Of a stretch of 64,000 nt of DNA, positions 1-64,000 are shown piece by piece; within the stretch, counting starts at the first letter, position 1; each line of letters starts with the position of its first letter. The DNA lies in NCBI RefSeq assembly GCF_029167375.1, contig NZ_JARFTP010000003.1, forward strand, positions 1 to 64,000, given 5' to 3'. The translations under genes and the position numbers were made by a program. A model generated the notes under the pieces. It did not search any database. It was not told the origin of the DNA and saw only the letters and a list, made by a program, of their open reading frames with translations. The stretch is from Tsukamurella sp. 8F (GTDB lineage Bacteria > Actinomycetota > Actinomycetes > Mycobacteriales > Mycobacteriaceae).

Positions 1-150
1 CCCCGCGCCCCCCCCCGCGCCCCCCCCCCCCCCCGCCACCGTCGACTTGCCGGTCCCGCCCTTGCCGGACACCAGGTGCAGACGGGCCCGCAGCAGTTCG
101 GGAGGCCAGCCCGCGGCGGACGTCAGGTCCGCTCCGTCGCTCGACACCAC
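1..150 (-). CDS. ArsA/GET3-like ATPase, N-terminal fragment
   Basis: The first 150 bases encode, on the minus strand, the N-terminus of an ArsA/GET3-like ATPase of the type lying next to ridA in M. tuberculosis (Rv3679/Rv3680). The deviant Walker A motif reads GKGGTGKSTVA, which binds ATP in this SIMIBI-class family. I place the start at GTG 150 because a -10-like hexamer lies at 164-159, 8 nt upstream, which would give a leaderless mRNA. The gene runs off the left edge. After the P-loop, where the family has an alanine/leucine-rich helix, the reading becomes a run of glycines from a cytosine homopolymer at 1-34, which may be bad sequence. Confidence 0.7.
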   Translation of the reverse strand, partial: MVSSDGADLTSAAGWPPELLRARLHLVSGKGGTGKSTVAGGGGGAGGGAG

Positions 151-225
151 GTGCGCAGCATATAGGGCAGGCAACCCGCGTCCTCCTCGATAGGGTGAAC
201 GCATGCGAGACGAAGGAGGCCGCCG

Positions 226-390
226 ATGAGCGACAAGACCACGTGGGAGTACGCGACGATCCCGCTGCTCACCCACGCGACCAAGCAGATCCTCGACACA
301 TGGGGTTCGGACGGCTGGGAGCTGGTCACGGTCCTGCCGGGGCCGACCGGCGAGCAGCACGTCGCGTATATGAAGCGGGCCATCTCGTGA
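226..390 (+). CDS. Small DUF4177-type conserved protein
   Basis: A 54-residue protein starting at ATG 226 with a strong ribosome binding site, GAAGGAGG, at 212-219. It has the short WEYATIPLL...GWELVTVLPG pattern of DUF4177-type small proteins found beside ridA in Mycobacteriales (Rv3678A-like). No catalytic residues or membrane segments are visible and its function is unknown. Its stop codon TGA at 388-390 overlaps the GTG start of ridA at 387, so the two are translationally coupled. A -10-like TAGGGT lies at 191-196. Confidence 0.8.
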   Translation: MSDKTTWEYATIPLLTHATKQILDTWGSDGWELVTVLPGPTGEQHVAYMKRAIS

Positions 391-854
391 GCTGGTCGGA
401 GCGCCTCGCGGAGCTCGGGATCACGCTGCCCGAGGTCGTGCCGCCGCTCGCGGCGTACGTCCCCGCCACCAGGCACGGCGACCTCATCTACACGGCAGGA
501 CAGCTGCCCATCGTCGACGGCGAACTGCGCGTGCACGGCAAGGTGTCTGAGACCGCCGAGGGCGTCGTACACGTCGACACCGCAGTCGAACTGGCGCGGC
601 TGTGCGCGCTCAATGGGCTTGCCGCGATCGATTCGCTGGTGGGTATCGATCATGTCGAGCGAGTAGTGAAGGTCACAGGCTTCGTGGCCTCCGCGCCGGG
701 TTTCTCGGCGCAGGCCGCCGTGCTGAACGGAGCATCCCTGCTGCTCGGCGAGATCTTCGGTGACGCGGGTCGGCACGTCCGGTCCGCCGTCGGTGTGGCC
801 GAGCTGCCTCTGGGCGCGCCCGTCGAGGTGGAGCTGGTGGTCGCCGTCCACTGA
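387..854 (+). CDS. RidA/YjgF family protein (Rv3678c-like)
   Basis: A 155-residue protein of the RidA/YER057c/UK114 family, whose characterised members hydrolyse reactive enamine/imine intermediates made by PLP-dependent dehydratases. The family pattern is visible as LIYTAGQLPIVDG near the N-terminus and ALNGLAAI in the middle. The GTG start at 387 gives the normal N-terminus (SWSERLAELGITLPEVV) and a 4-nt overlap with the upstream small gene; the longer open frame upstream is read-through of that gene. Cytosolic. The specific substrate of this paralogue cannot be read from sequence. Confidence 0.88.
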   Translation: MSWSERLAELGITLPEVVPPLAAYVPATRHGDLIYTAGQLPIVDGELRVHGKVSETAEGVVHVDTAVELARLCALNGLAAIDSLVGIDHVERVVKVTGFVASAPGFSAQAAVLNGASLLLGEIFGDAGRHVRSAVGVAELPLGAPVEVELVVAVH

Positions 855-864
855 CGTCCGGCAC

Positions 865-870
865 TATCCT
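865..870 (+). promoter_or_regulatory. -10 element of leaderless metallo-hydrolase gene
   Basis: TATCCT lies 6 nt before the ATG at 877. No Shine-Dalgarno sequence fits between them, so transcription probably starts at or next to the start codon. Confidence 0.45.
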
Positions 871-876
871 GGCGGA

Positions 877-1704
877 ATGAGCGAGGATTCGGCGCCGCTG
901 CAGCATCCCGCGTACAAGGTGCTGAGGCGGGTCACCCCCAACGCGTCCGTGCTGTTGTGCCACAACCCGGGGCCGATGACGCTGGACGGCACGAACACCT
1001 GGATCCTGCGCGCGCCGGGCCGCAAGGAGTCGGTCGTCGTGGACCCCGGACCGGACGACAAAGGCCATCTGGCTCGCGTCGCGGCGGCCGCCGGCACTGT
1101 CGCGCTGACGCTCGTGACGCACCGCCACCGTGACCACACCGGCGGGCTGCAACGCTGGGAGAAGCTGACGCGCAGCCCGATTCGCGCCTACAAGCACAAG
1201 TACTGCCGGGGTGCCGCGACGCCGCTCCGGGGCGGGGAGAAGGTTGCCGTCGCCGGCCTGGAGCTGACGGTCCTGCACACGCCCGGGCACACCGCGGATT
1301 CGCTGTCGTTCCTCGTAGACGGGGGCGAGGGCCCGGGCGCGCTGCTCTCCGGCGACACGATCCTCGGCCGCGGTACGACGGTGCTCGACACCAAGGACGG
1401 CACCCTTGCGGACTACCTCGCGTCACTCGACCTGCTCACCGAGCACGCGAGGGGGCGCATCCTGCTCCCCGGCCACGGCCCTGAGCACGACGATGCCGGG
1501 CCCATCGTCGAGGGCTACATCGAACATCGCCACGATCGGCTCGAGCAGGTACGTGCCACGCTCGCCGACCTCGGGCTGCAGGCGGCGGACGCGAAGCCCA
1601 TGAAGGTGGTGAAGCGGGTCTACGCCGACGTCGACAAGAAGGTGTGGCCCGCGGCGAGGCAGTCCGTCAAGGCGCAGCTCGACTATCTCGCCGCGCAGGG
1701 GTGA
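877..1704 (+). CDS. Metallo-beta-lactamase fold hydrolase (Rv3677c-like)
   Basis: A 275-residue metallo-beta-lactamase superfamily protein. The metal-binding HxHxDH motif is HRHRDH at residues 82-87, followed by HTPGHTADS, LSGDTIL and a late GHGP, the usual order of di-metal ligands. The C-terminal helical part (DRLEQVRATLADLG onward) resembles the LACTB2-like subgroup, some members of which are nucleases; the substrate here is unknown. It keeps the conserved neighbourhood of crp and nth. The ATG at 877 was chosen over upstream in-frame codons because it follows a -10 element and restores the family N-terminus. Confidence 0.85.
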   Translation: MSEDSAPLQHPAYKVLRRVTPNASVLLCHNPGPMTLDGTNTWILRAPGRKESVVVDPGPDDKGHLARVAAAAGTVALTLVTHRHRDHTGGLQRWEKLTRSPIRAYKHKYCRGAATPLRGGEKVAVAGLELTVLHTPGHTADSLSFLVDGGEGPGALLSGDTILGRGTTVLDTKDGTLADYLASLDLLTEHARGRILLPGHGPEHDDAGPIVEGYIEHRHDRLEQVRATLADLGLQAADAKPMKVVKRVYADVDKKVWPAARQSVKAQLDYLAAQG

Positions 1705-1717
1705 GTGTCTGGACGAC

Positions 1718-1756
1718 GAAGAGGGCGGCCCCACGTGATGTGGGGCGGCCCTCTTC
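1718..1756. terminator. Bidirectional intrinsic terminator
   Basis: A long inverted repeat sits between the converging metallo-hydrolase and crp genes: GAAGAGGGC + GCCCCAC pairs with GTGGGGC + GCCCTCTTC with one internal mismatch and a GTGAT loop. It can serve both strands. Confidence 0.7.
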
Positions 1757-1767
1757 ATCCGAGTCGT

Positions 1768-2442
1768 CTAGCGGGCGCGCCGCGCCAGCCGCTCGGAGTC
1801 GGTGATCACCACCGACTTGCCTTCGAGGCGCAGCCAGCCGCGGTGCGCGAAGTCGGCGAGTGCCTTGTTCACGGTCTCGCGGGATGCGCCCACGAGCTGG
1901 GCGATCTCCTCCTGGGTCAGGTCGTGGGTGACCCGCAGGGCGCCGTTCTCGTGGGTGCCGAAGCGCTGGGCGAGTTGCAGCAACTGCTTGGCGACGCGAC
2001 CCGGGACATCCGTGAAGATCAGGTCCGCGAGGTTGTTGTTGGTGCGGCGCAGCCGGCGGGCGAGGACGCGCAGCAGCTGCTCGGCGATCTCGGGACGGTC
2101 GCGGATCCATGCGCGCAGGGCCTCGCGGTCCATCGTCATGGCACGGACCTCGGTGATGCAGGTGGCACCGGACGTGCGGGGGCCCGGATCGAAGATCGAC
2201 ATCTCACCGAACATGTCCGACGGTCCCATGACCGAGAGCAGGTTCTCGCGGCCGTCCGGCGAGCGGCGGCCGAGCTTCACCTTGCCGGAGAGGATGATGT
2301 ACAGCCGGTCGCCGGGCTCGCCCTCGTTGAAGATGATGTGGCCGCGCGGGTACTCCACCGGGATCAGATCCTTGGTGAGCGCCTCGACCGCGCTGGGTTC
2401 GACACCCTGGAATATGCCGGCCCGGGCCAAGACCTCGTCCAC
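1768..2442 (-). CDS. crp: cAMP receptor protein, global regulator
   Basis: A 224-residue Crp/Fnr-family transcription factor, matching the M. tuberculosis Crp (Rv3676) length and position. The N-terminal cyclic-nucleotide-binding domain shows [17 protein letters not shown] (phosphate-binding cassette, around residues 78-94) and the C-terminal winged helix-turn-helix shows [20 protein letters not shown] around residues 174-193. It binds TGTGA-N6-TCACA-type palindromes as a dimer. A perfect copy of that palindrome occurs in this window at 21318-21333. An adenylate cyclase of the class that makes its ligand is encoded at 43.5-45.0 kb. Confidence 0.95.
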
Positions 2443-2609
2443 GGTTACCTCTTCCTTGTGAGTTCAGTAGTCAGTGCAGGGGTGTGCACTCTGGGCGGTG
2501 TGAGCTTACTGGCGCCCGAGGGGTCGGAGTGGCCGATTCCACATCCACACACCGCCCCCAACTTACCGTGTCCGTTCCTGGGAGGCATTCCTACCGCTGT
2601 GCCGGAGCG

Positions 2610-2831
2610 TCAGCCGGCCTGTGCCTCGGAGGGCTCGTGATCGAGTTCGTGCAGGTCGACGGCTATCGGGAGGCCGATGGTTGCGAGTGTCTCGACGTCG
2701 GGTTGGTCGTCGTCGGCCGGCGGCGGCGTCGCGCGGCGCGCGGGAGCGGTGACGCGGCTCTCGACTCTCTCCATGGCGAGTGCGAACAGCATCAGCAGCA
2801 CGGGGAACAGCAGTCCGATCAGTCCTTGCAC
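2610..2831 (-). CDS. Small membrane protein (Rv3675-like position)
   Basis: A 73-residue protein starting at GTG 2831, with one N-terminal membrane helix (LIGLLFPVLLMLFALAME, residues 4-21) and a hydrophilic, proline- and acid-rich tail. It occupies the place of Rv3675, between crp and nth, and is divergent from nth. No enzymatic motif is visible. The GTG start is inferred; no good ribosome binding site precedes it. Confidence 0.6.
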   Translation of the reverse strand: MQGLIGLLFPVLLMLFALAMERVESRVTAPARRATPPPADDDQPDVETLATIGLPIAVDLHELDHEPSEAQAG

Positions 2832-2892
2832 GCGGGTAAGTAAACACAGCCAAGGTCTCGGATCGGCAACGATGCCTACGGGGCCGCGTCGT

Positions 2893-2898
2893 TACTAT
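2893..2898 (+). promoter_or_regulatory. -10 element of leaderless nth
   Basis: TACTAT ends 8 nt before the GTG start of nth at 2907; there is no Shine-Dalgarno sequence, so this points to a leaderless operon mRNA. Confidence 0.5.
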
Positions 2899-2906
2899 GG
2901 ATTCTC

Positions 2907-3716
2907 GTGCCGAGCGAGCAGGAGTCCCGCCTTTCCCTGGTGCGGCGTGCGCGCCGCATGAACCGCAGTCTGGGGATCGCGTTTCCCCACGTGTACTGCG
3001 AACTCGACTTCACGAACCCGCTGGAGCTGTCGGTCGCGACGATCCTCTCGGCGCAGTGCACCGATGTTCGCGTGAATCAGGTCACACCAGCGCTTTTCGC
3101 GCGGTATCGAACCGCAGCGGACTACGCGGGAGCCGAGCGGGCCGAGCTCGAGGAGCTCATCCGGCCCACGGGCTTCTACCGCAACAAGACCAGCTCGATC
3201 ATCGGGCTGGGCCAGGCTCTCGTGGAGCGCTTCGACGGCGAGGTCCCCGATCGTTTGAAAGACCTGGTGACGCTGCCCGGTTTCGGCCGGAAGACGGCCA
3301 ACGTTGTGCTCGGGAACGCGTTCGGCATCCCGGGGATCACGGTCGACACGCACTTCTCCCGGCTCGTTCAGCGCTGGCGCTGGACGGAGGAGACCGACCC
3401 GGTCAAGATCGAGCGCGCCGTGGGCGAGCTCATCGAGAAGCGCGATTGGACCCAGTTGTCGCACCGCGTCATCTTCCACGGCCGGCGTGTGTGTCATGCG
3501 CGCAAGCCCGCGTGCGGCGTGTGTGTGCTCGCCTCCGACTGCCCGTCCTACGGCACGGGGCCGACCTCACCCGAGGAGGCCGCCCCCCTGGTCAAGGGGC
3601 CCGAGCGCGACGACCTGCTGGCATTGGCGGCAGAGCGGTCCGCAGAGAAGGCTGCCAAGGCCGCGAAGGCGTCCGCGCGCGCAGCCTCCCAGCGTGCGGG
3701 CCGGGGCTCCCGGTGA
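2907..3716 (+). CDS. nth: Endonuclease III
   Basis: A 269-residue DNA glycosylase/AP lyase that removes oxidised pyrimidines in base excision repair. The helix-hairpin-helix motif LPGFGRKTA contains the catalytic lysine K129; the catalytic aspartate is D147 in TVDTHFSR. The four iron-sulphur cysteines C196, C203, C206 and C212 have the family spacing C-x6-C-x2-C-x5-C. A lysine/alanine-rich tail of about 35 residues follows the usual end. The stop overlaps the start of the next gene (GTGA at 3713-3716), so nth, the thioredoxin-like gene, the Nudix gene and marP form one tightly coupled operon. Confidence 0.95.
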
Positions 3717-4360
3717 GCGCGCCGCGATTCGGTCCCGCCGCTCGCTGGACGGTTGTCTGCGCCATAGTCGTAGTGGCGCTCGCCGTCGCGATCTGGCCGC
3801 GCCAGCAGTCCGCGCCTGCGCCGGACGAGGGTGCGCAGGCATCGTCGTCGGCGAGTCCGGAACAGCTCGCGGCGTCGCGCGCCAAGGCGGCCCTGCCGAG
3901 CTGTGATCCGGTCGACCCTGCGGCCCGCCCCGCCGGACCGATGGCCGGCCTGACGGTCACGTGCATGGGCGACGGGAGGCCGGTCGACGTCGGGCGCATG
4001 CTCGCAGGCAAGCCGGCCCTGCTCAACATCTGGGCGTACTGGTGCGGGCCCTGCCGGGTGGAGCTGCCTGCGCTCGCGGAGGCCGCGAAACGCGCGGCGG
4101 GCCGCGTCACGCTCCTGACGGTGCACGCCGATCCAGCCGAGGCCGCGGGGCTCGACCTGCTGGCCGAACTCGGGGTGCATCTGCCGGGGGTGCAGGACTC
4201 GGAGGGACGGGTCGGCGTAGCCGCGGAGGCGCCGCGCGTGTATCCCGCGACGATCCTGTTGCGCGCGGATGGCAGTGTGGCGGGGGTGCACGCCAGCCCC
4301 TTCACGTCGGCCGACGACGTGGCCCAGGTCGTTCGTGACACCCTGGGGGTGACGATATGA
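3713..4360 (+). CDS. Membrane-anchored thioredoxin-like (TlpA-type) protein
   Basis: A 215-residue protein with an N-terminal signal anchor ([15 protein letters not shown], residues 14-28), a low-complexity linker, and an extracytoplasmic thioredoxin fold carrying the redox motif WCGPC (cysteines 111 and 114). Homologues of the TlpA/ResA type reduce or isomerise disulphides outside the membrane. It corresponds to Rv3673c. Two further cysteines, C64 and C84, lie before the active site. It begins at GTG 3713 overlapping nth and ends in an ATGA overlap with the Nudix gene. Since MarP is a disulphide-containing periplasmic protease in the same operon, a folding role for it is a reasonable inference. 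Confidence 0.85.
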
Positions 4361-5076
4361 CCGCCCATGAACCCGCGGCCCTGCCGGCTGCGGCCCTGCC
4401 GGCTTGGCTCTCGCCCCTGGCCCACGGCCTCGACGGGATAGAGGACGAACTGCGGCACCGGGGCGGCGCGGTCGCGGCTCTGACGCGCGTGCGGCGCCCG
4501 CGCAAGGCCGCCGTGCTCATGCTGTTCGAGGGCACCGGCGACGGCGACGAGCTCCCCGCCGACGCGACCGTCCTCCTCACGCAGCGCGCCTCGGCCTTGC
4601 GTCAGCACGCTGGACAGGTCGCGTTCCCGGGCGGTAAGCGCGATGAGGGCGATTCCGACGATGTGGCCACCGCACTCCGCGAGGCGAAGGAGGAGACCGG
4701 GATCGACCCGGCGAGCGTGCGCGTACTGCAGACCCTGCACCCGATCGAGGTGCCGGTCTCCTCGTTCATCGTGACCCCCGTGGTCGCGACCACGACGTAC
4801 CCGAGCGAGGTCGGGGTCGTCGACCCGGGCGAGACCGCGCTGGTGCGCCGCGTGCCGCTGGCCGAACTGCTCGATCCCGCCCACCGGTTCATGGTGCGCA
4901 AGGCGGGATACCGCGGTCCCGCGTTCGCGGTGGGACCGATGCTCGTGTGGGGTTTCACGGGTGGACTGCTCAACGCGCTCCTGTCGTCGGCCGGGTGGGA
5001 GGTCCCCTGGGATACGGGAGACGTGCGGGACCTCGGCGACGAACTGCGCCGCGCCGCGCAGCGGAGGCGGCCGTGA
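4357..5076 (+). CDS. Nudix hydrolase, CoA-pyrophosphatase type (Rv3672c-like)
   Basis: A 239-residue Nudix hydrolase. The Nudix core REAKEETG (residues 108-115) is preceded by QVAFPGGKRDEGD, the pattern of the NudL/CoA pyrophosphatase subgroup, which cleaves CoA to phosphopantetheine and 3',5'-ADP. The first glutamate of the textbook Nudix box is not at its usual place, as is common in this subgroup. It starts at ATG 4357 overlapping the previous stop and overlaps marP by 4 nt, so it is mid-operon. Exact substrate uncertain. Confidence 0.85.
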   Translation: MTAHEPAALPAAALPAWLSPLAHGLDGIEDELRHRGGAVAALTRVRRPRKAAVLMLFEGTGDGDELPADATVLLTQRASALRQHAGQVAFPGGKRDEGDSDDVATALREAKEETGIDPASVRVLQTLHPIEVPVSSFIVTPVVATTTYPSEVGVVDPGETALVRRVPLAELLDPAHRFMVRKAGYRGPAFAVGPMLVWGFTGGLLNALLSSAGWEVPWDTGDVRDLGDELRRAAQRRRP

Positions 5077-6269
5077 CCGGTTCCGCCTGGGTCGACCTCA
5101 TCGTTCTCGCAGGCGTCGTCGTCGCCGCTGTCTCGGGCTTCCGTCAAGGCGCCGTCGCGTCGGCGATGGCGTTCGTCGGTGTCGTCCTCGGCGCTGCGGC
5201 GGGCGTCCTGCTCGCGCCGCACGTGATCGACCATGTCGAGGACTCGCGTATGCGCCTGCTCGCCGGGATCGGCCTGCTCGCGGGGCTGGTCATCGTCGGC
5301 GAGATCGCCGGCATGGTGCTCGGGCGCGCTGCTCGCAGCTTCCTGCCCACCCGCACGCTGCGGCGCATCGACAGTCTCGTCGGCGCCGCTGTCCAGGCGA
5401 TCGCGTTGCTGCTCGCGGCGTGGCTGCTGGCGATCCCGCTGACGTCGTCCGCCACTCCCGTCGTATCGCGCGCGATACGCGGTTCGGCCGTGCTCGCCGA
5501 GGTCGACAGGCTCGCACCGCAGTTCGTCAAAGACCTGCCACAGAAGTTCTCGCGCGTCGTGGACACATCCGGACTGCCCGACGTGTTGGGCCCGTTCGGC
5601 CGCACGCCGATCATCGACGTCGACCCGCCCGATGTCATGTCGCTGTCCGATCCCGTCGTCGAGCGCGTCCGCGGCTCGGTCCTGCGCATCGACGGCCAGG
5701 CGCCCGGTTGCCAGCGAGCTCTCGAGGGGACCGGCTTCGTCGTCTCGCCCGGCAGGATTCTGACGAATGCGCATGTCGTGGCTGGTACGACAGCACTGCA
5801 GGTACGGACCGCAGAGGGCGAGCTGCCGGCGCGCCCGGTCGCCTTCGATCCGCAGACCGACCTCGCGATCCTCGCCGTTCCGGGCCTGCGAGCGCCGGTG
5901 TTGCCCGTAGCGGCCGACGCGGCGCATACCGGCGACGCGGCTTTCGCGCTCGGCTATCCGGGCGGTGGGCCGCTCACGCTGTCGTCGGCGCGAATCCGCT
6001 CCAAGCAGGTGCTCGACGGTGCCAACATCTATCGCGTCGGGGAGGTGCGTCGCGAGGTGTACACGATCCGAGGGCAGGTGCGCCCCGGCAACTCGGGCGG
6101 ACCGCTGTTCAACGCAGCCGGGCAGGTGATCGGGGTCGTGTTCGGCGTCGCCGTCGATGACGCCGACACCGGTTTCGCACTGACTGCGCAGCAGGTGGGC
6201 CAAGCGTTCACCGAGGCTCCGTCGCTCACCTCCAGGGTGTCGACGGGGCAGTGCGTCACGGAGGGATGA
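5073..6269 (+). CDS. marP: Membrane serine protease MarP (acid resistance)
   Basis: A 398-residue protease. The N-terminal half (about residues 6-130) is a CvpA-type four-helix membrane domain and the C-terminal half is a trypsin-like domain outside the membrane. The catalytic triad is H234 (TNAHVVAG), D263 (QTDLAIL) and S341 (RPGNSGGPL). In M. tuberculosis MarP (Rv3671c) maintains intrabacterial pH under acid stress and processes a peptidoglycan hydrolase. The GTG start at 5073 overlaps the Nudix stop. Last gene of the nth operon. Confidence 0.93.
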   Translation: MTGSAWVDLIVLAGVVVAAVSGFRQGAVASAMAFVGVVLGAAAGVLLAPHVIDHVEDSRMRLLAGIGLLAGLVIVGEIAGMVLGRAARSFLPTRTLRRIDSLVGAAVQAIALLLAAWLLAIPLTSSATPVVSRAIRGSAVLAEVDRLAPQFVKDLPQKFSRVVDTSGLPDVLGPFGRTPIIDVDPPDVMSLSDPVVERVRGSVLRIDGQAPGCQRALEGTGFVVSPGRILTNAHVVAGTTALQVRTAEGELPARPVAFDPQTDLAILAVPGLRAPVLPVAADAAHTGDAAFALGYPGGGPLTLSSARIRSKQVLDGANIYRVGEVRREVYTIRGQVRPGNSGGPLFNAAGQVIGVVFGVAVDDADTGFALTAQQVGQAFTEAPSLTSRVSTGQCVTEG

Positions 6270-6304
6270 CGCCCGTTTCTCGGCGTATGCGAGGAGGCAT
6301 TGCT

Positions 6305-6330
6305 CTCCTGGCGCCGCCGGGCCCCAGGAG
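6305..6330. terminator. Possible terminator hairpin
   Basis: CTCCTGG and CCAGGAG pair around a 12-nt GC-rich loop between the converging marP and alpha/beta hydrolase genes. There is no T-run, so this is a weak call. Confidence 0.35.
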
Positions 6331-6346
6331 CCGAGAGATGGACCGG

Positions 6347-7312
6347 TCAGCCGAGCAGGCGCGGACCGGGTAGGGAGCGGAGGAACTCCACGAGCTGCGG
6401 ACCCGCGTCGGCAGGGGCCTCCTCGTGGGCGTAGTGGCCGGCGCCGGTGATCTCGCGCGGACGGTAGTCGACGGCCCAGTCGTGGCTCGAGTACACGGAC
6501 TGCTGGAGGATGTACGGGTCTTCCTCGCCCCGCAGCGCCAGGACGGGGATGTGCAGCCGCTGGTTCATGCGGTTCATGAAGCGGCTGCCGTCGGGCCGGA
6601 ACTGGCTACGCCACGCCCAGCGGCTGTATTCCAACGCGCAGTGCGCGGTGCCTGGGATCTGGATCGCGCTGCGGTAGTTGCCTACGGCCTCGAGGTAGTC
6701 CGCGGTATCGCGCCATGCTGAGCCGCTGCGGGCCGCGATCAGGTCGACGATCGCCTGGCCGTCGTCGCGGGTGAGCCGATCCTCCGGCATCCGGGGGATC
6801 TGCGCGAACGTGATGTGTCCCAGCATCGCGGATCGCTGTCCCTTGTTGCGGAGCGTAGAGCGCTTCAGCGCGATGGGGTGCGGTGAGCTGACGACGGCGA
6901 TCGCGGTGACTGCGCGTGGGTGTACCGTCGCCGCGGCCCAGCAACCGAGGCCGCCCTCGGCGTGGCCGACGAGTACGGCGCTCGAGTGGCCCAGCGCGCG
7001 CACGAGGCCGCTCGCGTCACCGGACAGGGTCCAGCCGTCGTAGCCGCGGGGAGGCTTGTCGCTGTCGCCGTAGCCGCGGAGGTCGACGGCGACGGCCCGG
7101 AAGCCCGCGTCGTGCACTTGTGGCAGCAGGTGCCGCCAACTCCACCAGAAGCCCCCGAAGCCGTGCAGGAAGACCACGAGGGGGCGCCCTTGCGCGGTCG
7201 CGTCGCCGCCCGGGGCGTACTCGACGGCGTGCATGCGGATCCCGTTCGCACGCACGTCATGGTGCTGCCAGGGGCCCGTGAACCGTACCGTCGACGGGTC
7301 TGGAGCGGTCAA
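6347..7312 (-). CDS. Alpha/beta hydrolase, EphE (epoxide-hydrolase-like)
   Basis: A 321-residue alpha/beta-hydrolase in the position of M. tuberculosis ephE (Rv3670). The oxyanion motif HGFGG is at residues 50-54, the loop DLRGYGDSDKP follows, and the late histidine is in GAGHYAHEEAP. At the nucleophile elbow, where epoxide hydrolases have GHDxG and esterases GHSxG, this protein reads GHAEGG (116-121), so the nucleophile position is alanine. Either the neighbouring glutamate acts or the protein is not a standard hydrolase. Convergent with marP. Confidence 0.8.
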   Translation of the reverse strand: MTAPDPSTVRFTGPWQHHDVRANGIRMHAVEYAPGGDATAQGRPLVVFLHGFGGFWWSWRHLLPQVHDAGFRAVAVDLRGYGDSDKPPRGYDGWTLSGDASGLVRALGHSSAVLVGHAEGGLGCWAAATVHPRAVTAIAVVSSPHPIALKRSTLRNKGQRSAMLGHITFAQIPRMPEDRLTRDDGQAIVDLIAARSGSAWRDTADYLEAVGNYRSAIQIPGTAHCALEYSRWAWRSQFRPDGSRFMNRMNQRLHIPVLALRGEEDPYILQQSVYSSHDWAVDYRPREITGAGHYAHEEAPADAGPQLVEFLRSLPGPRLLG

Positions 7313-7328
7313 CGTCTCGTCAGGTTGG

Positions 7329-7790
7329 TCAGTCGCGCTTGCCGGTAGGCAGCACGGAGGGCACTTCCTTGACCGAGGCGATCGTCTTCTTGGGGCCGCG
7401 GATCTTGCGCACCTTGAGATAGCCGAGCAGGCCGGCGACCACAGCGACGACGACCATCAGCGCGAAGACGATGAGGAACGCGGCCCAGCGGGGCAGCCAC
7501 ACATCGAGCAACTCGCCGAGGAAGAAGAACAGGAAGAAGGACGAGTAAAGCAGAACGACGCCGGCGATCACGAAGAACACCGAGCCGGTCACGGCCTTCT
7601 TGACCTCGGAGACGGTCTCCGCCTTGGCGAGTTCCACCTCGGCTCTGACCAGGGAACTGACCTGCGCGCTGGCGTCCCGCACCAGGGCTCCGATACTCGG
7701 CTCGCCGGTGGCTGTCACCGACGGGTCGGAGAGGGGGATCGCCGACAGGGTTCGCGGCGTGCCGGTGGTGGATGTGCTGTCCAAACTCAC
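7329..7790 (-). CDS. Phage-holin superfamily III-type membrane protein (Rv3669-like)
   Basis: A 153-residue membrane protein starting at GTG 7790, preceded by a clear AAGGAGG ribosome binding site. A soluble N-terminus with an amphipathic helix (VRDASAQVSSLVRAEVELAKAE) is followed by two membrane helices (about residues 74-96 and 106-128) and a basic tail. This is the layout of the 'putative holin-X/actinobacterial holin-like' family (Rv3669). It is not evidence of a phage; these are chromosomal. It lies just upstream of the alpha/beta hydrolase gene, same strand, 16 nt apart, so probably one operon. Confidence 0.75.
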   Translation of the reverse strand: MSLDSTSTTGTPRTLSAIPLSDPSVTATGEPSIGALVRDASAQVSSLVRAEVELAKAETVSEVKKAVTGSVFFVIAGVVLLYSSFFLFFFLGELLDVWLPRWAAFLIVFALMVVVAVVAGLLGYLKVRKIRGPKKTIASVKEVPSVLPTGKRD

Positions 7791-7941
7791 TGTCGTCCTC
7801 CTTGGGTTCGTCCTTATGGTGCCAGAGGTCGGCGCCGGGCGGGCGTACGGCACCCCGGTCGACGCGCCGTCGCCGCCCGCGGGCGGTCTCTGCACCGGTC
7901 TTGGCGCGGGTCCAAAGACCGGCGTTATACGCTTCTTCTTC

Positions 7942-9300
7942 GTGAATCACCCTTCTGAGACGGTCGCGGCGCGCCCGGCCGTCAAGCGAAGCCGCATCGT
8001 CGTCGCGTCGATGGTCGGCACCACTATCGAGTTCTTCGACTTCTACATCTACGCGACGGCGGCGGTCCTCGTCTTCCCGACGCTCTTCTTCCCCAAATCG
8101 GATTCGACGGCGGCGCTGCTCAGCTCGTTCGCCACGTTCGGCCTCGCGTTCGTCGCGCGGCCGCTCGGGTCGATCCTGTTCGGCCACTTCGGTGACCGGG
8201 TGGGGCGTAAGGCGACGCTGGTCGGATCCTTGCTCACGATGGGTATCGCCACCTTCCTCATCGGCCTGCTTCCGACATTCGACCAGGTCGGATACCTCGC
8301 GCCGGTGCTCCTCGCGCTGCTGCGCTTCTGTCAGGGCCTGGGGCTGGGCGGCGAGTGGTCCGGTGCTGCGTTGCTCGCTACGGAGACCGCGGATAAGCGC
8401 GGGCGGGCTTGGGCAGCGATGTGGCCACAGCTCGGGGCGCCGTTCGGGTTCTTCTTCGCCAACGGCGTCTTCCTCCTGATCATGCTGGCGATGGACTTCG
8501 ACGCGAAGACCGCGGCGAGCAACCACGCGTTCCTCACCTGGGGCTGGCGCATCCCGTTCCTGCTGTCGGCGGTGATCGTGGTGGTCGGGCTGTACGTTCG
8601 GCTCAAATTGACGGAGACACCCGTCTTCGCGCAGGCGGTGGCCGAGGGTCGGCGCGTGAAGTCGCCGGTCGGCGAGGTCGTGCGGACGGCGTGGCGCCCG
8701 CTGGTCATCGGCACATTCGTCATGCTGGCCACGTACACGCTGTTCTATATCGTCACGACCTGGGTCGCCTCGTACGGCACGGGGAAGGTCGCGGATCACG
8801 GCGGCGGCAAGATCACCATCCCGTACGTCGACTTCCTCGAGTTACAGCTGGTCGCCGTGCTGTTCTTCGCCGCTTTCGTGCCGGTGTCCGGTTGGCTCGC
8901 AGACCGTTATGGTCGACGTGTCGTGCTCATCGTGATCACGGTGGCGATCATCGTGTTCGGCCTGTCGTTCGGCGTGCTGCTGGACCCGGCCGATACGGGC
9001 GAGGGCGGCATGTTGCTCTTCCTCATCCTCGGCCTCGGACTCATGGGGCTGACGTTCGGGCCGATGAGTGCGGTGTTGCCGGAGCTCTTCGCTACCAACG
9101 TCCGGTACACGGGCAGCGGCATCTCCTACAACTTCGCGTCGATTCTGGGCGCAGCGATAGCACCCTTCATCGCGACATGGCTCGTCTCGTCGTACGGCGT
9201 CTTCTGGGTGGGTGTGTACCTCGCCGCGGCAGCAGTGCTGACGCTGGTCGCGCTCCTGACGATGCGCGAGACCCGTGACGTCGAGCTGGAGAGCGTCTAG
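7942..9300 (+). CDS. MFS transporter, metabolite:H+ symporter type
   Basis: A 452-residue major facilitator with about 12 membrane helices. The MFS signature GHFGDRVGRKATL lies between helices 2 and 3, and the repeat RYGRRVVL between helices 8 and 9. The opening SMVGTTIEFFDFYIYATAA is typical of the metabolite:proton symporter group (ShiA, ProP, KgtP relatives). Substrate not predictable. The GTG start at 7942 gives the normal N-terminus. It is not part of the M. tuberculosis gene order here. Its stop codon shares the bases CTAG with the stop of the convergent glycosylase gene. Confidence 0.85.
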   Translation: MNHPSETVAARPAVKRSRIVVASMVGTTIEFFDFYIYATAAVLVFPTLFFPKSDSTAALLSSFATFGLAFVARPLGSILFGHFGDRVGRKATLVGSLLTMGIATFLIGLLPTFDQVGYLAPVLLALLRFCQGLGLGGEWSGAALLATETADKRGRAWAAMWPQLGAPFGFFFANGVFLLIMLAMDFDAKTAASNHAFLTWGWRIPFLLSAVIVVVGLYVRLKLTETPVFAQAVAEGRRVKSPVGEVVRTAWRPLVIGTFVMLATYTLFYIVTTWVASYGTGKVADHGGGKITIPYVDFLELQLVAVLFFAAFVPVSGWLADRYGRRVVLIVITVAIIVFGLSFGVLLDPADTGEGGMLLFLILGLGLMGLTFGPMSAVLPELFATNVRYTGSGISYNFASILGAAIAPFIATWLVSSYGVFWVGVYLAAAAVLTLVALLTMRETRDVELESV

Positions 9301-9878
9301 GGACGGGCCCCAGGGTCTGTGAGCCCGGCGGCGTCGGCTGCGGCCCGGTAGGCGCGCGCGAGGGAGTCGACAGTGTCGTGCGCATTGAGGCCGCTGGGGT
9401 TGGGGACGACCCACAACTGCGCGCCCTCGAGATCCCGTGGCTGTCTTCCCGTGACCGCCTTCGGCTGGCGGAAAGCGCTGCGGTAGGCCGTGATTCCGGC
9501 GACCGCGACGACGCGCGGGCAGGTGCTTCGCACGGTTGCGCGTAGCCGCTCGCCGCCCTCGCGTAACTCTTCGGGCGTCAGCTCAGAGGCCTTTGCCGTC
9601 GCGCGGCGCACCAGGTTCGTGATGCCGATCCCGCTGTGCAACAGCGTTTCGCGGTCTTCCATCCGCATTCCGTCCGAAGCGTCGATCACGTGCCCGACGA
9701 TGCCCGCTATTGCTAGCGCGGGATAGAAGCGGTTGCCCGGCCGGGCGAAGTGTGCGCCCGTGGCGGCCGTCCACAGACCCGGATTGATGCCGACGAACAG
9801 TAGCCGGCACGGGCTCGGCAACAGATCCGGAACCTCCGCACCGGCGTACGCCAGCAGCTCTTCGCGCGTGAATCCCAT
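9297..9878 (-). CDS. mug: G/U mismatch-specific DNA glycosylase (Mug/TDG family)
   Basis: A 193-residue uracil-DNA glycosylase superfamily protein. The active-site motif GINPG is at residues 30-34 and the minor-groove/intercalation motif NPSGLNAH is near residue 160, matching Mug (NPSGLSR in E. coli). It removes uracil or thymine opposite guanine, or exocyclic etheno-adducts. The asparagine in GINPG is the Mug-type catalytic residue. Its stop codon overlaps that of the convergent MFS gene by 3 nt. Confidence 0.88.
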   Translation of the reverse strand: MGFTREELLAYAGAEVPDLLPSPCRLLFVGINPGLWTAATGAHFARPGNRFYPALAIAGIVGHVIDASDGMRMEDRETLLHSGIGITNLVRRATAKASELTPEELREGGERLRATVRSTCPRVVAVAGITAYRSAFRQPKAVTGRQPRDLEGAQLWVVPNPSGLNAHDTVDSLARAYRAAADAAGLTDPGARP

Positions 9879-9890
9879 TCTGCGCCTCCG

Positions 9891-10832
9891 CTATCTGCTC
9901 CGGGCATAGAGACGCCGTACGACGTCCTCGATGTCCGGCTCCTCGATCGCTATGTCTCGAAGCCCCACCTGCGCGGTCAGGGCGGCGAGGGCGTCCGGTA
10001 CGTCGCCGTCGAGAGCGAACCGCTGACGGAGTCCGCCCGCCTCGCTCTCGAGGTGTCGCGCACCCGGCAGGCTCGTCAGGTCCTGCATCGGGCGGTCCAG
10101 GTCGACGACCAGTACCCGTCCGGCACCGACCGTGGCGGCCAAGCCCGCAGCGGTGCCGTCGAACACCTTGCGGCCATGGTCGACCACGAGGATCCGCTCG
10201 CACAGCCGCTCGACGTCGCCCATATCGTGCGTGGTGAGCAGCAGCGTGAGACCGCGTTCGGCACGCTCGGAGATGAGGAACTCCCGCAGGCGCTGCTTGC
10301 TGACGACGTCCAGCCCGATCGTCGGCTCGTCCAGGATCAGCAGTTCGGGCGAATGCAGCAGTGCCGCAGCGACCTCCGCGCGCATCCGCTCGCCGAGGCT
10401 GAGCTGCCGCACAGGCCTGTCCCAGAACCCGGTCAGCTCGAGGCGCTCGCCGAGACGGTCCGAGCGGCGGGCAGCGTCGCCGTCGGGAATCCTGTGGATC
10501 GCGGCCAGGATCTTCAGAGAACGGAGGACGCTCAGATCCCACCACAATTGCGAGCGTTGCCCGAACACCGCGCCTACCCGCTGTGCGACGTGCCGCCGCC
10601 GTCCGATCGGGTCGACACCGACGGTGCGCACCGTGCCCGACGTGGGAACCAGGATGCCCATGAGCATCTTGATGGTCGTCGACTTCCCGGCGCCGTTCGC
10701 ACCGATGTAGCCGACGGACTCGCCCGGTTCGACGGCGAGGTCCAGATCGTCGACCGCGGTCGTGACGATGTGCTGACCGCGCAGTCGGTGCCGTACGAAT
10801 GTCCTTGTCAGTCCGTGTGCCTCGATGATCAT
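9891..10832 (-). CDS. ABC-2 exporter, ATP-binding subunit
   Basis: A 313-residue ABC ATPase of the COG4586 type. Walker A GANGAGKST is at residues 44-52, the signature is LSLGERMRAEVAAAL, Walker B is LLILDEPTIGLD and the switch histidine lies in TTHD. It is the last gene of a three-gene minus-strand operon with two DUF990-type permeases, with 4-nt overlaps. These systems export an unknown substrate; some relatives have been linked to daunorubicin-like drug export. The start is ATG 10832; the longer open frame upstream is read-through of the permease gene. Confidence 0.88.
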   Translation of the reverse strand: MIIEAHGLTRTFVRHRLRGQHIVTTAVDDLDLAVEPGESVGYIGANGAGKSTTIKMLMGILVPTSGTVRTVGVDPIGRRRHVAQRVGAVFGQRSQLWWDLSVLRSLKILAAIHRIPDGDAARRSDRLGERLELTGFWDRPVRQLSLGERMRAEVAAALLHSPELLILDEPTIGLDVVSKQRLREFLISERAERGLTLLLTTHDMGDVERLCERILVVDHGRKVFDGTAAGLAATVGAGRVLVVDLDRPMQDLTSLPGARHLESEAGGLRQRFALDGDVPDALAALTAQVGLRDIAIEEPDIEDVVRRLYARSR

Positions 10833-11641
10833 CCGCCCGCTCCCCGATAGTGTCGCAGCCCGCTCCGCCACGCCACGGCGGCCAGTGCCACCACCCACAC
10901 GGTAGCCGCCGGCAGGAGCCATGCGAGCCACGGTTGTAGCGCACCCTGTCCGGGTAGACCGAGGATCACCAGCGCGGGAAGGTAACCCGTGAACGCCAGC
11001 GGCAGCATGAAGCCCAGCGTGACCTTGACGGCCGTAGGCCACACCGACGCCGGCTGCGTAGAGGCGTATCGCCCGCCGTACACGAACGCGTTGGTGAACT
11101 CGCCGCCGTTGACCAGGAAGAACTGCAGTCCTGCCGCGAGTACGAACACCGCGGAGTAGATCACGGGATTGCACACGAGAGCCATCGCGAGTATTCCGAT
11201 GGTGGCCGGCCCCCACTGGATGTCGTTGTGCGTAAGCGCGTATACGAGTGCGGCGGCACTCACGAGCGGCCGTGTGAGCCGACTGATCCGGATGTCCGCG
11301 GTCATGAGTTGCAGCAGGATCGGTTGTGGCCGTAAGTAGAACACGTCGATCTGGCCGAGCCGGATGAAGCGCGGCAGCCGGTCGAGATGTCCGAACAGCA
11401 CGTCGGCGATACAGAACGAGCCGTCCGCGAGCGCGAACACGAGCAGCACACCGGAGAACGTGAGGCCGCCGATGACGGTCGCGTTGTGGAACAACAACCA
11501 CACCTCACCGAGCTCGACCGCGCCCAGGATCACCGCGGTCACCAGGTCGAAGGCCAGAGATGGGCGGTACGCCGTCTGGGAGGCGATCCGCGACGCGAGC
11601 ACGGCACGGTACGGCGCGAGGGATCCGGGCCGCTCAGCCAC
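10829..11641 (-). CDS. ABC-2 exporter permease (DUF990 family), second subunit
   Basis: A 270-residue membrane protein with six predicted helices, of the COG3694/DUF990 permease type. The hydrophilic loop DRLPRFIRLGQIDVFYLRPQP between helices is characteristic of this family. It overlaps the ATPase gene by 4 nt and the first permease gene by 8 nt, so the two permeases and the ATPase should assemble as one exporter. Confidence 0.82.
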   Translation of the reverse strand: MAERPGSLAPYRAVLASRIASQTAYRPSLAFDLVTAVILGAVELGEVWLLFHNATVIGGLTFSGVLLVFALADGSFCIADVLFGHLDRLPRFIRLGQIDVFYLRPQPILLQLMTADIRISRLTRPLVSAAALVYALTHNDIQWGPATIGILAMALVCNPVIYSAVFVLAAGLQFFLVNGGEFTNAFVYGGRYASTQPASVWPTAVKVTLGFMLPLAFTGYLPALVILGLPGQGALQPWLAWLLPAATVWVVALAAVAWRSGLRHYRGAGG

Positions 11642-12476
11642 CCTGCACCTCCAGTCGGTGCCGGCCTGCCCGCGTCAGCACCGTGCCGAGCACGAGTGTC
11701 GCGGTGACCCAGGCGATCTGGATCCCGACGGTCGACACGCCGTCGGACACCTGCACACGGCCGGAGAGGATATCGCAGGGAGGCAACAGGATCCAGCCGA
11801 GCGGGGTCCATGTCGACAGTGCCTGCAGCCACCCGGGGAACATGCCGATCGGTACGAACATCCCCATCAGGAACGTCGACACCACCGTGTAGAAGAGCTG
11901 GATACCACGCACCTCGACGAGCCAGAATCCCAGCACCGCAACGCAGTACAGTAGAGACCGGCCGAGCACGATCGAGGCGAGCAGGCTCGCGGCGCCGAGC
12001 GGGTACGCGATCGGCTCGGACGCCCAGGCCATCATTCCGGTGGCCGATCCGACCGCCACCACCGGCAGCGCGCGCGGGATCAGGCTGTACACCGCGCCGC
12101 CGACCGAATCCGCGAGGTTGGCCAACTGCACATCGACGGGCCGCAGGAAGTCGACGGCGACGTCGCCCGTGCGCACGCGTTCGGCCAGTTCGCCGTCGCC
12201 ACCGAAGGCGCCGACCGCCGCGAGCAGCCCCTGCGAGAGGAAGATGTACGAGACCATAAGCTCCGGCGTGTAGCCGCCCGCGCTGCCACCCGCTGCGCGG
12301 AGAGTGGCGAGCAGGATGCCCATCTTGAGGAACGCGAAGACCGTGTTCGTGGTCAAGCCTGCGGCAGCCGCCAGCAGATACGTAGACTGCCGTGCGAAAC
12401 CCGCGGCCGTGAGCCGCCAGTAGGGGAGTAGGCGCCGATACGCGGAGAGGGCGGTAGGCGCGATCACGGTCGACAC
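11634..12476 (-). CDS. ABC-2 exporter permease (COG4587 type), first subunit
   Basis: A 280-residue membrane protein with about six helices, first gene of the exporter operon. The loop ELAERVRTGDVAVDFLRPVD matches the corresponding loop in the second permease (LRPxx signature), showing that the two are related paralogues. It starts at ATG 12476, 35 nt from the end of acs, which may place the exporter downstream of acs in the same transcript. Confidence 0.82.
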   Translation of the reverse strand: MSTVIAPTALSAYRRLLPYWRLTAAGFARQSTYLLAAAAGLTTNTVFAFLKMGILLATLRAAGGSAGGYTPELMVSYIFLSQGLLAAVGAFGGDGELAERVRTGDVAVDFLRPVDVQLANLADSVGGAVYSLIPRALPVVAVGSATGMMAWASEPIAYPLGAASLLASIVLGRSLLYCVAVLGFWLVEVRGIQLFYTVVSTFLMGMFVPIGMFPGWLQALSTWTPLGWILLPPCDILSGRVQVSDGVSTVGIQIAWVTATLVLGTVLTRAGRHRLEVQGG

Positions 12477-12511
12477 AGTGACTCGAACCTACCGCCCGTA
12501 GGCGCGGCGCG

Positions 12512-14467
12512 TCAGACGCGCTGCTTGCGAATGTCCTCGAAGACGCTGGGATCGACCAGGGTCGAGGTGTCGCCCAGCTCGCGGCCCTCGGCTACGTCGC
12601 GGAGTAGGCGGCGCATGATCTTCCCGGACCGGGTCTTCGGCAGCTCGGGAACGATGTTGATCTCGCGCGGCTTCGCGATCGGCGAGATGTCCTTGGCCAC
12701 TTGCTCCCTCATCTCGGCGATGAGCGCCTCGGGGTCGGAGGCGTCGACGCCTTCGCGGAGGATGACGAACGCGGCGATTGCCTGCCCTGTCGTCGCATCG
12801 GATGCGCCGACGACGGCGGCTTCGGCCACCCCGGCGTGTCCTACCAGTGCCGATTCGACCTCGGCGGTGGAGATCCGGTGGCCCGAGACGTTCATGACAT
12901 CGTCGACGCGGCCCAGCACCCATAGGGCACCGTCCTCGTCGTAGCGCGCGCCGTCGCCCGCGAAGTACCAGCCCTGCTTCTCGTAGCGGGACCAATAGGT
13001 GTCACGGAAACGTTGGTCGTCGCCCCAGATGCCGCGCAGCATCGCCGGCCACGGCTGGTCGAGGACCAGCAGCCCCTGTTCGCCGCGGGGCTCGGGGTTG
13101 CCGTCGTCGTCCACGATGTTCGCGCTGATACCCGGGATGGGCTCCATCGCCGAGCCCGGCTTGCATGCGGTGGTTCCCGGCAGGGGGGCGACCATCGCCG
13201 CCCCGGTCTCCGTCTGCCACCAGGTGTCGACGATGGGCGCCTTCCCGCCGCCGATGACGTCGCGGTACCAGCGCCACGCCTCGGGGTTGATGGGCTCGCC
13301 GACGGAGCCGAGCACGCGGATCGAGCTCAGGTCGTGAGCGTCCGGGATTGCGCGGCCCCACTTCATGAAGGTGCGGACCAGGGTCGGTGCGATGTAGTAG
13401 ATGGAGACCCCGTACTTCTCGATGACCTCGAAGTGGCGGTGCTCGGTGGGCGAGTTGGGGGTGCCCTCGTAGACGACCTGTGTGGCGCCGTTGGAGAGCG
13501 GACCGTAGACGATGTAGGTGTGTCCGGTCACCCATCCGATGTCGGCGGTGCACCAGTACACGTCCTCGCCCGCCTTGTGGTCGAACAGGTAGTGGTGCGT
13601 ATAGGACGCCTGCGTGAGGTAGCCACCCGAGCTGTGCACGATGCCCTTCGGCTTACCCGTGGTGCCCGAGGTGTACAGCAGGAACAGGGGATGCTCGGAG
13701 TCGAAGGCCTCCGGGGTGTGCTCCGCCGCGGCCTGGCCGACGGTGTCATGCCACCACACGTCCCGGTCATGCCAGTCGATCTCGTTGTTGCAGCGCCGCA
13801 CGACGAGGACCTTCTCGACCGTCTCGGCAGTGCGCCCGTCTACTTCGGTGTCGATCGCCTCGTCGACGCTCGCCTTGAGCGGTACGGGCTTCCCGCGCCG
13901 GAACTGCCCGTCGGTGGTGATGACGACCTTGGCTTGTGCGTCATCGATGCGTGAACGTAGGGCCGTCGCCGAGAAGCCCGCGAAGACGACGGAGTGCGTG
14001 AGTCCGAGCCGTGCGCACGCCAGCATCGCGACGAGGGCCTCGGGAACCATCGGCATATAGATCGCGACGCGGTCGCCGGCCTCGAGCCCCAGCGATGCGA
14101 GGTAGTTGGCGGCCTGGGACACCTCGCCGCGGAGTTGGGCGTAGGTGATATCGCGAGTGTCGCCGGGCTCGCCGACCCAGTGGATGGCCACCCGGTCACC
14201 GTTTCCGGCTTCGACGTGCCGATCCACGCAGTTGTAGGCGACGTTGAGCCGCCCGCCGACGAACCACTTGGCGAACGGCGCGCCGCTCCAGTCGAGCACC
14301 TCACCGAAGTCGGTGTCCCAGCTCAGGCGGCGCGCCTGCTCGGCCCAGAAGCCGAGCCGGTCCGCATTGGCACTGTCGTACAGCTCTCGGCCCCGAGTAT
14401 TGGCCTGAGCTGCGAATTCTTCGGACGGCGGGTATACGGCGGGTGCATCTGAGGACATGGCTTCCAT
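12512..14467 (-). CDS. acs: Acetyl-CoA synthetase (AMP-forming)
   Basis: A 651-residue enzyme, the same length as M. tuberculosis Acs (Rv3667). It makes acetyl-CoA from acetate, ATP and CoA via acetyl-AMP. The adenylation motifs are [28 protein letters not shown] and [15 protein letters not shown]; the C-terminal [13 protein letters not shown] holds the catalytic lysine that is regulated by reversible acetylation in this family. A second ATG at 14458 could be the true start (MSSDAP...). Divergent from dppA. Confidence 0.95.
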
Positions 14468-14750
14468 CGTAGGGAAGCGGTGTAGGTCGCTGAAAGGGTT
14501 TGCCCGAGAACCGTCGCCTCGGGCAGGTGTGCAACCGGTTGCGGCATCGGCGTGTCACCGGTTCCCTGCATCGGATCATGGTGCGGGAAAAAATTGAGTT
14601 GACGCGCGCCTCGAGCGTGCTGGGTCTATGGTGATCCCACCTACTTGCCGGTAATGACCGGTCGGGCCACTCGCCCGGTCCGGGCGCCGGCTTCACTACT
14701 CGGACGCGGGCACACTCGCGCCCGCGATACTCGGTTGGAGGGAACGTTCA
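14468..14750. other. Divergent intergenic region between acs and dppA
   Basis: These 283 bp contain the promoters of two divergent units. TTGACG at 14599-14604 and TATGGT at 14627-14632 resemble -35 and -10 boxes but the 22-nt spacing is too long for a confident call. The ribosome binding site of dppA, GGAGGGA, is at 14737-14743. No perfect Crp palindrome was found here. Confidence 0.5.
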
Positions 14751-16391
14751 GTGACATCGAAGTTCAGGGGTGCGCGCGGTATGCGCGCCGCGGTGGCAGT
14801 AGTCGCCGTGGGCGCGCTTGCGCTGACAGGATGTAGCACGGCGGGATCCGGTGACGGCGGGGGCACGGGCTCCGACGCCATCATCAAGGCAGACGGGTCC
14901 GAACCTCAGAACGGGCTGGTGCCCACCAACACGGCGGAGAACGAGGGTGGCCGCGTGGTCGACGCCCTGTTCACCGGTCTCTACGCGTATAAGGCGGATG
15001 GCACGCCCGAGTTGGCGAACGCCGAATCGGTCGACACGAAGGACAACCAGAACTTCACTGTTCACTTGAAGAAGGACTGGAAGTTCACAGACGGCACGCC
15101 CGTCAAGGCGGAGAACTACGTCAAGGCGTGGAACTTCGGAGCCGATCCCAAGAACGCACAGTTGCAGCACGACTTCTTCGCTCCAATCGACGGCTATGAA
15201 GCCGTCAATGCTCCGAACTCGACCGTGCACGAGATGTCGGGCCTGAAGGTCGTCGACGACTACACGTTCACCGTCAAGCTCACGCAGCCGAACATCGACT
15301 TCAAGCTGGGGTTGGGCTTCACGCCGTTCAAGCCGGTGCCGGACGTCTTCTTCAAGGAGGGTGCCAAGGAGTTCGGCGAGCACCCGGTCGGCAACGGTCA
15401 GTACAAGCTCTCGAAGCCTGATGCCTGGCAGCACAGCGTGCGGATCGATCTCGTGAAGAACGCGGATTACAAGGGCCCCGATGCTCCGAAGAACGGCGGG
15501 CTGTCGTTCATCTTCTACTCCAGCTTCGACACCGCGTACTCGGATCTGCAGGCGGGCAATCTCGATGTGCTCTGGCAGATTCCTCAGAGCGCCTATGGAA
15601 CTTTCAAGAAGGATCTGGGCGATCGTGCGCTGACGCGTTCGACAGCCAGTGATCAGCAGATCACCATTCCCTACTACCTGCCCCACTTCAGCGGGCAGGA
15701 GGGCAAGCTCCGCCGACAGGCCATCTCGCTCGCCATCAACCGGCCGGAGATCACCAAGACGATCTTCCAGGGGCTGCGGACGCCGTCCAAGGACTTCACG
15801 GCTCGTGGCCTGCCCGGGTGGAGCGACTCGATCCCTGGCAACGACGTGTTGGACTTCAACCCGAACAAGGCGAAGCAGCTTTGGGCGCAGGCCAACGCGA
15901 TCTCGCCGTGGTCGGGGGCTCTCGCGTTCTCGTACAACTCGGATGGTGACCACAAGGCGTGGATCGATGCGGTGAGTAACCAGCTGAAGAACACCCTCGG
16001 TATCGACGCGCACGGCGCACCGACGACCGAGTTCAAGCAGATCCGCGATGCCGCAGTCAAGGGAGTGGCGAAGTCCCCGTTCCGTTCGGGCTGGCAGGGG
16101 GACTACCCGTCGATGATCGAGTTCCTCGGTCCGCAGTACACCAAGGGCGCCGGGTCCAACGACGCCCGATACGACAACCCGGCCTTCGACGCCAAGTTGC
16201 GTGACGCGGAGCAGTCGCTGGATCCGCAGACCTCGTACAAGCTCACCAACGAGGCACAGGCGATGCTCCTCGCCGACCTGCCGGTGATTCCCCTGTGGGA
16301 CTACACCCAGGCCGGTGGCACGGCGCAGGGAGTCAAGGCTGAGCTGACCTGGAACGGCCTGCCGGATTACCCGAACGTCACCAAGTCCTGA
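14751..16391 (+). CDS. dppA: Dipeptide/oligopeptide-binding lipoprotein
   Basis: A 546-residue family 5 extracellular solute-binding protein. The signal peptide (AAVAVVAVGALALTGC) ends in the lipobox LTGC, so it is a lipid-anchored receptor outside the membrane. The bilobal SBP_bac_5 fold is indicated by NEGGRVVDALFTGLYAY and YVKAWNFGADPKNAQ near the N-terminus. First gene of the dppABCD importer and the ligand-determining subunit; likely ligand is a peptide. In M. tuberculosis the orthologue (Rv3666c) binds peptides and has been linked to heme uptake. GTG start at 14751 with GGAGGGA upstream. Confidence 0.9.
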   Translation: MTSKFRGARGMRAAVAVVAVGALALTGCSTAGSGDGGGTGSDAIIKADGSEPQNGLVPTNTAENEGGRVVDALFTGLYAYKADGTPELANAESVDTKDNQNFTVHLKKDWKFTDGTPVKAENYVKAWNFGADPKNAQLQHDFFAPIDGYEAVNAPNSTVHEMSGLKVVDDYTFTVKLTQPNIDFKLGLGFTPFKPVPDVFFKEGAKEFGEHPVGNGQYKLSKPDAWQHSVRIDLVKNADYKGPDAPKNGGLSFIFYSSFDTAYSDLQAGNLDVLWQIPQSAYGTFKKDLGDRALTRSTASDQQITIPYYLPHFSGQEGKLRRQAISLAINRPEITKTIFQGLRTPSKDFTARGLPGWSDSIPGNDVLDFNPNKAKQLWAQANAISPWSGALAFSYNSDGDHKAWIDAVSNQLKNTLGIDAHGAPTTEFKQIRDAAVKGVAKSPFRSGWQGDYPSMIEFLGPQYTKGAGSNDARYDNPAFDAKLRDAEQSLDPQTSYKLTNEAQAMLLADLPVIPLWDYTQAGGTAQGVKAELTWNGLPDYPNVTKS

Positions 16392-16413
16392 ACACCTGAT
16401 CGTGCGGGAACCA

Positions 16414-16451
16414 CACCCGATGTCATATGCGACGGCATGTGACATCGGGTG
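16414..16451 (+). promoter_or_regulatory. Strong stem-loop between dppA and dppB
   Basis: A 17-bp inverted repeat with one non-Watson-Crick pair: CACCCGATGTCATATGC pairs with GCATGTGACATCGGGTG around a GACG loop. It is followed by no T-run. Such intercistronic stems usually protect the upstream message or attenuate read-through, allowing more binding protein than permease. Confidence 0.65.
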
Positions 16452-16480
16452 CGGCCTGCCTCCGGCATAGGAACATCGAG

Positions 16481-17407
16481 ATGCTGAGATATATCCTCCG
16501 GCGGCTCGGCCAGGCGGTGATCGTCTTCTTCGGCGCCACCTTCCTGGTCTACGCCATGGTCTTCCTGGTACCGGGAGATCCCATCCAGGCGCTGACGGGT
16601 GGCAAGCCCGTCTCACCAGCCGTGATCGCGAACCTGCGTGCGCAGTACCACCTGGATCAGCCCTTCTACCTGCAATATCTCCACTACATCACAGGCGTGT
16701 TCACGCTCGATTTCGGCAACTCGTTCTCGGGTCAGCCCGTAATCGATGTCATGAAGCGCGCGTGGCCCGTCACCATCGATCTGGCGCTCATCGCACTCGT
16801 CGTCGAGGCGGTCTTCGGTTTGTTCTTCGGCGTGATCTCGGGCCTCAAGAAGGGGAAGTGGTTCGACACCACGATCCTTTTCGTGTCCCTGGTCATAATC
16901 GCCATCCCGATCTTCGTGATCGGTTTCCTGGCCCAGTTCGTGCTCGGCGTGAAATGGGGGATCTTCCCCGTCACCGTCGGCGGCCACCTGGACCTTTATC
17001 ACCTGCTGCTGCCGGGCTTCGTGCTCGGCGCAGTGTCTTTCGCCTATGTAGTTCGTCTGACGCGGTCGTCCGTCGCCGAGAATCTCACCGCAGATCACGT
17101 GCGGACTGCCACGGCCAAGGGGTTGCCCCGGCGGCGCGTGATCATCGTGCACGTCTTCCGGAACTCGCTGATCCCCGTGGTCACCTTCCTCGGGGCCGAC
17201 CTGGGCTCGCTGATGGGGGGTGCGCTGGTGACCGAGGGGATCTTCAACATCCCCGGCGTCGGCGGCACCATCTACCAGGCGTTGATCCGCGGCGAGGCTC
17301 CCACCGTCGTCTCGTTCGTCACCGTCCTGGTGCTCGTCTACCTGGTGTGCAACCTGGTAGTCGACCTGCTGTATGCCGTACTCGATCCGAGGATTCGCTA
17401 TGCCTGA
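16481..17407 (+). CDS. dppB: Peptide ABC transporter permease DppB
   Basis: A 308-residue inner-membrane permease with six helices, of the binding-protein-dependent type. It shows the N-terminal signature MLRYILRRLGQAVIVFF and the EAA-type cytoplasmic loop near VRTATAKGLPRRRVIIVHVFRN that contacts the ATPase. It starts at ATG 16481 and overlaps dppC by 8 nt. Confidence 0.92.
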   Translation: MLRYILRRLGQAVIVFFGATFLVYAMVFLVPGDPIQALTGGKPVSPAVIANLRAQYHLDQPFYLQYLHYITGVFTLDFGNSFSGQPVIDVMKRAWPVTIDLALIALVVEAVFGLFFGVISGLKKGKWFDTTILFVSLVIIAIPIFVIGFLAQFVLGVKWGIFPVTVGGHLDLYHLLLPGFVLGAVSFAYVVRLTRSSVAENLTADHVRTATAKGLPRRRVIIVHVFRNSLIPVVTFLGADLGSLMGGALVTEGIFNIPGVGGTIYQALIRGEAPTVVSFVTVLVLVYLVCNLVVDLLYAVLDPRIRYA

Positions 17408-18344
17408 CAACATCAAACCGGGCCAGGAGCGCTTCGTCGCGCCACCCGACGAGGTGAAGGTGGACGCGATCGACGCCGTCGACGCTGATGCCCAGCCGGC
17501 GGGGTTCTGGCGATCCGCCTGGCGCGAGCTGCGGACCAAGCCCGCATTCATCGTCTCGGCCGTGCTCATCGTCCTGATCCTGGTCGTGGTGCTGTTCCCA
17601 GGCCTGTTCGCGCATCAGGATCCGCATTACGCGGACCTGGCGCGGTCGATGGACCCGCCGAGCTCGCACCATCTCTTCGGTACCGACAAACAGGGCTACG
17701 ACATCTACTCCCGCACCATCTACGGTGCGCGCGCCTCAGTACTGGTGGGTGTGTTGACCACCATCGTCGTGGTGGTGTTGGGCGGCCTGGTCGGAACGGT
17801 TGCCGGGTTCTTCGGGGGCTGGATCGACTCGGTGCTCTCGCGGCTGTCCGACATCTTCTTCGGCATCCCGCTGATCCTGGCCGCGGTCGTGACTCTCCAG
17901 GCCTTCCCCACCCGCAATGTCATGACGGTGGTGATCGTTCTGGCGATCTTCAGCTGGCCACAGATCGCGCGCATCGCGCGGTCGGCGTCCATCGCGATCC
18001 GGGGCGACGAGTTCATCACCGCGGCCAAGTCGCTGGGCGCCTCCCGATTCCGGACGTTGTTCACCCACGTCGTCCCGAACGTGCTCGGTCCGGTCATCGT
18101 CATCGCGACCATCTCGCTCGGCATCTTCATCGTGACCGAGGCCACGCTGTCGTATCTCGGGATCGGACTCCCATCGACGGCTGTCTCGTGGGGCATCGAT
18201 ATCTCCGCGGCGCAGACCGAATTGCGCAGCGGTTCGCCGATCCTGTTCTATCCCGCGACCGCGCTGGCGATCACTGTGCTCGCATTCATGATGCTCGGCG
18301 ACGCCCTGCGTGACGCACTCGACCCGAAGGCGAGGACCCGCTGA
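17400..18344 (+). CDS. dppC: Peptide ABC transporter permease DppC
   Basis: A 314-residue permease partner of DppB. A hydrophilic N-terminus of about 50 residues precedes the first helix (FIVSAVLIVLILVVVLFPGLF). The motif HLFGTDKQGYDIYSRTIYGA and the EAA loop FITAAKSLGASRFRTLFTHV are typical. Start ATG 17400, overlapping dppB; the stop overlaps the ATG of the ATPase gene by one base. Confidence 0.92.
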   Translation: MPDNIKPGQERFVAPPDEVKVDAIDAVDADAQPAGFWRSAWRELRTKPAFIVSAVLIVLILVVVLFPGLFAHQDPHYADLARSMDPPSSHHLFGTDKQGYDIYSRTIYGARASVLVGVLTTIVVVVLGGLVGTVAGFFGGWIDSVLSRLSDIFFGIPLILAAVVTLQAFPTRNVMTVVIVLAIFSWPQIARIARSASIAIRGDEFITAAKSLGASRFRTLFTHVVPNVLGPVIVIATISLGIFIVTEATLSYLGIGLPSTAVSWGIDISAAQTELRSGSPILFYPATALAITVLAFMMLGDALRDALDPKARTR

Positions 18345-20074
18345 TGGCAGACGCGAACAAGAAGGGCACGGAGAACAACGTGCAGCCGCTGCTGGACATC
18401 AAGGACCTGCAGGTGCAGTTCCGTTCTCAGGGGCGCGAGGTGAACGCGGTGCAGGGCGCGAGCCTCACGGTGTATCCCGGCCAGACGGTCGCGATCGTGG
18501 GGGAGTCCGGTTCGGGGAAGTCGACGACCGCGGCTGCGGTGCTGGGGCTGCTCCCCGGCACCGGCCGAGTCACCGGAGGTGAGATCCTGTTCGACGGGCA
18601 GGACCTCGCGCAGGCGTCACAGAAGGATTTCGAGAAGGTCAGGGGCAGCGGTATCGGCCTGGTGCCCCAGGATCCGATGACCAACCTGAATCCGTTGTGG
18701 CGCGTCGGCTTCCAGATCCAGGAGACCCTGGAGGCGAACGGCGCCGCGAAGGGGAAGGACGCTCGTGCGCGGGCGATCGAGCTCCTGCGCGAGGCCGGTA
18801 TGGCGGACGCGGATCGTCGCGTCAACCAGTTCCCGCATGAGTACTCGGGCGGCATGCGCCAGCGCGCACTGATCGCGATCGGCCTCGCCTGCCGGCCGAA
18901 GCTGCTCATCGCGGACGAGCCGACTTCGGCGCTGGATGTGACCGTGCAGCGGCAGATCCTCGACCACCTCGACACGTTGACAGCTGAGCTCGGCACTGCC
19001 GTCCTGCTGATCACGCACGACCTCGGCCTCGCCGCCGAGCGGGCCAGCCACCTCGTGGTGATGTACAAGGGACGGATCGTCGAATCGGGGCCGGCGCTGG
19101 AGATCCTGCAGGACCCCCACCACGAGTACACCAAGCGGTTGGTGCGCGCGGCACCGTCGCTGGCATCGCGTCGGCTTTCGACGCCGAGCACCCCGAACCC
19201 CGCGACCGATCTGGCTGTCGAGGCCGGCGACAGCTCGGTAGCAGAGGAACTGCACGCCGCGGGCGCGCAGGGGCCGAACGACGTCATCGTCGTGCGGAAC
19301 CTGGTGAAAGACTTCCCCATCCGCGGCAAGCTGCCGTTCCAGTCAACGGCGTTCCGCGCCGTCGACGACGTGTCGTTCACGTTGCGGCGGGGCACGACGA
19401 CGGCCATCGTCGGCGAGTCCGGCTCGGGCAAGTCGACCGTGGCCCGGATGGTGCTCGGCCTCGAGAAGCCCACGTCGGGGACGGTGGATTTCGATGGCGC
19501 GAACGTCGCGACGCTGTCCGGTGGCGCAGCGAAGGAGTTCCGGCGGCGGGTACAGCCCATCTTCCAGAACCCGTACGGGTCGTTGGACCCCATGTACTCG
19601 ATCTTCCGGTCGATCGCGGAACCCCTGCGGGTACACAAGATCGGCGACTCGAAGTCGCGGGTGCAGCGGGTGAAGGAACTGCTCGACCTGGTGGCACTGC
19701 CGCAGTCGGTGATGGAGCGATTCCCGAACGAGCTGTCCGGCGGACAGCGACAGCGCGTGGCGATCGCCCGAGCGCTGGCGCTCAATCCCGAGGTGGTCGT
19801 GTGCGACGAGGCGGTCTCCGCGCTGGACGTGCTGGTGCAGGCGCAGATCCTGACACTACTGAATCGGCTGCAGAGCGAGTTCGGACTCAGCTACGTCTTC
19901 ATCACCCACGACCTTGCGGTGGTCCGGCAGATCGCCGACGACGTCGTGGTGATGCAGAAGGGCCAGGTCGTCGACTTCGGCACCACCGAGGAGGTGTACG
20001 CGAATCCGAAGTCCGCGTATACGCGCAACCTTCTCGACTCGATCCCGGGTGGTTCGATCGAGCTCGCCGGCTGA
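18344..20074 (+). CDS. dppD: Peptide ABC transporter, fused double ATPase (DppD)
   Basis: A 576-residue protein containing two complete ABC ATPase domains, equivalent to a DppD-DppF fusion. Walker A is GESGSGKST in both halves (about residues 54-62 and 360-368); signatures are YSGGMRQRALIA and LSGGQRQRVAIA; Walker B motifs are LLIADEPTSALDV and VVCDEAVSALDV. In the second half the glutamate of Walker B is kept, as CDEAV. It powers peptide uptake through DppBC. The fused arrangement is normal for Mycobacteriales. Confidence 0.93.
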   Translation: MADANKKGTENNVQPLLDIKDLQVQFRSQGREVNAVQGASLTVYPGQTVAIVGESGSGKSTTAAAVLGLLPGTGRVTGGEILFDGQDLAQASQKDFEKVRGSGIGLVPQDPMTNLNPLWRVGFQIQETLEANGAAKGKDARARAIELLREAGMADADRRVNQFPHEYSGGMRQRALIAIGLACRPKLLIADEPTSALDVTVQRQILDHLDTLTAELGTAVLLITHDLGLAAERASHLVVMYKGRIVESGPALEILQDPHHEYTKRLVRAAPSLASRRLSTPSTPNPATDLAVEAGDSSVAEELHAAGAQGPNDVIVVRNLVKDFPIRGKLPFQSTAFRAVDDVSFTLRRGTTTAIVGESGSGKSTVARMVLGLEKPTSGTVDFDGANVATLSGGAAKEFRRRVQPIFQNPYGSLDPMYSIFRSIAEPLRVHKIGDSKSRVQRVKELLDLVALPQSVMERFPNELSGGQRQRVAIARALALNPEVVVCDEAVSALDVLVQAQILTLLNRLQSEFGLSYVFITHDLAVVRQIADDVVVMQKGQVVDFGTTEEVYANPKSAYTRNLLDSIPGGSIELAG

Positions 20075-20167
20075 ACGTCCGCAACACGCCTCTGTCAGCG
20101 CAGCGATCGCCATGTGAACGCTCGCGACGCCGACCGAGGCGTGTTCGGGAGGTGGGGCGCCTACCTC

Positions 20168-20173
20168 TAGGCT
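20168..20173 (+). promoter_or_regulatory. -10 element of leaderless Fic-like gene
   Basis: TAGGCT is 8 nt before the GTG start at 20182 and no ribosome binding site is present. Confidence 0.45.
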
Positions 20174-20181
20174 TGTGCACC

Positions 20182-20916
20182 GTGACCGATCCTCTCGCCC
20201 CGCTCGCTGCGATGCCGGCAGTGGCCGATGCCGCGGCTGCCGCGCGTGAGGCCCTGGGCAAGGTGCACCGGCACCCCGCCAACCGTCGGGAGTGGGGTGC
20301 CGCGGCCACCGAGTCGTCGCTACGTGGCGCACGCGCCTCTGCTGCCCTGGACGGCGGCGTCGTGGATCTCTCGCGCGACGCCGATGTCGACGATCCCGTG
20401 TTCGCGGGGGCCATGAGGGTTGCGCAGGCGATCGACACGCCGGCCCTCGACGGCACCGTCGGGGTGTGGCGCCGCGCGCCGCTCCAGGTGTTGGCGCGGC
20501 TGCACACGCTGGCCGCTGCGGACCTGGTCGACGATCCCGAGCAACTCGGCCGGCCGCGGCCAGGTGCCGGGGATCGGTTGGCACTGCTGTCTCAGCTGGT
20601 CACCGGCGGGACGTCGGTAGCCGCCCCGGTCCTCGCCGCGGTCGTGCACGGGGAGATCCTGTCGCTGCGTCCTTTCGGGACGGCCGACGGTGTCGTCGCC
20701 CGCGCCGCGTCCCGGCTGGTGACCGTCGCGTCCGGGCTGGACCCGCACGCGCTGGGGATCCCGGAGACCACGTGGCTCAAGTTCGCGAGTGGGTACGCGT
20801 CCGCCGCCGACGCGTTCGGAACGGGGAGCGAGGACGGGGTCGTCGCGTGGGTGACACTGTGCTGCTCCGCCCTTGAAGCCGGCGCGCGCGAGGGTCTCGC
20901 GATCGCGGAGAGGTAG
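20182..20916 (+). CDS. Conserved protein with degenerate Fic-like domain (Rv3662c-like)
   Basis: A 244-residue cytosolic protein in the place of Rv3662c. SSLRGARASAALDG (residues 46-59) resembles the Fic-family (S/T)xxxE(G/N) helix region, and RPFGTADGVVAR (163-174) lines up with the Fic catalytic loop HPFxxGNGR. The catalytic histidine is arginine, and the GN of GNGR is lost. The protein is therefore unlikely to transfer AMP; it may be a structural or regulatory relic. The Fic relationship is my own reading of the motifs. Confidence 0.65.
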   Translation: MTDPLAPLAAMPAVADAAAAAREALGKVHRHPANRREWGAAATESSLRGARASAALDGGVVDLSRDADVDDPVFAGAMRVAQAIDTPALDGTVGVWRRAPLQVLARLHTLAAADLVDDPEQLGRPRPGAGDRLALLSQLVTGGTSVAAPVLAAVVHGEILSLRPFGTADGVVARAASRLVTVASGLDPHALGIPETTWLKFASGYASAADAFGTGSEDGVVAWVTLCCSALEAGAREGLAIAER

Positions 20917-21366
20917 AGACAGGCGACCGCGGACGCTCGGTGGCCTTACCGCCTGCGCACGCGCAACGGCGACCCGGCCTGCGCTGAGGGAATTCGCACT
21001 GGGATGGAGTTCAGTGCGCTCCTCAGAACGGGTCCGAATCGCCGTTCGCAAGCACGGATCCCGGTTACCAAGCGTGCTAGGTGGGTTGTGTAGGTGGCCT
21101 CGGCGTCGTCCGGGATGAGGGCCGTGCAGTCCGACTGCTCCGGCCCGTGCTGACCACGGTCCCGAATAACGCAGGCCCACAACGCTTCTGCCTCTTTGCG
21201 GCGCGCTCCGCGTGGGTGCCTGGTGTCCGTGCTAGGAGCCTTGGCGTTCCGGGGATCCTCGACCTTCTCTTCCGGTGAGGATCTGGCCTTGCGCCGCTCC
21301 GTGCTTTATTTGTACCTTGTGACCGCCGTCACATCAAGCACTTCGCCGGAAGTAATCGAAGATTCT
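20917..21366. other. 450-bp gap between converging genes
   Basis: No convincing gene. A 78-codon open frame on the minus strand (20946-21182) has no ribosome binding site and no recognisable family. The stretch contains a perfect Crp palindrome at 21318-21333, which suggests an untranslated or antisense transcript starts near here. Confidence 0.45.
21318..21333. promoter_or_regulatory. Perfect Crp-binding palindrome
   Basis: TGTGA-CCGCCG-TCACA, an exact match to the TGTGA-N6-TCACA consensus bound by mycobacterial Crp. It lies 34 bp past the 3' end of the HAD hydrolase gene and 400 bp past the Fic-like gene, so it does not sit at the start of either gene. Confidence 0.65.
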
Positions 21367-22191
21367 CTACTGCGAGTCCCGATTCCGTTGCAGCAGAACA
21401 TATGTCACGGCGCCGGCAGCGGCAGCCGCAGCTGAAAGGCCCAATCCCGTGAGTACCGAAGTCCGCGAGGGCGTCGGGATGCGGTGTTTGAGCGGTGTGG
21501 GGTTGGAGAACGACAGCACGGGCCACCCGCGCTCACTCGCCTCGCGACGCAGCGGCCGGTCCGGGTTGACGGCGGTGGGGTGCCCGACCGCCGCGAGCAT
21601 CGGTACGTCGGTGATGGAGTCCGAGTAGGCGAAACACTGGTCGAGGTCGTACCCATTGCGCTCGGCGAGTTCGCGCATAGCCGTGACCTTGTTCTCGCCG
21701 AAACAGTAGAAGTCGAGCTCTCCCGTGTACTTGCCGTCGTCAACCGCCATCGTCGTGCCGATCGAGTAGTCCGCGCCCAGCAGATCACTGATCGGCCGCA
21801 CCATCTCCTCGCCGGAGGCAGACACGATCACCACGTCGTGCCCGCGGGTGTGATGACCGACGATGAGGTCTGCGGCCTCCTCGAAGACCAGCGGGTTCAC
21901 GATGTCGTGCAGCGTCTCGCGGACTATCGAGCGCACCTGTTCGACATCCCAGCCGGCGGTCATCTGCGTGAGATGGTCGCGCATGCGATCCATCTGGTCC
22001 TCATCGGCGGCGGTGAGCAGCATGAGGAACTGCGCATAGCTGGACTTGAGCACCGCGCGCCGGTTGATCAGGCCCTGCTCGAAGAACGGTTTCGAGAACG
22101 CCATGGTCGACGACTTGGCGATGATCGTCTTGTCGAGGTCGAAGAACGCGGCCACGCGACGTGCGGGGACTCCGATATCGGGGGCACTCAC
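21367..22191 (-). CDS. HAD-IB family hydrolase, SerB-like (Rv3661-like)
   Basis: A 274-residue haloacid-dehalogenase-superfamily phosphatase. Motif I is FFDLDKT, motif II is VIVSASGEE, and motif III/IV is CFAYSDSITDVPML. The subfamily is HAD-IB (phosphoserine-phosphatase-like). A C-terminal hydrophobic helix (VLTGLGLSAAAAAAGAVTYVLL) may anchor it to the membrane. The start was set at GTG 22191, which gives SAPDIG; the longer frame is not supported by a ribosome binding site. The substrate is unknown. Divergent from the ssd/tad genes, as in M. tuberculosis. Confidence 0.85.
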   Translation of the reverse strand: MSAPDIGVPARRVAAFFDLDKTIIAKSSTMAFSKPFFEQGLINRRAVLKSSYAQFLMLLTAADEDQMDRMRDHLTQMTAGWDVEQVRSIVRETLHDIVNPLVFEEAADLIVGHHTRGHDVVIVSASGEEMVRPISDLLGADYSIGTTMAVDDGKYTGELDFYCFGENKVTAMRELAERNGYDLDQCFAYSDSITDVPMLAAVGHPTAVNPDRPLRREASERGWPVLSFSNPTPLKHRIPTPSRTSVLTGLGLSAAAAAAGAVTYVLLQRNRDSQ

Positions 22192-22372
22192 GGCCCTCAC
22201 CCTACCGTCCGGTTGGGGGCCGGGACGGCAGCCGCGCATGATGCCATACGCAACCGATGGGCCGGGCCCGCCGCGAGCTGTTCATTCACAGCGGCGCGTA
22301 TGCCCGCCGTCCGGTACACAGGTCGGCTGCTGCCGGGGCGCTGCCGTCAGTGATCGGGTGCATGGTCGTGGC

Positions 22373-23461
22373 ATGCGAACGAGTGGGATCGGGGTAGCGG
22401 TGCGGCGGCCGGAACTGGCCGACGGTGTCGCACGTGCGGCGGCCGCAGCGGCGCGGCCCGTGGTCGATGTCGATCTGGGGCAGCCGCGCAGTCTGTGGGC
22501 GACGACATCGTGCCTGGTGGTCGACATCGATGCGGCGCGGGAGCTGATCGCTGCGGTCGGCGAGGTGCGGCTGCCGAGACGCGACGGGGTAGCCGTGGTG
22601 TGCGCGCACGCAGGGCTCGAGGAGTTGCGGCTCGGCATGCACCTCGGGGCGGCGCAGGTGTTCGCGCTGCCGGAGGATCTGCGTGCGTTGGCCCGATTCC
22701 TGTCGGGCCACGAGGCCGACGGTGCCGAGACCTCCCAGGTGGTGGCCGTGCTGGGTGGACACGGTGGGGCGGGTGCATCGCTGTTCGCTGCCGCGCTGGC
22801 CCTGGCGGCCCCGGCACGTGGCCTCAGTGTGCTGGCCGTCGACGCCGACCCGTGGGGTGGAGGTCTCGACCTACTGCTCGGCTGCGAGGACATGCCGGGT
22901 CTGCGGTGGCCGGATCTGTCGCTGCGCGGCGGCCAGGTGCCGTCCGGGGCACTGGTGGCCGCCCTGCCCGGCCGCGCCGACGAGCTCGCGGTGCTCTCGG
23001 CTGGACGTGGCGGCGCAGATATCGGCACAGAGGCCGTGCTCGCGGTCCTCGACGCCGGCCGCCGTAGCGTGGGGATCACTGTCGTAGACCTGCCCAGACG
23101 GGACGACGGTGTGACTGCGGCCTGCCTGGAGGTCGCGGACCTATGCGTTCTCGTCACGGCGGCCACGCTCCGCGGATGCGCTGCCAGCCGCGTCGTCGCC
23201 GACGCGCTCGGGACCCGTGCGCGAGCGCTGCGCCTCGTCGTCCGCGGCCCCGCACCGGGTGGCCTGCGAGCCGTGGAGGTCGAGCGGGCCGTCGGTGTGC
23301 CGGTCCTAGCGGCCATGCGTGCGCAGCCCGGGCTCGACGCCTCCGTCGACGGTGGCGGGCTCCGGCTGCGCAGGGGCTCGCCCCTGGCGGACGCCGCGGG
23401 ACGGGTTCTCGACGGTGTCCGCGGTCGCGCTCAGCGCTCTGGGGCGGGGGCAGTCGCATGA
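22373..23461 (+). CDS. ssd: CpaE/TadZ-like protein of the helicase/secretion neighbourhood (Ssd)
   Basis: A 362-residue protein of the TIGR03815 'helicase/secretion neighborhood CpaE-like' type, orthologous in position to Rv3660c (Ssd). An N-terminal receiver-like region is followed by a MinD/ParA-like ATPase region: VVAVLGGHGGAGASLFAAALA is a Walker-A-like loop in which the canonical lysine/threonine pair is replaced by A-S, and VLAVDADPWGGGLDLLLG follows. TadZ proteins localise Tad pilus machinery at the pole; Ssd has also been linked to septum control. It overlaps tadA by 4 nt (ATGA). Start ATG 22373 (weak ribosome binding site). Confidence 0.82.
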   Translation: MRTSGIGVAVRRPELADGVARAAAAAARPVVDVDLGQPRSLWATTSCLVVDIDAARELIAAVGEVRLPRRDGVAVVCAHAGLEELRLGMHLGAAQVFALPEDLRALARFLSGHEADGAETSQVVAVLGGHGGAGASLFAAALALAAPARGLSVLAVDADPWGGGLDLLLGCEDMPGLRWPDLSLRGGQVPSGALVAALPGRADELAVLSAGRGGADIGTEAVLAVLDAGRRSVGITVVDLPRRDDGVTAACLEVADLCVLVTAATLRGCAASRVVADALGTRARALRLVVRGPAPGGLRAVEVERAVGVPVLAAMRAQPGLDASVDGGGLRLRRGSPLADAAGRVLDGVRGRAQRSGAGAVA

Positions 23462-24456
23462 CCGGCGATCTGCTCTCCCGCGTCCGAGACCGGCTGGCGC
23501 TGCACCCCACGCGACTGACGCCGGAGGTGATGGCTGACGCGCTACGCGCGGAATGCGGTGGAGTCCTCGGTGATTCGGAGCTGCTCGACGGGCTCGCCTA
23601 CCTGGAGAAGGAGCTCGTTGGCGCTGGGCGGCTGGACCCGCTACTGGCGCGCCCGGACGTTGCAGACGTTCTGGTGGTGGGGCCGGACCGGGTATGGGTC
23701 GACCGCGGACGAGGGCTCGAACGCACGGACGTGCGGCTCGAGGATGATGCGGCGGTGCGTCGCCTGGCCACTCGGCTCGCCTTGACCGCGGGACGTCGGC
23801 TCGACGATGCTCAGCCCTGGGTCGACGGGCACCTGCCCGGCGCAGCTCGTTCCGGAACCGGGATACGGCTGCACGCGGTGCTCCCGCCGCTGGCGCAGAA
23901 CGGGACCTGCATCTCCCTGCGCGTCCTGCGCCCGGCGACTCAGACGCTCAGGTCGCTCACTGCGTCCGGGGCGGTCCCCGCCGAGGTCGCTGCACTGCTC
24001 GAGGGGATCGTGCGGGCGCGCCTCGCGTTCCTGGTCGTCGGCGGTACAGGGAGCGGGAAGACCACGCTGCTCAACGGCATGCTCGGCGAGGTCGCACCCG
24101 CCGAACGGATCGTCTGCGTGGAAGACGCACGGGAGCTGAATCCGGTTCATCCCCACGTGATCTCGCTGCTCGCCCGCGGCGCCAACGTGGAGGGCGCAAG
24201 GGAGGTCACCGTCCGCGACCTGGTGCGGCAGGCGCTCCGGATGCGACCGGACCGGATAGTGGTGGGGGAGGTCCGCGGCGCCGAGGTCATCGACCTGCTC
24301 ACCGCGCTCAACACGGGCCACGACGGCGGCGCCGGGACGGTACACGCCAACTCGCCCACGGAGGTGCCGGCAAGACTCGAGGCGCTCGCGGCGCTCGGCG
24401 GTATGACGCGGGCGGCATGGCATTCTCAGCTCGCCGCAGCGATCTTATCTGTATAG
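23458..24456 (+). pseudogene. tadA: Tad secretion ATPase TadA/CpaF, C-terminally truncated
   Basis: A 332-residue reading of a type II/IV secretion ATPase (Rv3659c-like, TIGR03819). Walker A is VVGGTGSGKTTLL, the Asp box is CVEDARELNP, Walker B is RPDRIVVGEVRGAE, and the His box is GHDGGAGTVHANS. The normal reading follows to WHSQLAAAI and then ends in four foreign residues and TAG at 24454-24456, where family members continue for several dozen residues. The break at about 24443 is the left junction of the accessory island. The ATPase core is intact but the C-terminal domain end and the downstream membrane partners are missing, so function is doubtful. Confidence 0.82.
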
Positions 24457-24529
24457 TGTCACCGCGTGTCTCAGACTGTCGCAGAGGACGAGGTGGGCGA
24501 GCCGTCATCGTCTGAGACGGGGTTATCTG
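24445..24529. repeat. Clustered short repeats at the left island junction
   Basis: GTCTCAGAC (24468-24476) and its exact reverse complement GTCTGAGAC (24510-24518) lie 33 bp apart, framed by TTATCTG at 24445-24451 and again at 24523-24529. GTCTCAG recurs at 24571. This looks like a recombinase or transposon end site. No matching structure was found at the right end beyond the shared 9-mer. Confidence 0.4.
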
Positions 24530-25108
24530 ATGTGTCAGACACCCTGGACGGTTCGTTATGAACTTGTTCTGTCTCAGTCAACGCGGCAACTGTTCAGCCG
24601 GGGGCATCGCCGCGCCCCCAAACTGCTCCGTGACATCCCCCGCGCAGGCGGCCCCTGCGGAGATGGTGGTTATAGCTGCGAAGCTCCGCGCTCGTACCGG
24701 TTGGGACGCCGAAACCTTCGTCACTGCAACGGCTTCCAAGACACTCGTCCGCCGCGTGCAGTCCCCTGCAGCAAGAAGCAACCGAGCACGAGAAGCGAAT
24801 CCTCAAGCATCTCGTGACCGCTGACATTCATCGGAGCGCCGCCCCCCGTCCGGCGGTTCAGTTCGGCCGTATAGGTGTTCCTACGCCAAGATCTGCACCG
24901 CGGGCCACGCCCAGGTCTCCACCCAACGCGGCGGAAGGGCCTTCGCTCCCTGGCTGAACCTATCAGCCCTCACATCAATTAGACGAACCAGCCGCGCAAT
25001 CGTTTCCCTTCAAACGTCGAGAAATCCACGAGGCCCGTGGTCGGATCGTCTGATATCATGTCGCAGCTACATCTCGGGGTATAGACAGAGGTAGAGGTAG
25101 GGGTTATT
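24457..25108. other. 652-bp stretch without a convincing gene
   Basis: This holds the junction repeats and short decayed reading frames. One frame (24558-24824) and an overlapping one (QQEATEHEKRILKHLVTADIH, about 24770-24835) look like fragments of former proteins but cannot be assigned. TATAGA at 25079-25084 may be the -10 box of the following gene, which is preceded by a GGTAGAGGTAGGGG purine run. Confidence 0.45.
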
Positions 25109-25921
25109 TTGTTACCGACAATCAACGAGTTTATCTACCCTGCGAGCCCGTCACGGATCAACGCTTACGAGATCCAGGAGAGTTCCGATCCACGGTATCG
25201 ATTCGATGTTTTTATAGCCTCGCCCGAATTGCCGATAATGCACGTCCAACGCAGCCTTCCCGGCGGTTTCATCAAGACGGGCGTTAGTCCTTCCGATCAG
25301 TATCAGGTCTGTCTCCGCTATTCAGGCCAATTTCCTGAGACACTGCCGGACTTGCTGGATCTCCTGAAGGATCGTCTTTGTCTGCCGACTGGCAACTGGG
25401 CGCCGCTGGACCTGGCTTTGGCTCTGGACTATTACAAGATTCCTCCAGCAGAAGATGGTGGAGAATGGAAGAATACTAACTCGGGCGAGCTGGTGTCTCG
25501 TGCGAAATATTGGGTATCGGATCCAGGTATGCAGCGCCTTTGTCGCGAGAAAATTGTCGAGAAGGTCGCAGATACGATTAGGCGGCACCCGATACTTAAC
25601 AGTGCTAGCCGCATAGTAAGTGTTCCAGGGTCGAAGGGGAATGGCAGCAGCGTCGGAGAGAGTATCGCGGCAGGAGTTGCCACACGTCTCGGGCGGCCGT
25701 TGATCTCGACGATTGGACCTGTCCGACCTGAGAGAAAAGGGGATCAAGCTGCATCGATAGCTGGTCTGTTCTCCGTCCCCGAGATGATCCACGGCAACTG
25801 CGTTATCGTGGACGACGTGTGGAGGTCCGGTGAGACTGCGGCCGAGGTCGGACGTGCGGCCCGAACGGCAGGAGCCAGCGCCGTCCACGCTGTAGTTGCT
25901 GCGAAGACGATGAGGCGTTGA
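25109..25921 (+). CDS. Phosphoribosyltransferase-fold protein, partner of DprA-like
   Basis: A 270-residue protein whose C-terminal half has a type I phosphoribosyltransferase fold. The PRPP-binding loop reads CVIVDDVWRSGETAAEVGRA (about residues 232-251), with the two acidic residues DD; upstream ISTIGPVRPERKGDQ could be the flexible loop. The N-terminal 130 residues are not recognised. It starts at TTG 25109 after a purine-rich stretch. Lower G+C than the backbone. One base separates it from the DprA-like gene, so they form a two-gene operon. The PRTase may act on a nucleotide, nucleobase or ribose-linked group; the reaction is unknown. Confidence 0.75.
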   Translation: MLPTINEFIYPASPSRINAYEIQESSDPRYRFDVFIASPELPIMHVQRSLPGGFIKTGVSPSDQYQVCLRYSGQFPETLPDLLDLLKDRLCLPTGNWAPLDLALALDYYKIPPAEDGGEWKNTNSGELVSRAKYWVSDPGMQRLCREKIVEKVADTIRRHPILNSASRIVSVPGSKGNGSSVGESIAAGVATRLGRPLISTIGPVRPERKGDQAASIAGLFSVPEMIHGNCVIVDDVWRSGETAAEVGRAARTAGASAVHAVVAAKTMRR

Positions 25922-25922
25922 C

Positions 25923-26774
25923 ATGACAACAACGGCTGAGACTCTACGTGCGCTCACGGCGTTCGAGCATTACGGTAGTCCTGCTAGGGCTGCTCGAGCA
26001 TTGGTCGACCCGGACCCGGCGCTGTTGCGAGACGCCTGGAAGGCTCTATCCGGCGAGTCGCGCCAATCCCTCAAGGCCGAAGCTGCAGACCTGGACGCCC
26101 GAGGAATCTACGCAGTTAACGCTGGAAGCTCACAATTTCCGGAAAGTCTCATGATCGGGACGCGCCCCGTCGTGCCGACTCTCTTCTGTCACGGCGATAT
26201 CGCATTATTGACGGCGCCCGGAGCAGGAATGTGTGGGTCCAGACGCGTCAGTGATTTGGGGCTTAGGGCTGCTCGCGCGTGCGGCGTAGAAGTAAGCGAA
26301 CGTGGACTAACGGTCGTCTCGGGGTATGCGAGAGGTGTCGATACTGCTACTCACCTGGCCGCGCTTGACAATGGTGGTCAGACGGTCATTGTCCTCGCGG
26401 AGGGTATCAATTCGTTCAAAGTTAAGTCTGAGTTCTCCCGGAGCTTCGATCCTGCGCGAGTTCTAGTCGTCTCCCAATTCCGCCCTACGCAACCGTGGGC
26501 AGCATACGCTGCGATGGCGAGAAATCACGTCATATTCGGTCTCGGCAAAGCTCTAGTAGTCATCGAAGCTGGTGATCGCGGGGGAACGTTGGCCGCCGGC
26601 CGCGACGCACTCAAGCGCGGCCGGCCGGTGTTCGCCCTGAACTTCGGTGCAGACACGCCGGTTGGCAATCGACTGTTGATAGACGCGGGAGCCCGCGCCA
26701 TCACCTCCCGCACAGAGCTCGGCCACGCGCTCGATCGGATACAGCCGGAGAGTCGGCAAGAGACTCTGCTGTAG
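25923..26774 (+). CDS. DprA/Smf-like Rossmann-fold protein
   Basis: A 283-residue protein of the DprA/LOG superfamily. The Rossmann nucleotide-binding elements are MCGSRRVSDLGLRAA (about residue 101), VVSGYARGVDTATHLAAL (around 136-153) and a late VVIEAGDRGGTLAAGRDALK. These match DprA, which loads RecA on incoming single-stranded DNA. The chromosomal dprA of actinobacteria lies near rnhB, not here, and this copy is paired with a PRTase inside an island. It lacks an obvious C-terminal winged-helix domain. Inference: a nucleic-acid-sensing or nucleotide-processing part of a defence module. Confidence 0.75.
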   Translation: MTTTAETLRALTAFEHYGSPARAARALVDPDPALLRDAWKALSGESRQSLKAEAADLDARGIYAVNAGSSQFPESLMIGTRPVVPTLFCHGDIALLTAPGAGMCGSRRVSDLGLRAARACGVEVSERGLTVVSGYARGVDTATHLAALDNGGQTVIVLAEGINSFKVKSEFSRSFDPARVLVVSQFRPTQPWAAYAAMARNHVIFGLGKALVVIEAGDRGGTLAAGRDALKRGRPVFALNFGADTPVGNRLLIDAGARAITSRTELGHALDRIQPESRQETLL

Positions 26775-26803
26775 GAGCAGCGCCGACGCGTGTCACTCCT
26801 CGC

Positions 26804-26869
26804 GGCCACTGACGCCAACCGTCGCGCCGCATGCGGAAACGCACCATCTGGGTCTGGCCGAACGAGACG
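26804..26869 (+). pseudogene. Collapsed remnant of a second nuclease-partner pair
   Basis: Bases 26804-26843 match the NucA/NucB nuclease gene at 28524-28563 (ATDANRRAACGNA), and bases 26842-26869 match the end of its partner gene at 29291-29318 (TIWVWPNET). About 730 bp that separate these segments in the intact pair are missing here, with a 2-base CA overlap at the joint. It is therefore a deletion remnant of a paralogous copy of the pair. Confidence 0.8.
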
Positions 26870-26943
26870 CTGGCCGGATTCCCCGGTCCGCGGTATCGCC
26901 GGACTGCCGCCGCGGATCTGCACCCGCGTGGTGCAGGGAGCCG

Positions 26944-27452
26944 GCCGCTGCACCCGTGGGCCCAAGGACTGGGCAGTCGTCGTCGTCACCGGCGCCGAGC
27001 TGCTGCGGTTCCTGTCCCGAACAGAGATCCGCCGAACCCTGCCAGTCGAACTGCAGGCCGAGATCGCCTTCGGATTCGAGCAGAGTCAGCGCCCGGCGGA
27101 TGAACTCGTCAGCCTCGCCCGAAGTGCGCTCGTCCAGGACGACATCTGGCAGGAGGACGCCGAACCCGAACTGGGAGACCTTCGCCGGGAACACACCCGC
27201 CAGCTCGACCCCGCCGCCGCCTAACTGGCCACCAGCGCCTCACGCGAGGTCCACGCCTGGGCCAAGGCGTGGCAACAGGACTGGGAGGGGGCGACTCGCG
27301 CCGCCGTGCAGGTAATGGAGGCCCTGCCGGGCGACGACCTAACGCCCGTACCGGGCGTTGTGGGCGTACCTCGGCAGCGCATGGTCGGAGCGCCACGGAT
27401 CGCTGTGAAGTGCGGCCTTTCCGGCCGAGAAGTTCGACCCACAATCGGATGA
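26944..27452 (+). pseudogene. Decayed hypothetical coding sequence
   Basis: After the nuclease remnant, a frame reads GPKDWAVVVVTGAELLRFLS...DLRREHTRQLDPAAA, hits TAA at 27222-27224, and continues in the same frame as LATSASREVHAWAKAWQQDW...VMEALPGDD up to TGA at 27450-27452. The composition (acidic, helical) looks protein-coding across the stop. No family recognised; no credible start. It may be a broken island gene interrupted by one nonsense codon. Confidence 0.45.
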
Positions 27453-27680
27453 ATGGGCACGGGTCTCGCAGCGATGGACCTCACTGCATGCTCGGCTGCC
27501 GGCCCGGCGGTCTCGCCGCGCCTGTCGTGCCGCGCTTCCGGCACGTGCGACATTCTGAGCATTTCGTCTGATTTCGGAATGATCGCCGTTATGTTTCTGT
27601 TTAGCACCAACATCAGGATATCGATCCGTCTCTTCGGACGGGTATCGAAGATCTTCTCCACCTGGTCATCCGTGGCCAGT

Positions 27681-27710
27681 GGCCGCAGTCTCGGACCCGC
27701 GACTGCGGCC
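27681..27710. terminator. Perfect 10-bp stem-loop before the nuclease gene
   Basis: GGCCGCAGTC and GACTGCGGCC pair exactly around a 10-nt loop, followed by CTTCATCTCC. It is 26 bp upstream of the nuclease start codon and could end upstream transcription or act as an element boundary. The rest of 27453-27735 shows no gene. Confidence 0.45.
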
Positions 27711-27735
27711 CTTCATCTCCTGAGAGGGCACGACG

Positions 27736-28761
27736 ATGACCCGGAAGACCCGATCCGCTCGGTGGCTTGGCGCCGCCGCGACAGCACTGCTGATTACGAC
27801 GGGAGGGATCGTCCCCGCCGCTGCAGCACCACCGTCTCCCTCCCCGACCCCACCCGCCGCGAAGAGCAAGAAGGCGACCACAAGAACCACCAAAGCCCCT
27901 GGCTCCAGAGGGGCTTTCGCGCTCCCGAACGCCGTCGGCTCATGCGGCGAGAACCGATTCACCAGCTGCGGCATCTTCAACGCGACGATCGACCAGTTCG
28001 CCGGGATCCCTGGAGGACCGTCAACGCTCATAGGCTCATGGCACATCGAGTTCCTGATGCGAATGACCTCCGCCGCAGACAGCGGCACCGTGACCGTCAA
28101 CGTCACCGCGGAGGTAACCGCGACCGGCACACCGGTCCCCGGGGCATGGCACCTGTACCTGAGCTACCTCGACAGCGACGCGCCCGGAGGTCAGTCGTTC
28201 AAGCAGTTCGACGTCGCTCTCGTGCCTGGCCTGGTCGCGAACGGCAGCGGCACGTTCACGCCCGCCGCGTACAATACGGCCCCGCCCCGCACACGGCTGG
28301 TCTATCGTTGGGACGACACGACCCCCGTACCCGGCGACAACGGAGTGGGAGCGACGACCTCAGGTCTGGAGGTTCGCTGCGACAACGTCGTTCGCGCCAC
28401 GGTCGGATGCGTCAATCCCAACTACCTTCCCACTGTGAACTTCCCGAACGCGCCCACCGTGACCAGTCACATCCGCGCCGCGCAGGCCCAGGGCAAGCCG
28501 TCGACGCTCACGAAGAACAGCCCGGCCACTGACGCCAATCGTCGTGCCGCGTGCGGAAACGCAGAAGCGGTCCTCGGTCCCAAGCCCAGCCCCGACAGCA
28601 CCTGCGATGAGTACCCCTTCGCATCGACCAGCGAAGGCGGCGCAGGTGCTTCGATCGCATGGGTACCCGCCGCGGAGAACAGCTCTCAAGGGGGCACCCT
28701 GGCAGGGATGACCGCCGCCAACCGTGTCATCGATGGAGACCGGTACGACGTCATCCCGTGA
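27736..28761 (+). CDS. Secreted protein with NucA/NucB-type nuclease domain
   Basis: A 341-residue exported protein. The signal peptide (RWLGAAATALLITTGGIVPAAAA, residues 9-31) is followed by a proline/lysine-rich linker, a middle domain of beta character (about 60-245), and a C-terminal NucA/NucB-like domain with DANRRAACGNA and CDEYPFASTSEGGAG, the active-site region of this DNase family (Pfam NucA/NucB). It would cut DNA outside the cell. It starts at ATG 27736 with CTGAGAGGG upstream. It is followed 35 bp later by a small cytosolic gene, as a toxin would be by an immunity or regulatory protein. The middle domain is not recognised. Confidence 0.78.
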   Translation: MTRKTRSARWLGAAATALLITTGGIVPAAAAPPSPSPTPPAAKSKKATTRTTKAPGSRGAFALPNAVGSCGENRFTSCGIFNATIDQFAGIPGGPSTLIGSWHIEFLMRMTSAADSGTVTVNVTAEVTATGTPVPGAWHLYLSYLDSDAPGGQSFKQFDVALVPGLVANGSGTFTPAAYNTAPPRTRLVYRWDDTTPVPGDNGVGATTSGLEVRCDNVVRATVGCVNPNYLPTVNFPNAPTVTSHIRAAQAQGKPSTLTKNSPATDANRRAACGNAEAVLGPKPSPDSTCDEYPFASTSEGGAGASIAWVPAAENSSQGGTLAGMTAANRVIDGDRYDVIP

Positions 28762-28796
28762 CGGCGGCAAGCCCCAACGACGAAGGGACAGCACAG

Positions 28797-29363
28797 ATGA
28801 TCCATACCCCCGTAACAGCACGCGGCCGCGTCAAGGTCACCTACGGCCAGTTTCTCATCACCGACGGAGATAGCGTCCTGGACGACCAGTTGAACGACCC
28901 CGCATCGATCCGGTCTGTCGCTGGATTCATCCAGGTTGCAACTGGATTCGTGCGCGTCAGCGTCAACACCGACACCCGGTTCGTCGGTGTCACGGTTCAC
29001 ATCCGCGACGGCGCAGACGACACCGACGTGACAGACGACTGCGAGGGCGAAGCCGAGTTCGACGTCGAGTTCCCCCGACCCGCAACGGTTGGCGGCCTCG
29101 ACGACATCGACGCTCCACCCGATCGCAGACTGGTGGACGGCGACCTGCGAAGCCTGTCAATACCGCCGGGGCGGTACCGCATGCGGGTCACCGGAACCGG
29201 GATGAATGCTGCACTCGCCGAACGAGACAGAGGTGAAATTGCTAACCCGCAGGATCAACCTACGGATCCTGATCTGCTAACTGAGCGGTTCACCATCTGG
29301 GTCTGGCCGAACGAGACGTCGGCCGCCACCGTGGTGCACAGGCAATACAAGCTCCCGGCGTAG
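28797..29363 (+). CDS. Hypothetical partner of the NucA/NucB protein
   Basis: A 188-residue protein beginning at ATG 28797 with CGAAGGGA upstream. No signal peptide or membrane helix. It is acidic and looks beta-rich (VKVTYGQFLITDGDSVLDDQ; RYRMRVTGTGMNAAL; TIWVWPNET). This resembles small 'competence protein ComJ/immunity-type' partners of NucA nucleases only in context and size; I do not recognise the family by sequence. The remnant at 26804-26869 contains the ends of both genes in the same order, which shows that the two genes have been inherited as a pair. Likely immunity or inhibitor protein (inference). Confidence 0.65.
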   Translation: MIHTPVTARGRVKVTYGQFLITDGDSVLDDQLNDPASIRSVAGFIQVATGFVRVSVNTDTRFVGVTVHIRDGADDTDVTDDCEGEAEFDVEFPRPATVGGLDDIDAPPDRRLVDGDLRSLSIPPGRYRMRVTGTGMNAALAERDRGEIANPQDQPTDPDLLTERFTIWVWPNETSAATVVHRQYKLPA

Positions 29364-29379
29364 AAGGGCACCGTCGTCA

Positions 29380-29430
29380 GACTCGGCGCCAGGACGGCCC
29401 CCTCATGTGGCGGCGGCCTGGCGCCGAGTC
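29380..29430 (+). terminator. Terminator of the nuclease operon
   Basis: A perfect 14-bp stem, GACTCGGCGCCAGG with CCTGGCGCCGAGTC, 17 bp after the partner gene. Confidence 0.7.
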
Positions 29431-29535
29431 AGCGGAGGGCGACCGGAGCTGGCCAAAGATGGACGGAACGGAGCTTTGCGTCGGTTTCACGGGCACTGAT
29501 CCTGTCCCGTGCTCGCTGGGCTCGGGCTCTGATCG

Positions 29536-29784
29536 ATGGAACCGGACCGTGTCCTGATGCGTCTAATTGATGTGGACAGGAACGACGAGGAGGCGACGGT
29601 CAACGCGGACGGCGGTGTCGGAGGTGAAGGTGATATCCAGGCATTGCCTGCTCATGTGGAGGCGTGGTTCGCGCAGGAGCGGGCCGCGAACCGCGCGGCG
29701 CGCGGTGAAGCTCGCCCGCCGGGACCGGACTGGCCGGTATGGGAGGCGGAGTTTGCTGCAGGCGGTGACCTAGGTGATCGGTGA
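29536..29784 (+). CDS. Small hypothetical protein
   Basis: An 82-residue acidic open frame (MEPDRVLMRLIDVDRNDEEATVNADG...). The C-terminal part HVEAWFAQERAANRAARGEARPPGPDWPVWEAEFAAGGD has a normal protein composition. There is no clear ribosome binding site and no family recognised. It faces the recombinase remnant and could be a small accessory gene or chance. Confidence 0.35.
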   Translation: MEPDRVLMRLIDVDRNDEEATVNADGGVGGEGDIQALPAHVEAWFAQERAANRAARGEARPPGPDWPVWEAEFAAGGDLGDR

Positions 29785-29793
29785 AGCGCTTGC

Positions 29794-31551
29794 TCACGGC
29801 GGGGTGAGGCGCTCGATCTCGGCGTGAGCGGCAGCGAGGGCCCGATCCTGCGCCTGCAGTTCTGCGCGTAGGCGGTGGATCTGTTCGTCTTTGTCGCGGA
29901 TGGTGCGGCGCAGGGCGTGGATGACGCTGTCGTCGGTGGACGTCGGTGCGGGGGGTGTAACTGGCGTACTAGGTGTGTTGCGTTGGGCGCGGATTCGGTC
30001 GGCGAGGTCCGGGTGCCGGTAGATGGTGGCACGGGATACTCCGGCCTTGGCTGCGACGGCGTTGATGTTGACGGGCTGCCCGGCCTTCTTCAAGGTGCGT
30101 CGTGCGGCGTCGATCCGCTTCCGGGTGTCTTCGGATCGCGGTGTCCCAGATAGCTGCACGACGTGGAACGGGACACCGTCGTTGAGTAGCTCGGTAGCGC
30201 GGGTGTGCCGCAGCCGGTGGGTCTGGGTGAACTTCAGCGGCTGGCCGGCGAAGTCGGTGAGGCCGTGGATCCGGTCGAGCTGCGCGAGGGAAGCACGGTA
30301 GGTGGCGTAGGGCCGGGGCTCGCGGCCGCGGAATTGATGCTTGACCCCGATGAACAGGTACTTCGAGTCGACGCCGGGGAAGGTGTCTGTCAGCCATTGC
30401 TGTTGTTCTCTGATGACGTTGACCACCGCCTGCTCGACGAGGATCGTCGGCACGACGCCATCGACCTTGGTCTGCTGGTATCGCAGCTTCGCGACGAAGG
30501 TGCCGTCGTCGACTGCGCCCGGCGGCCTCTCGGCGCCGGGGATCGCCTCGATAGGGTCGTGGTCGAGCGTCAGGATCTCCGATGCGCGGCGTCCCGTCAT
30601 TGCCTACAACAATCACGCCCGGGCAGCCTGTGGGTCGCCGAGTCCTGCCACGTAGGAGCGGCGGCCGTCCGGGTGGACGATCTCGACCATTTCGTCCCGC
30701 GGTGCGGTGAGCATGTCGAGGTAGGACAGCATCCGCTGCAGGTCGGTGGTGGCGTACCAGGTCAGCTCCCGACTGCGCGTTGAGTTGCGGGTGTGTGCGG
30801 ACGGGCCCCACAGGCGGGTGTGCGCCGGGGTCAGCTCGTTCCACCGGTCGTCACCGGTTGCATCGGCGGCCTCGAGACCGTGGTCGGTCACGAAGGTGTA
30901 GAAGGTCTGTGCCTGTGACTGGATCTGCCCGACCATGTAGTCGGTGAGCCGGCCGCCGTCGCGGCCGACATCGGGACGACGCAAGTAGGCGGTGTACTCC
31001 GTGAATACCGCCCGCAACCGCCGTGGGTCCTCGGTGATCCGTGGGTCGTCGCAGCCTATGCCGGTCAGGAACGGTCCGAGGTGCCGGGCGGCCGTGCGGC
31101 ACCGATCGGATGCGGTCGACCAGCGCAGCATCTCCGTGGTCAGTGCTGTCCGCAGATAGAACCGCATTCCTTCGCGCAGCCAGACCGGGGTGATCCGGTC
31201 GAATCGGAGGCCGGTCTCGAGCATCGGTTCGTGCTCGCGGCGCGGGATCCGCGGGTCGATCCGTAGGTCCCAGGTGTCGTGTACCCACCAGGGCAGGTCC
31301 CGGCACCGCACACTCAACAGCAGGTGCAGCTGGTGGATGTTGCGCTCGATGTGGTGCCGCGACGAGCGGCCAGGCAGCTGCCCGTTGCGGCGTTCGAACC
31401 CGACGACCGCGTGACGGACCACCTCGCTGGGAACGAGGTCGGTGATGCTCTCGCGTAGCGATGCGTAAAGAGGCGCGCACTGACGCCTGAGATCGGTGCT
31501 GAGCGCCCAACACGCGCTCACCGGAGGTCGTGCACGCGGCGAATCGGTCAC
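29794..31551 (-). pseudogene. Tyrosine recombinase, broken by two stops and fused to a DUF6262/TnpC-like tail
   Basis: The frame reads from GTG 31551 as a tyrosine recombinase N-terminal domain, stops at TGA 30615-30613, then two codons later TAG 30606-30604, and continues in the same frame. TGG to TGA and CAG to TAG would restore it. The catalytic domain then shows TGRRASEIL (first arginine) and THRLRHTRATELL (HxxR), but breaks off after FHVVQL, before the third histidine and the catalytic tyrosine. It joins in frame to RKRIDAARRTLKKAGQPVNINAVAAKAGVSRATIYRHPDL plus a coiled coil, the DUF6262/Tn554 TnpC-like protein normally encoded downstream. The element can no longer move with this enzyme. 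Confidence 0.8.
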
Positions 31552-31583
31552 CGCCTGTCGGGACTGCCTGGGATACTTTCTGC

Positions 31584-32567
31584 GTGGCCGTGAAGATTAA
31601 GCCCCCTGAGGCGAACACCGAATTCAGTCTCGCGAACTGGTCTTACAACCTCGACGCCTCGCGAGTCGACCCGTGGCACGAGGACATGGGTTTGTTCCAC
31701 TACACCGATATTGGAGGCTTGTGGGGGATACTTTCAAGCAGTCAAATCTGGGCCACTCATACCTACTACCTAAACGACTCGTCCGAGATCGAGTTTGGCC
31801 TATCCTGGATCAATGAATTGCTCAAGAACGGCGAGAAGGAGGCCGCGAAACTGGTCGACAAGGAGGCTGACGAGGAATGGGCCAGCACGGCGTATGTCCT
31901 GCACAAGCTGTACCAGTTCGTGGGTGCTGCAGCATTAACCTCGCGCGACACCTTGCTTCGGGACAGCGCTCCGTTTGTCTCATGTCTGTCGTGTGCAAGC
32001 GACTCCCTGACACAGTGGCAGGCATATGGCAACCGAGGCGGGGGTTACTCAATTCAGTTCGACGGACAAGCGTTTGAAGACTCGATCCAACAGGTGGATG
32101 AGAGTGGTGGCATGCTAACAGACCAGCCAACGATCACTGCAGCGCTTGTTGAGTATCAGACATGGAACCTGCAAAAACGTGTAGACGAAGCGGTGAACGA
32201 TTTTCTCCAGGGAACTCGAGCAGGGAAGGAAGGCGATCTAACCTACGATCAATCCCCGTCTCTTCGAGCGTTTCTTAGGCGACTAGTCGAGATATCAATG
32301 CTCTTGAAGCACCAATCCTTCTGGCCGGAGCGGGAACGACGTATCTGTATATCTGGCGGTGCAGAGACCTTCTATTCACAGTCCGCATTAGGGTTGGTTC
32401 CGCGAATGCGGATCGGTTTCGATCCCAAGTCTGTGCGTGAGGTTATGGTTGGTCCGGGCCCGCATGAAGAGGCCCGAAAATACTCGATCGAGAGATTTTT
32501 GGCCGGTCAACCTGACCTGAGTCACGTCGCGGTGACCACATCCGAGGTCCCTTACAGGGCGCCCTGA
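31584..32567 (+). CDS. DUF2971 family protein
   Basis: A 327-residue protein starting at GTG 31584 (an earlier start at 31530 is possible). The family pattern is clear: LFHYTDIGGLWGILSSSQIWATHTYYLNDSSEIEFG near the N-terminus, SCLSCASDSLTQWQAYGNRGGGYSIQFD in the middle, and KSVREVMVGPGP near the end. DUF2971 proteins are widespread on islands and have no proven biochemical role. Clearly lower G+C than the backbone, which points to acquisition. Convergent with the next small gene. Confidence 0.8.
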   Translation: MAVKIKPPEANTEFSLANWSYNLDASRVDPWHEDMGLFHYTDIGGLWGILSSSQIWATHTYYLNDSSEIEFGLSWINELLKNGEKEAAKLVDKEADEEWASTAYVLHKLYQFVGAAALTSRDTLLRDSAPFVSCLSCASDSLTQWQAYGNRGGGYSIQFDGQAFEDSIQQVDESGGMLTDQPTITAALVEYQTWNLQKRVDEAVNDFLQGTRAGKEGDLTYDQSPSLRAFLRRLVEISMLLKHQSFWPERERRICISGGAETFYSQSALGLVPRMRIGFDPKSVREVMVGPGPHEEARKYSIERFLAGQPDLSHVAVTTSEVPYRAP

Positions 32568-32626
32568 GCCGGGTCTACTCCACCGCCCCCGCATGAGAGC
32601 GGAGGCGATGTTCCCGTTGGGTGTGG

Positions 32627-32864
32627 TCAGGCTTCGTCGGTCGCGTCGTCGGCCTTGGTGCGGCTTGGCCTCCTGCTCCTTGAGGTAGGCCGCGTACTGG
32701 CGCTTGAGCGCGGTCAAGTCCTTGGAGTCGAACGCGTAGCGGGCACGTCCTTCCTCGGCACGCTTGTCGTAGCCGACAGCGCGAAGGAACTTGCGAAACG
32801 TCTTGGCGTCGGGAGTCCCGACCTTCTCGGCAGCCTCGATGGTGGCGAAGTTGGTGGTAGCCAC
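32627..32864 (-). pseudogene. Small HTH-type actinobacterial protein with a frameshift
   Basis: From ATG 32864 the frame reads MATTNFATIEAAEKVGTPD, KTFRKFLRAVGYDK, RYAFDSKDLTALKRQYAAYLKEQEAKP, a helix-turn-helix-like layout common in actinophage and plasmid small proteins. After EAKPH the open frame continues in an arginine-rich sequence that overlaps the DUF2971 3' end. One base fewer near 32657-32660 would instead give KADDATDEA and a stop at 32627-32629, the expected acidic end. I infer a one-base insertion. Confidence 0.55.
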
Positions 32865-33134
32865 GGTGATTGGACCTTTCGGTGCGGTCGTGAGCGTTGC
32901 TCACGGTTGAACGTGAGGACCATAAGAGACCGGGGCCGGCTGTCCAAGGTCGTAGGCGAAAGAGCCACGTGAGTGCTGTGACCAGCAACGACACGTGCAG
33001 CACGTCCACACGGGCACCCGAGCGCAATGCTGAGCGCCCGACTGCGCAATACGCGCACATCGACGTGCGCACACTTACGCGAGGCGCACGGGACGACTTG
33101 GGAACCGATCGCCAGGCCGGTGCGTCCAACTGGT

Positions 33135-33326
33135 GTGGACGATGAACAGCTCGACCAACTCCTTGAGGACTACTGGCTGGCGTGGGTGACTAGCCAAGCG
33201 GTGGACGTGCCGCCCGAGGTGGACGAGCGCATCATTGCGACGCTGCGCTCGTTTCCTTTAGAACCGGCACAACGTAGACTTCAATCCCGCGCGCCGCGAG
33301 AGACCTCACCTGACGCCCCAAATTGA
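33135..33326 (+). CDS. Small hypothetical protein, possibly truncated
   Basis: From GTG 33135 the frame reads VDDEQLDQLLEDYWLAWVTSQAVDVPPEVDERIIATLRSFP, which looks like a real acidic helical protein, then runs into bases that also encode the end of the convergent TIGR04141 gene. The last 20 residues are probably not original. No family recognised. Confidence 0.35.
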   Translation: MDDEQLDQLLEDYWLAWVTSQAVDVPPEVDERIIATLRSFPLEPAQRRLQSRAPRETSPDAPN

Positions 33327-34878
33327 CACGAGTGAAAGTGAAAAGATTGTCGGCGCTGAGGGGTGTCTTTTCGCGCGCTAATACAATCACCACATTTTTG
33401 GGCTTCACGGGGTAGGTATTGCCGTCTCCGCCCTTCTTCTTTATTTTGGCGCGTAGCTCCTTCTTGGCTTGGTCGTCGTAAGTGAGTGTGTCGGTGGAGA
33501 CTAACGCCTGTGCGATCAAATGGCTTGCTGGCGCAGACGAATGAACATGCTTGACGTGGATGAACGTTCCACCAGGAAGCATCACGTCACAAGCCTCGAT
33601 GCGCCCCCTTTTGCCGGGGCCGGATACCAAGTCCTTATCCAGGCACAGCCCTTTGAGGTGGAGGGCTAGCTCTTCGTTATAGGCGGCTTCGTCTACGCCG
33701 GAACGCCAGACCTGAAGGTCTGATATCGGTGCGTCCTTCTCGAAAATCTCATGGGTTCGTCGACCTACCGAGTCGGCGTACGTCTGGTCCATAATATACC
33801 AAGTTCCGCTGTGCAGGAAGTAGCGCTTCCCCTCCTTCTCCGTCTCGTAGGTCAGCCACTTTCTGAGTGGCAAGCGTGCACTAGTGAGGGTGTTCGGGTC
33901 GGTGCTTTCATAGAGGAATACGGCGAGTTTGGCAAGCATGATCGGCCACATATTTCGCTCGTACTTTTTCAGTGGCGCGATGATGTCTTCGAACGACGGC
34001 AGACCGTCAGTGACGCCACGGCCTCCTGCTCCAGTAATTTTATGAGCTTGAGCAATTCCGAACTCGTCCAATGTCTCGTGCGGCCAAGACAATCCGAGTC
34101 GATATGCCTGCGGATCATCTGATGCGATGCAGTCGAGGAGCTCTTCGTCGAGTTCCTCGATGAGATCCTTGCTCTTGATTCGAACCAACCGTTCTAGGTC
34201 TGCGAGTTCGTCGCTAGCAGGCGGAGAAGAAAGAATGCTTTTGATCCTGCTGATATTGCCTAAGAATCCTTTCGGCTTGCACGCTAGGGGCATGCTCAGT
34301 GCATCAGCACCCTTGACGGTAACGAATTTTCCATCGCCGATTCCCGGCACTTGCCCGCTGGCAACCACCCTGCTTGCCACCTCGCCGATATCTTCGAAGC
34401 CGAAGCTCCGAAGTGGCGCGCCAGCGGGAATCGATGACCTGTCCGTCTTCGCGCGTTCGTCGAGCGATGTCTTGGTTATGGACTGAAGGCTCATTGGGTT
34501 CGCGCACCGAATAGCGACACGCTGCCCAAACCCGTTGTCCACAAAACGCTGGTCCAGCAACTGGAACCCCATGCCGAATGAGAGCGCCCACGCAACAGTC
34601 TCGCCGTCGTCGGTCCCGTCATCAGGGATGAGCAGGACCGCGGCAGGAACCGAGTTCTTCAGCGTTATTGAGGTCCCGGTCAATTCGGCGAGCGTGCTTC
34701 CCCACTTGACAGACGACTCAGGAGTGCTCCCCCAGTACAGAAGCCCGGGGGTTCCGTCGATCTCAACATGCTCTTGCGTGAACTCTGAGTACTTCTCTCG
34801 GATCGCAGCTTCGAGGGACGGGAGCCCGACTAGCCTGTAGAGCGACACACGTGACTCTGAACTTCGTTTCCGTGCCAT
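33232..34878 (-). CDS. TIGR04141 / DUF6119 sporadically distributed protein
   Basis: A 548-residue protein starting at ATG 34878 with GAGGAA upstream. The family is recognised from VSLYRLVGLPSLEAAIREKY at the N-terminus, GDGKFVTVKGADALSMPL in the middle, and GTFIHVKHVHSSAPASHLIAQALVS toward the C-terminus. TIGR04141 was defined as a sporadically distributed family of unknown function; its members are large, single-gene and typical of islands. No membrane segments. Lower G+C than the backbone. A role in defence is a guess from context. Confidence 0.78.
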   Translation of the reverse strand: MARKRSSESRVSLYRLVGLPSLEAAIREKYSEFTQEHVEIDGTPGLLYWGSTPESSVKWGSTLAELTGTSITLKNSVPAAVLLIPDDGTDDGETVAWALSFGMGFQLLDQRFVDNGFGQRVAIRCANPMSLQSITKTSLDERAKTDRSSIPAGAPLRSFGFEDIGEVASRVVASGQVPGIGDGKFVTVKGADALSMPLACKPKGFLGNISRIKSILSSPPASDELADLERLVRIKSKDLIEELDEELLDCIASDDPQAYRLGLSWPHETLDEFGIAQAHKITGAGGRGVTDGLPSFEDIIAPLKKYERNMWPIMLAKLAVFLYESTDPNTLTSARLPLRKWLTYETEKEGKRYFLHSGTWYIMDQTYADSVGRRTHEIFEKDAPISDLQVWRSGVDEAAYNEELALHLKGLCLDKDLVSGPGKRGRIEACDVMLPGGTFIHVKHVHSSAPASHLIAQALVSTDTLTYDDQAKKELRAKIKKKGGDGNTYPVKPKNVVIVLAREKTPLSADNLFTFTRVNLGRQVRSLAARGIEVYVVPVLKETSAASQ

Positions 34879-34982
34879 CGGTTCCTCCCTCGATCGCCCC
34901 GCTTTCACGCAGCATACGAGAATGCGGTGAGCGGCGGGGGCGAAGCTGCGTGTCTCGATTGATAGGGGTGTAAACGCGCACG

Positions 34983-35114
34983 TTGGGATACGCGATCGGC
35001 ACCATCGCGGCGGCGGCGTTCGGGGCCGTCCTCTACACGGTCGTCACCGGAGACGACATAGTCTCCGGACTGTCGTCGATCATCGCGAAGGCACTGAACA
35101 CGTCCACGGGATAG
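34983..35114 (+). pseudogene. Flp-type pilin (DUF4244), 5'-truncated
   Basis: The last 43 codons of a Rv3656c-like pilin: GYAIGTIAAAAFGAVLYTVV, then TGDDIVSGLSSIIAKALNTSTG. Homologues have about 20-25 residues before YAIGTIA, including the glycine/glutamate processing site (STVEYAIG); here TAA stands four codons upstream and GLY replaces the glutamate. A TTG at 34983 is the only possible start. The cut marks the right border of the island. Confidence 0.8.
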
Positions 35115-35116
35115 GG

Positions 35117-35317
35117 GCGCGGCTGCACGCCCGCGGCGACGGTGAGCGGGTGGCTGCGGTCGTCTCGGCGGTCGCGCCGCCAGGCGCGCGCTTCGAGACG
35201 TCCGAGAGCGGCGAAACCGTGACCGTCCGGGTGGAGACGTCCGTCCCGCTCCTACCAGGCCTGACGCTGAGCGCGTCGGCGGTCGCGGCCATGGAGCCTG
35301 GAGCCGGCGATGGCTGA
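35117..35317 (+). pseudogene. TadE-like pseudopilin, N-terminal half deleted
   Basis: Starting directly after the pilin stop, a different frame reads ARLHARGDGERVAAVVSAVAPPGARF...RVETSVPLLPGLTLSASAVAAMEPGAGDG and stops at 35315-35317. This is the C-terminal half of a Rv3655c-like TadE protein. The start codon, the membrane helix and the rest of the N-terminal half are missing, so a deletion of roughly 150-200 bp fused it to the pilin end. Confidence 0.8.
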
Positions 35318-35606
35318 TCGCCTGCGCTCGCTCGTGCGGGCCGACGACGGGGTCGCGACGGTGTTGTGCGCGCGACACCGGGCGCAGGCGGCGGCGGACC
35401 TTTCTGCGCTTGCCGCCGCGGCGTCCGTGATCGACCCCGAGGGGGCCTGCGGGGCGGCCTCGACCATCGCGGTGGCGAACGGCGGCGAAATGGCGTCGTG
35501 CACCGTCGACGGACTGGACGCCGTTGTCGTAGTGCACGTGCCCGCCGCCTTCGCCCTGTTCGTGGCGGGCGCGGCGACCGCATCGGCCCGCGCGGGCCCG
35601 CGGTGA
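35310..35606 (+). pseudogene. TadE/G-like secretion-neighbourhood protein lacking its membrane segment
   Basis: A 98-residue frame of the TIGR03816 'helicase/secretion neighborhood TadE-like' type (Rv3654c). It reads RADDGVATVL, then directly CARHRAQAAADLSALAAAAS. Family members have a 20-30-residue hydrophobic helix between VATVL and the ARHRAQAAADL motif. It is missing here in frame, leaving a soluble stub. The rest (ACGAASTIAVANGGEMASCTVDGLDAVVVVHV) is normal. It overlaps the TadE remnant by 8 nt. Confidence 0.72.
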
Positions 35607-35670
35607 CGGCGACTGTGGCCCGCTCGCCGAACCCGCTGCACTGTGCACGGCATTCGGGCACAGTGGGCGC

Positions 35671-36033
35671 GTGGCATACGACGAGGCGTTCGCGGAGCGG
35701 ATCCGGGACCTGTTGGGTGGCGAGCCGCTGATCACCGAGAAGCGGATGTTCGGCGGCCTCGCGTTCCTGGTGGGTGGCAACATGGCGGTCGCGGTCGGTC
35801 AGGGGCTGCTGGCACGCATGGAACCTGATCTCGCCGATCGACTCTCGCAGGGTGAGCACGTCAGCACTGCGATCATGGGTGGTCGGTCCATGCGCGGCTG
35901 GCTCCGCATCGCCCCCGAGGGGGTGGCCACCGACGAGGACCTGCGCGCGTGGGTCGACCGATCGGTCGCGTTCTGCCGCGCGCTACCCGTCAAGGACCGC
36001 ATCGTCGGTACGCCGATCGGCCGCGCGGACTGA
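35671..36033 (+). CDS. TfoX N-terminal domain protein
   Basis: A 120-residue protein consisting of a TfoX/Sxy N-terminal domain only: EKRMFGGLAFLVGGNMAVAV is the family core, and RIAPEGVATDEDLRAWVDRSVAFCRALP closes it. In gammaproteobacteria Sxy/TfoX activates competence genes, but single-domain actinobacterial proteins have no established role. GTG start at 35671. Confidence 0.8.
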   Translation: MAYDEAFAERIRDLLGGEPLITEKRMFGGLAFLVGGNMAVAVGQGLLARMEPDLADRLSQGEHVSTAIMGGRSMRGWLRIAPEGVATDEDLRAWVDRSVAFCRALPVKDRIVGTPIGRAD

Positions 36034-36088
36034 TGCCCGCGAAGCCCTGCGCAACGGCCCCGACCCAGGCGCAGGCAGTATGGCGCTT

Positions 36089-36694
36089 ATGCCGTGCATC
36101 AAGATCTGTGGGCTGAGCACCCCCGGCACCGTCCAGGCCGCGGTCGACCAGGGGGTCGACGCGGTCGGTTTCGTCTTCGCGCCGGGTAGCCCGCGCACCG
36201 TGTCGCCGGAAGAGGCGGCTGCGCTCACCGCCCTGGTCCCTCCGGAGGTCGAGACCGTCGGTGTGTTCCGCGACCAACCGATCGACGAAGTGCTCATGGC
36301 GGCAAGGGAATCAGGTGTGACCACCGTCCAGCTGCACGGTTCCGAGCCGGCGCGGGACCTGGACGAACTCGCCGCATCGGGCATGCGCACGTTGCGGGCG
36401 GTGTCGGCGGCCCGGTACACGGAATGGCCGCACGAATGGCCGCGGGACCAGCGCCTCCTGATAGACGCCGTCGCCCCCGGATCCGGGAAGCGTTTCGCAG
36501 CAGTGGACCTGCCGTCGCCACCCGCTGGGTTCTGGCTGCTGGCCGGCGGCCTGGACGCGACGAACGTAGGGGAGCTCCTGCGCATGCACCGTCCGTCGGG
36601 AGTGGACGTGTCCAGCGGTGTCGAGGCCTCGCGCGGGGTCAAGGGCATCGATCTGATGGCCGGATTCGTCCGCGCCGTCCGCGCGGCGGTCTAG
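36089..36694 (+). CDS. trpF: Phosphoribosylanthranilate isomerase
   Basis: A 201-residue (beta/alpha)8-barrel enzyme of tryptophan synthesis that isomerises phosphoribosylanthranilate to CdRP. The catalytic cysteine is in IKICGLSTP (residue 6) and the catalytic aspartate in LLIDAVAPGSGKRF; VQLHGSEP, LAGGLDATNV and GVDVSSGVEASRGVKG complete the family pattern. I prefer ATG 36089 to ATG 36080, since the latter lies inside the probable -10 sequence (CAGTAT, 36076-36081). Most Mycobacteriales lack trpF and use bifunctional PriA. No other trp genes are nearby. Confidence 0.88.
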   Translation: MPCIKICGLSTPGTVQAAVDQGVDAVGFVFAPGSPRTVSPEEAAALTALVPPEVETVGVFRDQPIDEVLMAARESGVTTVQLHGSEPARDLDELAASGMRTLRAVSAARYTEWPHEWPRDQRLLIDAVAPGSGKRFAAVDLPSPPAGFWLLAGGLDATNVGELLRMHRPSGVDVSSGVEASRGVKGIDLMAGFVRAVRAAV

Positions 36695-36709
36695 TTGGGC
36701 GTGGCGACA

Positions 36710-39022
36710 TCACCCGAGTGCCGCGAGCACCAGGTCCAGTACGACGACGGCACCGGCTTTGTCGAGGGGATCGTTTCCGTTGCCGCACTTGGGGGACTGG
36801 ACGCACGATGGGCACCCGCGCTCGCATTCGCACGCAGCTACAGCTGAGCGGGTGGCCGACAGCCACTCGCGCATCATCGCATGCCCGCGCTCTGCGAAGC
36901 CCGCGCCGCCGTCGTAGCCGTCGTACACGAACACCGACGGCAGCCCGGTGTCCGCGTGGAGCGCAGTCGACAGCCCGCCGATGTCCCAGCGATCGCACGA
37001 CGCGACCAGCGGCAGGAGCCCGATCGCCGCGTGTTCGGCGGCATGCAGCGAGCCAGGCCAGCGCTCCTCCTCCAGTCCGGCGGCGAGCAGCGCATCCTCG
37101 GTGATCGTGTAGAGCGCGGCGCGGGTCTCGAGGGTCGTGGCAGGCAGCTCGAGCTCCACCGCGTCGAGCACCTCACCGGTGCGCAGCGTTCGCAGGTACC
37201 CCACGACCTGCTGCGTCACCTCTACTTCGACGAACGACATCGTCACCGCACCGAGCGTCGCCGTGTCGAGCACGCCGGTGACCGACACCTCGGTGACGTC
37301 TCGGGCGGATGTGGTCCAGTCCGGCTCCTCCGCATGTACGAGAGCGACACCCTCGGAGAGGTCCAGGGAATCCACCACATACGACTGGCCACGGTGGATG
37401 TGCACGGCACCCTCGTGCACCGTCGACATAGCTCGCACGGTGTCGACGGTGCCCAGGAGCTGCCCCGTCTCCTCTACCACGATGAGTACTTCCGTACCAG
37501 AACCTCCCCGGATGCCGACGCCTCCATGCGGTTCCACACCGGGCGCGATGAAGAAGCCTGCCGGCCGCGCACGCAGCAGGCCCTCGTCGACGAGCCGTTC
37601 GATGACGTCCGACGCGCCCAGTGCGTCCACCTCTTCCCGCGTCAACGGCAGCTCCATCGCTGCGCACAACATATGGGGCGCAAGGACGTACGGGTTACGT
37701 GGGTCGGTGATCGTGGCCTCGACGGTACGATCCAACAGTGCCTCGGGGTGGTGTACCAGGTACGTGTCGAGCGGATCGTCACGCGCGACGAGCAACACCA
37801 GCGATCCTTGCCCGCGGCGGCCGCTGCGCCCCGCCTGCTGCCAGAACGATGCGACTGTGCCCGGGAATCCGGCGACTACTACGGCGTCCAGGCCGGCGAT
37901 GTCGACGCCCAGTTCCAGGGCGTTGGTGGTCGCGACGCCGAGCAGGTCGCCGTCGGCGAGGCCGCGCTCGAGCGCACGCCGGTCCTCGGCGAGATAGCCC
38001 GCGCGGTAGGCGGCTACACGCGGAACCAACTCCGGTGCGGACTCCTCGAGGAGGCCACGACAGCGCAGGGCCGTCGTCTCCGCGGCGTGCCGTGATCGGA
38101 CGAACGTGAGCGTGCGCGCCCCCTCGACCACGAGGTCGGCCATCATGCGGGCCGCCTCCGCCCCGGCCGACCGCCGCACGGGCGCCCCGTTCTCGCCGGT
38201 GACCTCGGGCATCAGGGGCGGCTCCCAGAGGGCGACGGTGCGCGCGCCGTGCGGCGACCCGTCGTCGGTCACCGCCTGGCACTCCGCCCCGATCAATCGG
38301 TTCACCGCCGCACCGGGATTCGCGGTGGTAGCCGACGCGGCGATCACCACGGGGTGGGCGCCGTACCGGGCGGCCACGCGCAGTAGGCGCCGCAGGACGA
38401 GTGCGGTGTTGGACCCGAACACGCCGCGGTAGTGATGGCACTCGTCCACGACGATGTAGCGCAGTCCCCGCAGTAGCCGTGACCATCGCGCATGGCCCGG
38501 AAGCAGGCCCATATGCAGCATGTCGGGATTGGTGAAGACCCAGCGGCTGTCGGTGCGCGCCCAGCGTCGCATCTCGTGCGACGTGTCGCCGTCGTACATG
38601 GTGGGTGCGATCGTCGCGAAGTCCGCGCGACCGTCGATCATCGCGGTGACGGACCGTAGCTGATCGGTTCCGAGCGCTTTGGTCGGTGAGAGGTAGAGGG
38701 CGGTCGCCCGCGGGTTGGAGGCCAGGTCGGTGAGCACGGGGACCTGGTAGGCGAGGGACTTACCGGACGCCGTGCCCGTGCAGATCACGACGTGCCTGCC
38801 CGCGTGAGCGTGATCCGCGGCGATCACCTGATGGCGCCACGGGCGTTCGATGCCGCGCTCGGCGAGCGTCTCCCGGACGGCGGGAGCCACCCAATCGGGC
38901 CAATCGGCGAGATCCGCTCCCCGAGAGCCGATCTCCCGGACGTGGGTGACGGGGGACTCGCCTCCGCCTGCCCCGGCCTGCACGCGGTGCAAGAGTTCTT
39001 GACCGAAGGTGTTGTGCGACAA
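36710..39022 (-). CDS. DECH-box helicase of the secretion neighbourhood, MrfA-like
   Basis: A 770-residue superfamily 2 DNA helicase (TIGR03817; Rv3649). Motif I is CTGTASGKSLAYQ, motif II VVDECHHY, motif III ASATTANP, and motif VI QQAGRSGRRGQ. The C-terminal DUF1998-type domain ends with a four-cysteine cluster, CECERGCPSCVQSPKCGN, the zinc site found in Bacillus MrfA, a mitomycin-lesion repair helicase. Despite lying next to tad genes in many actinobacteria it is a repair-type enzyme. It is separated from the Tad remnants by tfoX and trpF. Start ATG 39022. Confidence 0.9.
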   Translation of the reverse strand: MSHNTFGQELLHRVQAGAGGGESPVTHVREIGSRGADLADWPDWVAPAVRETLAERGIERPWRHQVIAADHAHAGRHVVICTGTASGKSLAYQVPVLTDLASNPRATALYLSPTKALGTDQLRSVTAMIDGRADFATIAPTMYDGDTSHEMRRWARTDSRWVFTNPDMLHMGLLPGHARWSRLLRGLRYIVVDECHHYRGVFGSNTALVLRRLLRVAARYGAHPVVIAASATTANPGAAVNRLIGAECQAVTDDGSPHGARTVALWEPPLMPEVTGENGAPVRRSAGAEAARMMADLVVEGARTLTFVRSRHAAETTALRCRGLLEESAPELVPRVAAYRAGYLAEDRRALERGLADGDLLGVATTNALELGVDIAGLDAVVVAGFPGTVASFWQQAGRSGRRGQGSLVLLVARDDPLDTYLVHHPEALLDRTVEATITDPRNPYVLAPHMLCAAMELPLTREEVDALGASDVIERLVDEGLLRARPAGFFIAPGVEPHGGVGIRGGSGTEVLIVVEETGQLLGTVDTVRAMSTVHEGAVHIHRGQSYVVDSLDLSEGVALVHAEEPDWTTSARDVTEVSVTGVLDTATLGAVTMSFVEVEVTQQVVGYLRTLRTGEVLDAVELELPATTLETRAALYTITEDALLAAGLEEERWPGSLHAAEHAAIGLLPLVASCDRWDIGGLSTALHADTGLPSVFVYDGYDGGAGFAERGHAMMREWLSATRSAVAACECERGCPSCVQSPKCGNGNDPLDKAGAVVVLDLVLAALG

Positions 39023-39378
39023 CTAGATTCTCTCGTTCGTATGCAGCGGCAATGCGTGCCCGCGCATGCCGAACGACCATGCTACCGGCCGTATGTGCCG
39101 TGCCCATGTCCGAGATCGATGGTTAACGACAAGCAAATTCTGCCTGTGAGCTGTCAATGGCGACGAAATCGTGATTGACTGTGTGCGGTCGCAGCTCCGC
39201 CGGAGTCGGTCCATTCAGCTGGATCGGGGTCGGGGGGTCGAGGTTGCGGGCGTGGTACTTGAGGATTTGAGCGTGGGGGAATCTCCTACGAGCGGCTCCA
39301 TGAAGGGTATGGCGGCCGGAACCGGCCAGGCGTCGCCTAGGCGGCGTCCAAACCGGTAGCAAGAAGGTAAGGAAACAA
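39023..39378. other. Divergent control region of helicase and cspA
   Basis: About 355 bp with no gene. It must hold the promoters of both genes and a long 5' leader of cspA, as is usual for cold-shock genes. The ribosome binding site AGAAGGTAAGG lies at 39361-39371. No clear -35/-10 pair could be picked. Confidence 0.5.
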
Positions 39379-39582
39379 ATGGCACAGGGAACTGTGAAGT
39401 GGTTCAACGCGGAGAAGGGATTCGGCTTCATCGCGCCGTCCGACGGCTCCGATGACGTCTTCGTCCACTACTCCGAGATCCAGGGGTCGGGCTTCCGCAC
39501 CCTGGAGGAGAACCAGCAGGTGGAGTTCGAGGTCGGCCAGGGCACCAAGGGCCCGCAGGCCACCGGCGTCCGCGCGCTCTGA
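39379..39582 (+). CDS. cspA: Cold-shock protein
   Basis: A 67-residue single cold-shock domain. RNP1 is KGFGFI (residues 14-19) and RNP2 is VFVHY (28-32), the aromatic patches that bind single-stranded RNA and DNA. Family members melt mRNA structure. It matches Rv3648c and starts at ATG 39379 after a strong ribosome binding site. Confidence 0.96.
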
Positions 39583-39609
39583 GCCTCACCCACGCGAAGA
39601 CTTCGCACT

Positions 39610-39651
39610 GACGACGGTCCCCCCAGACTTCGGTCCGGGGGGATCGTCGTC
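39610..39651 (+). terminator. cspA terminator with TTCG tetraloop
   Basis: GACGACGGTCCCCCCAGAC pairs with GTCCGGGGGGATCGTCGTC around TTCG, a stable hairpin 27 bp after the cspA stop. Confidence 0.75.
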
Positions 39652-39772
39652 TCTCCGGACTCGCGACCGCCGTATCCGGACTCGCCGCAGACGACGTTTC
39701 TGGGCGTCGTTACGGACAGATTCGCTCTCCCGGAGCCGACAACTGGATTCTGCGGCGGCACATCCGCCGTCA

Positions 39773-39778
39773 TAGGGT
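39773..39778 (+). promoter_or_regulatory. -10 element of leaderless Rv3647c-like gene
   Basis: TAGGGT lies 6 nt before the GTG start at 39785; no ribosome binding site. Confidence 0.4.
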
Positions 39779-39784
39779 TGTGGT

Positions 39785-40372
39785 GTGTCCCAACTGTCCC
39801 TGTTCTCCGCGGATCAGACCGCGCCGTCCGCGGCCGATCTGGCCGGGCTGCTCGCGGCCGCGGGCCAGGTGGTCGCGGTCGGCGGACAGGCCCGGGTATC
39901 CGTGGTGGTCGCCGACGAGTGGCGCGCGGATGCCATCGCCGCGATGATCGCCGGAACGGGACTGATCGCACAGCGAGGCATCTCGGACGAGGGCTCGCCC
40001 GTCGTCGGCACCGCACCGTCGCCGGCGTTGCTTCCGCTCGCGCAGGAATGGACCCGCGGTGCGGTCAAGCTGGCCCCGCCCACCTGGGTCCCCGGCCCCC
40101 GCGCAGTACGGCTGTGGGCGCTCGCGTCCGGCCGCGCCGACGACGAGGACGTGCTCCGCTACGAGCTCGGCCTCGACCCGCACAGCCCGGAGTCCTATTC
40201 GACCCTCGCGACCGCCCTGATGCGCACCGGAGTCGCGCCGACGCTGATCGGGACCCGAGGCTCGCATCCCGCTCTCCGCGTGTCGGGGCGTCGGCGGCTG
40301 ACCCGGCTTGTGGAGATGATCGGCGAGCCACCTGTGGACCCCGCTGCATACTCTGCGTGGCCGCTCGTCTGA
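39785..40372 (+). CDS. Conserved hypothetical protein (Rv3647c-like)
   Basis: A 195-residue protein present between cspA and topA across Mycobacteriales. It begins SQLSLFSADQTAPSAADLAGLL and contains VVVADEWRADAI, CTGL-like GTGLIAQ, and GTRGSHPALRVSGRRRLTRLVEMIG. No known catalytic motif. The conserved position suggests a nucleic-acid role but nothing in the sequence proves it. GTG start, probably leaderless. Confidence 0.8.
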   Translation: MSQLSLFSADQTAPSAADLAGLLAAAGQVVAVGGQARVSVVVADEWRADAIAAMIAGTGLIAQRGISDEGSPVVGTAPSPALLPLAQEWTRGAVKLAPPTWVPGPRAVRLWALASGRADDEDVLRYELGLDPHSPESYSTLATALMRTGVAPTLIGTRGSHPALRVSGRRRLTRLVEMIGEPPVDPAAYSAWPLV

Positions 40373-40538
40373 CGCGTCTCCGGCGATATGAGGTGGACTG
40401 CGCAGCGGCACCTGTATATAAGGTGGAGCCCGCGGTGCGACATACTGCGCACTGCGTGGCGTTACGCGAAGCGGACCATTCGAGCCGGAGACCAGCCGGT
40501 GGTCGAGGGACGTGACGGGCGACGGGAAGGGGAACTAC

Positions 40539-43466
40539 ATGGCACAGCGCGCGGGAGCGGGGACCAAGAACTCGAACGGTGTTCGCCGCCTGGTGATCGT
40601 GGAATCCCCTGCCAAGGGCAAGAAGATCGCCTCGTACCTCGGGAACGACTACACCGTCCGCGCGTCGATGGGCCACATCCGCGACCTGCCTAGTGGTGCC
40701 GCCGAGGTCCCCGCCAAGTACAAGGGTGAGCCCTGGGCGCGCCTCGGGGTCGACGTCGATCACGGCTTCGAGCCGATCTACGTCACGTCCCCCAGCAAGA
40801 AGTCCACGGTCACCGAGCTGAAAGCCCTGCTCAAGGACGTCGACGAGCTCTATCTCGCGACGGACGGTGACCGCGAGGGGGAGGCCATCGCCTGGCATCT
40901 GCTGGAGGCGCTCAAGCCGAAGGTCCCCGTCAAGCGGATGGTTTTCCACGAGATCACGCCGCAGGCGATCCTGGCCGCGGCCGAGGACCCGCGTGAGCTC
41001 GACATGAACCTCGTCGACGCGCAGGAGACCCGCCGTATCCTCGACCGGCTGTACGGCTACGAGGTCAGCCCCGTGCTGTGGAAGAAGGTCATGCCGCGGC
41101 TGTCGGCGGGCCGCGTGCAGTCGGTGGCGACGCGCATCATCGTCGACCGTGAACGCGAGCGTATGGCGTTCCGCTCCGCTGCGTACTGGGACATCGCCGC
41201 GAGTATCGATGCGGGCGCCGACGCGACGCCCCGGCGCTTCTCCGCGCGTCTCGCCGCCGTCGACGGGGACAAGATCGCCACCGGTCGCGACTTCGACTCG
41301 CGCGGGCAGCTCAAGCGGGCGTCCGGTGTCGTCGTCCTCGACGCGCAGCGCGCGACCGCACTGGCCGACGGCCTGCGCGACCGGCCGATGACGGTGACCT
41401 CCGTCGAGGAGAAGCCCTATACCCGCCGCCCCTATGCGCCGTTCATGACGTCGACGTTGCAGCAGGAGGCCGGCCGTAAGCTCCGCTTCTCCACCGACCG
41501 CACCATGCAGATCGCTCAGCGGCTGTACGAGAACGGCTACATCACCTACATGCGTACCGACTCGACGACGCTGTCCGAGACGGCCATCAACGCGGCGCGT
41601 AACCAGGCTCGGCAACTCTACGGCTCCGATTTCGTGCACCCGAGCCCGCGCCAGTACACGCGGAAGGTGAAGAACGCGCAGGAGGCGCACGAGGCGATCC
41701 GGCCCGCCGGCGATACATTCCAGACACCGGGCCAGTTGGCGTCGGTGCTGAACAGCGACGAGTTCCGGCTCTACGAGATGATCTGGCAGCGCACCGTCGC
41801 CTCGCAGATGGCCGATGCCAAGGGCACCACCCTGAGCCTGCGTATCGAGGGCACGTCGAGCACGGGCGAGGTCGCGCAGTTCACGGCGTCCGGTCGGACC
41901 ATCACGTTCCCCGGCTTCCTGTCGGCCTACGTCGAGACCCTCGACGAGACCAGCCTGGGTCAGGCGGACGACGCCGAGTCGCGGCTGCCGCAGCTGCGCG
42001 AGGGGCAGACGGTGACCGCAGCGGAGCTCACGGCGGACGACCACACCACCAGCCCGCCCGCGCGGTTCACCGAGGCCTCGCTCGTGAAGACCATGGAGGA
42101 GTTGGGTATCGGGCGCCCGTCGACGTATGCGTCGATCATCAAGACCATTCAGGACCGCGGCTACGTCGTGAAGAAGGGCAACGCTCTGGTCCCGTCGTGG
42201 GTCGCGTTCGCGGCGACCGGTCTGCTCGAGGGCTATTTCGGGACGCTGGTCGACTACAACTTCACCGCCTCCATGGAGGACGATCTCGACCAGATCGCCT
42301 CGGGCGACGAAGGGCGCACGCAGTGGCTCTCGCGCTTCTACTTCGGCGGTGAGGATCCCGACGGCCGCGACGAGACCGCCGAGGCCGACCACGGCGTCGG
42401 GCTCAAGCAGATGGTCGGCGTGAACCTCGAGGGCATCGACGCCCGTGAGGTCAACTCGATCCCGCTGTACCGGGACGCGGAAGGCCGGACTGTGTTCGTC
42501 CGCGTAGGCCGGTTCGGCCCGTACCTGGAGCGGACCGTCGTCGGAGCCGACGGTGCCGAGGAGAGCCAGCGCGCCAACATCAAGGAGTCGATGACTCCCG
42601 ACGAGCTCACCGAGGAGGTCGCGGAGAAGCTCTTCGCGACGCCGCAGGACGGGCGGCCGCTGGGTGTGGACCCCGCGACCGGCCACGAGGTCGTCGTCAA
42701 GGACGGGCGCTTCGGGCCGTATGTGACCGAGATCCTGCCCACTCCCGATGAGGGCCCGGACGATGGCGAGGGCAAGCCCGCCAAGAAGAGCAAGAAGCCG
42801 GACGGGCCCAAGCCTCGGACCGGGTCGCTCTTCAAGAGCATGGACATCGAGACCGTCACGCTCGATGACGCGCTCAAGCTGCTGTCGTTACCCCGCGTGG
42901 TGGGACAGGACCCGGAGTCCGGCGACGAGATCACCGCGCAGAACGGCCGCTACGGGCCGTACCTGAAGAAGGGCTCGGACTCGCGGTCGCTGGCCGACGA
43001 GGAGCAGTTGTTCACCGTGACCCTCGACGAGGCGCTGAAGATCTACGCCGAGCCGAAGCGCCGCGGCCGCGGGGCCGCGGCCGCCCCGCCGCTGCGCGAG
43101 CTCGGGTCCGATCCGGCGTCCGGTAACCCGATGGTGATCAAGGACGGCCGATTCGGTCCGTACGTGACCGACGGTGAGACCAACGCCTCCCTGCGCAAGG
43201 GGGACGAGGTCGCGACTATCACCGATGAGCGTGCCGCGGAGCTGCTCGCGGACCGGCGCCTGCGCGCCCCGGCCAAGAAGAAGGCGGCGAAGAAGACCGC
43301 CAAGAAGGCGCCGGCCAAGAAGACGGCCGCGAAGAAGACCGCGGCGGCGAAGAAGACCACCGCCGCCAAGAAGACCACCGCTGCGAAGAAGACCACCGCG
43401 GCGGCGGCGAAGAAGGCGACCGGCGCGTCGGCGACCGCGACCGCGGAACTCGACCCGCCGTTCTGA
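40539..43466 (+). CDS. topA: DNA topoisomerase I
   Basis: A 975-residue type IA topoisomerase that relaxes negative supercoils. The Toprim domain starts RLVIVESPAKGKKIASYLG and has the acidic TDGDREGEAIAWHL; the catalytic tyrosine is Y337 in ITYMRTDST. As in other actinobacteria there are no zinc fingers; the C-terminus has several GxFGPYxxR-type repeats (RFGPYLE, RFGPYVT, RYGPYLK, RFGPYVT) and ends in a lysine-rich tail of AKKT repeats (about residues 910-965) that aids processivity. ATG 40539 follows GGGAAGGGG. The codon-repeat tail explains the low-complexity DNA at 43.27-43.43 kb. Confidence 0.96.
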   Translation: MAQRAGAGTKNSNGVRRLVIVESPAKGKKIASYLGNDYTVRASMGHIRDLPSGAAEVPAKYKGEPWARLGVDVDHGFEPIYVTSPSKKSTVTELKALLKDVDELYLATDGDREGEAIAWHLLEALKPKVPVKRMVFHEITPQAILAAAEDPRELDMNLVDAQETRRILDRLYGYEVSPVLWKKVMPRLSAGRVQSVATRIIVDRERERMAFRSAAYWDIAASIDAGADATPRRFSARLAAVDGDKIATGRDFDSRGQLKRASGVVVLDAQRATALADGLRDRPMTVTSVEEKPYTRRPYAPFMTSTLQQEAGRKLRFSTDRTMQIAQRLYENGYITYMRTDSTTLSETAINAARNQARQLYGSDFVHPSPRQYTRKVKNAQEAHEAIRPAGDTFQTPGQLASVLNSDEFRLYEMIWQRTVASQMADAKGTTLSLRIEGTSSTGEVAQFTASGRTITFPGFLSAYVETLDETSLGQADDAESRLPQLREGQTVTAAELTADDHTTSPPARFTEASLVKTMEELGIGRPSTYASIIKTIQDRGYVVKKGNALVPSWVAFAATGLLEGYFGTLVDYNFTASMEDDLDQIASGDEGRTQWLSRFYFGGEDPDGRDETAEADHGVGLKQMVGVNLEGIDAREVNSIPLYRDAEGRTVFVRVGRFGPYLERTVVGADGAEESQRANIKESMTPDELTEEVAEKLFATPQDGRPLGVDPATGHEVVVKDGRFGPYVTEILPTPDEGPDDGEGKPAKKSKKPDGPKPRTGSLFKSMDIETVTLDDALKLLSLPRVVGQDPESGDEITAQNGRYGPYLKKGSDSRSLADEEQLFTVTLDEALKIYAEPKRRGRGAAAAPPLRELGSDPASGNPMVIKDGRFGPYVTDGETNASLRKGDEVATITDERAAELLADRRLRAPAKKKAAKKTAKKAPAKKTAAKKTAAAKKTTAAKKTTAAKKTTAAAAKKATGASATATAELDPPF

Positions 43467-43486
43467 CCCCGAACGGCCGCTGAAAG

Positions 43487-45019
43487 CTACTCGGCGAATC
43501 GGGGGCGGGCGAGCTGTGTGAGCTCGCCCCGGCCCCGCAGTTCGACGCGTTCGCCGAGAACCCACAGGTCGCGCTCGGCCTGTGTAGATGCCGCGACGGC
43601 GCGGCCCGCGGCGAGCAGGCACGACGGCTCGTTCTTCGCGAGCTCGGTGATACGGGCTGCCTCGTTCACCGGGTCACCGATCACGGTGTACTCGAAGCGG
43701 GCCTTCGCTCCGATATGGCCTGCGACCACGGTGCCCGCCGACACCCCGATGCCGAAGCCGGTGCCGCCGAGCACGTCCCGCAGCTGCCCGCGCATGTCGC
43801 GCGCGGCCGCCAGGGCAGCGCCCGCAGAGTCGGGGTGGTGCAGCGGCGCGCCGAAGATCGCGAGTGCGGCGTCGCCCTGGAACTTGTTGACGAACCCCCC
43901 GTGCAGGTCGACGGTGTCGACGACCACCTTGAAGAAGTCGTTGAGCAGCTCGACCACGGCGGCGGGCTCCTCGCTGACGGCGATGCGGGTGGATCCCACC
44001 AGGTCCACGAACAGCACCGACACCTCGCGAATCTCCCCGCCCAGCTGCGTGCCGTGCTCTAGCGCCTGGCGCGCCACGTCCTGGCCGACGTAACGGCCGA
44101 ACATGTCGCGCATCCGCTGCCGCTCGGCTAGGTCGTGCACCATGTCGTTGAACCCGGCCTGCAGCAACCCCAGCTCGGACGAGTCGTAGATCTTCACTGA
44201 TGCCCCGAAGTCGCCGTCGCGCACGCGACGCTGCGCCCGGAAGAGCTCCTTGATCGGATCGCCGATCGCGGACGACACCCGGATCGTGCCGAGTGCGCCC
44301 GCCGCGAGCGCCACCAGGCACAGCAGCAGGACCGGATTGACCACAGCCGTATCGGTCGTGTCGATGATCCCGAAATGCTCGATCAAGACCACCATGATGA
44401 TCCCGATGATCGGCATCGCCGTACCGAGTACCCAGCTCAGCATGATGCGGGTGGTGACGGAGAGTCCCTTCGTCCCCTGTGGCTCCTGCGCGAGCGCGGC
44501 GACCGTGATGGGCCGCAGTACCCGCTCGGTCTGCATGTACGACAGGGCGCAGGTCGTGCCGGCGCCGAGCAGCACCGTCAGCGCGATCACCACCGAGACG
44601 CGCCGTGAGTGGTCGAAGTTGACGAACACGAAGATGCAACCGCCGACGAACCACAGGGCCGCCTGCAGCAACGCCATACGCAGCGGCAGTGAGAGCGCGC
44701 GCTTCGATATCCGGGGGTCGTGGGGTGCGCTCCGCCGGTGCCACCGCAGCACCGGCATCGTCATATACAGGCCGACCGCGGTCCCGATCACGCTCGCCAG
44801 CGTGAGATAGCCGACGAAGAGCACCAGGTTGACGCCACCGATCGACTGCAGCTGCACCGAGTCGTCCACGGGCAGAGCGAACCGCAGGAAGCCGAACACG
44901 AAGACCGCGCCCACGATGTTCGACCGCAGGATGTCCAGCGCGAAGATGGGCCAGGGTGTCTTGGCGAGCCAGCGCGCCAGCCGCAGGGCGCGGCTGATTC
45001 GACTGGGCGCTGTGGACAC
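43487..45019 (-). CDS. Membrane adenylate cyclase, class III, HAMP domain (Rv3645-like)
   Basis: A 510-residue protein with six membrane helices (residues about 25-265), a HAMP linker (ISxAIGDPIKELFRAQRRVRDGDFG) and a C-terminal class III cyclase domain (VSVLFVDLVGSTRIA, NKFQGDAALAIFGAP, VSAGTVVAGHIGAKARFEYTVIGDPVNEAARI). The two metal-binding aspartates are in FVDLVG and FQGDAAL. Rv3645 is a major cAMP source in M. tuberculosis and responds to fatty acids. It would supply ligand to Crp encoded at 1.8-2.4 kb. Start GTG 45019, preceded closely by TAAGTT, so probably leaderless. Convergent with topA, 20 bp apart. Confidence 0.92.
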   Translation of the reverse strand: MSTAPSRISRALRLARWLAKTPWPIFALDILRSNIVGAVFVFGFLRFALPVDDSVQLQSIGGVNLVLFVGYLTLASVIGTAVGLYMTMPVLRWHRRSAPHDPRISKRALSLPLRMALLQAALWFVGGCIFVFVNFDHSRRVSVVIALTVLLGAGTTCALSYMQTERVLRPITVAALAQEPQGTKGLSVTTRIMLSWVLGTAMPIIGIIMVVLIEHFGIIDTTDTAVVNPVLLLCLVALAAGALGTIRVSSAIGDPIKELFRAQRRVRDGDFGASVKIYDSSELGLLQAGFNDMVHDLAERQRMRDMFGRYVGQDVARQALEHGTQLGGEIREVSVLFVDLVGSTRIAVSEEPAAVVELLNDFFKVVVDTVDLHGGFVNKFQGDAALAIFGAPLHHPDSAGAALAAARDMRGQLRDVLGGTGFGIGVSAGTVVAGHIGAKARFEYTVIGDPVNEAARITELAKNEPSCLLAAGRAVAASTQAERDLWVLGERVELRGRGELTQLARPRFAE

Positions 45020-45059
45020 CCACCCAACTTAGCGTGAGCTTCCGTGGCCGAGACACGGC

Positions 45060-45065
45060 TAGGCT
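45060..45065 (+). promoter_or_regulatory. -10 element of leaderless delta-prime gene
   Basis: TAGGCT, exactly 8 nt before the GTG start at 45074; the same sequence and spacing as at 20168. Confidence 0.45.
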
Positions 45066-45073
45066 GGTGTGCC

Positions 45074-46294
45074 GTGAGTGGTGTGTTCGACCGGTTGGTC
45101 GGCCAGGATTCCGTGGTCGCGACGATGACCGCCGCGGCGCAGGCCGCGCGGGAGGTCGCGCTGTCCTCGGGCACGGTCGCGGATCTCGCCGGTTCCGCGA
45201 TGACGCACGCCTGGCTCTTCACGGGTCCGCCCGGGTCGGGTCGCTCGGTGGCCGCCCGCGCGCTGGCCGCCGCTCTCCAGTGCGATGACCTCGATCAGCC
45301 CGGGTGCGGCCGCTGCCGCGCATGCACGACGGTGCTGGCCGGTACCCACGCCGACGTGCGCGCGATCGCGCCCGACGGGCTGTCGATCGCCGTCAAGCAG
45401 ATGCGCGAGGTGGTGGCGGACGCGTCGCGGAGGCCGTCCGTGGGGCGCTGGCAGGTGGTACTCATCGAGGACGCCGACCGCCTCACCGAGCAGGCCGGGA
45501 ACGCGTTGCTCAAGATGGTGGAGGAGCCGCCGGACCAGACCATCATCCTGCTGTGCGCACCCAGCGTGGATCCAGAGGACATCTCCGTGACCCTGCGGTC
45601 CCGGTGCCGGCATGTGCCGCTCGTCACGCCGTCGGCGACCGCGATCGCTGCGGTCCTCGAGCGGGACGGCATCGACGGCGAGCGTGCCGCGTGGGCGGCC
45701 GGGGTGAGCGGGGGCCACGTCGGGCGCGCGAAGCGCCTGGCAACCGACCCCGACGCGCAGGCGCAGCGCAAACAGGCGCTCGCGCTGGCGCGTGCCGCCA
45801 CGTCCGACGCGGTGTACGGCGCCGTCGAGAAGCTCTACAAGGACGCGGCGACCGCGGCGAACGATGCGAACGCCGAGATCAACGAGCGCGAGACCGAGGA
45901 GCTGAAGACCGCGCTCGGAGCCGGCGGCACGGGTCGCGGCACCGCCGGTGTCATGCGGGGCAGCGCGGGCCAGATCAAGGACCTCGAGAAGCGGCAGAAG
46001 GCGCGGGGTACGCGTGCGGTCCGCGACACGCTCGATCGTGCGCTCATGGACCTCGCCTCCCTGTTCCGCGATGCCCTGGTGCAGGGCACGGGAGCTTCCG
46101 TGACGCTGATGCATCCCGACGAGGCCGACCAGACCCGCCGCCTCGCCGGGTTCGCCTCACCCGAGCGCCTGCTGCAGTGTGTCGAAGCGATCCTCGCGTG
46201 CCGGGAGGCCATCGATCAGAACGTCAAGCCCGTCGTCGCCCTCGACGCCATGGCTGCCGGGGTCTCCTCCGCCCTGCGCAGGTCGGGGCGCTGA
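45074..46294 (+). CDS. holB: DNA polymerase III delta-prime subunit
   Basis: A 406-residue AAA+ clamp-loader subunit (Rv3644c). The Walker-A-like loop is GPPGSGRS, with arginine in place of lysine, as expected for the non-hydrolysing delta-prime. The zinc module is CGRCRACTTV, and VLIEDADRLTEQAGNALLKMVEEPP is the Walker B region. It helps load the beta sliding clamp. GTG 45074 is taken as start because a -10 lies 8 nt upstream and the sequence VFDRLVGQ follows. Divergent from the cyclase gene. Confidence 0.93.
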   Translation: MSGVFDRLVGQDSVVATMTAAAQAAREVALSSGTVADLAGSAMTHAWLFTGPPGSGRSVAARALAAALQCDDLDQPGCGRCRACTTVLAGTHADVRAIAPDGLSIAVKQMREVVADASRRPSVGRWQVVLIEDADRLTEQAGNALLKMVEEPPDQTIILLCAPSVDPEDISVTLRSRCRHVPLVTPSATAIAAVLERDGIDGERAAWAAGVSGGHVGRAKRLATDPDAQAQRKQALALARAATSDAVYGAVEKLYKDAATAANDANAEINERETEELKTALGAGGTGRGTAGVMRGSAGQIKDLEKRQKARGTRAVRDTLDRALMDLASLFRDALVQGTGASVTLMHPDEADQTRRLAGFASPERLLQCVEAILACREAIDQNVKPVVALDAMAAGVSSALRRSGR

Positions 46295-46320
46295 CGCCCG
46301 AAGGTGCCTGTCCAGCCGGT

Positions 46321-46349
46321 TTGGTCGGCGAGGTGTCGGTCAGTAGACT
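46321..46349 (+). promoter_or_regulatory. Promoter of tRNA-Thr
   Basis: TTGGTC (46321-46326), 17-nt spacer, TAGACT (46344-46349), with the tRNA beginning 38 nt later. Confidence 0.6.
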
Positions 46350-46387
46350 GTGCACTCGGCCCGCTACGGCATTGTCGCGCGGGCTAC

Positions 46388-46460
46388 GCCGCCTTAGCTC
46401 AGTCGGTAGAGCAGCTCACTCGTAATGAGCAGGTCGCGGGTTCGATTCCCGTGGGCGGCT
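46388..46460 (+). tRNA. tRNA-Thr (anticodon CGU)
   Basis: A 73-nt cloverleaf. Acceptor GCCGCCT pairs with GGGCGGC; D arm GCTCAGTCGGTAGAGC; anticodon stem GCTCA/TGAGC with loop CTCGTAA, anticodon CGT, reading ACG threonine codons; T arm GCGGGTTCGATTCCCGT. CCA is not encoded. The position next to delta-prime matches M. tuberculosis. Confidence 0.96.
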
Positions 46461-46466
46461 CCGCGA

Positions 46467-46501
46467 AAACCCCAGCAATCCCTCGGGACCTGCTGGGGTT
46501 T
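46467..46501. terminator. Terminator after tRNA-Thr
   Basis: AACCCCAGCA pairs with TGCTGGGGTT around a 13-nt loop, flanked by A and T runs, so it can also serve the convergent oxidoreductase gene. Confidence 0.75.
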
Positions 46502-46527
46502 CGTGGTTCCGGCCGCGCATCGATGGT

Positions 46528-47502
46528 TCAGCTGTTGACGTCGACGACCGTGCGTCCGCGGACGCGCCCGGCAAGGATCTCGGGTGCGAGGGTGATCGTG
46601 TCGGCGAGGCTGATCGTCTCGGTCATCGAGTCGAGGAGGCCGAGGTCGAGTTCCGACCCCAGAGCGTCCCACGCCCGCTGCCGGACCTCATGCGGTGCGT
46701 CGACGGAGTTCGCGCCGGTCAGCGTGACGTCGCGCAGGATGAACGGCATCACCGTCGTCGGCAGATCCGGCCCCTGCGCGAGGCCGCAGGCCACGACGGT
46801 GCCGCCGTAGTTCGTCTGCGCAAGGATGTTCGCGAGGGTCGCACTGCCGACGGAGTCGTACGCTCCCGCCCAGCGTTGCGACTGCAGCGGCCGCCCGGCC
46901 TCGGCGAGCTCGGCACGGTCGATGAGGTCTGCGGCGCCGAGGCCGCGCAGGTAGTCGCCCTGCTCGTCGATGCGCCCTGTCGAGGCGACCACGCGGTATC
47001 CACGCCGCGCGAGCAGAGAGATCGCGACCGACCCGACGCCGCCCGCAGCGCCCGTCACGAGGATGTCGCCGGAGTCCGGCGTGAGACCCGCGTCGGAGAG
47101 CTTGAGCACCCCGATCATGGCGGTGAACCCGGCCGTGCCGATCGCCGCAGCACGGTCGGGGGAGATCGAGTCGGGGAGTCGCACCAGCGAATCCGCAGCC
47201 AGATGGGCGCGGGTGGCGAAGCCCCCGTGCTTGAATTCGCCGAGGCCGTCGCCGTTCGCCACAACCACGTCACCGGGCTTCCACGCCTCCGAAGAGGAGG
47301 ACGTGACCCGACCTACGACGTCGATGCCGGGAATGAGCGGGAAGGTTCGTGCCACGCCTGAGCCAGCGATGGCGAGGCCGTCCTTGAAGTTGAAACTGGA
47401 GTAGAGTACGTCGACCTGCACATCCCCCTGGAGCATCGAGGCCTCGTCGGCATCGATTACCTGCGCCGCAGCGCCTTTCGATTCCACCACTACTGCTCGC
47501 AT
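46528..47502 (-). CDS. Medium-chain quinone/acrylyl-CoA reductase family (AcuI/YhdH)
   Basis: A 324-residue zinc-independent MDR oxidoreductase. NADPH binding is at VTGAAGGVGSVAISLLARRGYRVVASTGR; the substrate part has YSSFNFKDGLAIAG and PGIDVVGRV, the AcuI/YhdH signature. Such enzymes reduce acrylyl-CoA or related enones. No zinc-ligand cysteines. Monocistronic. Confidence 0.88.
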   Translation of the reverse strand: MRAVVVESKGAAAQVIDADEASMLQGDVQVDVLYSSFNFKDGLAIAGSGVARTFPLIPGIDVVGRVTSSSSEAWKPGDVVVANGDGLGEFKHGGFATRAHLAADSLVRLPDSISPDRAAAIGTAGFTAMIGVLKLSDAGLTPDSGDILVTGAAGGVGSVAISLLARRGYRVVASTGRIDEQGDYLRGLGAADLIDRAELAEAGRPLQSQRWAGAYDSVGSATLANILAQTNYGGTVVACGLAQGPDLPTTVMPFILRDVTLTGANSVDAPHEVRQRAWDALGSELDLGLLDSMTETISLADTITLAPEILAGRVRGRTVVDVNS

Positions 47503-47536
47503 GCCCCCACCCTAGGACCGGGGCGTGGCAGCGGTG

Positions 47537-47842
47537 TCAGCGACGGGTGAGTTCGATGCGGTGCGAGCGATCCCAGGGGATGTCCGGGTTCAGCGAGCCG
47601 AAGCTGTACAGCACGCGCGTCTCCTGCGAGCCGTCGGCGGCGAGCTGACCGACCGGCTCGAACCGGAGGCCCATCAGGCGGCCCGACGCCAGCAGCGTGC
47701 CGTTCTTGTCGAAGATCTGAGCGGCTCGGTCGGTGACCCCGTCGTAGTCCTCGCTGAACGCGTTGTACAGCTCGCGACCCGTGAAGGTCTCTACGGTCGC
47801 CTCGGTATCGGGGCCCATGTCGATATCGAAGTAGGTGCTCAT
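47537..47842 (-). CDS. Conserved hypothetical protein
   Basis: A 101-residue acidic protein starting at ATG 47842 (STYFDIDMGPDTEATVETFTG). It contains AQIFDKNGTLLASGRLMGLRFEPVGQL and ends in DRSHRIELTRR. No known motif, signal or membrane helix. It may be co-transcribed with the downstream reductase gene, 34 bp away. Confidence 0.6.
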   Translation of the reverse strand: MSTYFDIDMGPDTEATVETFTGRELYNAFSEDYDGVTDRAAQIFDKNGTLLASGRLMGLRFEPVGQLAADGSQETRVLYSFGSLNPDIPWDRSHRIELTRR

Positions 47843-48033
47843 AACTCCATCGTGCACCCGGTTACCAGCGGGTAGCCAGGGCCGGGCGCAAACCTGGAAT
47901 AGACGGCGGCAAACTGTCCCGGGCACTGTCGGCTACCGGCCGGTGAAGGAGTGATGAACAGCACATCAACGCGGTTGGCATACTGTCTCGCGTGTCAGGG
48001 TCGATTCGGACGAAGCGGTAGGTATTTGAGGCG

Positions 48034-49539
48034 ATGGCTGAGAACTCACAGGGTACGGGCGATTCCCGCGCGTCGTATGACACGCACCGGGACGCATGGG
48101 TGGCGCGCGAGGAGCTCGCGGAGCGGCTGATCCCCCTGATCGGTCGCCTGTACCGCGACTACGGCGTCGTCACGTCGATCCACGGGCACCGGATCATCAA
48201 CCTGTCCGCCACCGCTGTCATATCGGTGCACGAGCGAGCACAGGAGCTCGGTCACGAGGCCCTGACCCTGGAGCAGACCGAGAAGGTGCTGCGGGGTCTT
48301 CTCGCCATCGCGCCGGCACCGGCCTCGATCGACGTGGCCCGGCTGGCGATGCTGCTGCGTGAGCGCGGCGACGCCGCTGGTGACGACGCCGCTGTCGAGC
48401 GCTTCCTGCGCGAGGAGATCGCGAAGCGGAACCTGCCTGAGGCTGGTGCTGAGGACGGCGCCGACGTGGTGCTCTACGGTTTCGGCCGGATCGGGCGCCT
48501 GCTCGCGCGCATCCTGATCAGCCACGGCGGCAACGGACACGGCCTGCGGCTGAGGGCCGTCGTCGTCCGCCGGGGTGCGAAGAACGACCTGGAGAAGCGA
48601 GCGAGCCTGCTGGCTCGGGACTCTGTTCACGGTCCCTTCCCGGGCTCGGTGACGCTCGACGAGGAGAACGACGTCATCGTCGCCAATGGCACGCGGATCC
48701 AGGTCATCTACTCCGACGATCCGGCATCGATCGATTACACCGCGTACGGAATCTCCGACGCCCTCGTCGTCGACAACACGGGTCGTTGGCGCGACGAGGA
48801 GGGGCTCGCACAGCACCTGCGGAGCAAGGGCGTCGCGCGAGTACTGCTGACTGCGCCGGGCAAGGCGCCGCTGAAGAACATCGTGCACGGCATCAACGAC
48901 AGCACGATCACCGACGCGGACAGGATCGTGTCGGCGGCTTCCTGCACCACGAATGCCATCACACCGGTTCTCAAGGCGCTGAACGAGGCGTACGGCATCC
49001 AGCGAGGCCACGTCGAGACGGTGCACTCGTTCACCAACGATCAGAACCTCATCGACAACCTCCACAAGGGTGACCGCCGGGGCCGCTCGGCGGTGCTCAA
49101 CATGGTGATCACCGAGACCGGTGCCGCCAAGGCCGTCGCGAAGGCGCTGCCGGAGCTCGAGGGCAAGCTCAGCGGCTCCAGTATCCGCGTGCCCACCCCG
49201 GACGTGTCTCTGGCGATCCTCAACATCACGCTGGACCGGGAGACGACGAAGGACGAGGTCAACGACTATCTTCGTCGCGTCTCGCTGCACTCCAAGCTGC
49301 GCCAGCAGATCGACTACGTCGAGTCCCCGGAGGTCGTGTCCACCGACTTCGTCGGATCGCATCGCGCGGGCATCGTCGACGGCTTGGCGACCATCGTCGA
49401 CGGCGTCAACCTGGTGCTCTACGTCTGGTACGACAACGAGTACGGCTACTCATGCCAGGTCGTCCGCGTCCTCGAGCGTATGTCGGGCATCCACCCCGTA
49501 GTCGTCCCCGCTCGCGCGGACATCTCGCTGGCGCAGTAG
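48034..49539 (+). CDS. Glyceraldehyde-3-phosphate dehydrogenase, long form
   Basis: A 501-residue GAPDH. Residues 1-155 are an extra helical N-terminal region absent from ordinary GAPDH (about 335 residues). Then DVVLYGFGRIGRLLARIL starts the NAD(P)-binding domain and ASCTTNAITPVLK holds the catalytic cysteine C304. This matches the GapB/GapX-type long enzyme of Corynebacterium, which serves gluconeogenesis. In the nucleotide fold the residues after GFGRIGR (ILISHGGNGHGLRLRAVVVRRG) lack the aspartate typical of NAD specificity, consistent with NADP use (inference). ATG 48034. Confidence 0.88.
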   Translation: MAENSQGTGDSRASYDTHRDAWVAREELAERLIPLIGRLYRDYGVVTSIHGHRIINLSATAVISVHERAQELGHEALTLEQTEKVLRGLLAIAPAPASIDVARLAMLLRERGDAAGDDAAVERFLREEIAKRNLPEAGAEDGADVVLYGFGRIGRLLARILISHGGNGHGLRLRAVVVRRGAKNDLEKRASLLARDSVHGPFPGSVTLDEENDVIVANGTRIQVIYSDDPASIDYTAYGISDALVVDNTGRWRDEEGLAQHLRSKGVARVLLTAPGKAPLKNIVHGINDSTITDADRIVSAASCTTNAITPVLKALNEAYGIQRGHVETVHSFTNDQNLIDNLHKGDRRGRSAVLNMVITETGAAKAVAKALPELEGKLSGSSIRVPTPDVSLAILNITLDRETTKDEVNDYLRRVSLHSKLRQQIDYVESPEVVSTDFVGSHRAGIVDGLATIVDGVNLVLYVWYDNEYGYSCQVVRVLERMSGIHPVVVPARADISLAQ

Positions 49540-49544
49540 GTCTC

Positions 49545-49664
49545 GTGGTCCGGCCGGCCCGCCCGGAGGATGCGCTCGCCGTGGCGCGCGTGCACGTCCG
49601 GGCGTGGCAGGACGGTTACGCGGGTCTCGAGATCGAGTACCGGGTCGACCTCACCGGCCCCTGA
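49545..49664 (+). pseudogene. GNAT acetyltransferase N-terminal remnant
   Basis: Directly after the GAPDH stop a frame reads VRPARPEDALAVARVHVRAWQDGYAGLEIEYRVDLTGP and ends at 49664. The opening is a textbook GNAT N-terminus, but the acetyl-CoA-binding core is missing, and the last residues already overlap the end of the convergent LLM gene. A 3'-deleted gene. Confidence 0.65.
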
Positions 49665-50457
49665 GACGGGCCACGACGGGGCGCATCGCGTCGACGGTGT
49701 GGCCGCCGAGCGACAGCAGCGAGATGCCGTACTGCTCGCGCCGGCGGATCAGGGTCTCGCAGATCTGATCCGTGTCGCCGTCGAGCAACGCGGGGGAGTC
49801 GTTCGCCGCCAGCGCATCCAGGTCGGAGCCTATGAAACGCTGCACGAACTCGGGAGCCTCGCGGCCCACCACGAACACCGACGCCGCGATCTCGACCCGC
49901 CCACGCAGCGGTTCGGTGGCGGCGGCGAGCTGCTGCGCCGTCGTCGACGGCGGGACCGCGAGGGCCACGGTGTCGGCGCGCGCCGCGCCCAGCGCGAGGG
50001 CCTTGGGGCCGCCGGCCGCGAGCAATACGGGCGTGTGCGGTCCGTCGCCGTCGATCTCCGCGAGCGCGTCGATCGTCTGCTGGACGCGCGCGAGGCGTTC
50101 CCCCGCGGTGCCGTACGGGACGCCGAGTGCCTCGGCGTCGGCGGCCACATCCGGTCGCCCGGTACCGATGCCGAGTCGGAACCGGCCGCCGCTCACCGTG
50201 GCGAGCGAACGGGCCTGCCACGCCGCATGCCTCGGATCGTGCAGCGGTGACGCTACGACGAACGTGCCGACCTCCAGGGTCGTGGTGGCGCCGAGCGCCA
50301 CCCCAGCGGCGGTGAAACCGTCGGGCAGCGGGTAGTTCTCGGGGATCAGCAGGGCGTCGAAGCCGTCGGCCTCCACGGCGCGGGCGTAGGACGCCCAGTC
50401 ACCGAGGTTCGGCGCTGGCAGGGCTGTGACTGCGAAGCGGAACGGGTTCGTGGCCAT
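49651..50457 (-). CDS. LLM-class flavin-dependent oxidoreductase
   Basis: A 268-residue luciferase-like monooxygenase, likely F420- or FMN-dependent. FRFAVTALPAPNLGDWASYARAVEADGFDALLIPENY is the first strand-helix of the barrel; GRFRLGIGTGRPDVAADAEALG is the cofactor-binding region. Start set at ATG 50457, with GGTGGG five bases before; ATG 50469 is possible. Substrate unknown. Confidence 0.82.
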   Translation of the reverse strand: MATNPFRFAVTALPAPNLGDWASYARAVEADGFDALLIPENYPLPDGFTAAGVALGATTTLEVGTFVVASPLHDPRHAAWQARSLATVSGGRFRLGIGTGRPDVAADAEALGVPYGTAGERLARVQQTIDALAEIDGDGPHTPVLLAAGGPKALALGAARADTVALAVPPSTTAQQLAAATEPLRGRVEIAASVFVVGREAPEFVQRFIGSDLDALAANDSPALLDGDTDQICETLIRRREQYGISLLSLGGHTVDAMRPVVARLRGR

Positions 50458-50547
50458 GGTGCCCACCATGCCCCTCCGGTCGATGCACCGCAACGGAACC
50501 GGCGCAGACCGGGCGAATCGCCGGGTCTGCGCCGCGATCCGGGTGAG

Positions 50548-51537
50548 TCAGGCCATCCAGGCCGGCGTCTTCGGTGCCGGCACGTCGAACGCCCTCGCGA
50601 TGTCAGCCAGGATGCGGTAGGCGCCCTGCACGCTGACGGATGTCATCCACTCCTCGTCGGAGACCTGAACGACCTTGGGCGCCAACGGAGTCCACAGTGG
50701 GTTACGCGCGAATGCAGACTTGGCCGCGTTGCCGGCGTCGCCATAGGTCGTCGTGAAGATCTTGTCCGCGTCGGCCATCGCGATCTGCTCCTCGCTGATC
50801 TCCACGGTGAATTCGTGCACGTCCTGCGGCTTGGGGCGTGCGAGCCCGGCGTCCTGCAGGACGTTGCCGGAGAACGAGTCCAGGGCGTACAAGCGCGTCG
50901 GGCCGTCCAGGAACCGAACGACCGAGATCGTGGTTCCCGCGCCGGCCTTCGCTTTCACGGCGTCGCCGACCTGCTTGGCGGCGGCCTCGTACTCATGCAT
51001 CCGCTCGGCGGCGAGCTGCTCCTTGCCGAGCGCCTTGGCAAGCAGCGTGATGTTCTGCTTCCACGTCGGCCCAGTGGTCTGTGACATGACCGTCGGTGCG
51101 ATCTTGGCGAGCTTGTCGTGGATCTTCTCGTGCCGGACCTTCGCGCTCACGATCAGGTCGGGCTTCAGGGTGATCAGCTGCTCCAGGTCGGGAGACGCGA
51201 TCGGCCCGACCGACACCGCGTGCGCGCCGTAGTTCTTCGCAGATGCTCCGAGGTAGCCGGGCAGCGCGTCGGTGATGTTGTGATACTGCGTGTACGCGAT
51301 CAGCGGCGTGTCCAGCATCAGCACTGCCTCGGCGTACGAGTTGTCCAGGGCCGCAACACGATGAGGCTGTGCGGGGATCTCGACTTCGCCCGTCGCGTCT
51401 ATGACGGTGCGCGGGAATCCCCCTGCTGTCGACGACGGCGATGTCGGGCGGGGGTCCGGCGCGGACGTGCCGCACGCGGCCACCAGGCCGATGATCGTGG
51501 CCGCGAGGCCGACCCGCAGTGTGCTTCGCAGGGACAT
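50548..51537 (-). CDS. Iron-siderophore ABC-binding lipoprotein (FecB/FepB-like)
   Basis: A 329-residue class III periplasmic-type binding protein. The signal peptide ends in the lipobox VAAC. The fold shows EIPAQPHRVAALDNSYAEAVLML, LEQLITLKPDLIVSAKVRHEKI and KIAPTVM, as in ferric-siderophore receptors. An IdeR/DtxR box lies 20-38 bp before the start codon, so it should be made when iron is low. No permease or ATPase gene is adjacent, so it must work with a transporter encoded elsewhere. Confidence 0.88.
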   Translation of the reverse strand: MSLRSTLRVGLAATIIGLVAACGTSAPDPRPTSPSSTAGGFPRTVIDATGEVEIPAQPHRVAALDNSYAEAVLMLDTPLIAYTQYHNITDALPGYLGASAKNYGAHAVSVGPIASPDLEQLITLKPDLIVSAKVRHEKIHDKLAKIAPTVMSQTTGPTWKQNITLLAKALGKEQLAAERMHEYEAAAKQVGDAVKAKAGAGTTISVVRFLDGPTRLYALDSFSGNVLQDAGLARPKPQDVHEFTVEISEEQIAMADADKIFTTTYGDAGNAAKSAFARNPLWTPLAPKVVQVSDEEWMTSVSVQGAYRILADIARAFDVPAPKTPAWMA

Positions 51538-51556
51538 GCTTCCTTCTCTCTGTCGA

Positions 51557-51575
51557 ACAGGTAAGGCCTACCTAA
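51557..51575. promoter_or_regulatory. IdeR/DtxR iron box
   Basis: On the minus strand TTAGGTAGGCCTTACCTGT, close to the 19-bp consensus TTAGGTTAGSCTAACCTAA. It overlaps the promoter area of the siderophore-binding lipoprotein gene. Confidence 0.8.
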
Positions 51576-51660
51576 TCACAGAGGTCTCACAGGTGAGCCG
51601 CCGGGTTGCCCGAATCGTCTGTTTCGTGTGCGCCGCGATCTCCGCCGGCGGCCAGGCGAC

Positions 51661-52545
51661 TCAGGCGTACTCGCCGCGGGGGCCGACCTCGCGCAGCGCC
51701 GACAGCAATGCCCGAACCGGGGCGGAGGCCTCGCGATCGTCGGGTAGTACCGCGGAGGCCGTGACCGTGAGCCGCGCGTCCGCCTCGTGTAGCAGCACGA
51801 TCTCGGCTGATGGCGGTGCGGTGGACGCGTACAACACGGTCCAGGCACGCGGGTCGGCGACGATCTCGAGCAGCGATGACTTCTGCTGCGGCACAGGCGG
51901 GCCCATCATCGCCGTGCGGCCGGTCGCCGCGAACGCCTCGTCTACGACCTTGTGGATCAGCACCTGCTCTCCGCGCGGCGGTAACAGGAGCGGGTAGTCC
52001 GCCAGCTCTCCGATGTCCACCGTGCTCCGCGCGGCCAGCGGGTGCCGGCGGGCGACCGCTATCGCCAGGTCGCCAGACCACAGTGGCTCGAGCTGGATGC
52101 CCGGCATCGACGTCGACCCTCGGATCAGGGCGATATCGCACACACCACGTGCCACGGCGGATACGCGCTCGGCGAACGGTCTGATGACGAAATCGACTTC
52201 GGTGTCCGGGTACTCGCGGCGCAGTAGCGACACCGCGGCGAGCGCCTGGGCCCCGAAGCTCATGTTGCCGGCCATCCGGATCTTCTCGCGTGGCTCTGCG
52301 GCGGCGGTGTGCATAGCCTGCTCGAGCGCGAGCATCTGGCGGGCGATCGGTAGGACGCGTGCGCCGACGTCGGTGATCCGCACGGTGCGCGTCGACCGGT
52401 CGAGGAGCTTCGCGCCCAGCTCGCGTTCGAGTGCGGCGACGTGATGACTGATCGACGACTGCGATACGAACTCGCGCTCCGCGGCCCGGGAGAAACTGAG
52501 CTCGTCACACACAGACACGAAGAGCCGCAGCCTATTCAGCTCCAC
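51661..52545 (-). CDS. LysR-family transcriptional regulator
   Basis: A 294-residue LysR-type regulator. The N-terminal winged helix is ELNRLRLFVSVCDELSFSRAAEREFVSQSSISHHVAALERELGAKLLDR (residues 2-50); the effector-binding domain follows from about residue 90. It is divergent from the NDH-2 gene, 145 bp apart, which is the usual target arrangement. Effector unknown. Confidence 0.88.
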   Translation of the reverse strand: MELNRLRLFVSVCDELSFSRAAEREFVSQSSISHHVAALERELGAKLLDRSTRTVRITDVGARVLPIARQMLALEQAMHTAAAEPREKIRMAGNMSFGAQALAAVSLLRREYPDTEVDFVIRPFAERVSAVARGVCDIALIRGSTSMPGIQLEPLWSGDLAIAVARRHPLAARSTVDIGELADYPLLLPPRGEQVLIHKVVDEAFAATGRTAMMGPPVPQQKSSLLEIVADPRAWTVLYASTAPPSAEIVLLHEADARLTVTASAVLPDDREASAPVRALLSALREVGPRGEYA

Positions 52546-52690
52546 AAGGCGTTCCTTGCTGCGATCGATGGGCAGCGGTGAGTGGCGTCACTTATCTCGA
52601 TCATCGATCAATAGTATCGCGTAATCGCGCTTGATGACCGGTCGCACCGGGCGTTGTATGAGAGGTAACCGAAAGAAGAAGGAGTTCGCC

Positions 52691-54010
52691 ATGACCACTA
52701 CGCAGCCCGTCCGCATCGATGTGGACGTCGTCATCGTGGGCTCGGGGTTCGGCGCTCTGGCCGCCGCCCAGAAGCTCGCCGGCACCGACCTCGGCGTGCT
52801 GGTCGTCTCGAAGACGACCGAGCACCTGTTCCAGCCGCTGCTCTACCAGGTCGCTACCGGCGTCCTCGCGCCCGGCGAGATCGCACCCCCGATACGCTCG
52901 ATCCTGGGGCGCCACAAGAACATCGACGTCCGTCTCGGTGAGGTGATCGATGTGGATGCCGACGCGAAGACCGTGACCTATCGCTGGGGTGACGCACGCA
53001 CCGTCGTCGGCTATCGCTACCTCGTCGCGGCGACCGGCGCGAGTCAGTCCTACTTCGGGCACCCCGAGTTCGCGGAGAACACGTTCGCGCTGAAGACCAT
53101 CGACGACGCCCTGACGCTGCGCGACCATATCCTCGCGAATTTCGAACTTGCGCATGCACTTCCGTCTTCGGCCGAGCGGGATGAGCTGCTGAGCTTCGTG
53201 GTGGTCGGGGCCGGCGCGACCGGCGTCGAACTCGCCGGGCAGATCAGGGAACTCGCCCGCCGCTACTTCGACAGCGGGTCGGGCGGAATTCCCGCGGACG
53301 ACGTACGAGTCGTCCTCGTCGACGGTGCGCCCGACGTCCTCCCCGTCTATGGCGGCAAGCTGTCCGAGTACACGGCGCGCACGCTGCGCAGGGCGGGCGT
53401 CGACGTGCGCACTGCGGCCGTCGTGACCGCCGTCGACGACGAGGGCGTCGAGCTGCACGCCGACGGCCGGGCCGCGCGGATTCCCGCGCGCACCGTCGTG
53501 TGGTCGGCGGGCGTCGAGGCGTCGGGCTTCGCCGGCGTCCTCGCGGCGGCCACCGGCTGCGCGCAGGACCGTGCGGGGCGCCTACTGGTGGGTGACGACC
53601 TCACCGTCGGCGGCCATGCGGACGTTTTCGCCATCGGTGACATGACGAGCCTGGGCGGGCTGCCCGGTCAGTCGCCCGTCGCGATGCAGCAGGGGCGGCA
53701 CGCAGCCTGCATCATCGCGGGAAAAACGGCCCGCGGGACCGCTTTTCGCTACCTCGACAAGGGGTCGATGGCCACCATCGACCGGTTCCACGCCGTAGCG
53801 TCGGTGGGGCCGGTGAAGCTGACCGGTGTCGTCGCGTGGATGATGTGGCTCGCCGTGCACCTCCTGTACCTGGTGGGCTTCCGCAACAGGTACGTGGCCG
53901 TCCTGTCCTGGTTCGGCAGCTTCGTCGGCAAGAACCGGCCGCACTTCCACCTCGCGGTCCCCGGGGCGCAGGTGGCGGAACCCGCTGAGAGCGTCGAGGT
54001 CTCGGCCTGA
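52691..54010 (+). CDS. ndh: Type II NADH dehydrogenase (NDH-2)
   Basis: A 439-residue single-subunit NADH:quinone oxidoreductase. The FAD-binding VVIVGSGFGALAAAQKL is at residues 13-29, EHLFQPLLYQVATGVLAPGEIA is the quinone-site region typical of NDH-2, and the NADH-binding fold is FVVVGAGATGVELAGQI. AIGDMTSLGGLPGQSPVAMQQGRHAA is the second FAD motif. A C-terminal hydrophobic stretch (VVAWMMWLAVHLLYLVGFRNRYV) anchors it to the membrane. ATG 52691 with GAAGAAGGAG upstream. Probably controlled by the divergent LysR protein. Confidence 0.93.
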   Translation: MTTTQPVRIDVDVVIVGSGFGALAAAQKLAGTDLGVLVVSKTTEHLFQPLLYQVATGVLAPGEIAPPIRSILGRHKNIDVRLGEVIDVDADAKTVTYRWGDARTVVGYRYLVAATGASQSYFGHPEFAENTFALKTIDDALTLRDHILANFELAHALPSSAERDELLSFVVVGAGATGVELAGQIRELARRYFDSGSGGIPADDVRVVLVDGAPDVLPVYGGKLSEYTARTLRRAGVDVRTAAVVTAVDDEGVELHADGRAARIPARTVVWSAGVEASGFAGVLAAATGCAQDRAGRLLVGDDLTVGGHADVFAIGDMTSLGGLPGQSPVAMQQGRHAACIIAGKTARGTAFRYLDKGSMATIDRFHAVASVGPVKLTGVVAWMMWLAVHLLYLVGFRNRYVAVLSWFGSFVGKNRPHFHLAVPGAQVAEPAESVEVSA

Positions 54011-54011
54011 T

Positions 54012-54593
54012 TCAGGTCACCGAAGTCCGCACCGCCGCCCTGCACAACGGCGCGAGTACCGCGCCCGCAGCGTCCAGGGCGGCGGTGTCGCGTGCAGCGC
54101 GGGCCTGCGCGATGGCGCCCTCCAGCGTGCTGATGCAGACGCTCGCGAGTTGTTCGGCCGAGGTGGCATCGGCGCCGTCGGCGACGAGTCGGGCCGCGAA
54201 CCGCCGGCGCCACGACTCGAAGACCTCCTCGGCTGCGGCGGCTAGGGCCGGCTCGTCGGGGCCCGCGCCGGCAGCGGCGAGTACGGGGCACCCGCGCGTG
54301 TAGTCGCTCTCCGCGAGCACACGTCGCCAGTAGCCGGCCATGCCGGTGACCGCGTCCGCCGCATCGTGACCCGAGAGCAACTCGGCGAACACGTCGCCGA
54401 TCACGGAGCCGGCCCAGCGTGTGGTGGCCTCCATCAGTTCGGTCTTGCCACCCGGGAAGTACTGGTACAGGGACCCTCTCGCCGTGCCGCTGTGGGCGAG
54501 CAGTTCGGCCACGCCGGTCGCATGTACTCCGCGCTCGCACATGAGTACGGCGGCGCTGGTGAGCAGTCGCTGCCGGGGCCCGACGGTCGTCAT
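54012..54593 (-). CDS. TetR-family repressor
   Basis: A 193-residue TetR regulator of the LfrR/AcnR-like single-domain type with a TetR_C_16-like ligand domain. The DNA-binding helix pair is LMCERGVHATGVAELLAHSGTARGSLYQYFPGGK. It is convergent with ndh and divergent from the enoyl-CoA hydratase gene; two palindromes in between are its likely operators. Confidence 0.9.
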   Translation of the reverse strand: MTTVGPRQRLLTSAAVLMCERGVHATGVAELLAHSGTARGSLYQYFPGGKTELMEATTRWAGSVIGDVFAELLSGHDAADAVTGMAGYWRRVLAESDYTRGCPVLAAAGAGPDEPALAAAAEEVFESWRRRFAARLVADGADATSAEQLASVCISTLEGAIAQARAARDTAALDAAGAVLAPLCRAAVRTSVT

Positions 54594-54607
54594 CTCCGAA
54601 GTCCTTC

Positions 54608-54668
54608 CTATAGACCGATCAGTCTATAGCGGTGTAGCGTCGGCTGCCGAGTAGACCGATCGGTCTAC
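54608..54668. promoter_or_regulatory. Two TetR operators
   Basis: Operator 1, CTATAGACCGATCAGTCTATAG (54608-54629, one mismatch), and operator 2, GTAGACCGATCGGTCTAC (54651-54668, perfect), share TAGACCGATCxGTCTA. One lies before each divergent gene, so the repressor should control itself and the hydratase. Confidence 0.85.
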
Positions 54669-54688
54669 AAGGCAGACGGGAGTGACCA

Positions 54689-55462
54689 TTGGAGACCATC
54701 ACGCTCGAGCGGGACGGGCACGTTCTGCTCATCGGGCTGAACCGACCAGACAAGCGCAACGCGTTCGACCTGGCGATGCTGGGCGAGCTGTCCGAGGCCT
54801 ACGCGCTGCTAGAGGAGGACGGCGACCTGCGGTGCGGCGTCCTGTTCGCCCACGGCGACCACTTCACCGGTGGTCTGGATCTCGTGGACGTCGGGCCCGC
54901 CATCGCGTCGGGACGTTCGCCGTTTCCGGAGGGCGGGCGAGACCCGTGGCGGCTCGACGGCACCTGGACGACACCGATCGTCGCCGCGGCACAGGGCTGG
55001 GTCATGACGCTGGGCATCGAGCTGTTGCTCGCGGCCGACATCCGCGTCGCCTCGACGGGCGCACGCTTCAGTCAACTCGAGGTGCGCCGTGGGATCTACC
55101 CGTTCGGCGGGGCCACCCTGCGGTTCCCGCGGACGGCGGGGTGGGGCGACGCCATGCGGTGGATGCTCACCGGAGACGAGTTCGACGCCGCGGAGGCACA
55201 CCGTATCGGCGTCGTGCAGGAGATCGTCGACGGTGATCCGCTCGCCCGCGCTCGGGAGATCGCCCGGACCGTGGCCGAATCGGCTGCCCCACTGGGGGTC
55301 CAGGCCGTGCTCGACAGTGCGCACCGAGCGCGCCTGGAGGGCGATGCCGCGGCGGCCGAGCGTCTCGCGCCCGAGGTGGCGAGGCTGTTCGGCACCGACG
55401 ACGGTGCGGAGGGGATGAGGTCGTTCGTCGAGCGGAGGCCGGCCGTGTTCACGGGGCGCTGA
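54689..55462 (+). CDS. Enoyl-CoA hydratase/isomerase (crotonase) family protein
   Basis: A 257-residue crotonase-fold protein. The first oxyanion element is RPDKRNAFDLAMLGEL; FAHGDHFTGGLDLVDVGPA matches the CoA-binding/oxyanion loop; the second is AAQGWVMTLGIELLLAADI. The glutamates of true hydratases are not plainly conserved (GIELLLA, RRGIYPFGG), so it may be an isomerase or hydrolase. It starts with TTG at 54689; a GGGAG site lies 8 nt before. Under TetR control. Confidence 0.85.
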   Translation: METITLERDGHVLLIGLNRPDKRNAFDLAMLGELSEAYALLEEDGDLRCGVLFAHGDHFTGGLDLVDVGPAIASGRSPFPEGGRDPWRLDGTWTTPIVAAAQGWVMTLGIELLLAADIRVASTGARFSQLEVRRGIYPFGGATLRFPRTAGWGDAMRWMLTGDEFDAAEAHRIGVVQEIVDGDPLARAREIARTVAESAAPLGVQAVLDSAHRARLEGDAAAAERLAPEVARLFGTDDGAEGMRSFVERRPAVFTGR

Positions 55463-55531
55463 GCGGTGCCGATCCGATCGGCGTGAGCGCAATGTTGACC
55501 TCGAGTGGGGTTGATGCGGGAGGGTTGAAGT

Positions 55532-55996
55532 ATGTCTGATTCCCCGCACCCCATCGCCCCGCTCTCGGTGGGCGGCACCGACGACGACGTGCGCGCCGTG
55601 GTGGAGTTCGTGCAGCGGCTGCCGCGGGTGCAGCGTGCGGGCCGCGCTGCGGAGTTCCGCGAGCTCTTCCGCGAAGACGCCGTGTGGACCACCGCGCACG
55701 GCCGGCGGCTGACCGGCCGGGCCGCGATCGACGCGTTCACCGCCACCGCGCTGCCGCGCTCGATGGCCGACCACACCGGCGACTACGACATCGAGCGGAT
55801 CCTGTTCGTGCGCCCCGACGTCGCCGTCGTCACCGTGCGGGTCCGCCCGCACGCCCTCGACGGTGCCCGGCTGCGCCATGTGCCGGACACCGCGCCGCTC
55901 TACGTGCTCTCCCGTGACGACGGCCGGTGGCGCATCGCCGCCGCGCAGTCGACGGCCGTGTTCGACGATGCCGGGATCTCGATCCGCGCAAGCTGA
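55532..55996 (+). CDS. SnoaL/NTF2-like protein
   Basis: A 154-residue protein of the SgcJ/EcaC or SnoaL-like cone fold: AVVEFVQRLPRVQRAGRAAEFRELFREDAVWTTAHGRRLTGRAAIDAFT, then ADHTGDYDIERILFVRPDVAVVTVRVRPHA and RWRIAAAQSTAVF. These folds bind small molecules; function unknown. ATG 55532 with GGAGGG upstream. Confidence 0.82.
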   Translation: MSDSPHPIAPLSVGGTDDDVRAVVEFVQRLPRVQRAGRAAEFRELFREDAVWTTAHGRRLTGRAAIDAFTATALPRSMADHTGDYDIERILFVRPDVAVVTVRVRPHALDGARLRHVPDTAPLYVLSRDDGRWRIAAAQSTAVFDDAGISIRAS

Positions 55997-55997
55997 T

Positions 55998-56414
55998 TCA
56001 GGGGACCTGCAGCCTGCGGGCGATATCTGCGAGCACGCGCAGTTCGTCCGTGGTCAGGGCCTCGAGTTCGGGTGGCGCGATTCCAGGTGGACTGACGGCG
56101 TCCGCTACTGTGGCCCGTCCCGCAGCCGTGAGCGAGACCAGCCGCGCGCGACGGTCGTGCGGGTCCGGGGTCCTGTCCACGAGCCCGCGCTCGACCAGGT
56201 CGTTGACGGCGACGGTGGCGGCCGGGGCGTCCATATCGGCGGATTCCGCAATGCGCCCGATCGTCATGGGGCCGCGCCGCAGCCGCTTGAGCACGCGAAC
56301 CCTGCTGAAGGGTAGTCCGGCTCGCTCGGCCGCCGCGCGACGGAACGCCCCGCGGCGCTCCATCACCGCGTGCGTGAGCAGCGCCCAGACCTCGTCGGGA
56401 GTGTCATCGGGCAT
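55998..56414 (-). CDS. MarR-family regulator
   Basis: A 138-residue MarR winged-helix protein. PMTIGRIAESADMDAPAATVAVNDLVERGLVDRTPDPHDRRARLVSLTAAGR is the DNA-binding helix, wing and signature DxRxR. Its gene overlaps the 3' end of the MFS gene by 11 bp, so it is second in that operon and probably represses it through the palindrome at 57777-57789. Confidence 0.88.
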   Translation of the reverse strand: MPDDTPDEVWALLTHAVMERRGAFRRAAAERAGLPFSRVRVLKRLRRGPMTIGRIAESADMDAPAATVAVNDLVERGLVDRTPDPHDRRARLVSLTAAGRATVADAVSPPGIAPPELEALTTDELRVLADIARRLQVP

Positions 56415-57777
56415 CGCCGGCCCCCGCCCCGAGCAGTGGCGCCGTGCGCTCGACCGAGCGTTGCGCTGCAGCGGAATTCGACAGTATTCCCAGCACCAGC
56501 ACGCCGGCCGCGAGTGCCGCGATCACCCACCAGAGCCCCGCCCCCGCCAGCAGACCGCACAGGGCGACGCCGAGGCTCGATCCGACCTGCCGGCTCGTCG
56601 ATGCGACGGCGGACGCGGCACCGGCGCGTTCGATGGGCATCCCACTCACCGCCGAATTGGTGATCGGAGCGTTGACCAGACCGAAGCCCACGCCGAAGAC
56701 CGCGAACACCACGACGAGTAGGGGGACCGGCGTGGCCGAGGTCACGGTCGTCAGCAGGACCGAAGCGGCGGTCATGAGGATCCCGGCGCCGAGGAGAGAG
56801 GGCCGCGTCCCGTATCTGCCGACGAGCCGTCCGGACAGGGGCGCGGCGAGGAACACGCCGAGCGCCATGGGGAGGAACAGCACGCCGGTCTCGATCGATG
56901 AGAAGTGCCGCGTGTCCTGCAGATAGATGGACATGGTGAAGAGGAATGCGGCGAGCCCTGCGAACGCGAACACCGCGGTCACGGTCGCGGCCGAGAACGG
57001 GATGCTGCGGAAGAACCGCAGGTCGATGAACGGGGTCGGGTGGCGACGCTCATGCCAGATGAACCCGGCCAGCGCCGCAACCGTGACGATCAGCATCAGC
57101 GGCCGCTTCTCGATGAGGCCGAAGACGAGCGTGAACAGCGTGACCACCGCGAAGACCTGGCCGATCGGGTCGATGCGGCGAGCCGATGCCGAGCGGGACT
57201 CCGGCACCACCAGGAATGTGCCGGCGAGCGCCGCGGCGCAGATCGGCAGGTTGATCCAGAACACCGACTGCCAACCGAGAGAGTCGATCAGCAGACCACC
57301 CACCAGCGGGCCGATGGCCGTCGACAACCCGACGACGGCGCCCCACATGCCGATCGCGCGGGCGCGTTCGACGCGGCCGGTGAACACCGTCGTGATGATG
57401 GACATGGCCACGGGGTTGAGCATCGAGCCGCCGATCGCCTGGACGAAACGCGCCGCGATGAGAACGCCGATCGACGGCGCCAGGCTGCACAACAGCGAAC
57501 CGACGGCGAAGGCGACCAAGCCGATTCGGAACACCCGGCGACGCCCGAATCGGTCGGCGGCCGCCCCTGACAGCATGAGCAGGCTCGCGAGCGTGAGCGT
57601 GTAGACGTCGACGACCCACTGCAGGTGGCTGACGGGAGTATGTAGGTCGGTGCGGATGGCCGGCAGAGCGACGTTGACGATCGTCGCGTCCATCGACGAT
57701 ATGAGCAGGGACAGACAGCACGTCAGCAGGACGAGCTGCTTCCTTCGCGCGCTCAGCTCCGCGATGGTTGTAGTCAT
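56404..57777 (-). CDS. MFS drug efflux transporter, DHA2 (14-TM) type
   Basis: A 457-residue drug:proton antiporter of the EmrB/QacA type. Motif A is ADRFGRRRVFRIG, motif C is GLSTAIGPLVGGLL, and DATIVNVALPAI in helix 1 is the DHA2 signature (motif D1). Start ATG 57777; the longer frame is upstream DNA. A palindrome touching the start codon suggests control by the MarR protein encoded downstream. Confidence 0.9.
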   Translation of the reverse strand: MTTTIAELSARRKQLVLLTCCLSLLISSMDATIVNVALPAIRTDLHTPVSHLQWVVDVYTLTLASLLMLSGAAADRFGRRRVFRIGLVAFAVGSLLCSLAPSIGVLIAARFVQAIGGSMLNPVAMSIITTVFTGRVERARAIGMWGAVVGLSTAIGPLVGGLLIDSLGWQSVFWINLPICAAALAGTFLVVPESRSASARRIDPIGQVFAVVTLFTLVFGLIEKRPLMLIVTVAALAGFIWHERRHPTPFIDLRFFRSIPFSAATVTAVFAFAGLAAFLFTMSIYLQDTRHFSSIETGVLFLPMALGVFLAAPLSGRLVGRYGTRPSLLGAGILMTAASVLLTTVTSATPVPLLVVVFAVFGVGFGLVNAPITNSAVSGMPIERAGAASAVASTSRQVGSSLGVALCGLLAGAGLWWVIAALAAGVLVLGILSNSAAAQRSVERTAPLLGAGAGDAR

Positions 57778-57789
57778 ACAATCATTGTA
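57777..57789. promoter_or_regulatory. Palindromic MarR-type operator at the MFS start
   Basis: TACAATCATTGTA, a perfect 13-bp palindrome whose first base is part of the ATG codon of the MFS gene. An imperfect A/T-rich inverted repeat, AACATAAATAAGTT, follows at 57792-57805. The region is A+T-rich in an otherwise GC-rich setting. Confidence 0.65.
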
Positions 57790-57908
57790 AGAACATAAAT
57801 AAGTTCGTAGCAAGTAGGTGGCCCATTGGTCGCTGTCCGACCTGCCGATACCACGCGCCCCCACCTTCGATACGTCGACTATTGCGTAGCGGAGCCGACA
57901 GCGCGTGT

Positions 57909-59294
57909 CTACGGCAGGACCGGCAGTGGCGGCAGTGGTTTCTCGTAGAGCCACCGCTGCCAGAAGTCGCGGAGCGGGTGCGGGCTGAAGGCGGAGGCCA
58001 GGCTCACCAGGTTCTCGGTGGACACCGACGTGTGCCAGTACCTGGCGGTCCAATCCTGCAGCAGCGCGAAGAAATTCGCGTCACCGATCTCGACCCGCAG
58101 CGCGTGCAACGTGAGTGCGCCGCGCTTGTAGACGCGGTCGTCGAACATATCGGCCGGGCCGGGGTCGCCGAGCACGATGTCCTGTGGCGAGGATGCCAGC
58201 CGACGGTAGTAGCGCGCCGCCATGCCCTGCGTCGTGCCGCTGCCGCACTCCTGCGCCCACAGCCACTCGCTGTAGCAGGCGAACCCTTCGTGCAGCCAGA
58301 TGTCCTTCCATCGGGTGAGGGTCAGCGAGTTGCCGAACCACTGGTGCGCGAGCTCATGCGCGATGAGGCGTTCGGAGTCGTGGCTGCCGTTGCAGTGGTT
58401 GGCGCCGAACGTGGAGACGCCCTGCGCCTCGATCGGGATCTCCAGTGTGTCGTCGGTGACCACCACGGTGTACTGCGGGAAAGGATACGGGCCGAACCAA
58501 TGCGTGAACGCGCGCATGATCTGCTCTTGCCGGTCGAAACTGCGCGCGAACTCACCGCGCAGCCGGGCCGGAATCGCGGCGCGGATCGGTGTCGGCTTGT
58601 CCGCGATCTTCAGGTACTCGTACTGGCCGATCTGGATGGTTGCGAGGTAGGTCGCCATCGGGGCCGCCTGCTCGAACACCCAGGTGGTGTGACCTGCGGA
58701 CGTACTGCGTGCAACCAGGACTCCGTTCGAGACGACGTGGTACGGCGAATCGGTGGTGATCGCCAGCCGATAGGACGCCTTGGACGCAGGATGGTCGTCG
58801 CACGGGAACCAGCTGGACGCGCCGTTGGGCTGAGACGCGACCAGCACGCCGTCGGTGAGCTCCTCCCAGCCGACCTCACCCCACTGGCCGCGGATGGGGC
58901 CGGGCGGGCCCCCGTACCGGATGCCGACGGTCATCGCTGCGCCCGCCGGGAGCTCGCCGGGGAGTGTGATCTCGAGTTTCCCGCGGCGCTGCGCGAATCG
59001 TGCCACGCGCCGTCCGTTGACGCTTACCTTGGTGGGCTTCATGGTGTCCGCGAGGTCGAGGCAGAACCGGGTGAGGGGCACCGTCGTCGTCGCGGTGATC
59101 GTTGCGCGTCCCGTGAGCCGGTTGCTCGGCACCTTGTAGTCGATCTCGAGGTCGTAGCGCGACACCCGATAGCCGGTGTTGCCGTTGTTCGGCAGGTACG
59201 GGTCGATTCCGCGCACGATGGAGTGGGTGCCGGTCACCGGCCCGCCTACGCCGCCGTTGCCGCCTGCGGTCTTCTTGGCCGGTTTACGCGCCAC
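57909..59294 (-). CDS. M1-family metallo-aminopeptidase
   Basis: A 461-residue M1 zinc peptidase. HELAHQWFGN plus the third ligand in WLHEGFACYSEWLW form the gluzincin HExxH-x18-E site. The exopeptidase loop, usually GAMEN, reads IEAQGVSTFG, so N-terminus recognition is altered, as in the shorter 'cold-active' M1 proteins. There is no large C-terminal ERAP-type domain, which fits this short actinobacterial class. A lysine/glycine-rich N-terminus (ARKPAKKTAGGNGG) is not a signal peptide. Start ATG 59294. Confidence 0.9.
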   Translation of the reverse strand: MARKPAKKTAGGNGGVGGPVTGTHSIVRGIDPYLPNNGNTGYRVSRYDLEIDYKVPSNRLTGRATITATTTVPLTRFCLDLADTMKPTKVSVNGRRVARFAQRRGKLEITLPGELPAGAAMTVGIRYGGPPGPIRGQWGEVGWEELTDGVLVASQPNGASSWFPCDDHPASKASYRLAITTDSPYHVVSNGVLVARSTSAGHTTWVFEQAAPMATYLATIQIGQYEYLKIADKPTPIRAAIPARLRGEFARSFDRQEQIMRAFTHWFGPYPFPQYTVVVTDDTLEIPIEAQGVSTFGANHCNGSHDSERLIAHELAHQWFGNSLTLTRWKDIWLHEGFACYSEWLWAQECGSGTTQGMAARYYRRLASSPQDIVLGDPGPADMFDDRVYKRGALTLHALRVEIGDANFFALLQDWTARYWHTSVSTENLVSLASAFSPHPLRDFWQRWLYEKPLPPLPVLP

Positions 59295-59393
59295 GCAGGC
59301 ACATCCTCTCGGTGTATTCGGTTCCTCGGCTCGCCCACTCTACTTGCGCGTGAGCACGCTCGCCGGATGAGCCGGGTGCGCATCGACAGATAT

Positions 59394-59436
59394 TGACAGC
59401 AGGCTGTCATGGCTGAATAATGACAGCAGGCTGTCA
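59394..59436. promoter_or_regulatory. Two identical palindromic operators
   Basis: TGACAGCAGGCTGTCA occurs at 59394-59409 and again at 59421-59436. Each is a 7-bp inverted repeat with a 2-bp centre; centres are 27 bp apart, just under three helix turns. They lie directly before the DJ-1-MarR operon. Confidence 0.8.
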
Positions 59437-59454
59437 ATAATTTGGAGGCGGATC

Positions 59455-60051
59455 GTGACCGACGTGGTGCTGTACGTGACGGAGACGATGGCGGACTGGG
59501 AGTACGGATTCCTCATGGCGGGGCTCGCGTGGGCACGGGAGAACGGGGCCGACCTGAGCGTCGCCACCGCCGGCGAGGCACGGGATCCCTTGCGCAGCAA
59601 GGGCGGCATCGCAGTGCTCCCGGACCGGGCGCTCGACGAGGTCGGGGTCCCGGACCTGCTGATCCTGCCCGGAGCCGAGACCTGGGGCGACGGGCATGCA
59701 GACGCGCTGCTGCTCGCGCGCCGCGTCCGCGAGCAGGGCGGAACGGTGGCCGCCATCTGCGGCGCGACTCTTGGGCTGGCGCGTGACGGGCAACTCGACA
59801 GCGTGGACCACACGTCCAACGCTCGCGACTTCCTCGCGGGGGCGGCCGGCTACCGCGGTGCCGGGCGGTACCGGGAGGAGCGTGTCGTCACCGACGGTGG
59901 GGTCATCACGGCGCCGGCGATGTTCCCCGTCGACTTCGCGCGCGCCGTATTCGATGCCGTCGGCGCCTTCCCGCCGCCTGTGCTCGATGCGTGGTACGGG
60001 CTGTACACGACGGGGGAGCGCCGCTATTTCGACGCGCTCACCAGCGCATGA
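59455..60051 (+). CDS. DJ-1/PfpI (class I GATase-like) protein
   Basis: A 198-residue DJ-1/PfpI superfamily protein. The nucleophile elbow is AAICGATLGLA with cysteine in the family position, and the acidic partner is probably in LPGAETWGD or TETMADWEYG. The subgroup with the opening VVLYVTETMADWEYGFLMAGL is close to YoaZ-like proteins. Its chemistry is uncertain (glyoxalase, hydrolase or stress protein). GTG start at 59455 after TTGGAGG. It overlaps the MarR gene by ATGA, so both form one operon. Confidence 0.82.
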   Translation: MTDVVLYVTETMADWEYGFLMAGLAWARENGADLSVATAGEARDPLRSKGGIAVLPDRALDEVGVPDLLILPGAETWGDGHADALLLARRVREQGGTVAAICGATLGLARDGQLDSVDHTSNARDFLAGAAGYRGAGRYREERVVTDGGVITAPAMFPVDFARAVFDAVGAFPPPVLDAWYGLYTTGERRYFDALTSA

Positions 60052-60530
60052 GCCGTTCACACGCAGGGGATGCGGTCACCGACCTGGTGCTCCCAGCGTT
60101 CGAGCTGAACGGCGAGTTCCTCGCCGCAGCCGAGGCCATCGCCCGGCCGGCGGGCCTGAGTCCTGCCCAGTGGCAGGTCCTCGGCGCCACGCTGGACGAA
60201 CCGCTGCCGGTCGCCGAGATCGCTCGCCGGGTCGGGCTCGGCCTGGCCCGGCAGAGCGTGCAGCGGGTCGCCGACGACCTCGTCGCCCGTGGCTGGGCCG
60301 AATATCTGCCCAACCCGATGCACAAGCGCGCCAAGCTGGTGTCGCCGACGCTGCTCGGCCGAGGGACCCTCGGCCGGCTGCGTGAGGCGCAGCACGCGTG
60401 GGCGAACGCGGTCGGCGCCGCCGTGACCGAGCGCGAACTCACCGAGGCGCGCGAGCTGATCACGCGGATCAGCGCCGCGTCGCGGGCGGCGCGGGGTGCC
60501 GCCGCGACACCCGGCTCTCAGCCGAGCTAG
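60048..60530 (+). CDS. MarR-family regulator, autoregulatory partner of DJ-1
   Basis: A 160-residue MarR-type protein. The winged helix shows PLPVAEIARRVGLGLARQSVQRVADDLVARGWAEYLPNPMHKRAKLVSPT, which contains the recognition helix and wing. It starts at ATG 60048, overlapping the previous stop. It is the best candidate to bind the twin palindromes before the operon. Confidence 0.86.
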   Translation: MSRSHAGDAVTDLVLPAFELNGEFLAAAEAIARPAGLSPAQWQVLGATLDEPLPVAEIARRVGLGLARQSVQRVADDLVARGWAEYLPNPMHKRAKLVSPTLLGRGTLGRLREAQHAWANAVGAAVTERELTEARELITRISAASRAARGAAATPGSQPS

Positions 60531-60580
60531 TCGACGGTCCACGCAGCGGCGCCAGTTCGTGGTCGCCGGCTGGACGCGGT

Positions 60581-63500
60581 TCAGTCCCTGCTGCGCTTCT
60601 TGTCGCTCTTGGTCCACGGGGAGATCGGATTCCCCTGCCAGCGGGTGTCGGCGGGCACCGAGTCGCCGCGCATGACGAGTGACGCCGGCCCGACCGTCGC
60701 GCCGTCGCCCACCGACGACGCGGGCAGCGCCACACAGTGCGGCCCCAGGGTGGCGCCGCGCCCTAGGACAACGGTGTCCATGGCCATGATCCGGTCGTGG
60801 AACAGGTGCGTCTGCACGACGCAGCCACGCGAGACCGTCGCCGCGTCACCGAGCGTCACCAGGTCGGCCTCGGGCAGCCAGTACGTCTCGCACCACACGC
60901 CGCGGCCGATCTTGGCCCCCAGCATCCGCAGCCACAGGTTGAGGATCGGGGTGCCGGTGGCGGCATGCGCGAACCACGGCGCGGCGACGCACTCGACGAA
61001 GGCGTCCGAGAGCTCGTTCCGCCACACGAACGACGACCACAGCGGGTGCTGCTCACGCCCGATCCGGCCCACCACCAGCCACTTCGCGAAAGCGGCTACG
61101 CAGCACGCGCATGCCCCGGCGACCAGCAGTGTCACGCCCGACAGGAGCCCGGCCACCCACCACCCGAGGTTCACCGCGAAGTACTCGAGGCCGACCAGCA
61201 CCGCGAGACCCAACCCGAAGCTCACGAACACGGCCAGCAGCCGCGCGGTCTCGACGATGCCGCGGGCGACCCGCAGCCCCGTCGACGGGTGGTAGGTGAG
61301 CGTGGAGTCCGTGGAGCCGGCGGTCCGGCGCAGGCGCACCGGCGGCGAGCCCAGCCACGACGTCCCGCTCTTGGCCTTCGACGGGGTCGCCGACAGCACC
61401 GCGACCAGCGAGTCCTTCGGCACCCGGCGCCCAGGCCCGGTCATGCCGGAGTTCCCGAGGAACGCGCGCTTTCCGATCTTGGCCTCGTCGATGCGCATCC
61501 ATCCGCCGCCGAGCTCGTAGGAGGCGACCATGGTGTCGTCCGCCAGGAACGAGCCGTCGCCTATCGATGTGAACTTAGGGATCACCATCGCCGTCGAGAT
61601 CTCCGCGTCCTTGCCGACGGAGGCGCCCAACAGACGGAACCACACCGGCGTGAGTAGCGAGGCGTAGAGCGGGAAGAGGAACGTGCGCGCGGCGTCCATC
61701 AGCCGCTCGGTCGCCCACATCTGCCAGCCGATGCGGCTGCGCACGGCGTGGTAACCGGGCCGCAGCCCGATCGACAGTAGGCGCACCGCGATCAGCGTGA
61801 ACAGCGCATACACGACCAGCGCCGCGACCGCAGCGACGGGCAGAGCCGGGAGTGCGCCGGTCGCAGCCTCGCGCAGTGTCGACGTGCCCGACACGGTCCA
61901 GCCGATCAACGAGAGCCCCGCGGTGATCGCGACCATCGGCAGTGCCGCCAGCAGGATCGAGCTCACCCCGTACACGGGTACCCAGAAACTGCGCCTCGGC
62001 GGCCGCTCCTGCGGCCAAGGATGCTCGGCCTTGCCGATCTTCTCAGCGGGCGACCCGGCCCAGTGCTGCTTGGCCTTGACCTTCCCGAAGACCGCGGAAC
62101 CCGGTGCGATCTCGGCGCGCCGGCCGATCCGCGTGCCCGGCAGCAGCGTCGAGCGCGCCCCGACGGACGCCTCCTCACCGATCCGGATCTCGCCGACGTG
62201 CAGCTCGTCGCCGTCCAGGTAGTGCCCCGCGAGGTCCACCTCGGGCTCCACCGAGGCGAAGTCGCCGAGTTCGAGCATGCCCGTGACGGGTGGGAGGGTG
62301 TGCAGGTCCACTCCGCGGCCGACGGTGGCTCCCAGCGCACGGGCGTAGTAGATCATCCACGGCGCCCCCGACAGCGATGCGGCGCCCGACGCCTCGGTGA
62401 ACCGCTCGGCGATCCACAGTCGAAGGTGTTCGGGTCCGCCGCGCCGGTACACGCCGGGCTGGAGCCCCGACAGCAGCAGGCGGCAGGCGACCACGGACAT
62501 CGTCATGCGTCCGAGCGGCGTGATGAACAGGATGAACATCACCAGTACGGCCCACCAGCCGAGAGTGGGAACCCAGGGTACGTCGGCGACGGCCGCGAAG
62601 ACGTTGTTCGCGATCGCCAGCCACGTCAGCCACTGCAGACCGGTCAACGTGGTGAGCGGGATGGACAGGACCATCTGTGCGATGCCCGTCGAGCGCGGTG
62701 TGGGGCGCACGATGCGCGGTTCTGTGGTCTCGGCGGGGTCCAGCGAATCCAGTCGCGCGGCAAGGGATCCGAGCCGCGGATGATCGTAGAGGTCGGCGAC
62801 GGTGACCTCGGGGTACCGCTCGCGTAGCGCCGTGACCAACTGTGCGGCGCTCAGCGAGCCGCCGCCCTCAGCGAAGAAGTCGGCATCCTCGCTGGTGATC
62901 GCGGCGCCCAGGATCCCCGTCCACTTCTCGGCGACCCACGCCGCTGTCCCGTCCAGGTCGCCGGCTTCCGCATCGCCGAGGCCGGGGAGCGGCCAGGACA
63001 GCGCGTCGCGGTCGACCTTGCCCGACGTGCGCGTCGGCAGCTCGTCGACGAGGGCGAGCCGCGGGACGAGCGCCGCCGGCAGCAGCGTGGCGAGCTGCGC
63101 ACGCGCCGCGCCCAGATCGAAATCCGGATCAGTCGAGGCCAGGTACCCGACGAGCATCGATGTCCCGGCCGCGTTCTTCCGCACCGCGGCGGCGGCACCG
63201 GCGACGCCGGGGAGGTTCTGCAACGCGTTGTCGACCTCGCCCAGTTCGATGCGGCGGCCACCGACCTTCACCTGATCGTCGGCTCGGCCCTCGAACAGTA
63301 GGCCCTCCTCTTCGAGCCGCACGAGATCGCCGGAACGATAGGCGCGGTCCCAGCCGAGGGTCTCCATGGGCGCGTACTTCTCGGCGTCCTTCGCCGGATC
63401 GAGGTAGCGGGCCAGCCCGACGCCGCCGATCACCAGCTCGCCGGTCTCGCCTACCGCCACGGGCTCCCCGCCGGCGTCGACGACGGCCAGATCCCACCCC

Positions 63501-64000
63501 CGCAGCGGCAGCCCGATGCGCACCGGGCCGGTGCCGTCGAGCGGCGCGGCGCAGGCGACGACGGTGGCTTCCGTGGGCCCGTACGTGTTCCACACCTCCC
63601 GGCCATCGACCGCGAGCCGCTGCGCGAGCTCGGGTGGGCAGGCCTCGCCTCCGAAGATGAGCAGGCGCACCGCCTCCAGCGCCTCGGCCGGCCACATCGC
63701 GGCGAGCGTCGGCACCGTCGACACCACGGAGATGTCCCGCGACACCAGCCAGGGGCCGAGGTCCATGCCCGAGCGGACCAGTGACCGTGGCGCCGGGACC
63801 AGGCACGCGCCGTGCCTCCATGCGAGCCACATCTCCTCGCACGAGGCGTCGAAGGCAACCGACAGCCCCGCGAGTACGCGGTCGCCCGGGCCGAGGGGCT
63901 GTTCCTGGAGGAACAGGCGCGCCTCGGCGTCGACGAAGGCCGCCGAGTTGCGGTGCGAGACCGCGACGCCCTTCGGTGTGCCGGTCGAACCCGAGGTGAA
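60581..64000 (-). CDS. Pls/PosA-type membrane non-ribosomal peptide synthetase, partial
   Basis: At least 1,139 residues; the 5' end is beyond the window. At the window edge the adenylation core FTSGSTGTPKGVAVSHRN is visible, followed by WNTYGPTEATV, the AMP-binding late motif YRSGDLVRLEEEGLLFEGR, and TRTSGKVDRDAL. A carrier domain follows with phosphopantetheine serine in FAEGGGSLSAAQLV. There is no condensation or thioesterase domain. Instead come several membrane helices and left-handed beta-helix acyltransferase-like repeats (GTRIGRRAEIAPGSAV, GDGSFLADDTMVAS, GDAATVSRGCVV), the NRPS terminal domain TIGR02353 seen in epsilon-poly-lysine synthetase. It would activate one amino acid and join it repeatedly or transfer it at the membrane. 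The substrate cannot be read without the A-domain pocket. Confidence 0.88.
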   Translation of the reverse strand, partial: FTSGSTGTPKGVAVSHRNSAAFVDAEARLFLQEQPLGPGDRVLAGLSVAFDASCEEMWLAWRHGACLVPAPRSLVRSGMDLGPWLVSRDISVVSTVPTLAAMWPAEALEAVRLLIFGGEACPPELAQRLAVDGREVWNTYGPTEATVVACAAPLDGTGPVRIGLPLRGWDLAVVDAGGEPVAVGETGELVIGGVGLARYLDPAKDAEKYAPMETLGWDRAYRSGDLVRLEEEGLLFEGRADDQVKVGGRRIELGEVDNALQNLPGVAGAAAAVRKNAAGTSMLVGYLASTDPDFDLGAARAQLATLLPAALVPRLALVDELPTRTSGKVDRDALSWPLPGLGDAEAGDLDGTAAWVAEKWTGILGAAITSEDADFFAEGGGSLSAAQLVTALRERYPEVTVADLYDHPRLGSLAARLDSLDPAETTEPRIVRPTPRSTGIAQMVLSIPLTTLTGLQWLTWLAIANNVFAAVADVPWVPTLGWWAVLVMFILFITPLGRMTMSVVACRLLLSGLQPGVYRRGGPEHLRLWIAERFTEASGAASLSGAPWMIYYARALGATVGRGVDLHTLPPVTGMLELGDFASVEPEVDLAGHYLDGDELHVGEIRIGEEASVGARSTLLPGTRIGRRAEIAPGSAVFGKVKAKQHWAGSPAEKIGKAEHPWPQERPPRRSFWVPVYGVSSILLAALPMVAITAGLSLIGWTVSGTSTLREAATGALPALPVAAVAALVVYALFTLIAVRLLSIGLRPGYHAVRSRIGWQMWATERLMDAARTFLFPLYASLLTPVWFRLLGASVGKDAEISTAMVIPKFTSIGDGSFLADDTMVASYELGGGWMRIDEAKIGKRAFLGNSGMTGPGRRVPKDSLVAVLSATPSKAKSGTSWLGSPPVRLRRTAGSTDSTLTYHPSTGLRVARGIVETARLLAVFVSFGLGLAVLVGLEYFAVNLGWWVAGLLSGVTLLVAGACACCVAAFAKWLVVGRIGREQHPLWSSFVWRNELSDAFVECVAAPWFAHAATGTPILNLWLRMLGAKIGRGVWCETYWLPEADLVTLGDAATVSRGCVVQTHLFHDRIMAMDTVVLGRGATLGPHCVALPASSVGDGATVGPASLVMRGDSVPADTRWQGNPISPWTKSDKKRSRD

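Follow-up and report, generated by a model that had tools for sequence, protein, structure and literature searches.

Two site-specific mobile elements probably fused within the tad pilus locus of Tsukamurella sp. 8F, with loss of the tad core

In Staphylococcus, the transposon Tn554 has radC as its target. Transposons related to Tn554 have also been described in Actinobacteria, where a long tyrosine recombinase (611-828 aa), an ordinary one and a TnpC-like protein are associated (Van Houdt et al. 2012, PMC3414803). When Tn554-related elements and strand-biased circularizing elements (SEs) insert, the target keeps its own 6 bp to the left of the new copy, whereas 6 bp copied from the left flank of the donor site are placed to the right of it (PMC10214605). 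We analysed a window of 64,000 nucleotides from the genome of Tsukamurella sp. 8F, in which a tad pilus locus is interrupted by an island of foreign DNA (Table 1). This island very probably consists of two site-specific mobile elements that fused, the deletion between them having removed the core of the tad locus.

Similarity to tadA is lost after position 24444, a break placed by comparison with the intact tadA of nine relatives, and the foreign DNA that follows begins TTATCTGTATAG. Similarity to flp is picked up again at the TA of positions 34989-34990. The first-pass annotation had placed foreign genes between a broken tadA and a broken pilin gene, from 24444 to 34982, and was therefore right within a few bases: tadA lacks its tail, and flp lacks its start and leader region. 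The mixed composition that it reported was also found, as G+C measured in steps of 500 bases is 0.53-0.68 within the island vs. 0.60-0.76 in the flanks read, and the island genes lie on both strands. No host sequence was recognised between 24445 and 34988, the foreign DNA being continuous. Such continuity would suit a single island that arrived in one insertion and deleted tadB and tadC upon landing. We nevertheless hold this explanation to be unlikely, as each edge is that of a different recombination system, and in relatives either type of edge is seen at its own site with nothing deleted (at tadA in five genomes, at flp in T. sputi). A search for tRNAs in the window found a single one, at 46388, and a tRNA attachment site was ruled out.

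Table 1. Coordinates of the tad genes, element ends and cargo genes in the window
Feature	Position	Strand	Evidence or remark
ssd (CpaE/TadZ-like), heads the tad locus	22046..23461	+	TIGR03815, 282.6 bits; true start uncertain
tadA 5' part	23458..24444	+	TIGR03819, 481 bits; ORF without final ~60 codons
Left terminus of Tn554-related (tadA-targeting) element	24445..24453	+	TTATCTGTA
Subterminal TTATCTG repeat, 78 bp inside left end	24523..24529	+	78-80 bp spacing in relatives
Cargo, phosphoribosyltransferase-domain protein, resembling C-terminal part of PsyrT	25109..25921	+	PADLOC PsyrT positions 534-685 of 689, E 5.9e-11
Cargo, DprA-like protein, PsyrA/ShosA-like antitoxin candidate	25923..26774	+	Pfam DNA_processg_A 1.5e-40
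Cargo, NucA/NucB nuclease-domain protein	27736..28761	+	PF14040, E 1.1e-20
tnpC (DUF6262) remnant, fused to broken tnpB	29797..30108	-	PF19776 E 4.3e-6, slightly below the curated cut-off
tnpB remnant	30153..31452	-	Both ends gone; two internal in-frame stops
Putative fusion point of the two elements	31453..31480	.	Placed within about 30 bases
Second-element cargo, DUF2971 protein	31530..32567	+	PF11185 E 1.5e-6, 29.9 bits, cut-off 22
Second-element cargo, DUF6119 / TIGR04141 protein	33232..34908	-	3.1e-102 (DUF6119); 2.9e-92 (TIGR04141)
Attachment-site arm of flp-targeting element	34968..34990	+	Ends at shared TA of flp
flp 3' part	34989..35114	+	84% to residues 21-64 of 64-residue G012 flp
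tadE remnant	35117..35302	+	First 43 residues of 108-residue query gone, hydrophobic helix included
Rv3654c-like (tadG-like) gene	35310..35606	+	22-residue in-frame loss spanning hydrophobic helix

The reading as two fused elements is carried first by the left edge. The uninterrupted site that the first-pass annotation had suggested looking for in sister genomes is present: tadA continues into tadB in 9 of the 15 other Tsukamurella genomes, which rules out that the arrangement is ancestral, this gene order not being common to the genus. In five of the 15 (G004, G005, G008, G010 and G013), a Tn554-related transposon of 15-43 kb is found at the exact same base of tadA and with the same terminus, TTATCTGTA; it encodes TnpA and TnpB, with a Phage_integrase domain, and TnpC. 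The insertion point follows the codons A-A-[F/V/I] and precedes Q, near the 3' end of tadA. This terminus was also found at tadA in Speluncibacter and Mycolicibacterium, and the use of an identical base in Tsukamurella and in other genera confirms a fixed target; secondary sites also exist. A corrected pattern of the tadA junction matched 9 of 401 genomes, and its reversed-pattern control 1 of 401 (7 and 1 out of 401, respectively, with an earlier, narrower pattern). On both strands of the window, the motif TTATCTG occurs only twice, once at the left edge and once 78 bp further in. The pair, 78-80 bp apart, is present in each of the 11 left ends under comparison, although several of these are near-identical and the set is therefore not fully independent. 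The subterminal copy may possibly be a recombinase binding site.

At their right ends, the tadA elements present six variable foreign bases followed by the tadA tail. No target duplication, for which the first-pass annotation had proposed to look, was found at the tadA element, which leaves this six-base footprint at its far end instead. For a second copy in G013, the footprint was matched against the exact empty site. In the G421 element no right end was found, and in a secondary copy in T. spumae no left end. Between G005, G010 and G013, the elements show identities of 99.8% or more in all aligned blocks listed, whereas the tad flanks are about 81% identical. Metal-resistance islands have therefore moved recently between Tsukamurella species, and they broke a pilus gene on landing.

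The right edge points to another kind of element. The arm pattern GTGTAAACN7TTGGGATA was found in 2 of the 16 genomes of the genus, once in the window and twice in T. sputi (G010). In the latter, an element with the same right arm and TA core is inserted at the same TA of flp. It has the TA core at both ends (at one end only in Tsukamurella sp. 8F) and carries, beside one attachment site, a full large serine recombinase with Resolvase, Recombinase and Zn_ribbon_recom domains. With the tadA base occupied in five relatives and the flp TA in T. sputi, the locus is indeed a recurrent landing spot, as had been suspected; in G009, a third type of element lies at another flp position. No integrase piece of the second element was found within the island. 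As this side is missing in Tsukamurella sp. 8F, we infer its serine-integrase identity from the arm and from L081, to which the segment 31470-33238 is 93% similar (93% DNA identity in the DUF2971 region) and in which the counterpart lies between the start of a serine integrase and an arm of the same kind. A serine integrase encoded on contig C13 of the Tsukamurella sp. 8F genome (55% identical, residues 1-245) was rejected as the missing one, no GTGTAAAC arm being present in 15 kb there. Both elements are present in T. sputi, with tadB and tadC still between them, and this double occupancy may represent the precursor state.

Within the island, the copy of the Tn554-related transposon has neither tnpA nor right end, and its tnpB and tnpC are broken. 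The tnpB remnant shows 70% identity to the tnpB of L082 over 437 residues (that of L067 was matched too), and the tnpC remnant is 30-51% identical to the tnpC of relatives. This copy is a remnant and not a working element. Similarity to tnpB extends up to 31452, and that of 93% to L081 from 31470 onwards. From the evidence on both edges, the island would therefore associate the left part of a tadA transposon with part of an flp element, fused near 31.45-31.48 kb. It retains a toxin-antitoxin-like gene pair, one gene with a nuclease domain and two genes of unknown role. The DprA-like protein matches PsyrA (3.4e-45) and ShosA (3.9e-35) of PADLOC, and its gene adjoins that of the phosphoribosyltransferase-domain protein, an arrangement that recalls the toxin-antitoxin defence pairs PsyrTA and ShosTA and makes the two genes a candidate pair of this kind; the toxin candidate covers only the positions of the PsyrT model given in Table 1, at its end.

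The loss of tadB and tadC, already proposed in the first-pass annotation, was confirmed at the scale of the genome: no match to T2SSF (tadB/tadC family) was found in the 4.68 Mb of Tsukamurella sp. 8F, and a second tad locus carrying these genes was ruled out. Two T2SSF matches apiece were found in 14 of the 15 other Tsukamurella genomes. The exception, G007, is an assembly of 890 contigs that breaks around the tad locus and has no tadA match either; it is therefore uninformative on this locus. As the tadE and tadG-like genes have both lost their hydrophobic helix, the tad locus looks dead, and Tsukamurella sp. 8F probably has no working Tad system, with a loss of pilus function. The genome is a draft of 70 contigs, and misjoins typically occur at repeated elements, yet an assembly misjoin between mobile elements is scarcely credible here: tadB and tadC are missing although the completeness of the genome is rated at 99.96%, tadE and the tadG-like gene have undergone independent decay, and a close second copy of tnpA was not found in this genome. 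The flanking genes are common to the genus and recombination across them is therefore possible, so that the fused and deleted locus might have formed in another lineage and been imported whole via homologous recombination. This seems very unlikely, since the arrangement was found in none of the 15 relatives, and it would alter the place of the events and not their nature.

According to the model of two fused elements, a Tn554-related transposon, equipped with TnpC and with the two tyrosine recombinases TnpA and TnpB, would first have inserted into tadA near its 3' end, and an element of the T. sputi serine-integrase kind would then have entered the TA of flp, in an orientation that is reversed here. 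A deletion between them would have taken the right part of the first element (tnpA and right end) and the integrase side of the second, together with tadB and tadC, the end of tadA and the beginning of flp. Subsequent decay would have affected tnpB, tnpC, tadE and the tadG-like gene. We infer both this order and the occurrence of the deletion as one event. The insertion with deletion put forward in the first-pass annotation is thus borne out, but not as a single insertion, the evidence pointing to two, by unrelated recombination systems. Several observations stand against this model, among them the failure to find an integrase piece of the second element within the island. The parent elements are known via relatives only. 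The integrase of L081 is cut near the start of the similarity to the island, and the segment 31470-33238 may therefore be a separate cassette, not plain second element. Finally, the tnpB and tnpC of the island are closer to those of L082, a copy outside tadA, than to those of the Tsukamurella tadA copies.

The footprints may inform on the origin of the copies. None of the 11 tadA footprints resembles the left flank of tadA itself; the tadA copies would therefore have come from non-tadA donors. Conversely, the two secondary-site copies read both carry tadA-like six-mers (GCCTTC and GCCATC), and these copies would therefore have exited a tadA. The tad locus of Mycobacteriales could be a docking platform, with tadA as the home site of transposons cycling from tadA to mobile vehicles and then to the tadA of other species, a hypothesis to which we give even chances. 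If true, these cycling elements would spread metal-resistance and defence cargo, repeatedly disabling Tad pili. Two unrelated elements at neighbouring sites can end in the loss of the intervening genes, the doubly occupied state being visible in T. sputi.

The transposon group itself was already known. In the portion of PMC3414803 considered, tadA is not named as a preferred target (0 occurrences), unlike what is observed here, and a preferred insertion site is now assigned to a group of actinobacterial transposons. In the parts of the literature covered, no report was found in which tadA or flp is a target of such elements; the papers that mention Tn554 together with tadA are staphylococcal by title, and the words tad/tadA and pilin/pilus are absent from certain Mycobacterium prophage papers whose text was searched. 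Like this group, the Tsukamurella tadA elements encode two recombinases (826 aa and 415 aa) and a DUF6262 protein; they differ by an HTH/ImmA-like protein and a 263-aa protein ahead of tnpA. With 55% identity across 91% of its length, the T. sputi integrase resembles a phage-type large serine integrase (mycobacteriophages such as Severus), but its element targets flp and no phage structural gene was found among the few genes scanned. Staphylococcus Tn554 shares with the tadA elements target specificity, a 6-bp footprint and the absence of target duplication (PMC10214605), with other hosts and other cargo. In SEs, as here, six bases that flanked the donor site on its left are copied to the right of the new site, although SEs carry IntA, Tfp, IntB and Srap and have Gammaproteobacteria as hosts (PMC10214605). 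The matched empty and filled sites extend the six-base rule beyond the hosts listed in the sections of PMC10214605 considered.

The window lies on contig C23 of its host genome (4.68 Mb, 70 contigs). The two break points claimed by the first-pass annotation, one in tadA and one in flp, are both real. Between them, genes are found on both strands, and the G+C content in 500-base steps is 0.53-0.68, vs. 0.60-0.76 in the flanks read. No match to T2SSF (tadB, tadC) was found in the 70 contigs of this genome; 14 of the 15 other genomes of the genus have two matches each, the remaining one (G007) being fragmented and having no tadA match either.

Coordinates of the features discussed (window positions unless stated)
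Feature	Position	Remark
tadA (TIGR03819 match), last readable base	24444	TTATCTGTATAG next
Two adjoining short repeat stretches	26803-26876	
Repeated part of NucA/NucB gene	28523-28563	
Repeated part of next ORF	29291-29325	
End of tnpB similarity	31452	
Middle block	31470-33238	93% identity to L081
DUF2971 block	31478-33042	
Restart of flp pilin similarity	34989-34990	TA
Leftover minor-pilin-like genes	35117-35606	
Prophage-like element in flp of G009	L076 2316-14277	

We compared the tadA sites by searching the 16 genomes of the genus with the DNA of window positions 20000-39000 and by reading the junctions. tadA is continuous into tadB in 9 of the 15 relatives (G001, G002, G003, G006, G009, G011, G012, G014, G015), and in five (G004, G005, G008, G010, G013) it is interrupted at the very base where the window's copy breaks, G007 being not assignable. 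In these five genomes, the left junction reads GC(C/G/T)TTC followed by TTATCTGTA, and the right junction reads GATAA, six variable bases and CAGGTGG (CAAGTGG in G013), where the tail of tadA restarts. The elements measure 15193, 42812, 29916, 39092 and 35083 bp. A subterminal TTATCTG was found 78-80 bp inside the left end in all 11 left ends compared, several of them near-identical; within the 64 kb window, this motif occurs only twice, at the left edge and at the subterminal position.

From the eleven right ends at tadA, ten distinct six-base footprints were read (ACGGGG, ATCTCC, GGAATC, ATGCGC, AACTCC, CACGTG, CTGGTT, ACGTCG, GGCCGC and CGAGCG), ACGTCG being common to M. septicum and M. peregrinum. 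None of the eleven starts with GC, as the left flank in tadA does. For strand-biased elements and Tn554 relatives, PMC10214605 gives a six-base rule in which the left side keeps target bases and the right side receives donor bases. Two copies outside tadA have tadA-like footprints, GCCATC in T. spumae and GCCTTC in the second G013 copy (n = 2, with an empty-site comparison for the G013 copy only). For this G013 copy, empty sites of identical sequence exist in G013 itself, G002, G005, G011 and G015, and G003 and G010 have diverged empty sites. The filled site equals the identical empty site plus the element plus exactly GCCTTC. GCCTTC also flanks the element on the left in tadA of G005; the second G013 copy is therefore most likely derived from a tadA. 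Its secondary target is a repeat that contains a tyrosine-recombinase gene and whose sequence is identical over 571 bases in five Tsukamurella genomes (L165, L166, L168, L169, L179), and this repeat could act as a vehicle for the tadA transposon.

A TnpA scan of named genomes gave 10 loci, of which six are outside both Tsukamurella and the G007 contig, one (L096) in Speluncibacter jeojiensis and five (L097-L101) in Mycolicibacterium or its close kin. In four of them (L096, L097, L098, L101), we read the left junction with tadA. The right junction (GATAA, six bases, CAGGT) is present in all six, the tadA tail being matched by tblastn in L100 only and judged in the other five from the reading Q-V-x-x-H-V. 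The full junction pattern was found in 9 of the 401 family genomes, from three genera (six Tsukamurella including the window, Speluncibacter, and two of the third genus), each time in tadA; the reversed-pattern control gave 1 of 401. The record L093 (CAJCHX010000321.1), titled Acidobacteriaceae bacterium, encodes a TnpA with 91% identity to the Tsukamurella protein; its title looks wrong, since the record is G007, which is grouped within Tsukamurella.

In each aligned block listed, the elements of G005, G010 and G013 are at least 99.8% identical, although they differ by gains or losses of cargo. The record L159 (T. tyrosinosolvens NCTC13231 "plasmid 27", NZ_LR134469.1) is 100% identical to G005 over both the element and the 2540 bp of flank that were compared; the tad flanks of G010 and G013 share 81.4% and 81.6% identity with it. 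Its gene order is ssd, shortened TadA, element, two T2SSF genes, DUF4244, TadE and an Rv3654c-family gene, the annotated cargo including merA, a multicopper oxidase and metal transporters. Because the whole tad locus is on it, L159 may be chromosomal, the plasmid label being the depositor's and doubtful.

The flp gene of G010 is interrupted at a TA by an element that has a full serine integrase next to one end. Integrases of mycobacteriophages such as Severus, which are cluster A phages, share 55% identity with it over 91% of its length. The other end of the element carries an arm that, inverted, makes the right edge of the window's island, meeting the same TA of flp. The arm pattern was found in 2 of the 16 genus genomes, once in the window and twice in G010. 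For Bxb1, PMC3642061 states that orientation is set by the central dinucleotide alone; as TA is palindromic, this core would permit insertion in both orientations. In G009, flp holds a third element, prophage-like and roughly 12 kb long, which carries a terminase gene and a different serine integrase. It lies at a position different from the site in G010 and the window and has an 8-bp shared core, GTGGTCAC, at both edges. Thus, three systems each have a site of their own within about 2 kb of the tad locus.

G010 holds both elements, one per site, with tadB and tadC uninterrupted between them. Starting from a G010-like state, a deletion that began within the tadA element and ended within the flp element would give the structure of the window, which retains, of the former, its left end, its tnpB in broken form and a remnant of its tnpC, and, of the latter, the part far from the integrase. 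This fusion is bracketed, because tnpB similarity stops before similarity to L081, the second arm-bearing copy in G010, begins. A close tnpA is absent from the strain's own genome, where the G004 TnpA has its best match over 50 residues (E 4e-4). Against this reading, both parent elements are known via relatives only, and tnpB and tnpC of the window are nearer to those of L082 than to those of the Tsukamurella tadA copies; a tadA junction was not found for the L082 copy. Moreover, the L081 integrase, of which about 73 residues are left, is cut near the start of the similarity to the window, so that the middle block may itself be a separate cassette. The DUF2971 block has a 34-base direct repeat on both flanks (74% alike), shares 93% identity with a block of another element in T. 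sputi (G010) and may be mobile as a cassette.

Compared with G012, tadE of the window has lost 43 of 108 residues from its start, and there is a 22-residue in-frame loss in the tadG-like gene. In both leftover genes the lost stretch is a hydrophobic helix, which could reflect chance decay or the removal of harmful unassembled membrane segments. In all 14 relatives that were compared, tadB, tadE and the tadG-like gene are stop-free; tadC is stop-free in 13 (two reading frames in G013), and flp is split in G009 and G010. Relatives with a split tadA thus mostly retain the other tad genes, and only the locus of the window is worn down. We infer that the pilus has probably been lost in this strain.

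The cargo of the window includes a phosphoribosyltransferase/DprA-like gene pair that resembles PsyrTA/ShosTA, and NucA/NucB-domain, DUF2971 and DUF6119 genes. Parts of the NucA/NucB gene and of the next ORF recur in two short stretches that adjoin each other, a shrunken duplicate of this pair. Among eight proteins scanned from the tadA elements of G005 and G010, the cargo includes copper oxidase, heavy-metal ATPase, pyridine-nucleotide reductase, MMPL and MFS proteins. The right-end module of the G004 copy encodes a 263-aa protein without Pfam match, an HTH/ImmA-like protein (Peptidase_M78) and two tyrosine recombinases, one of 415 aa and one of 826 aa with a C-terminal recombinase domain, followed by a DUF6262-like TnpC. 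This module fits the Tn554-related group of Actinobacteria described by Van Houdt et al. 2012 (PMC3414803).
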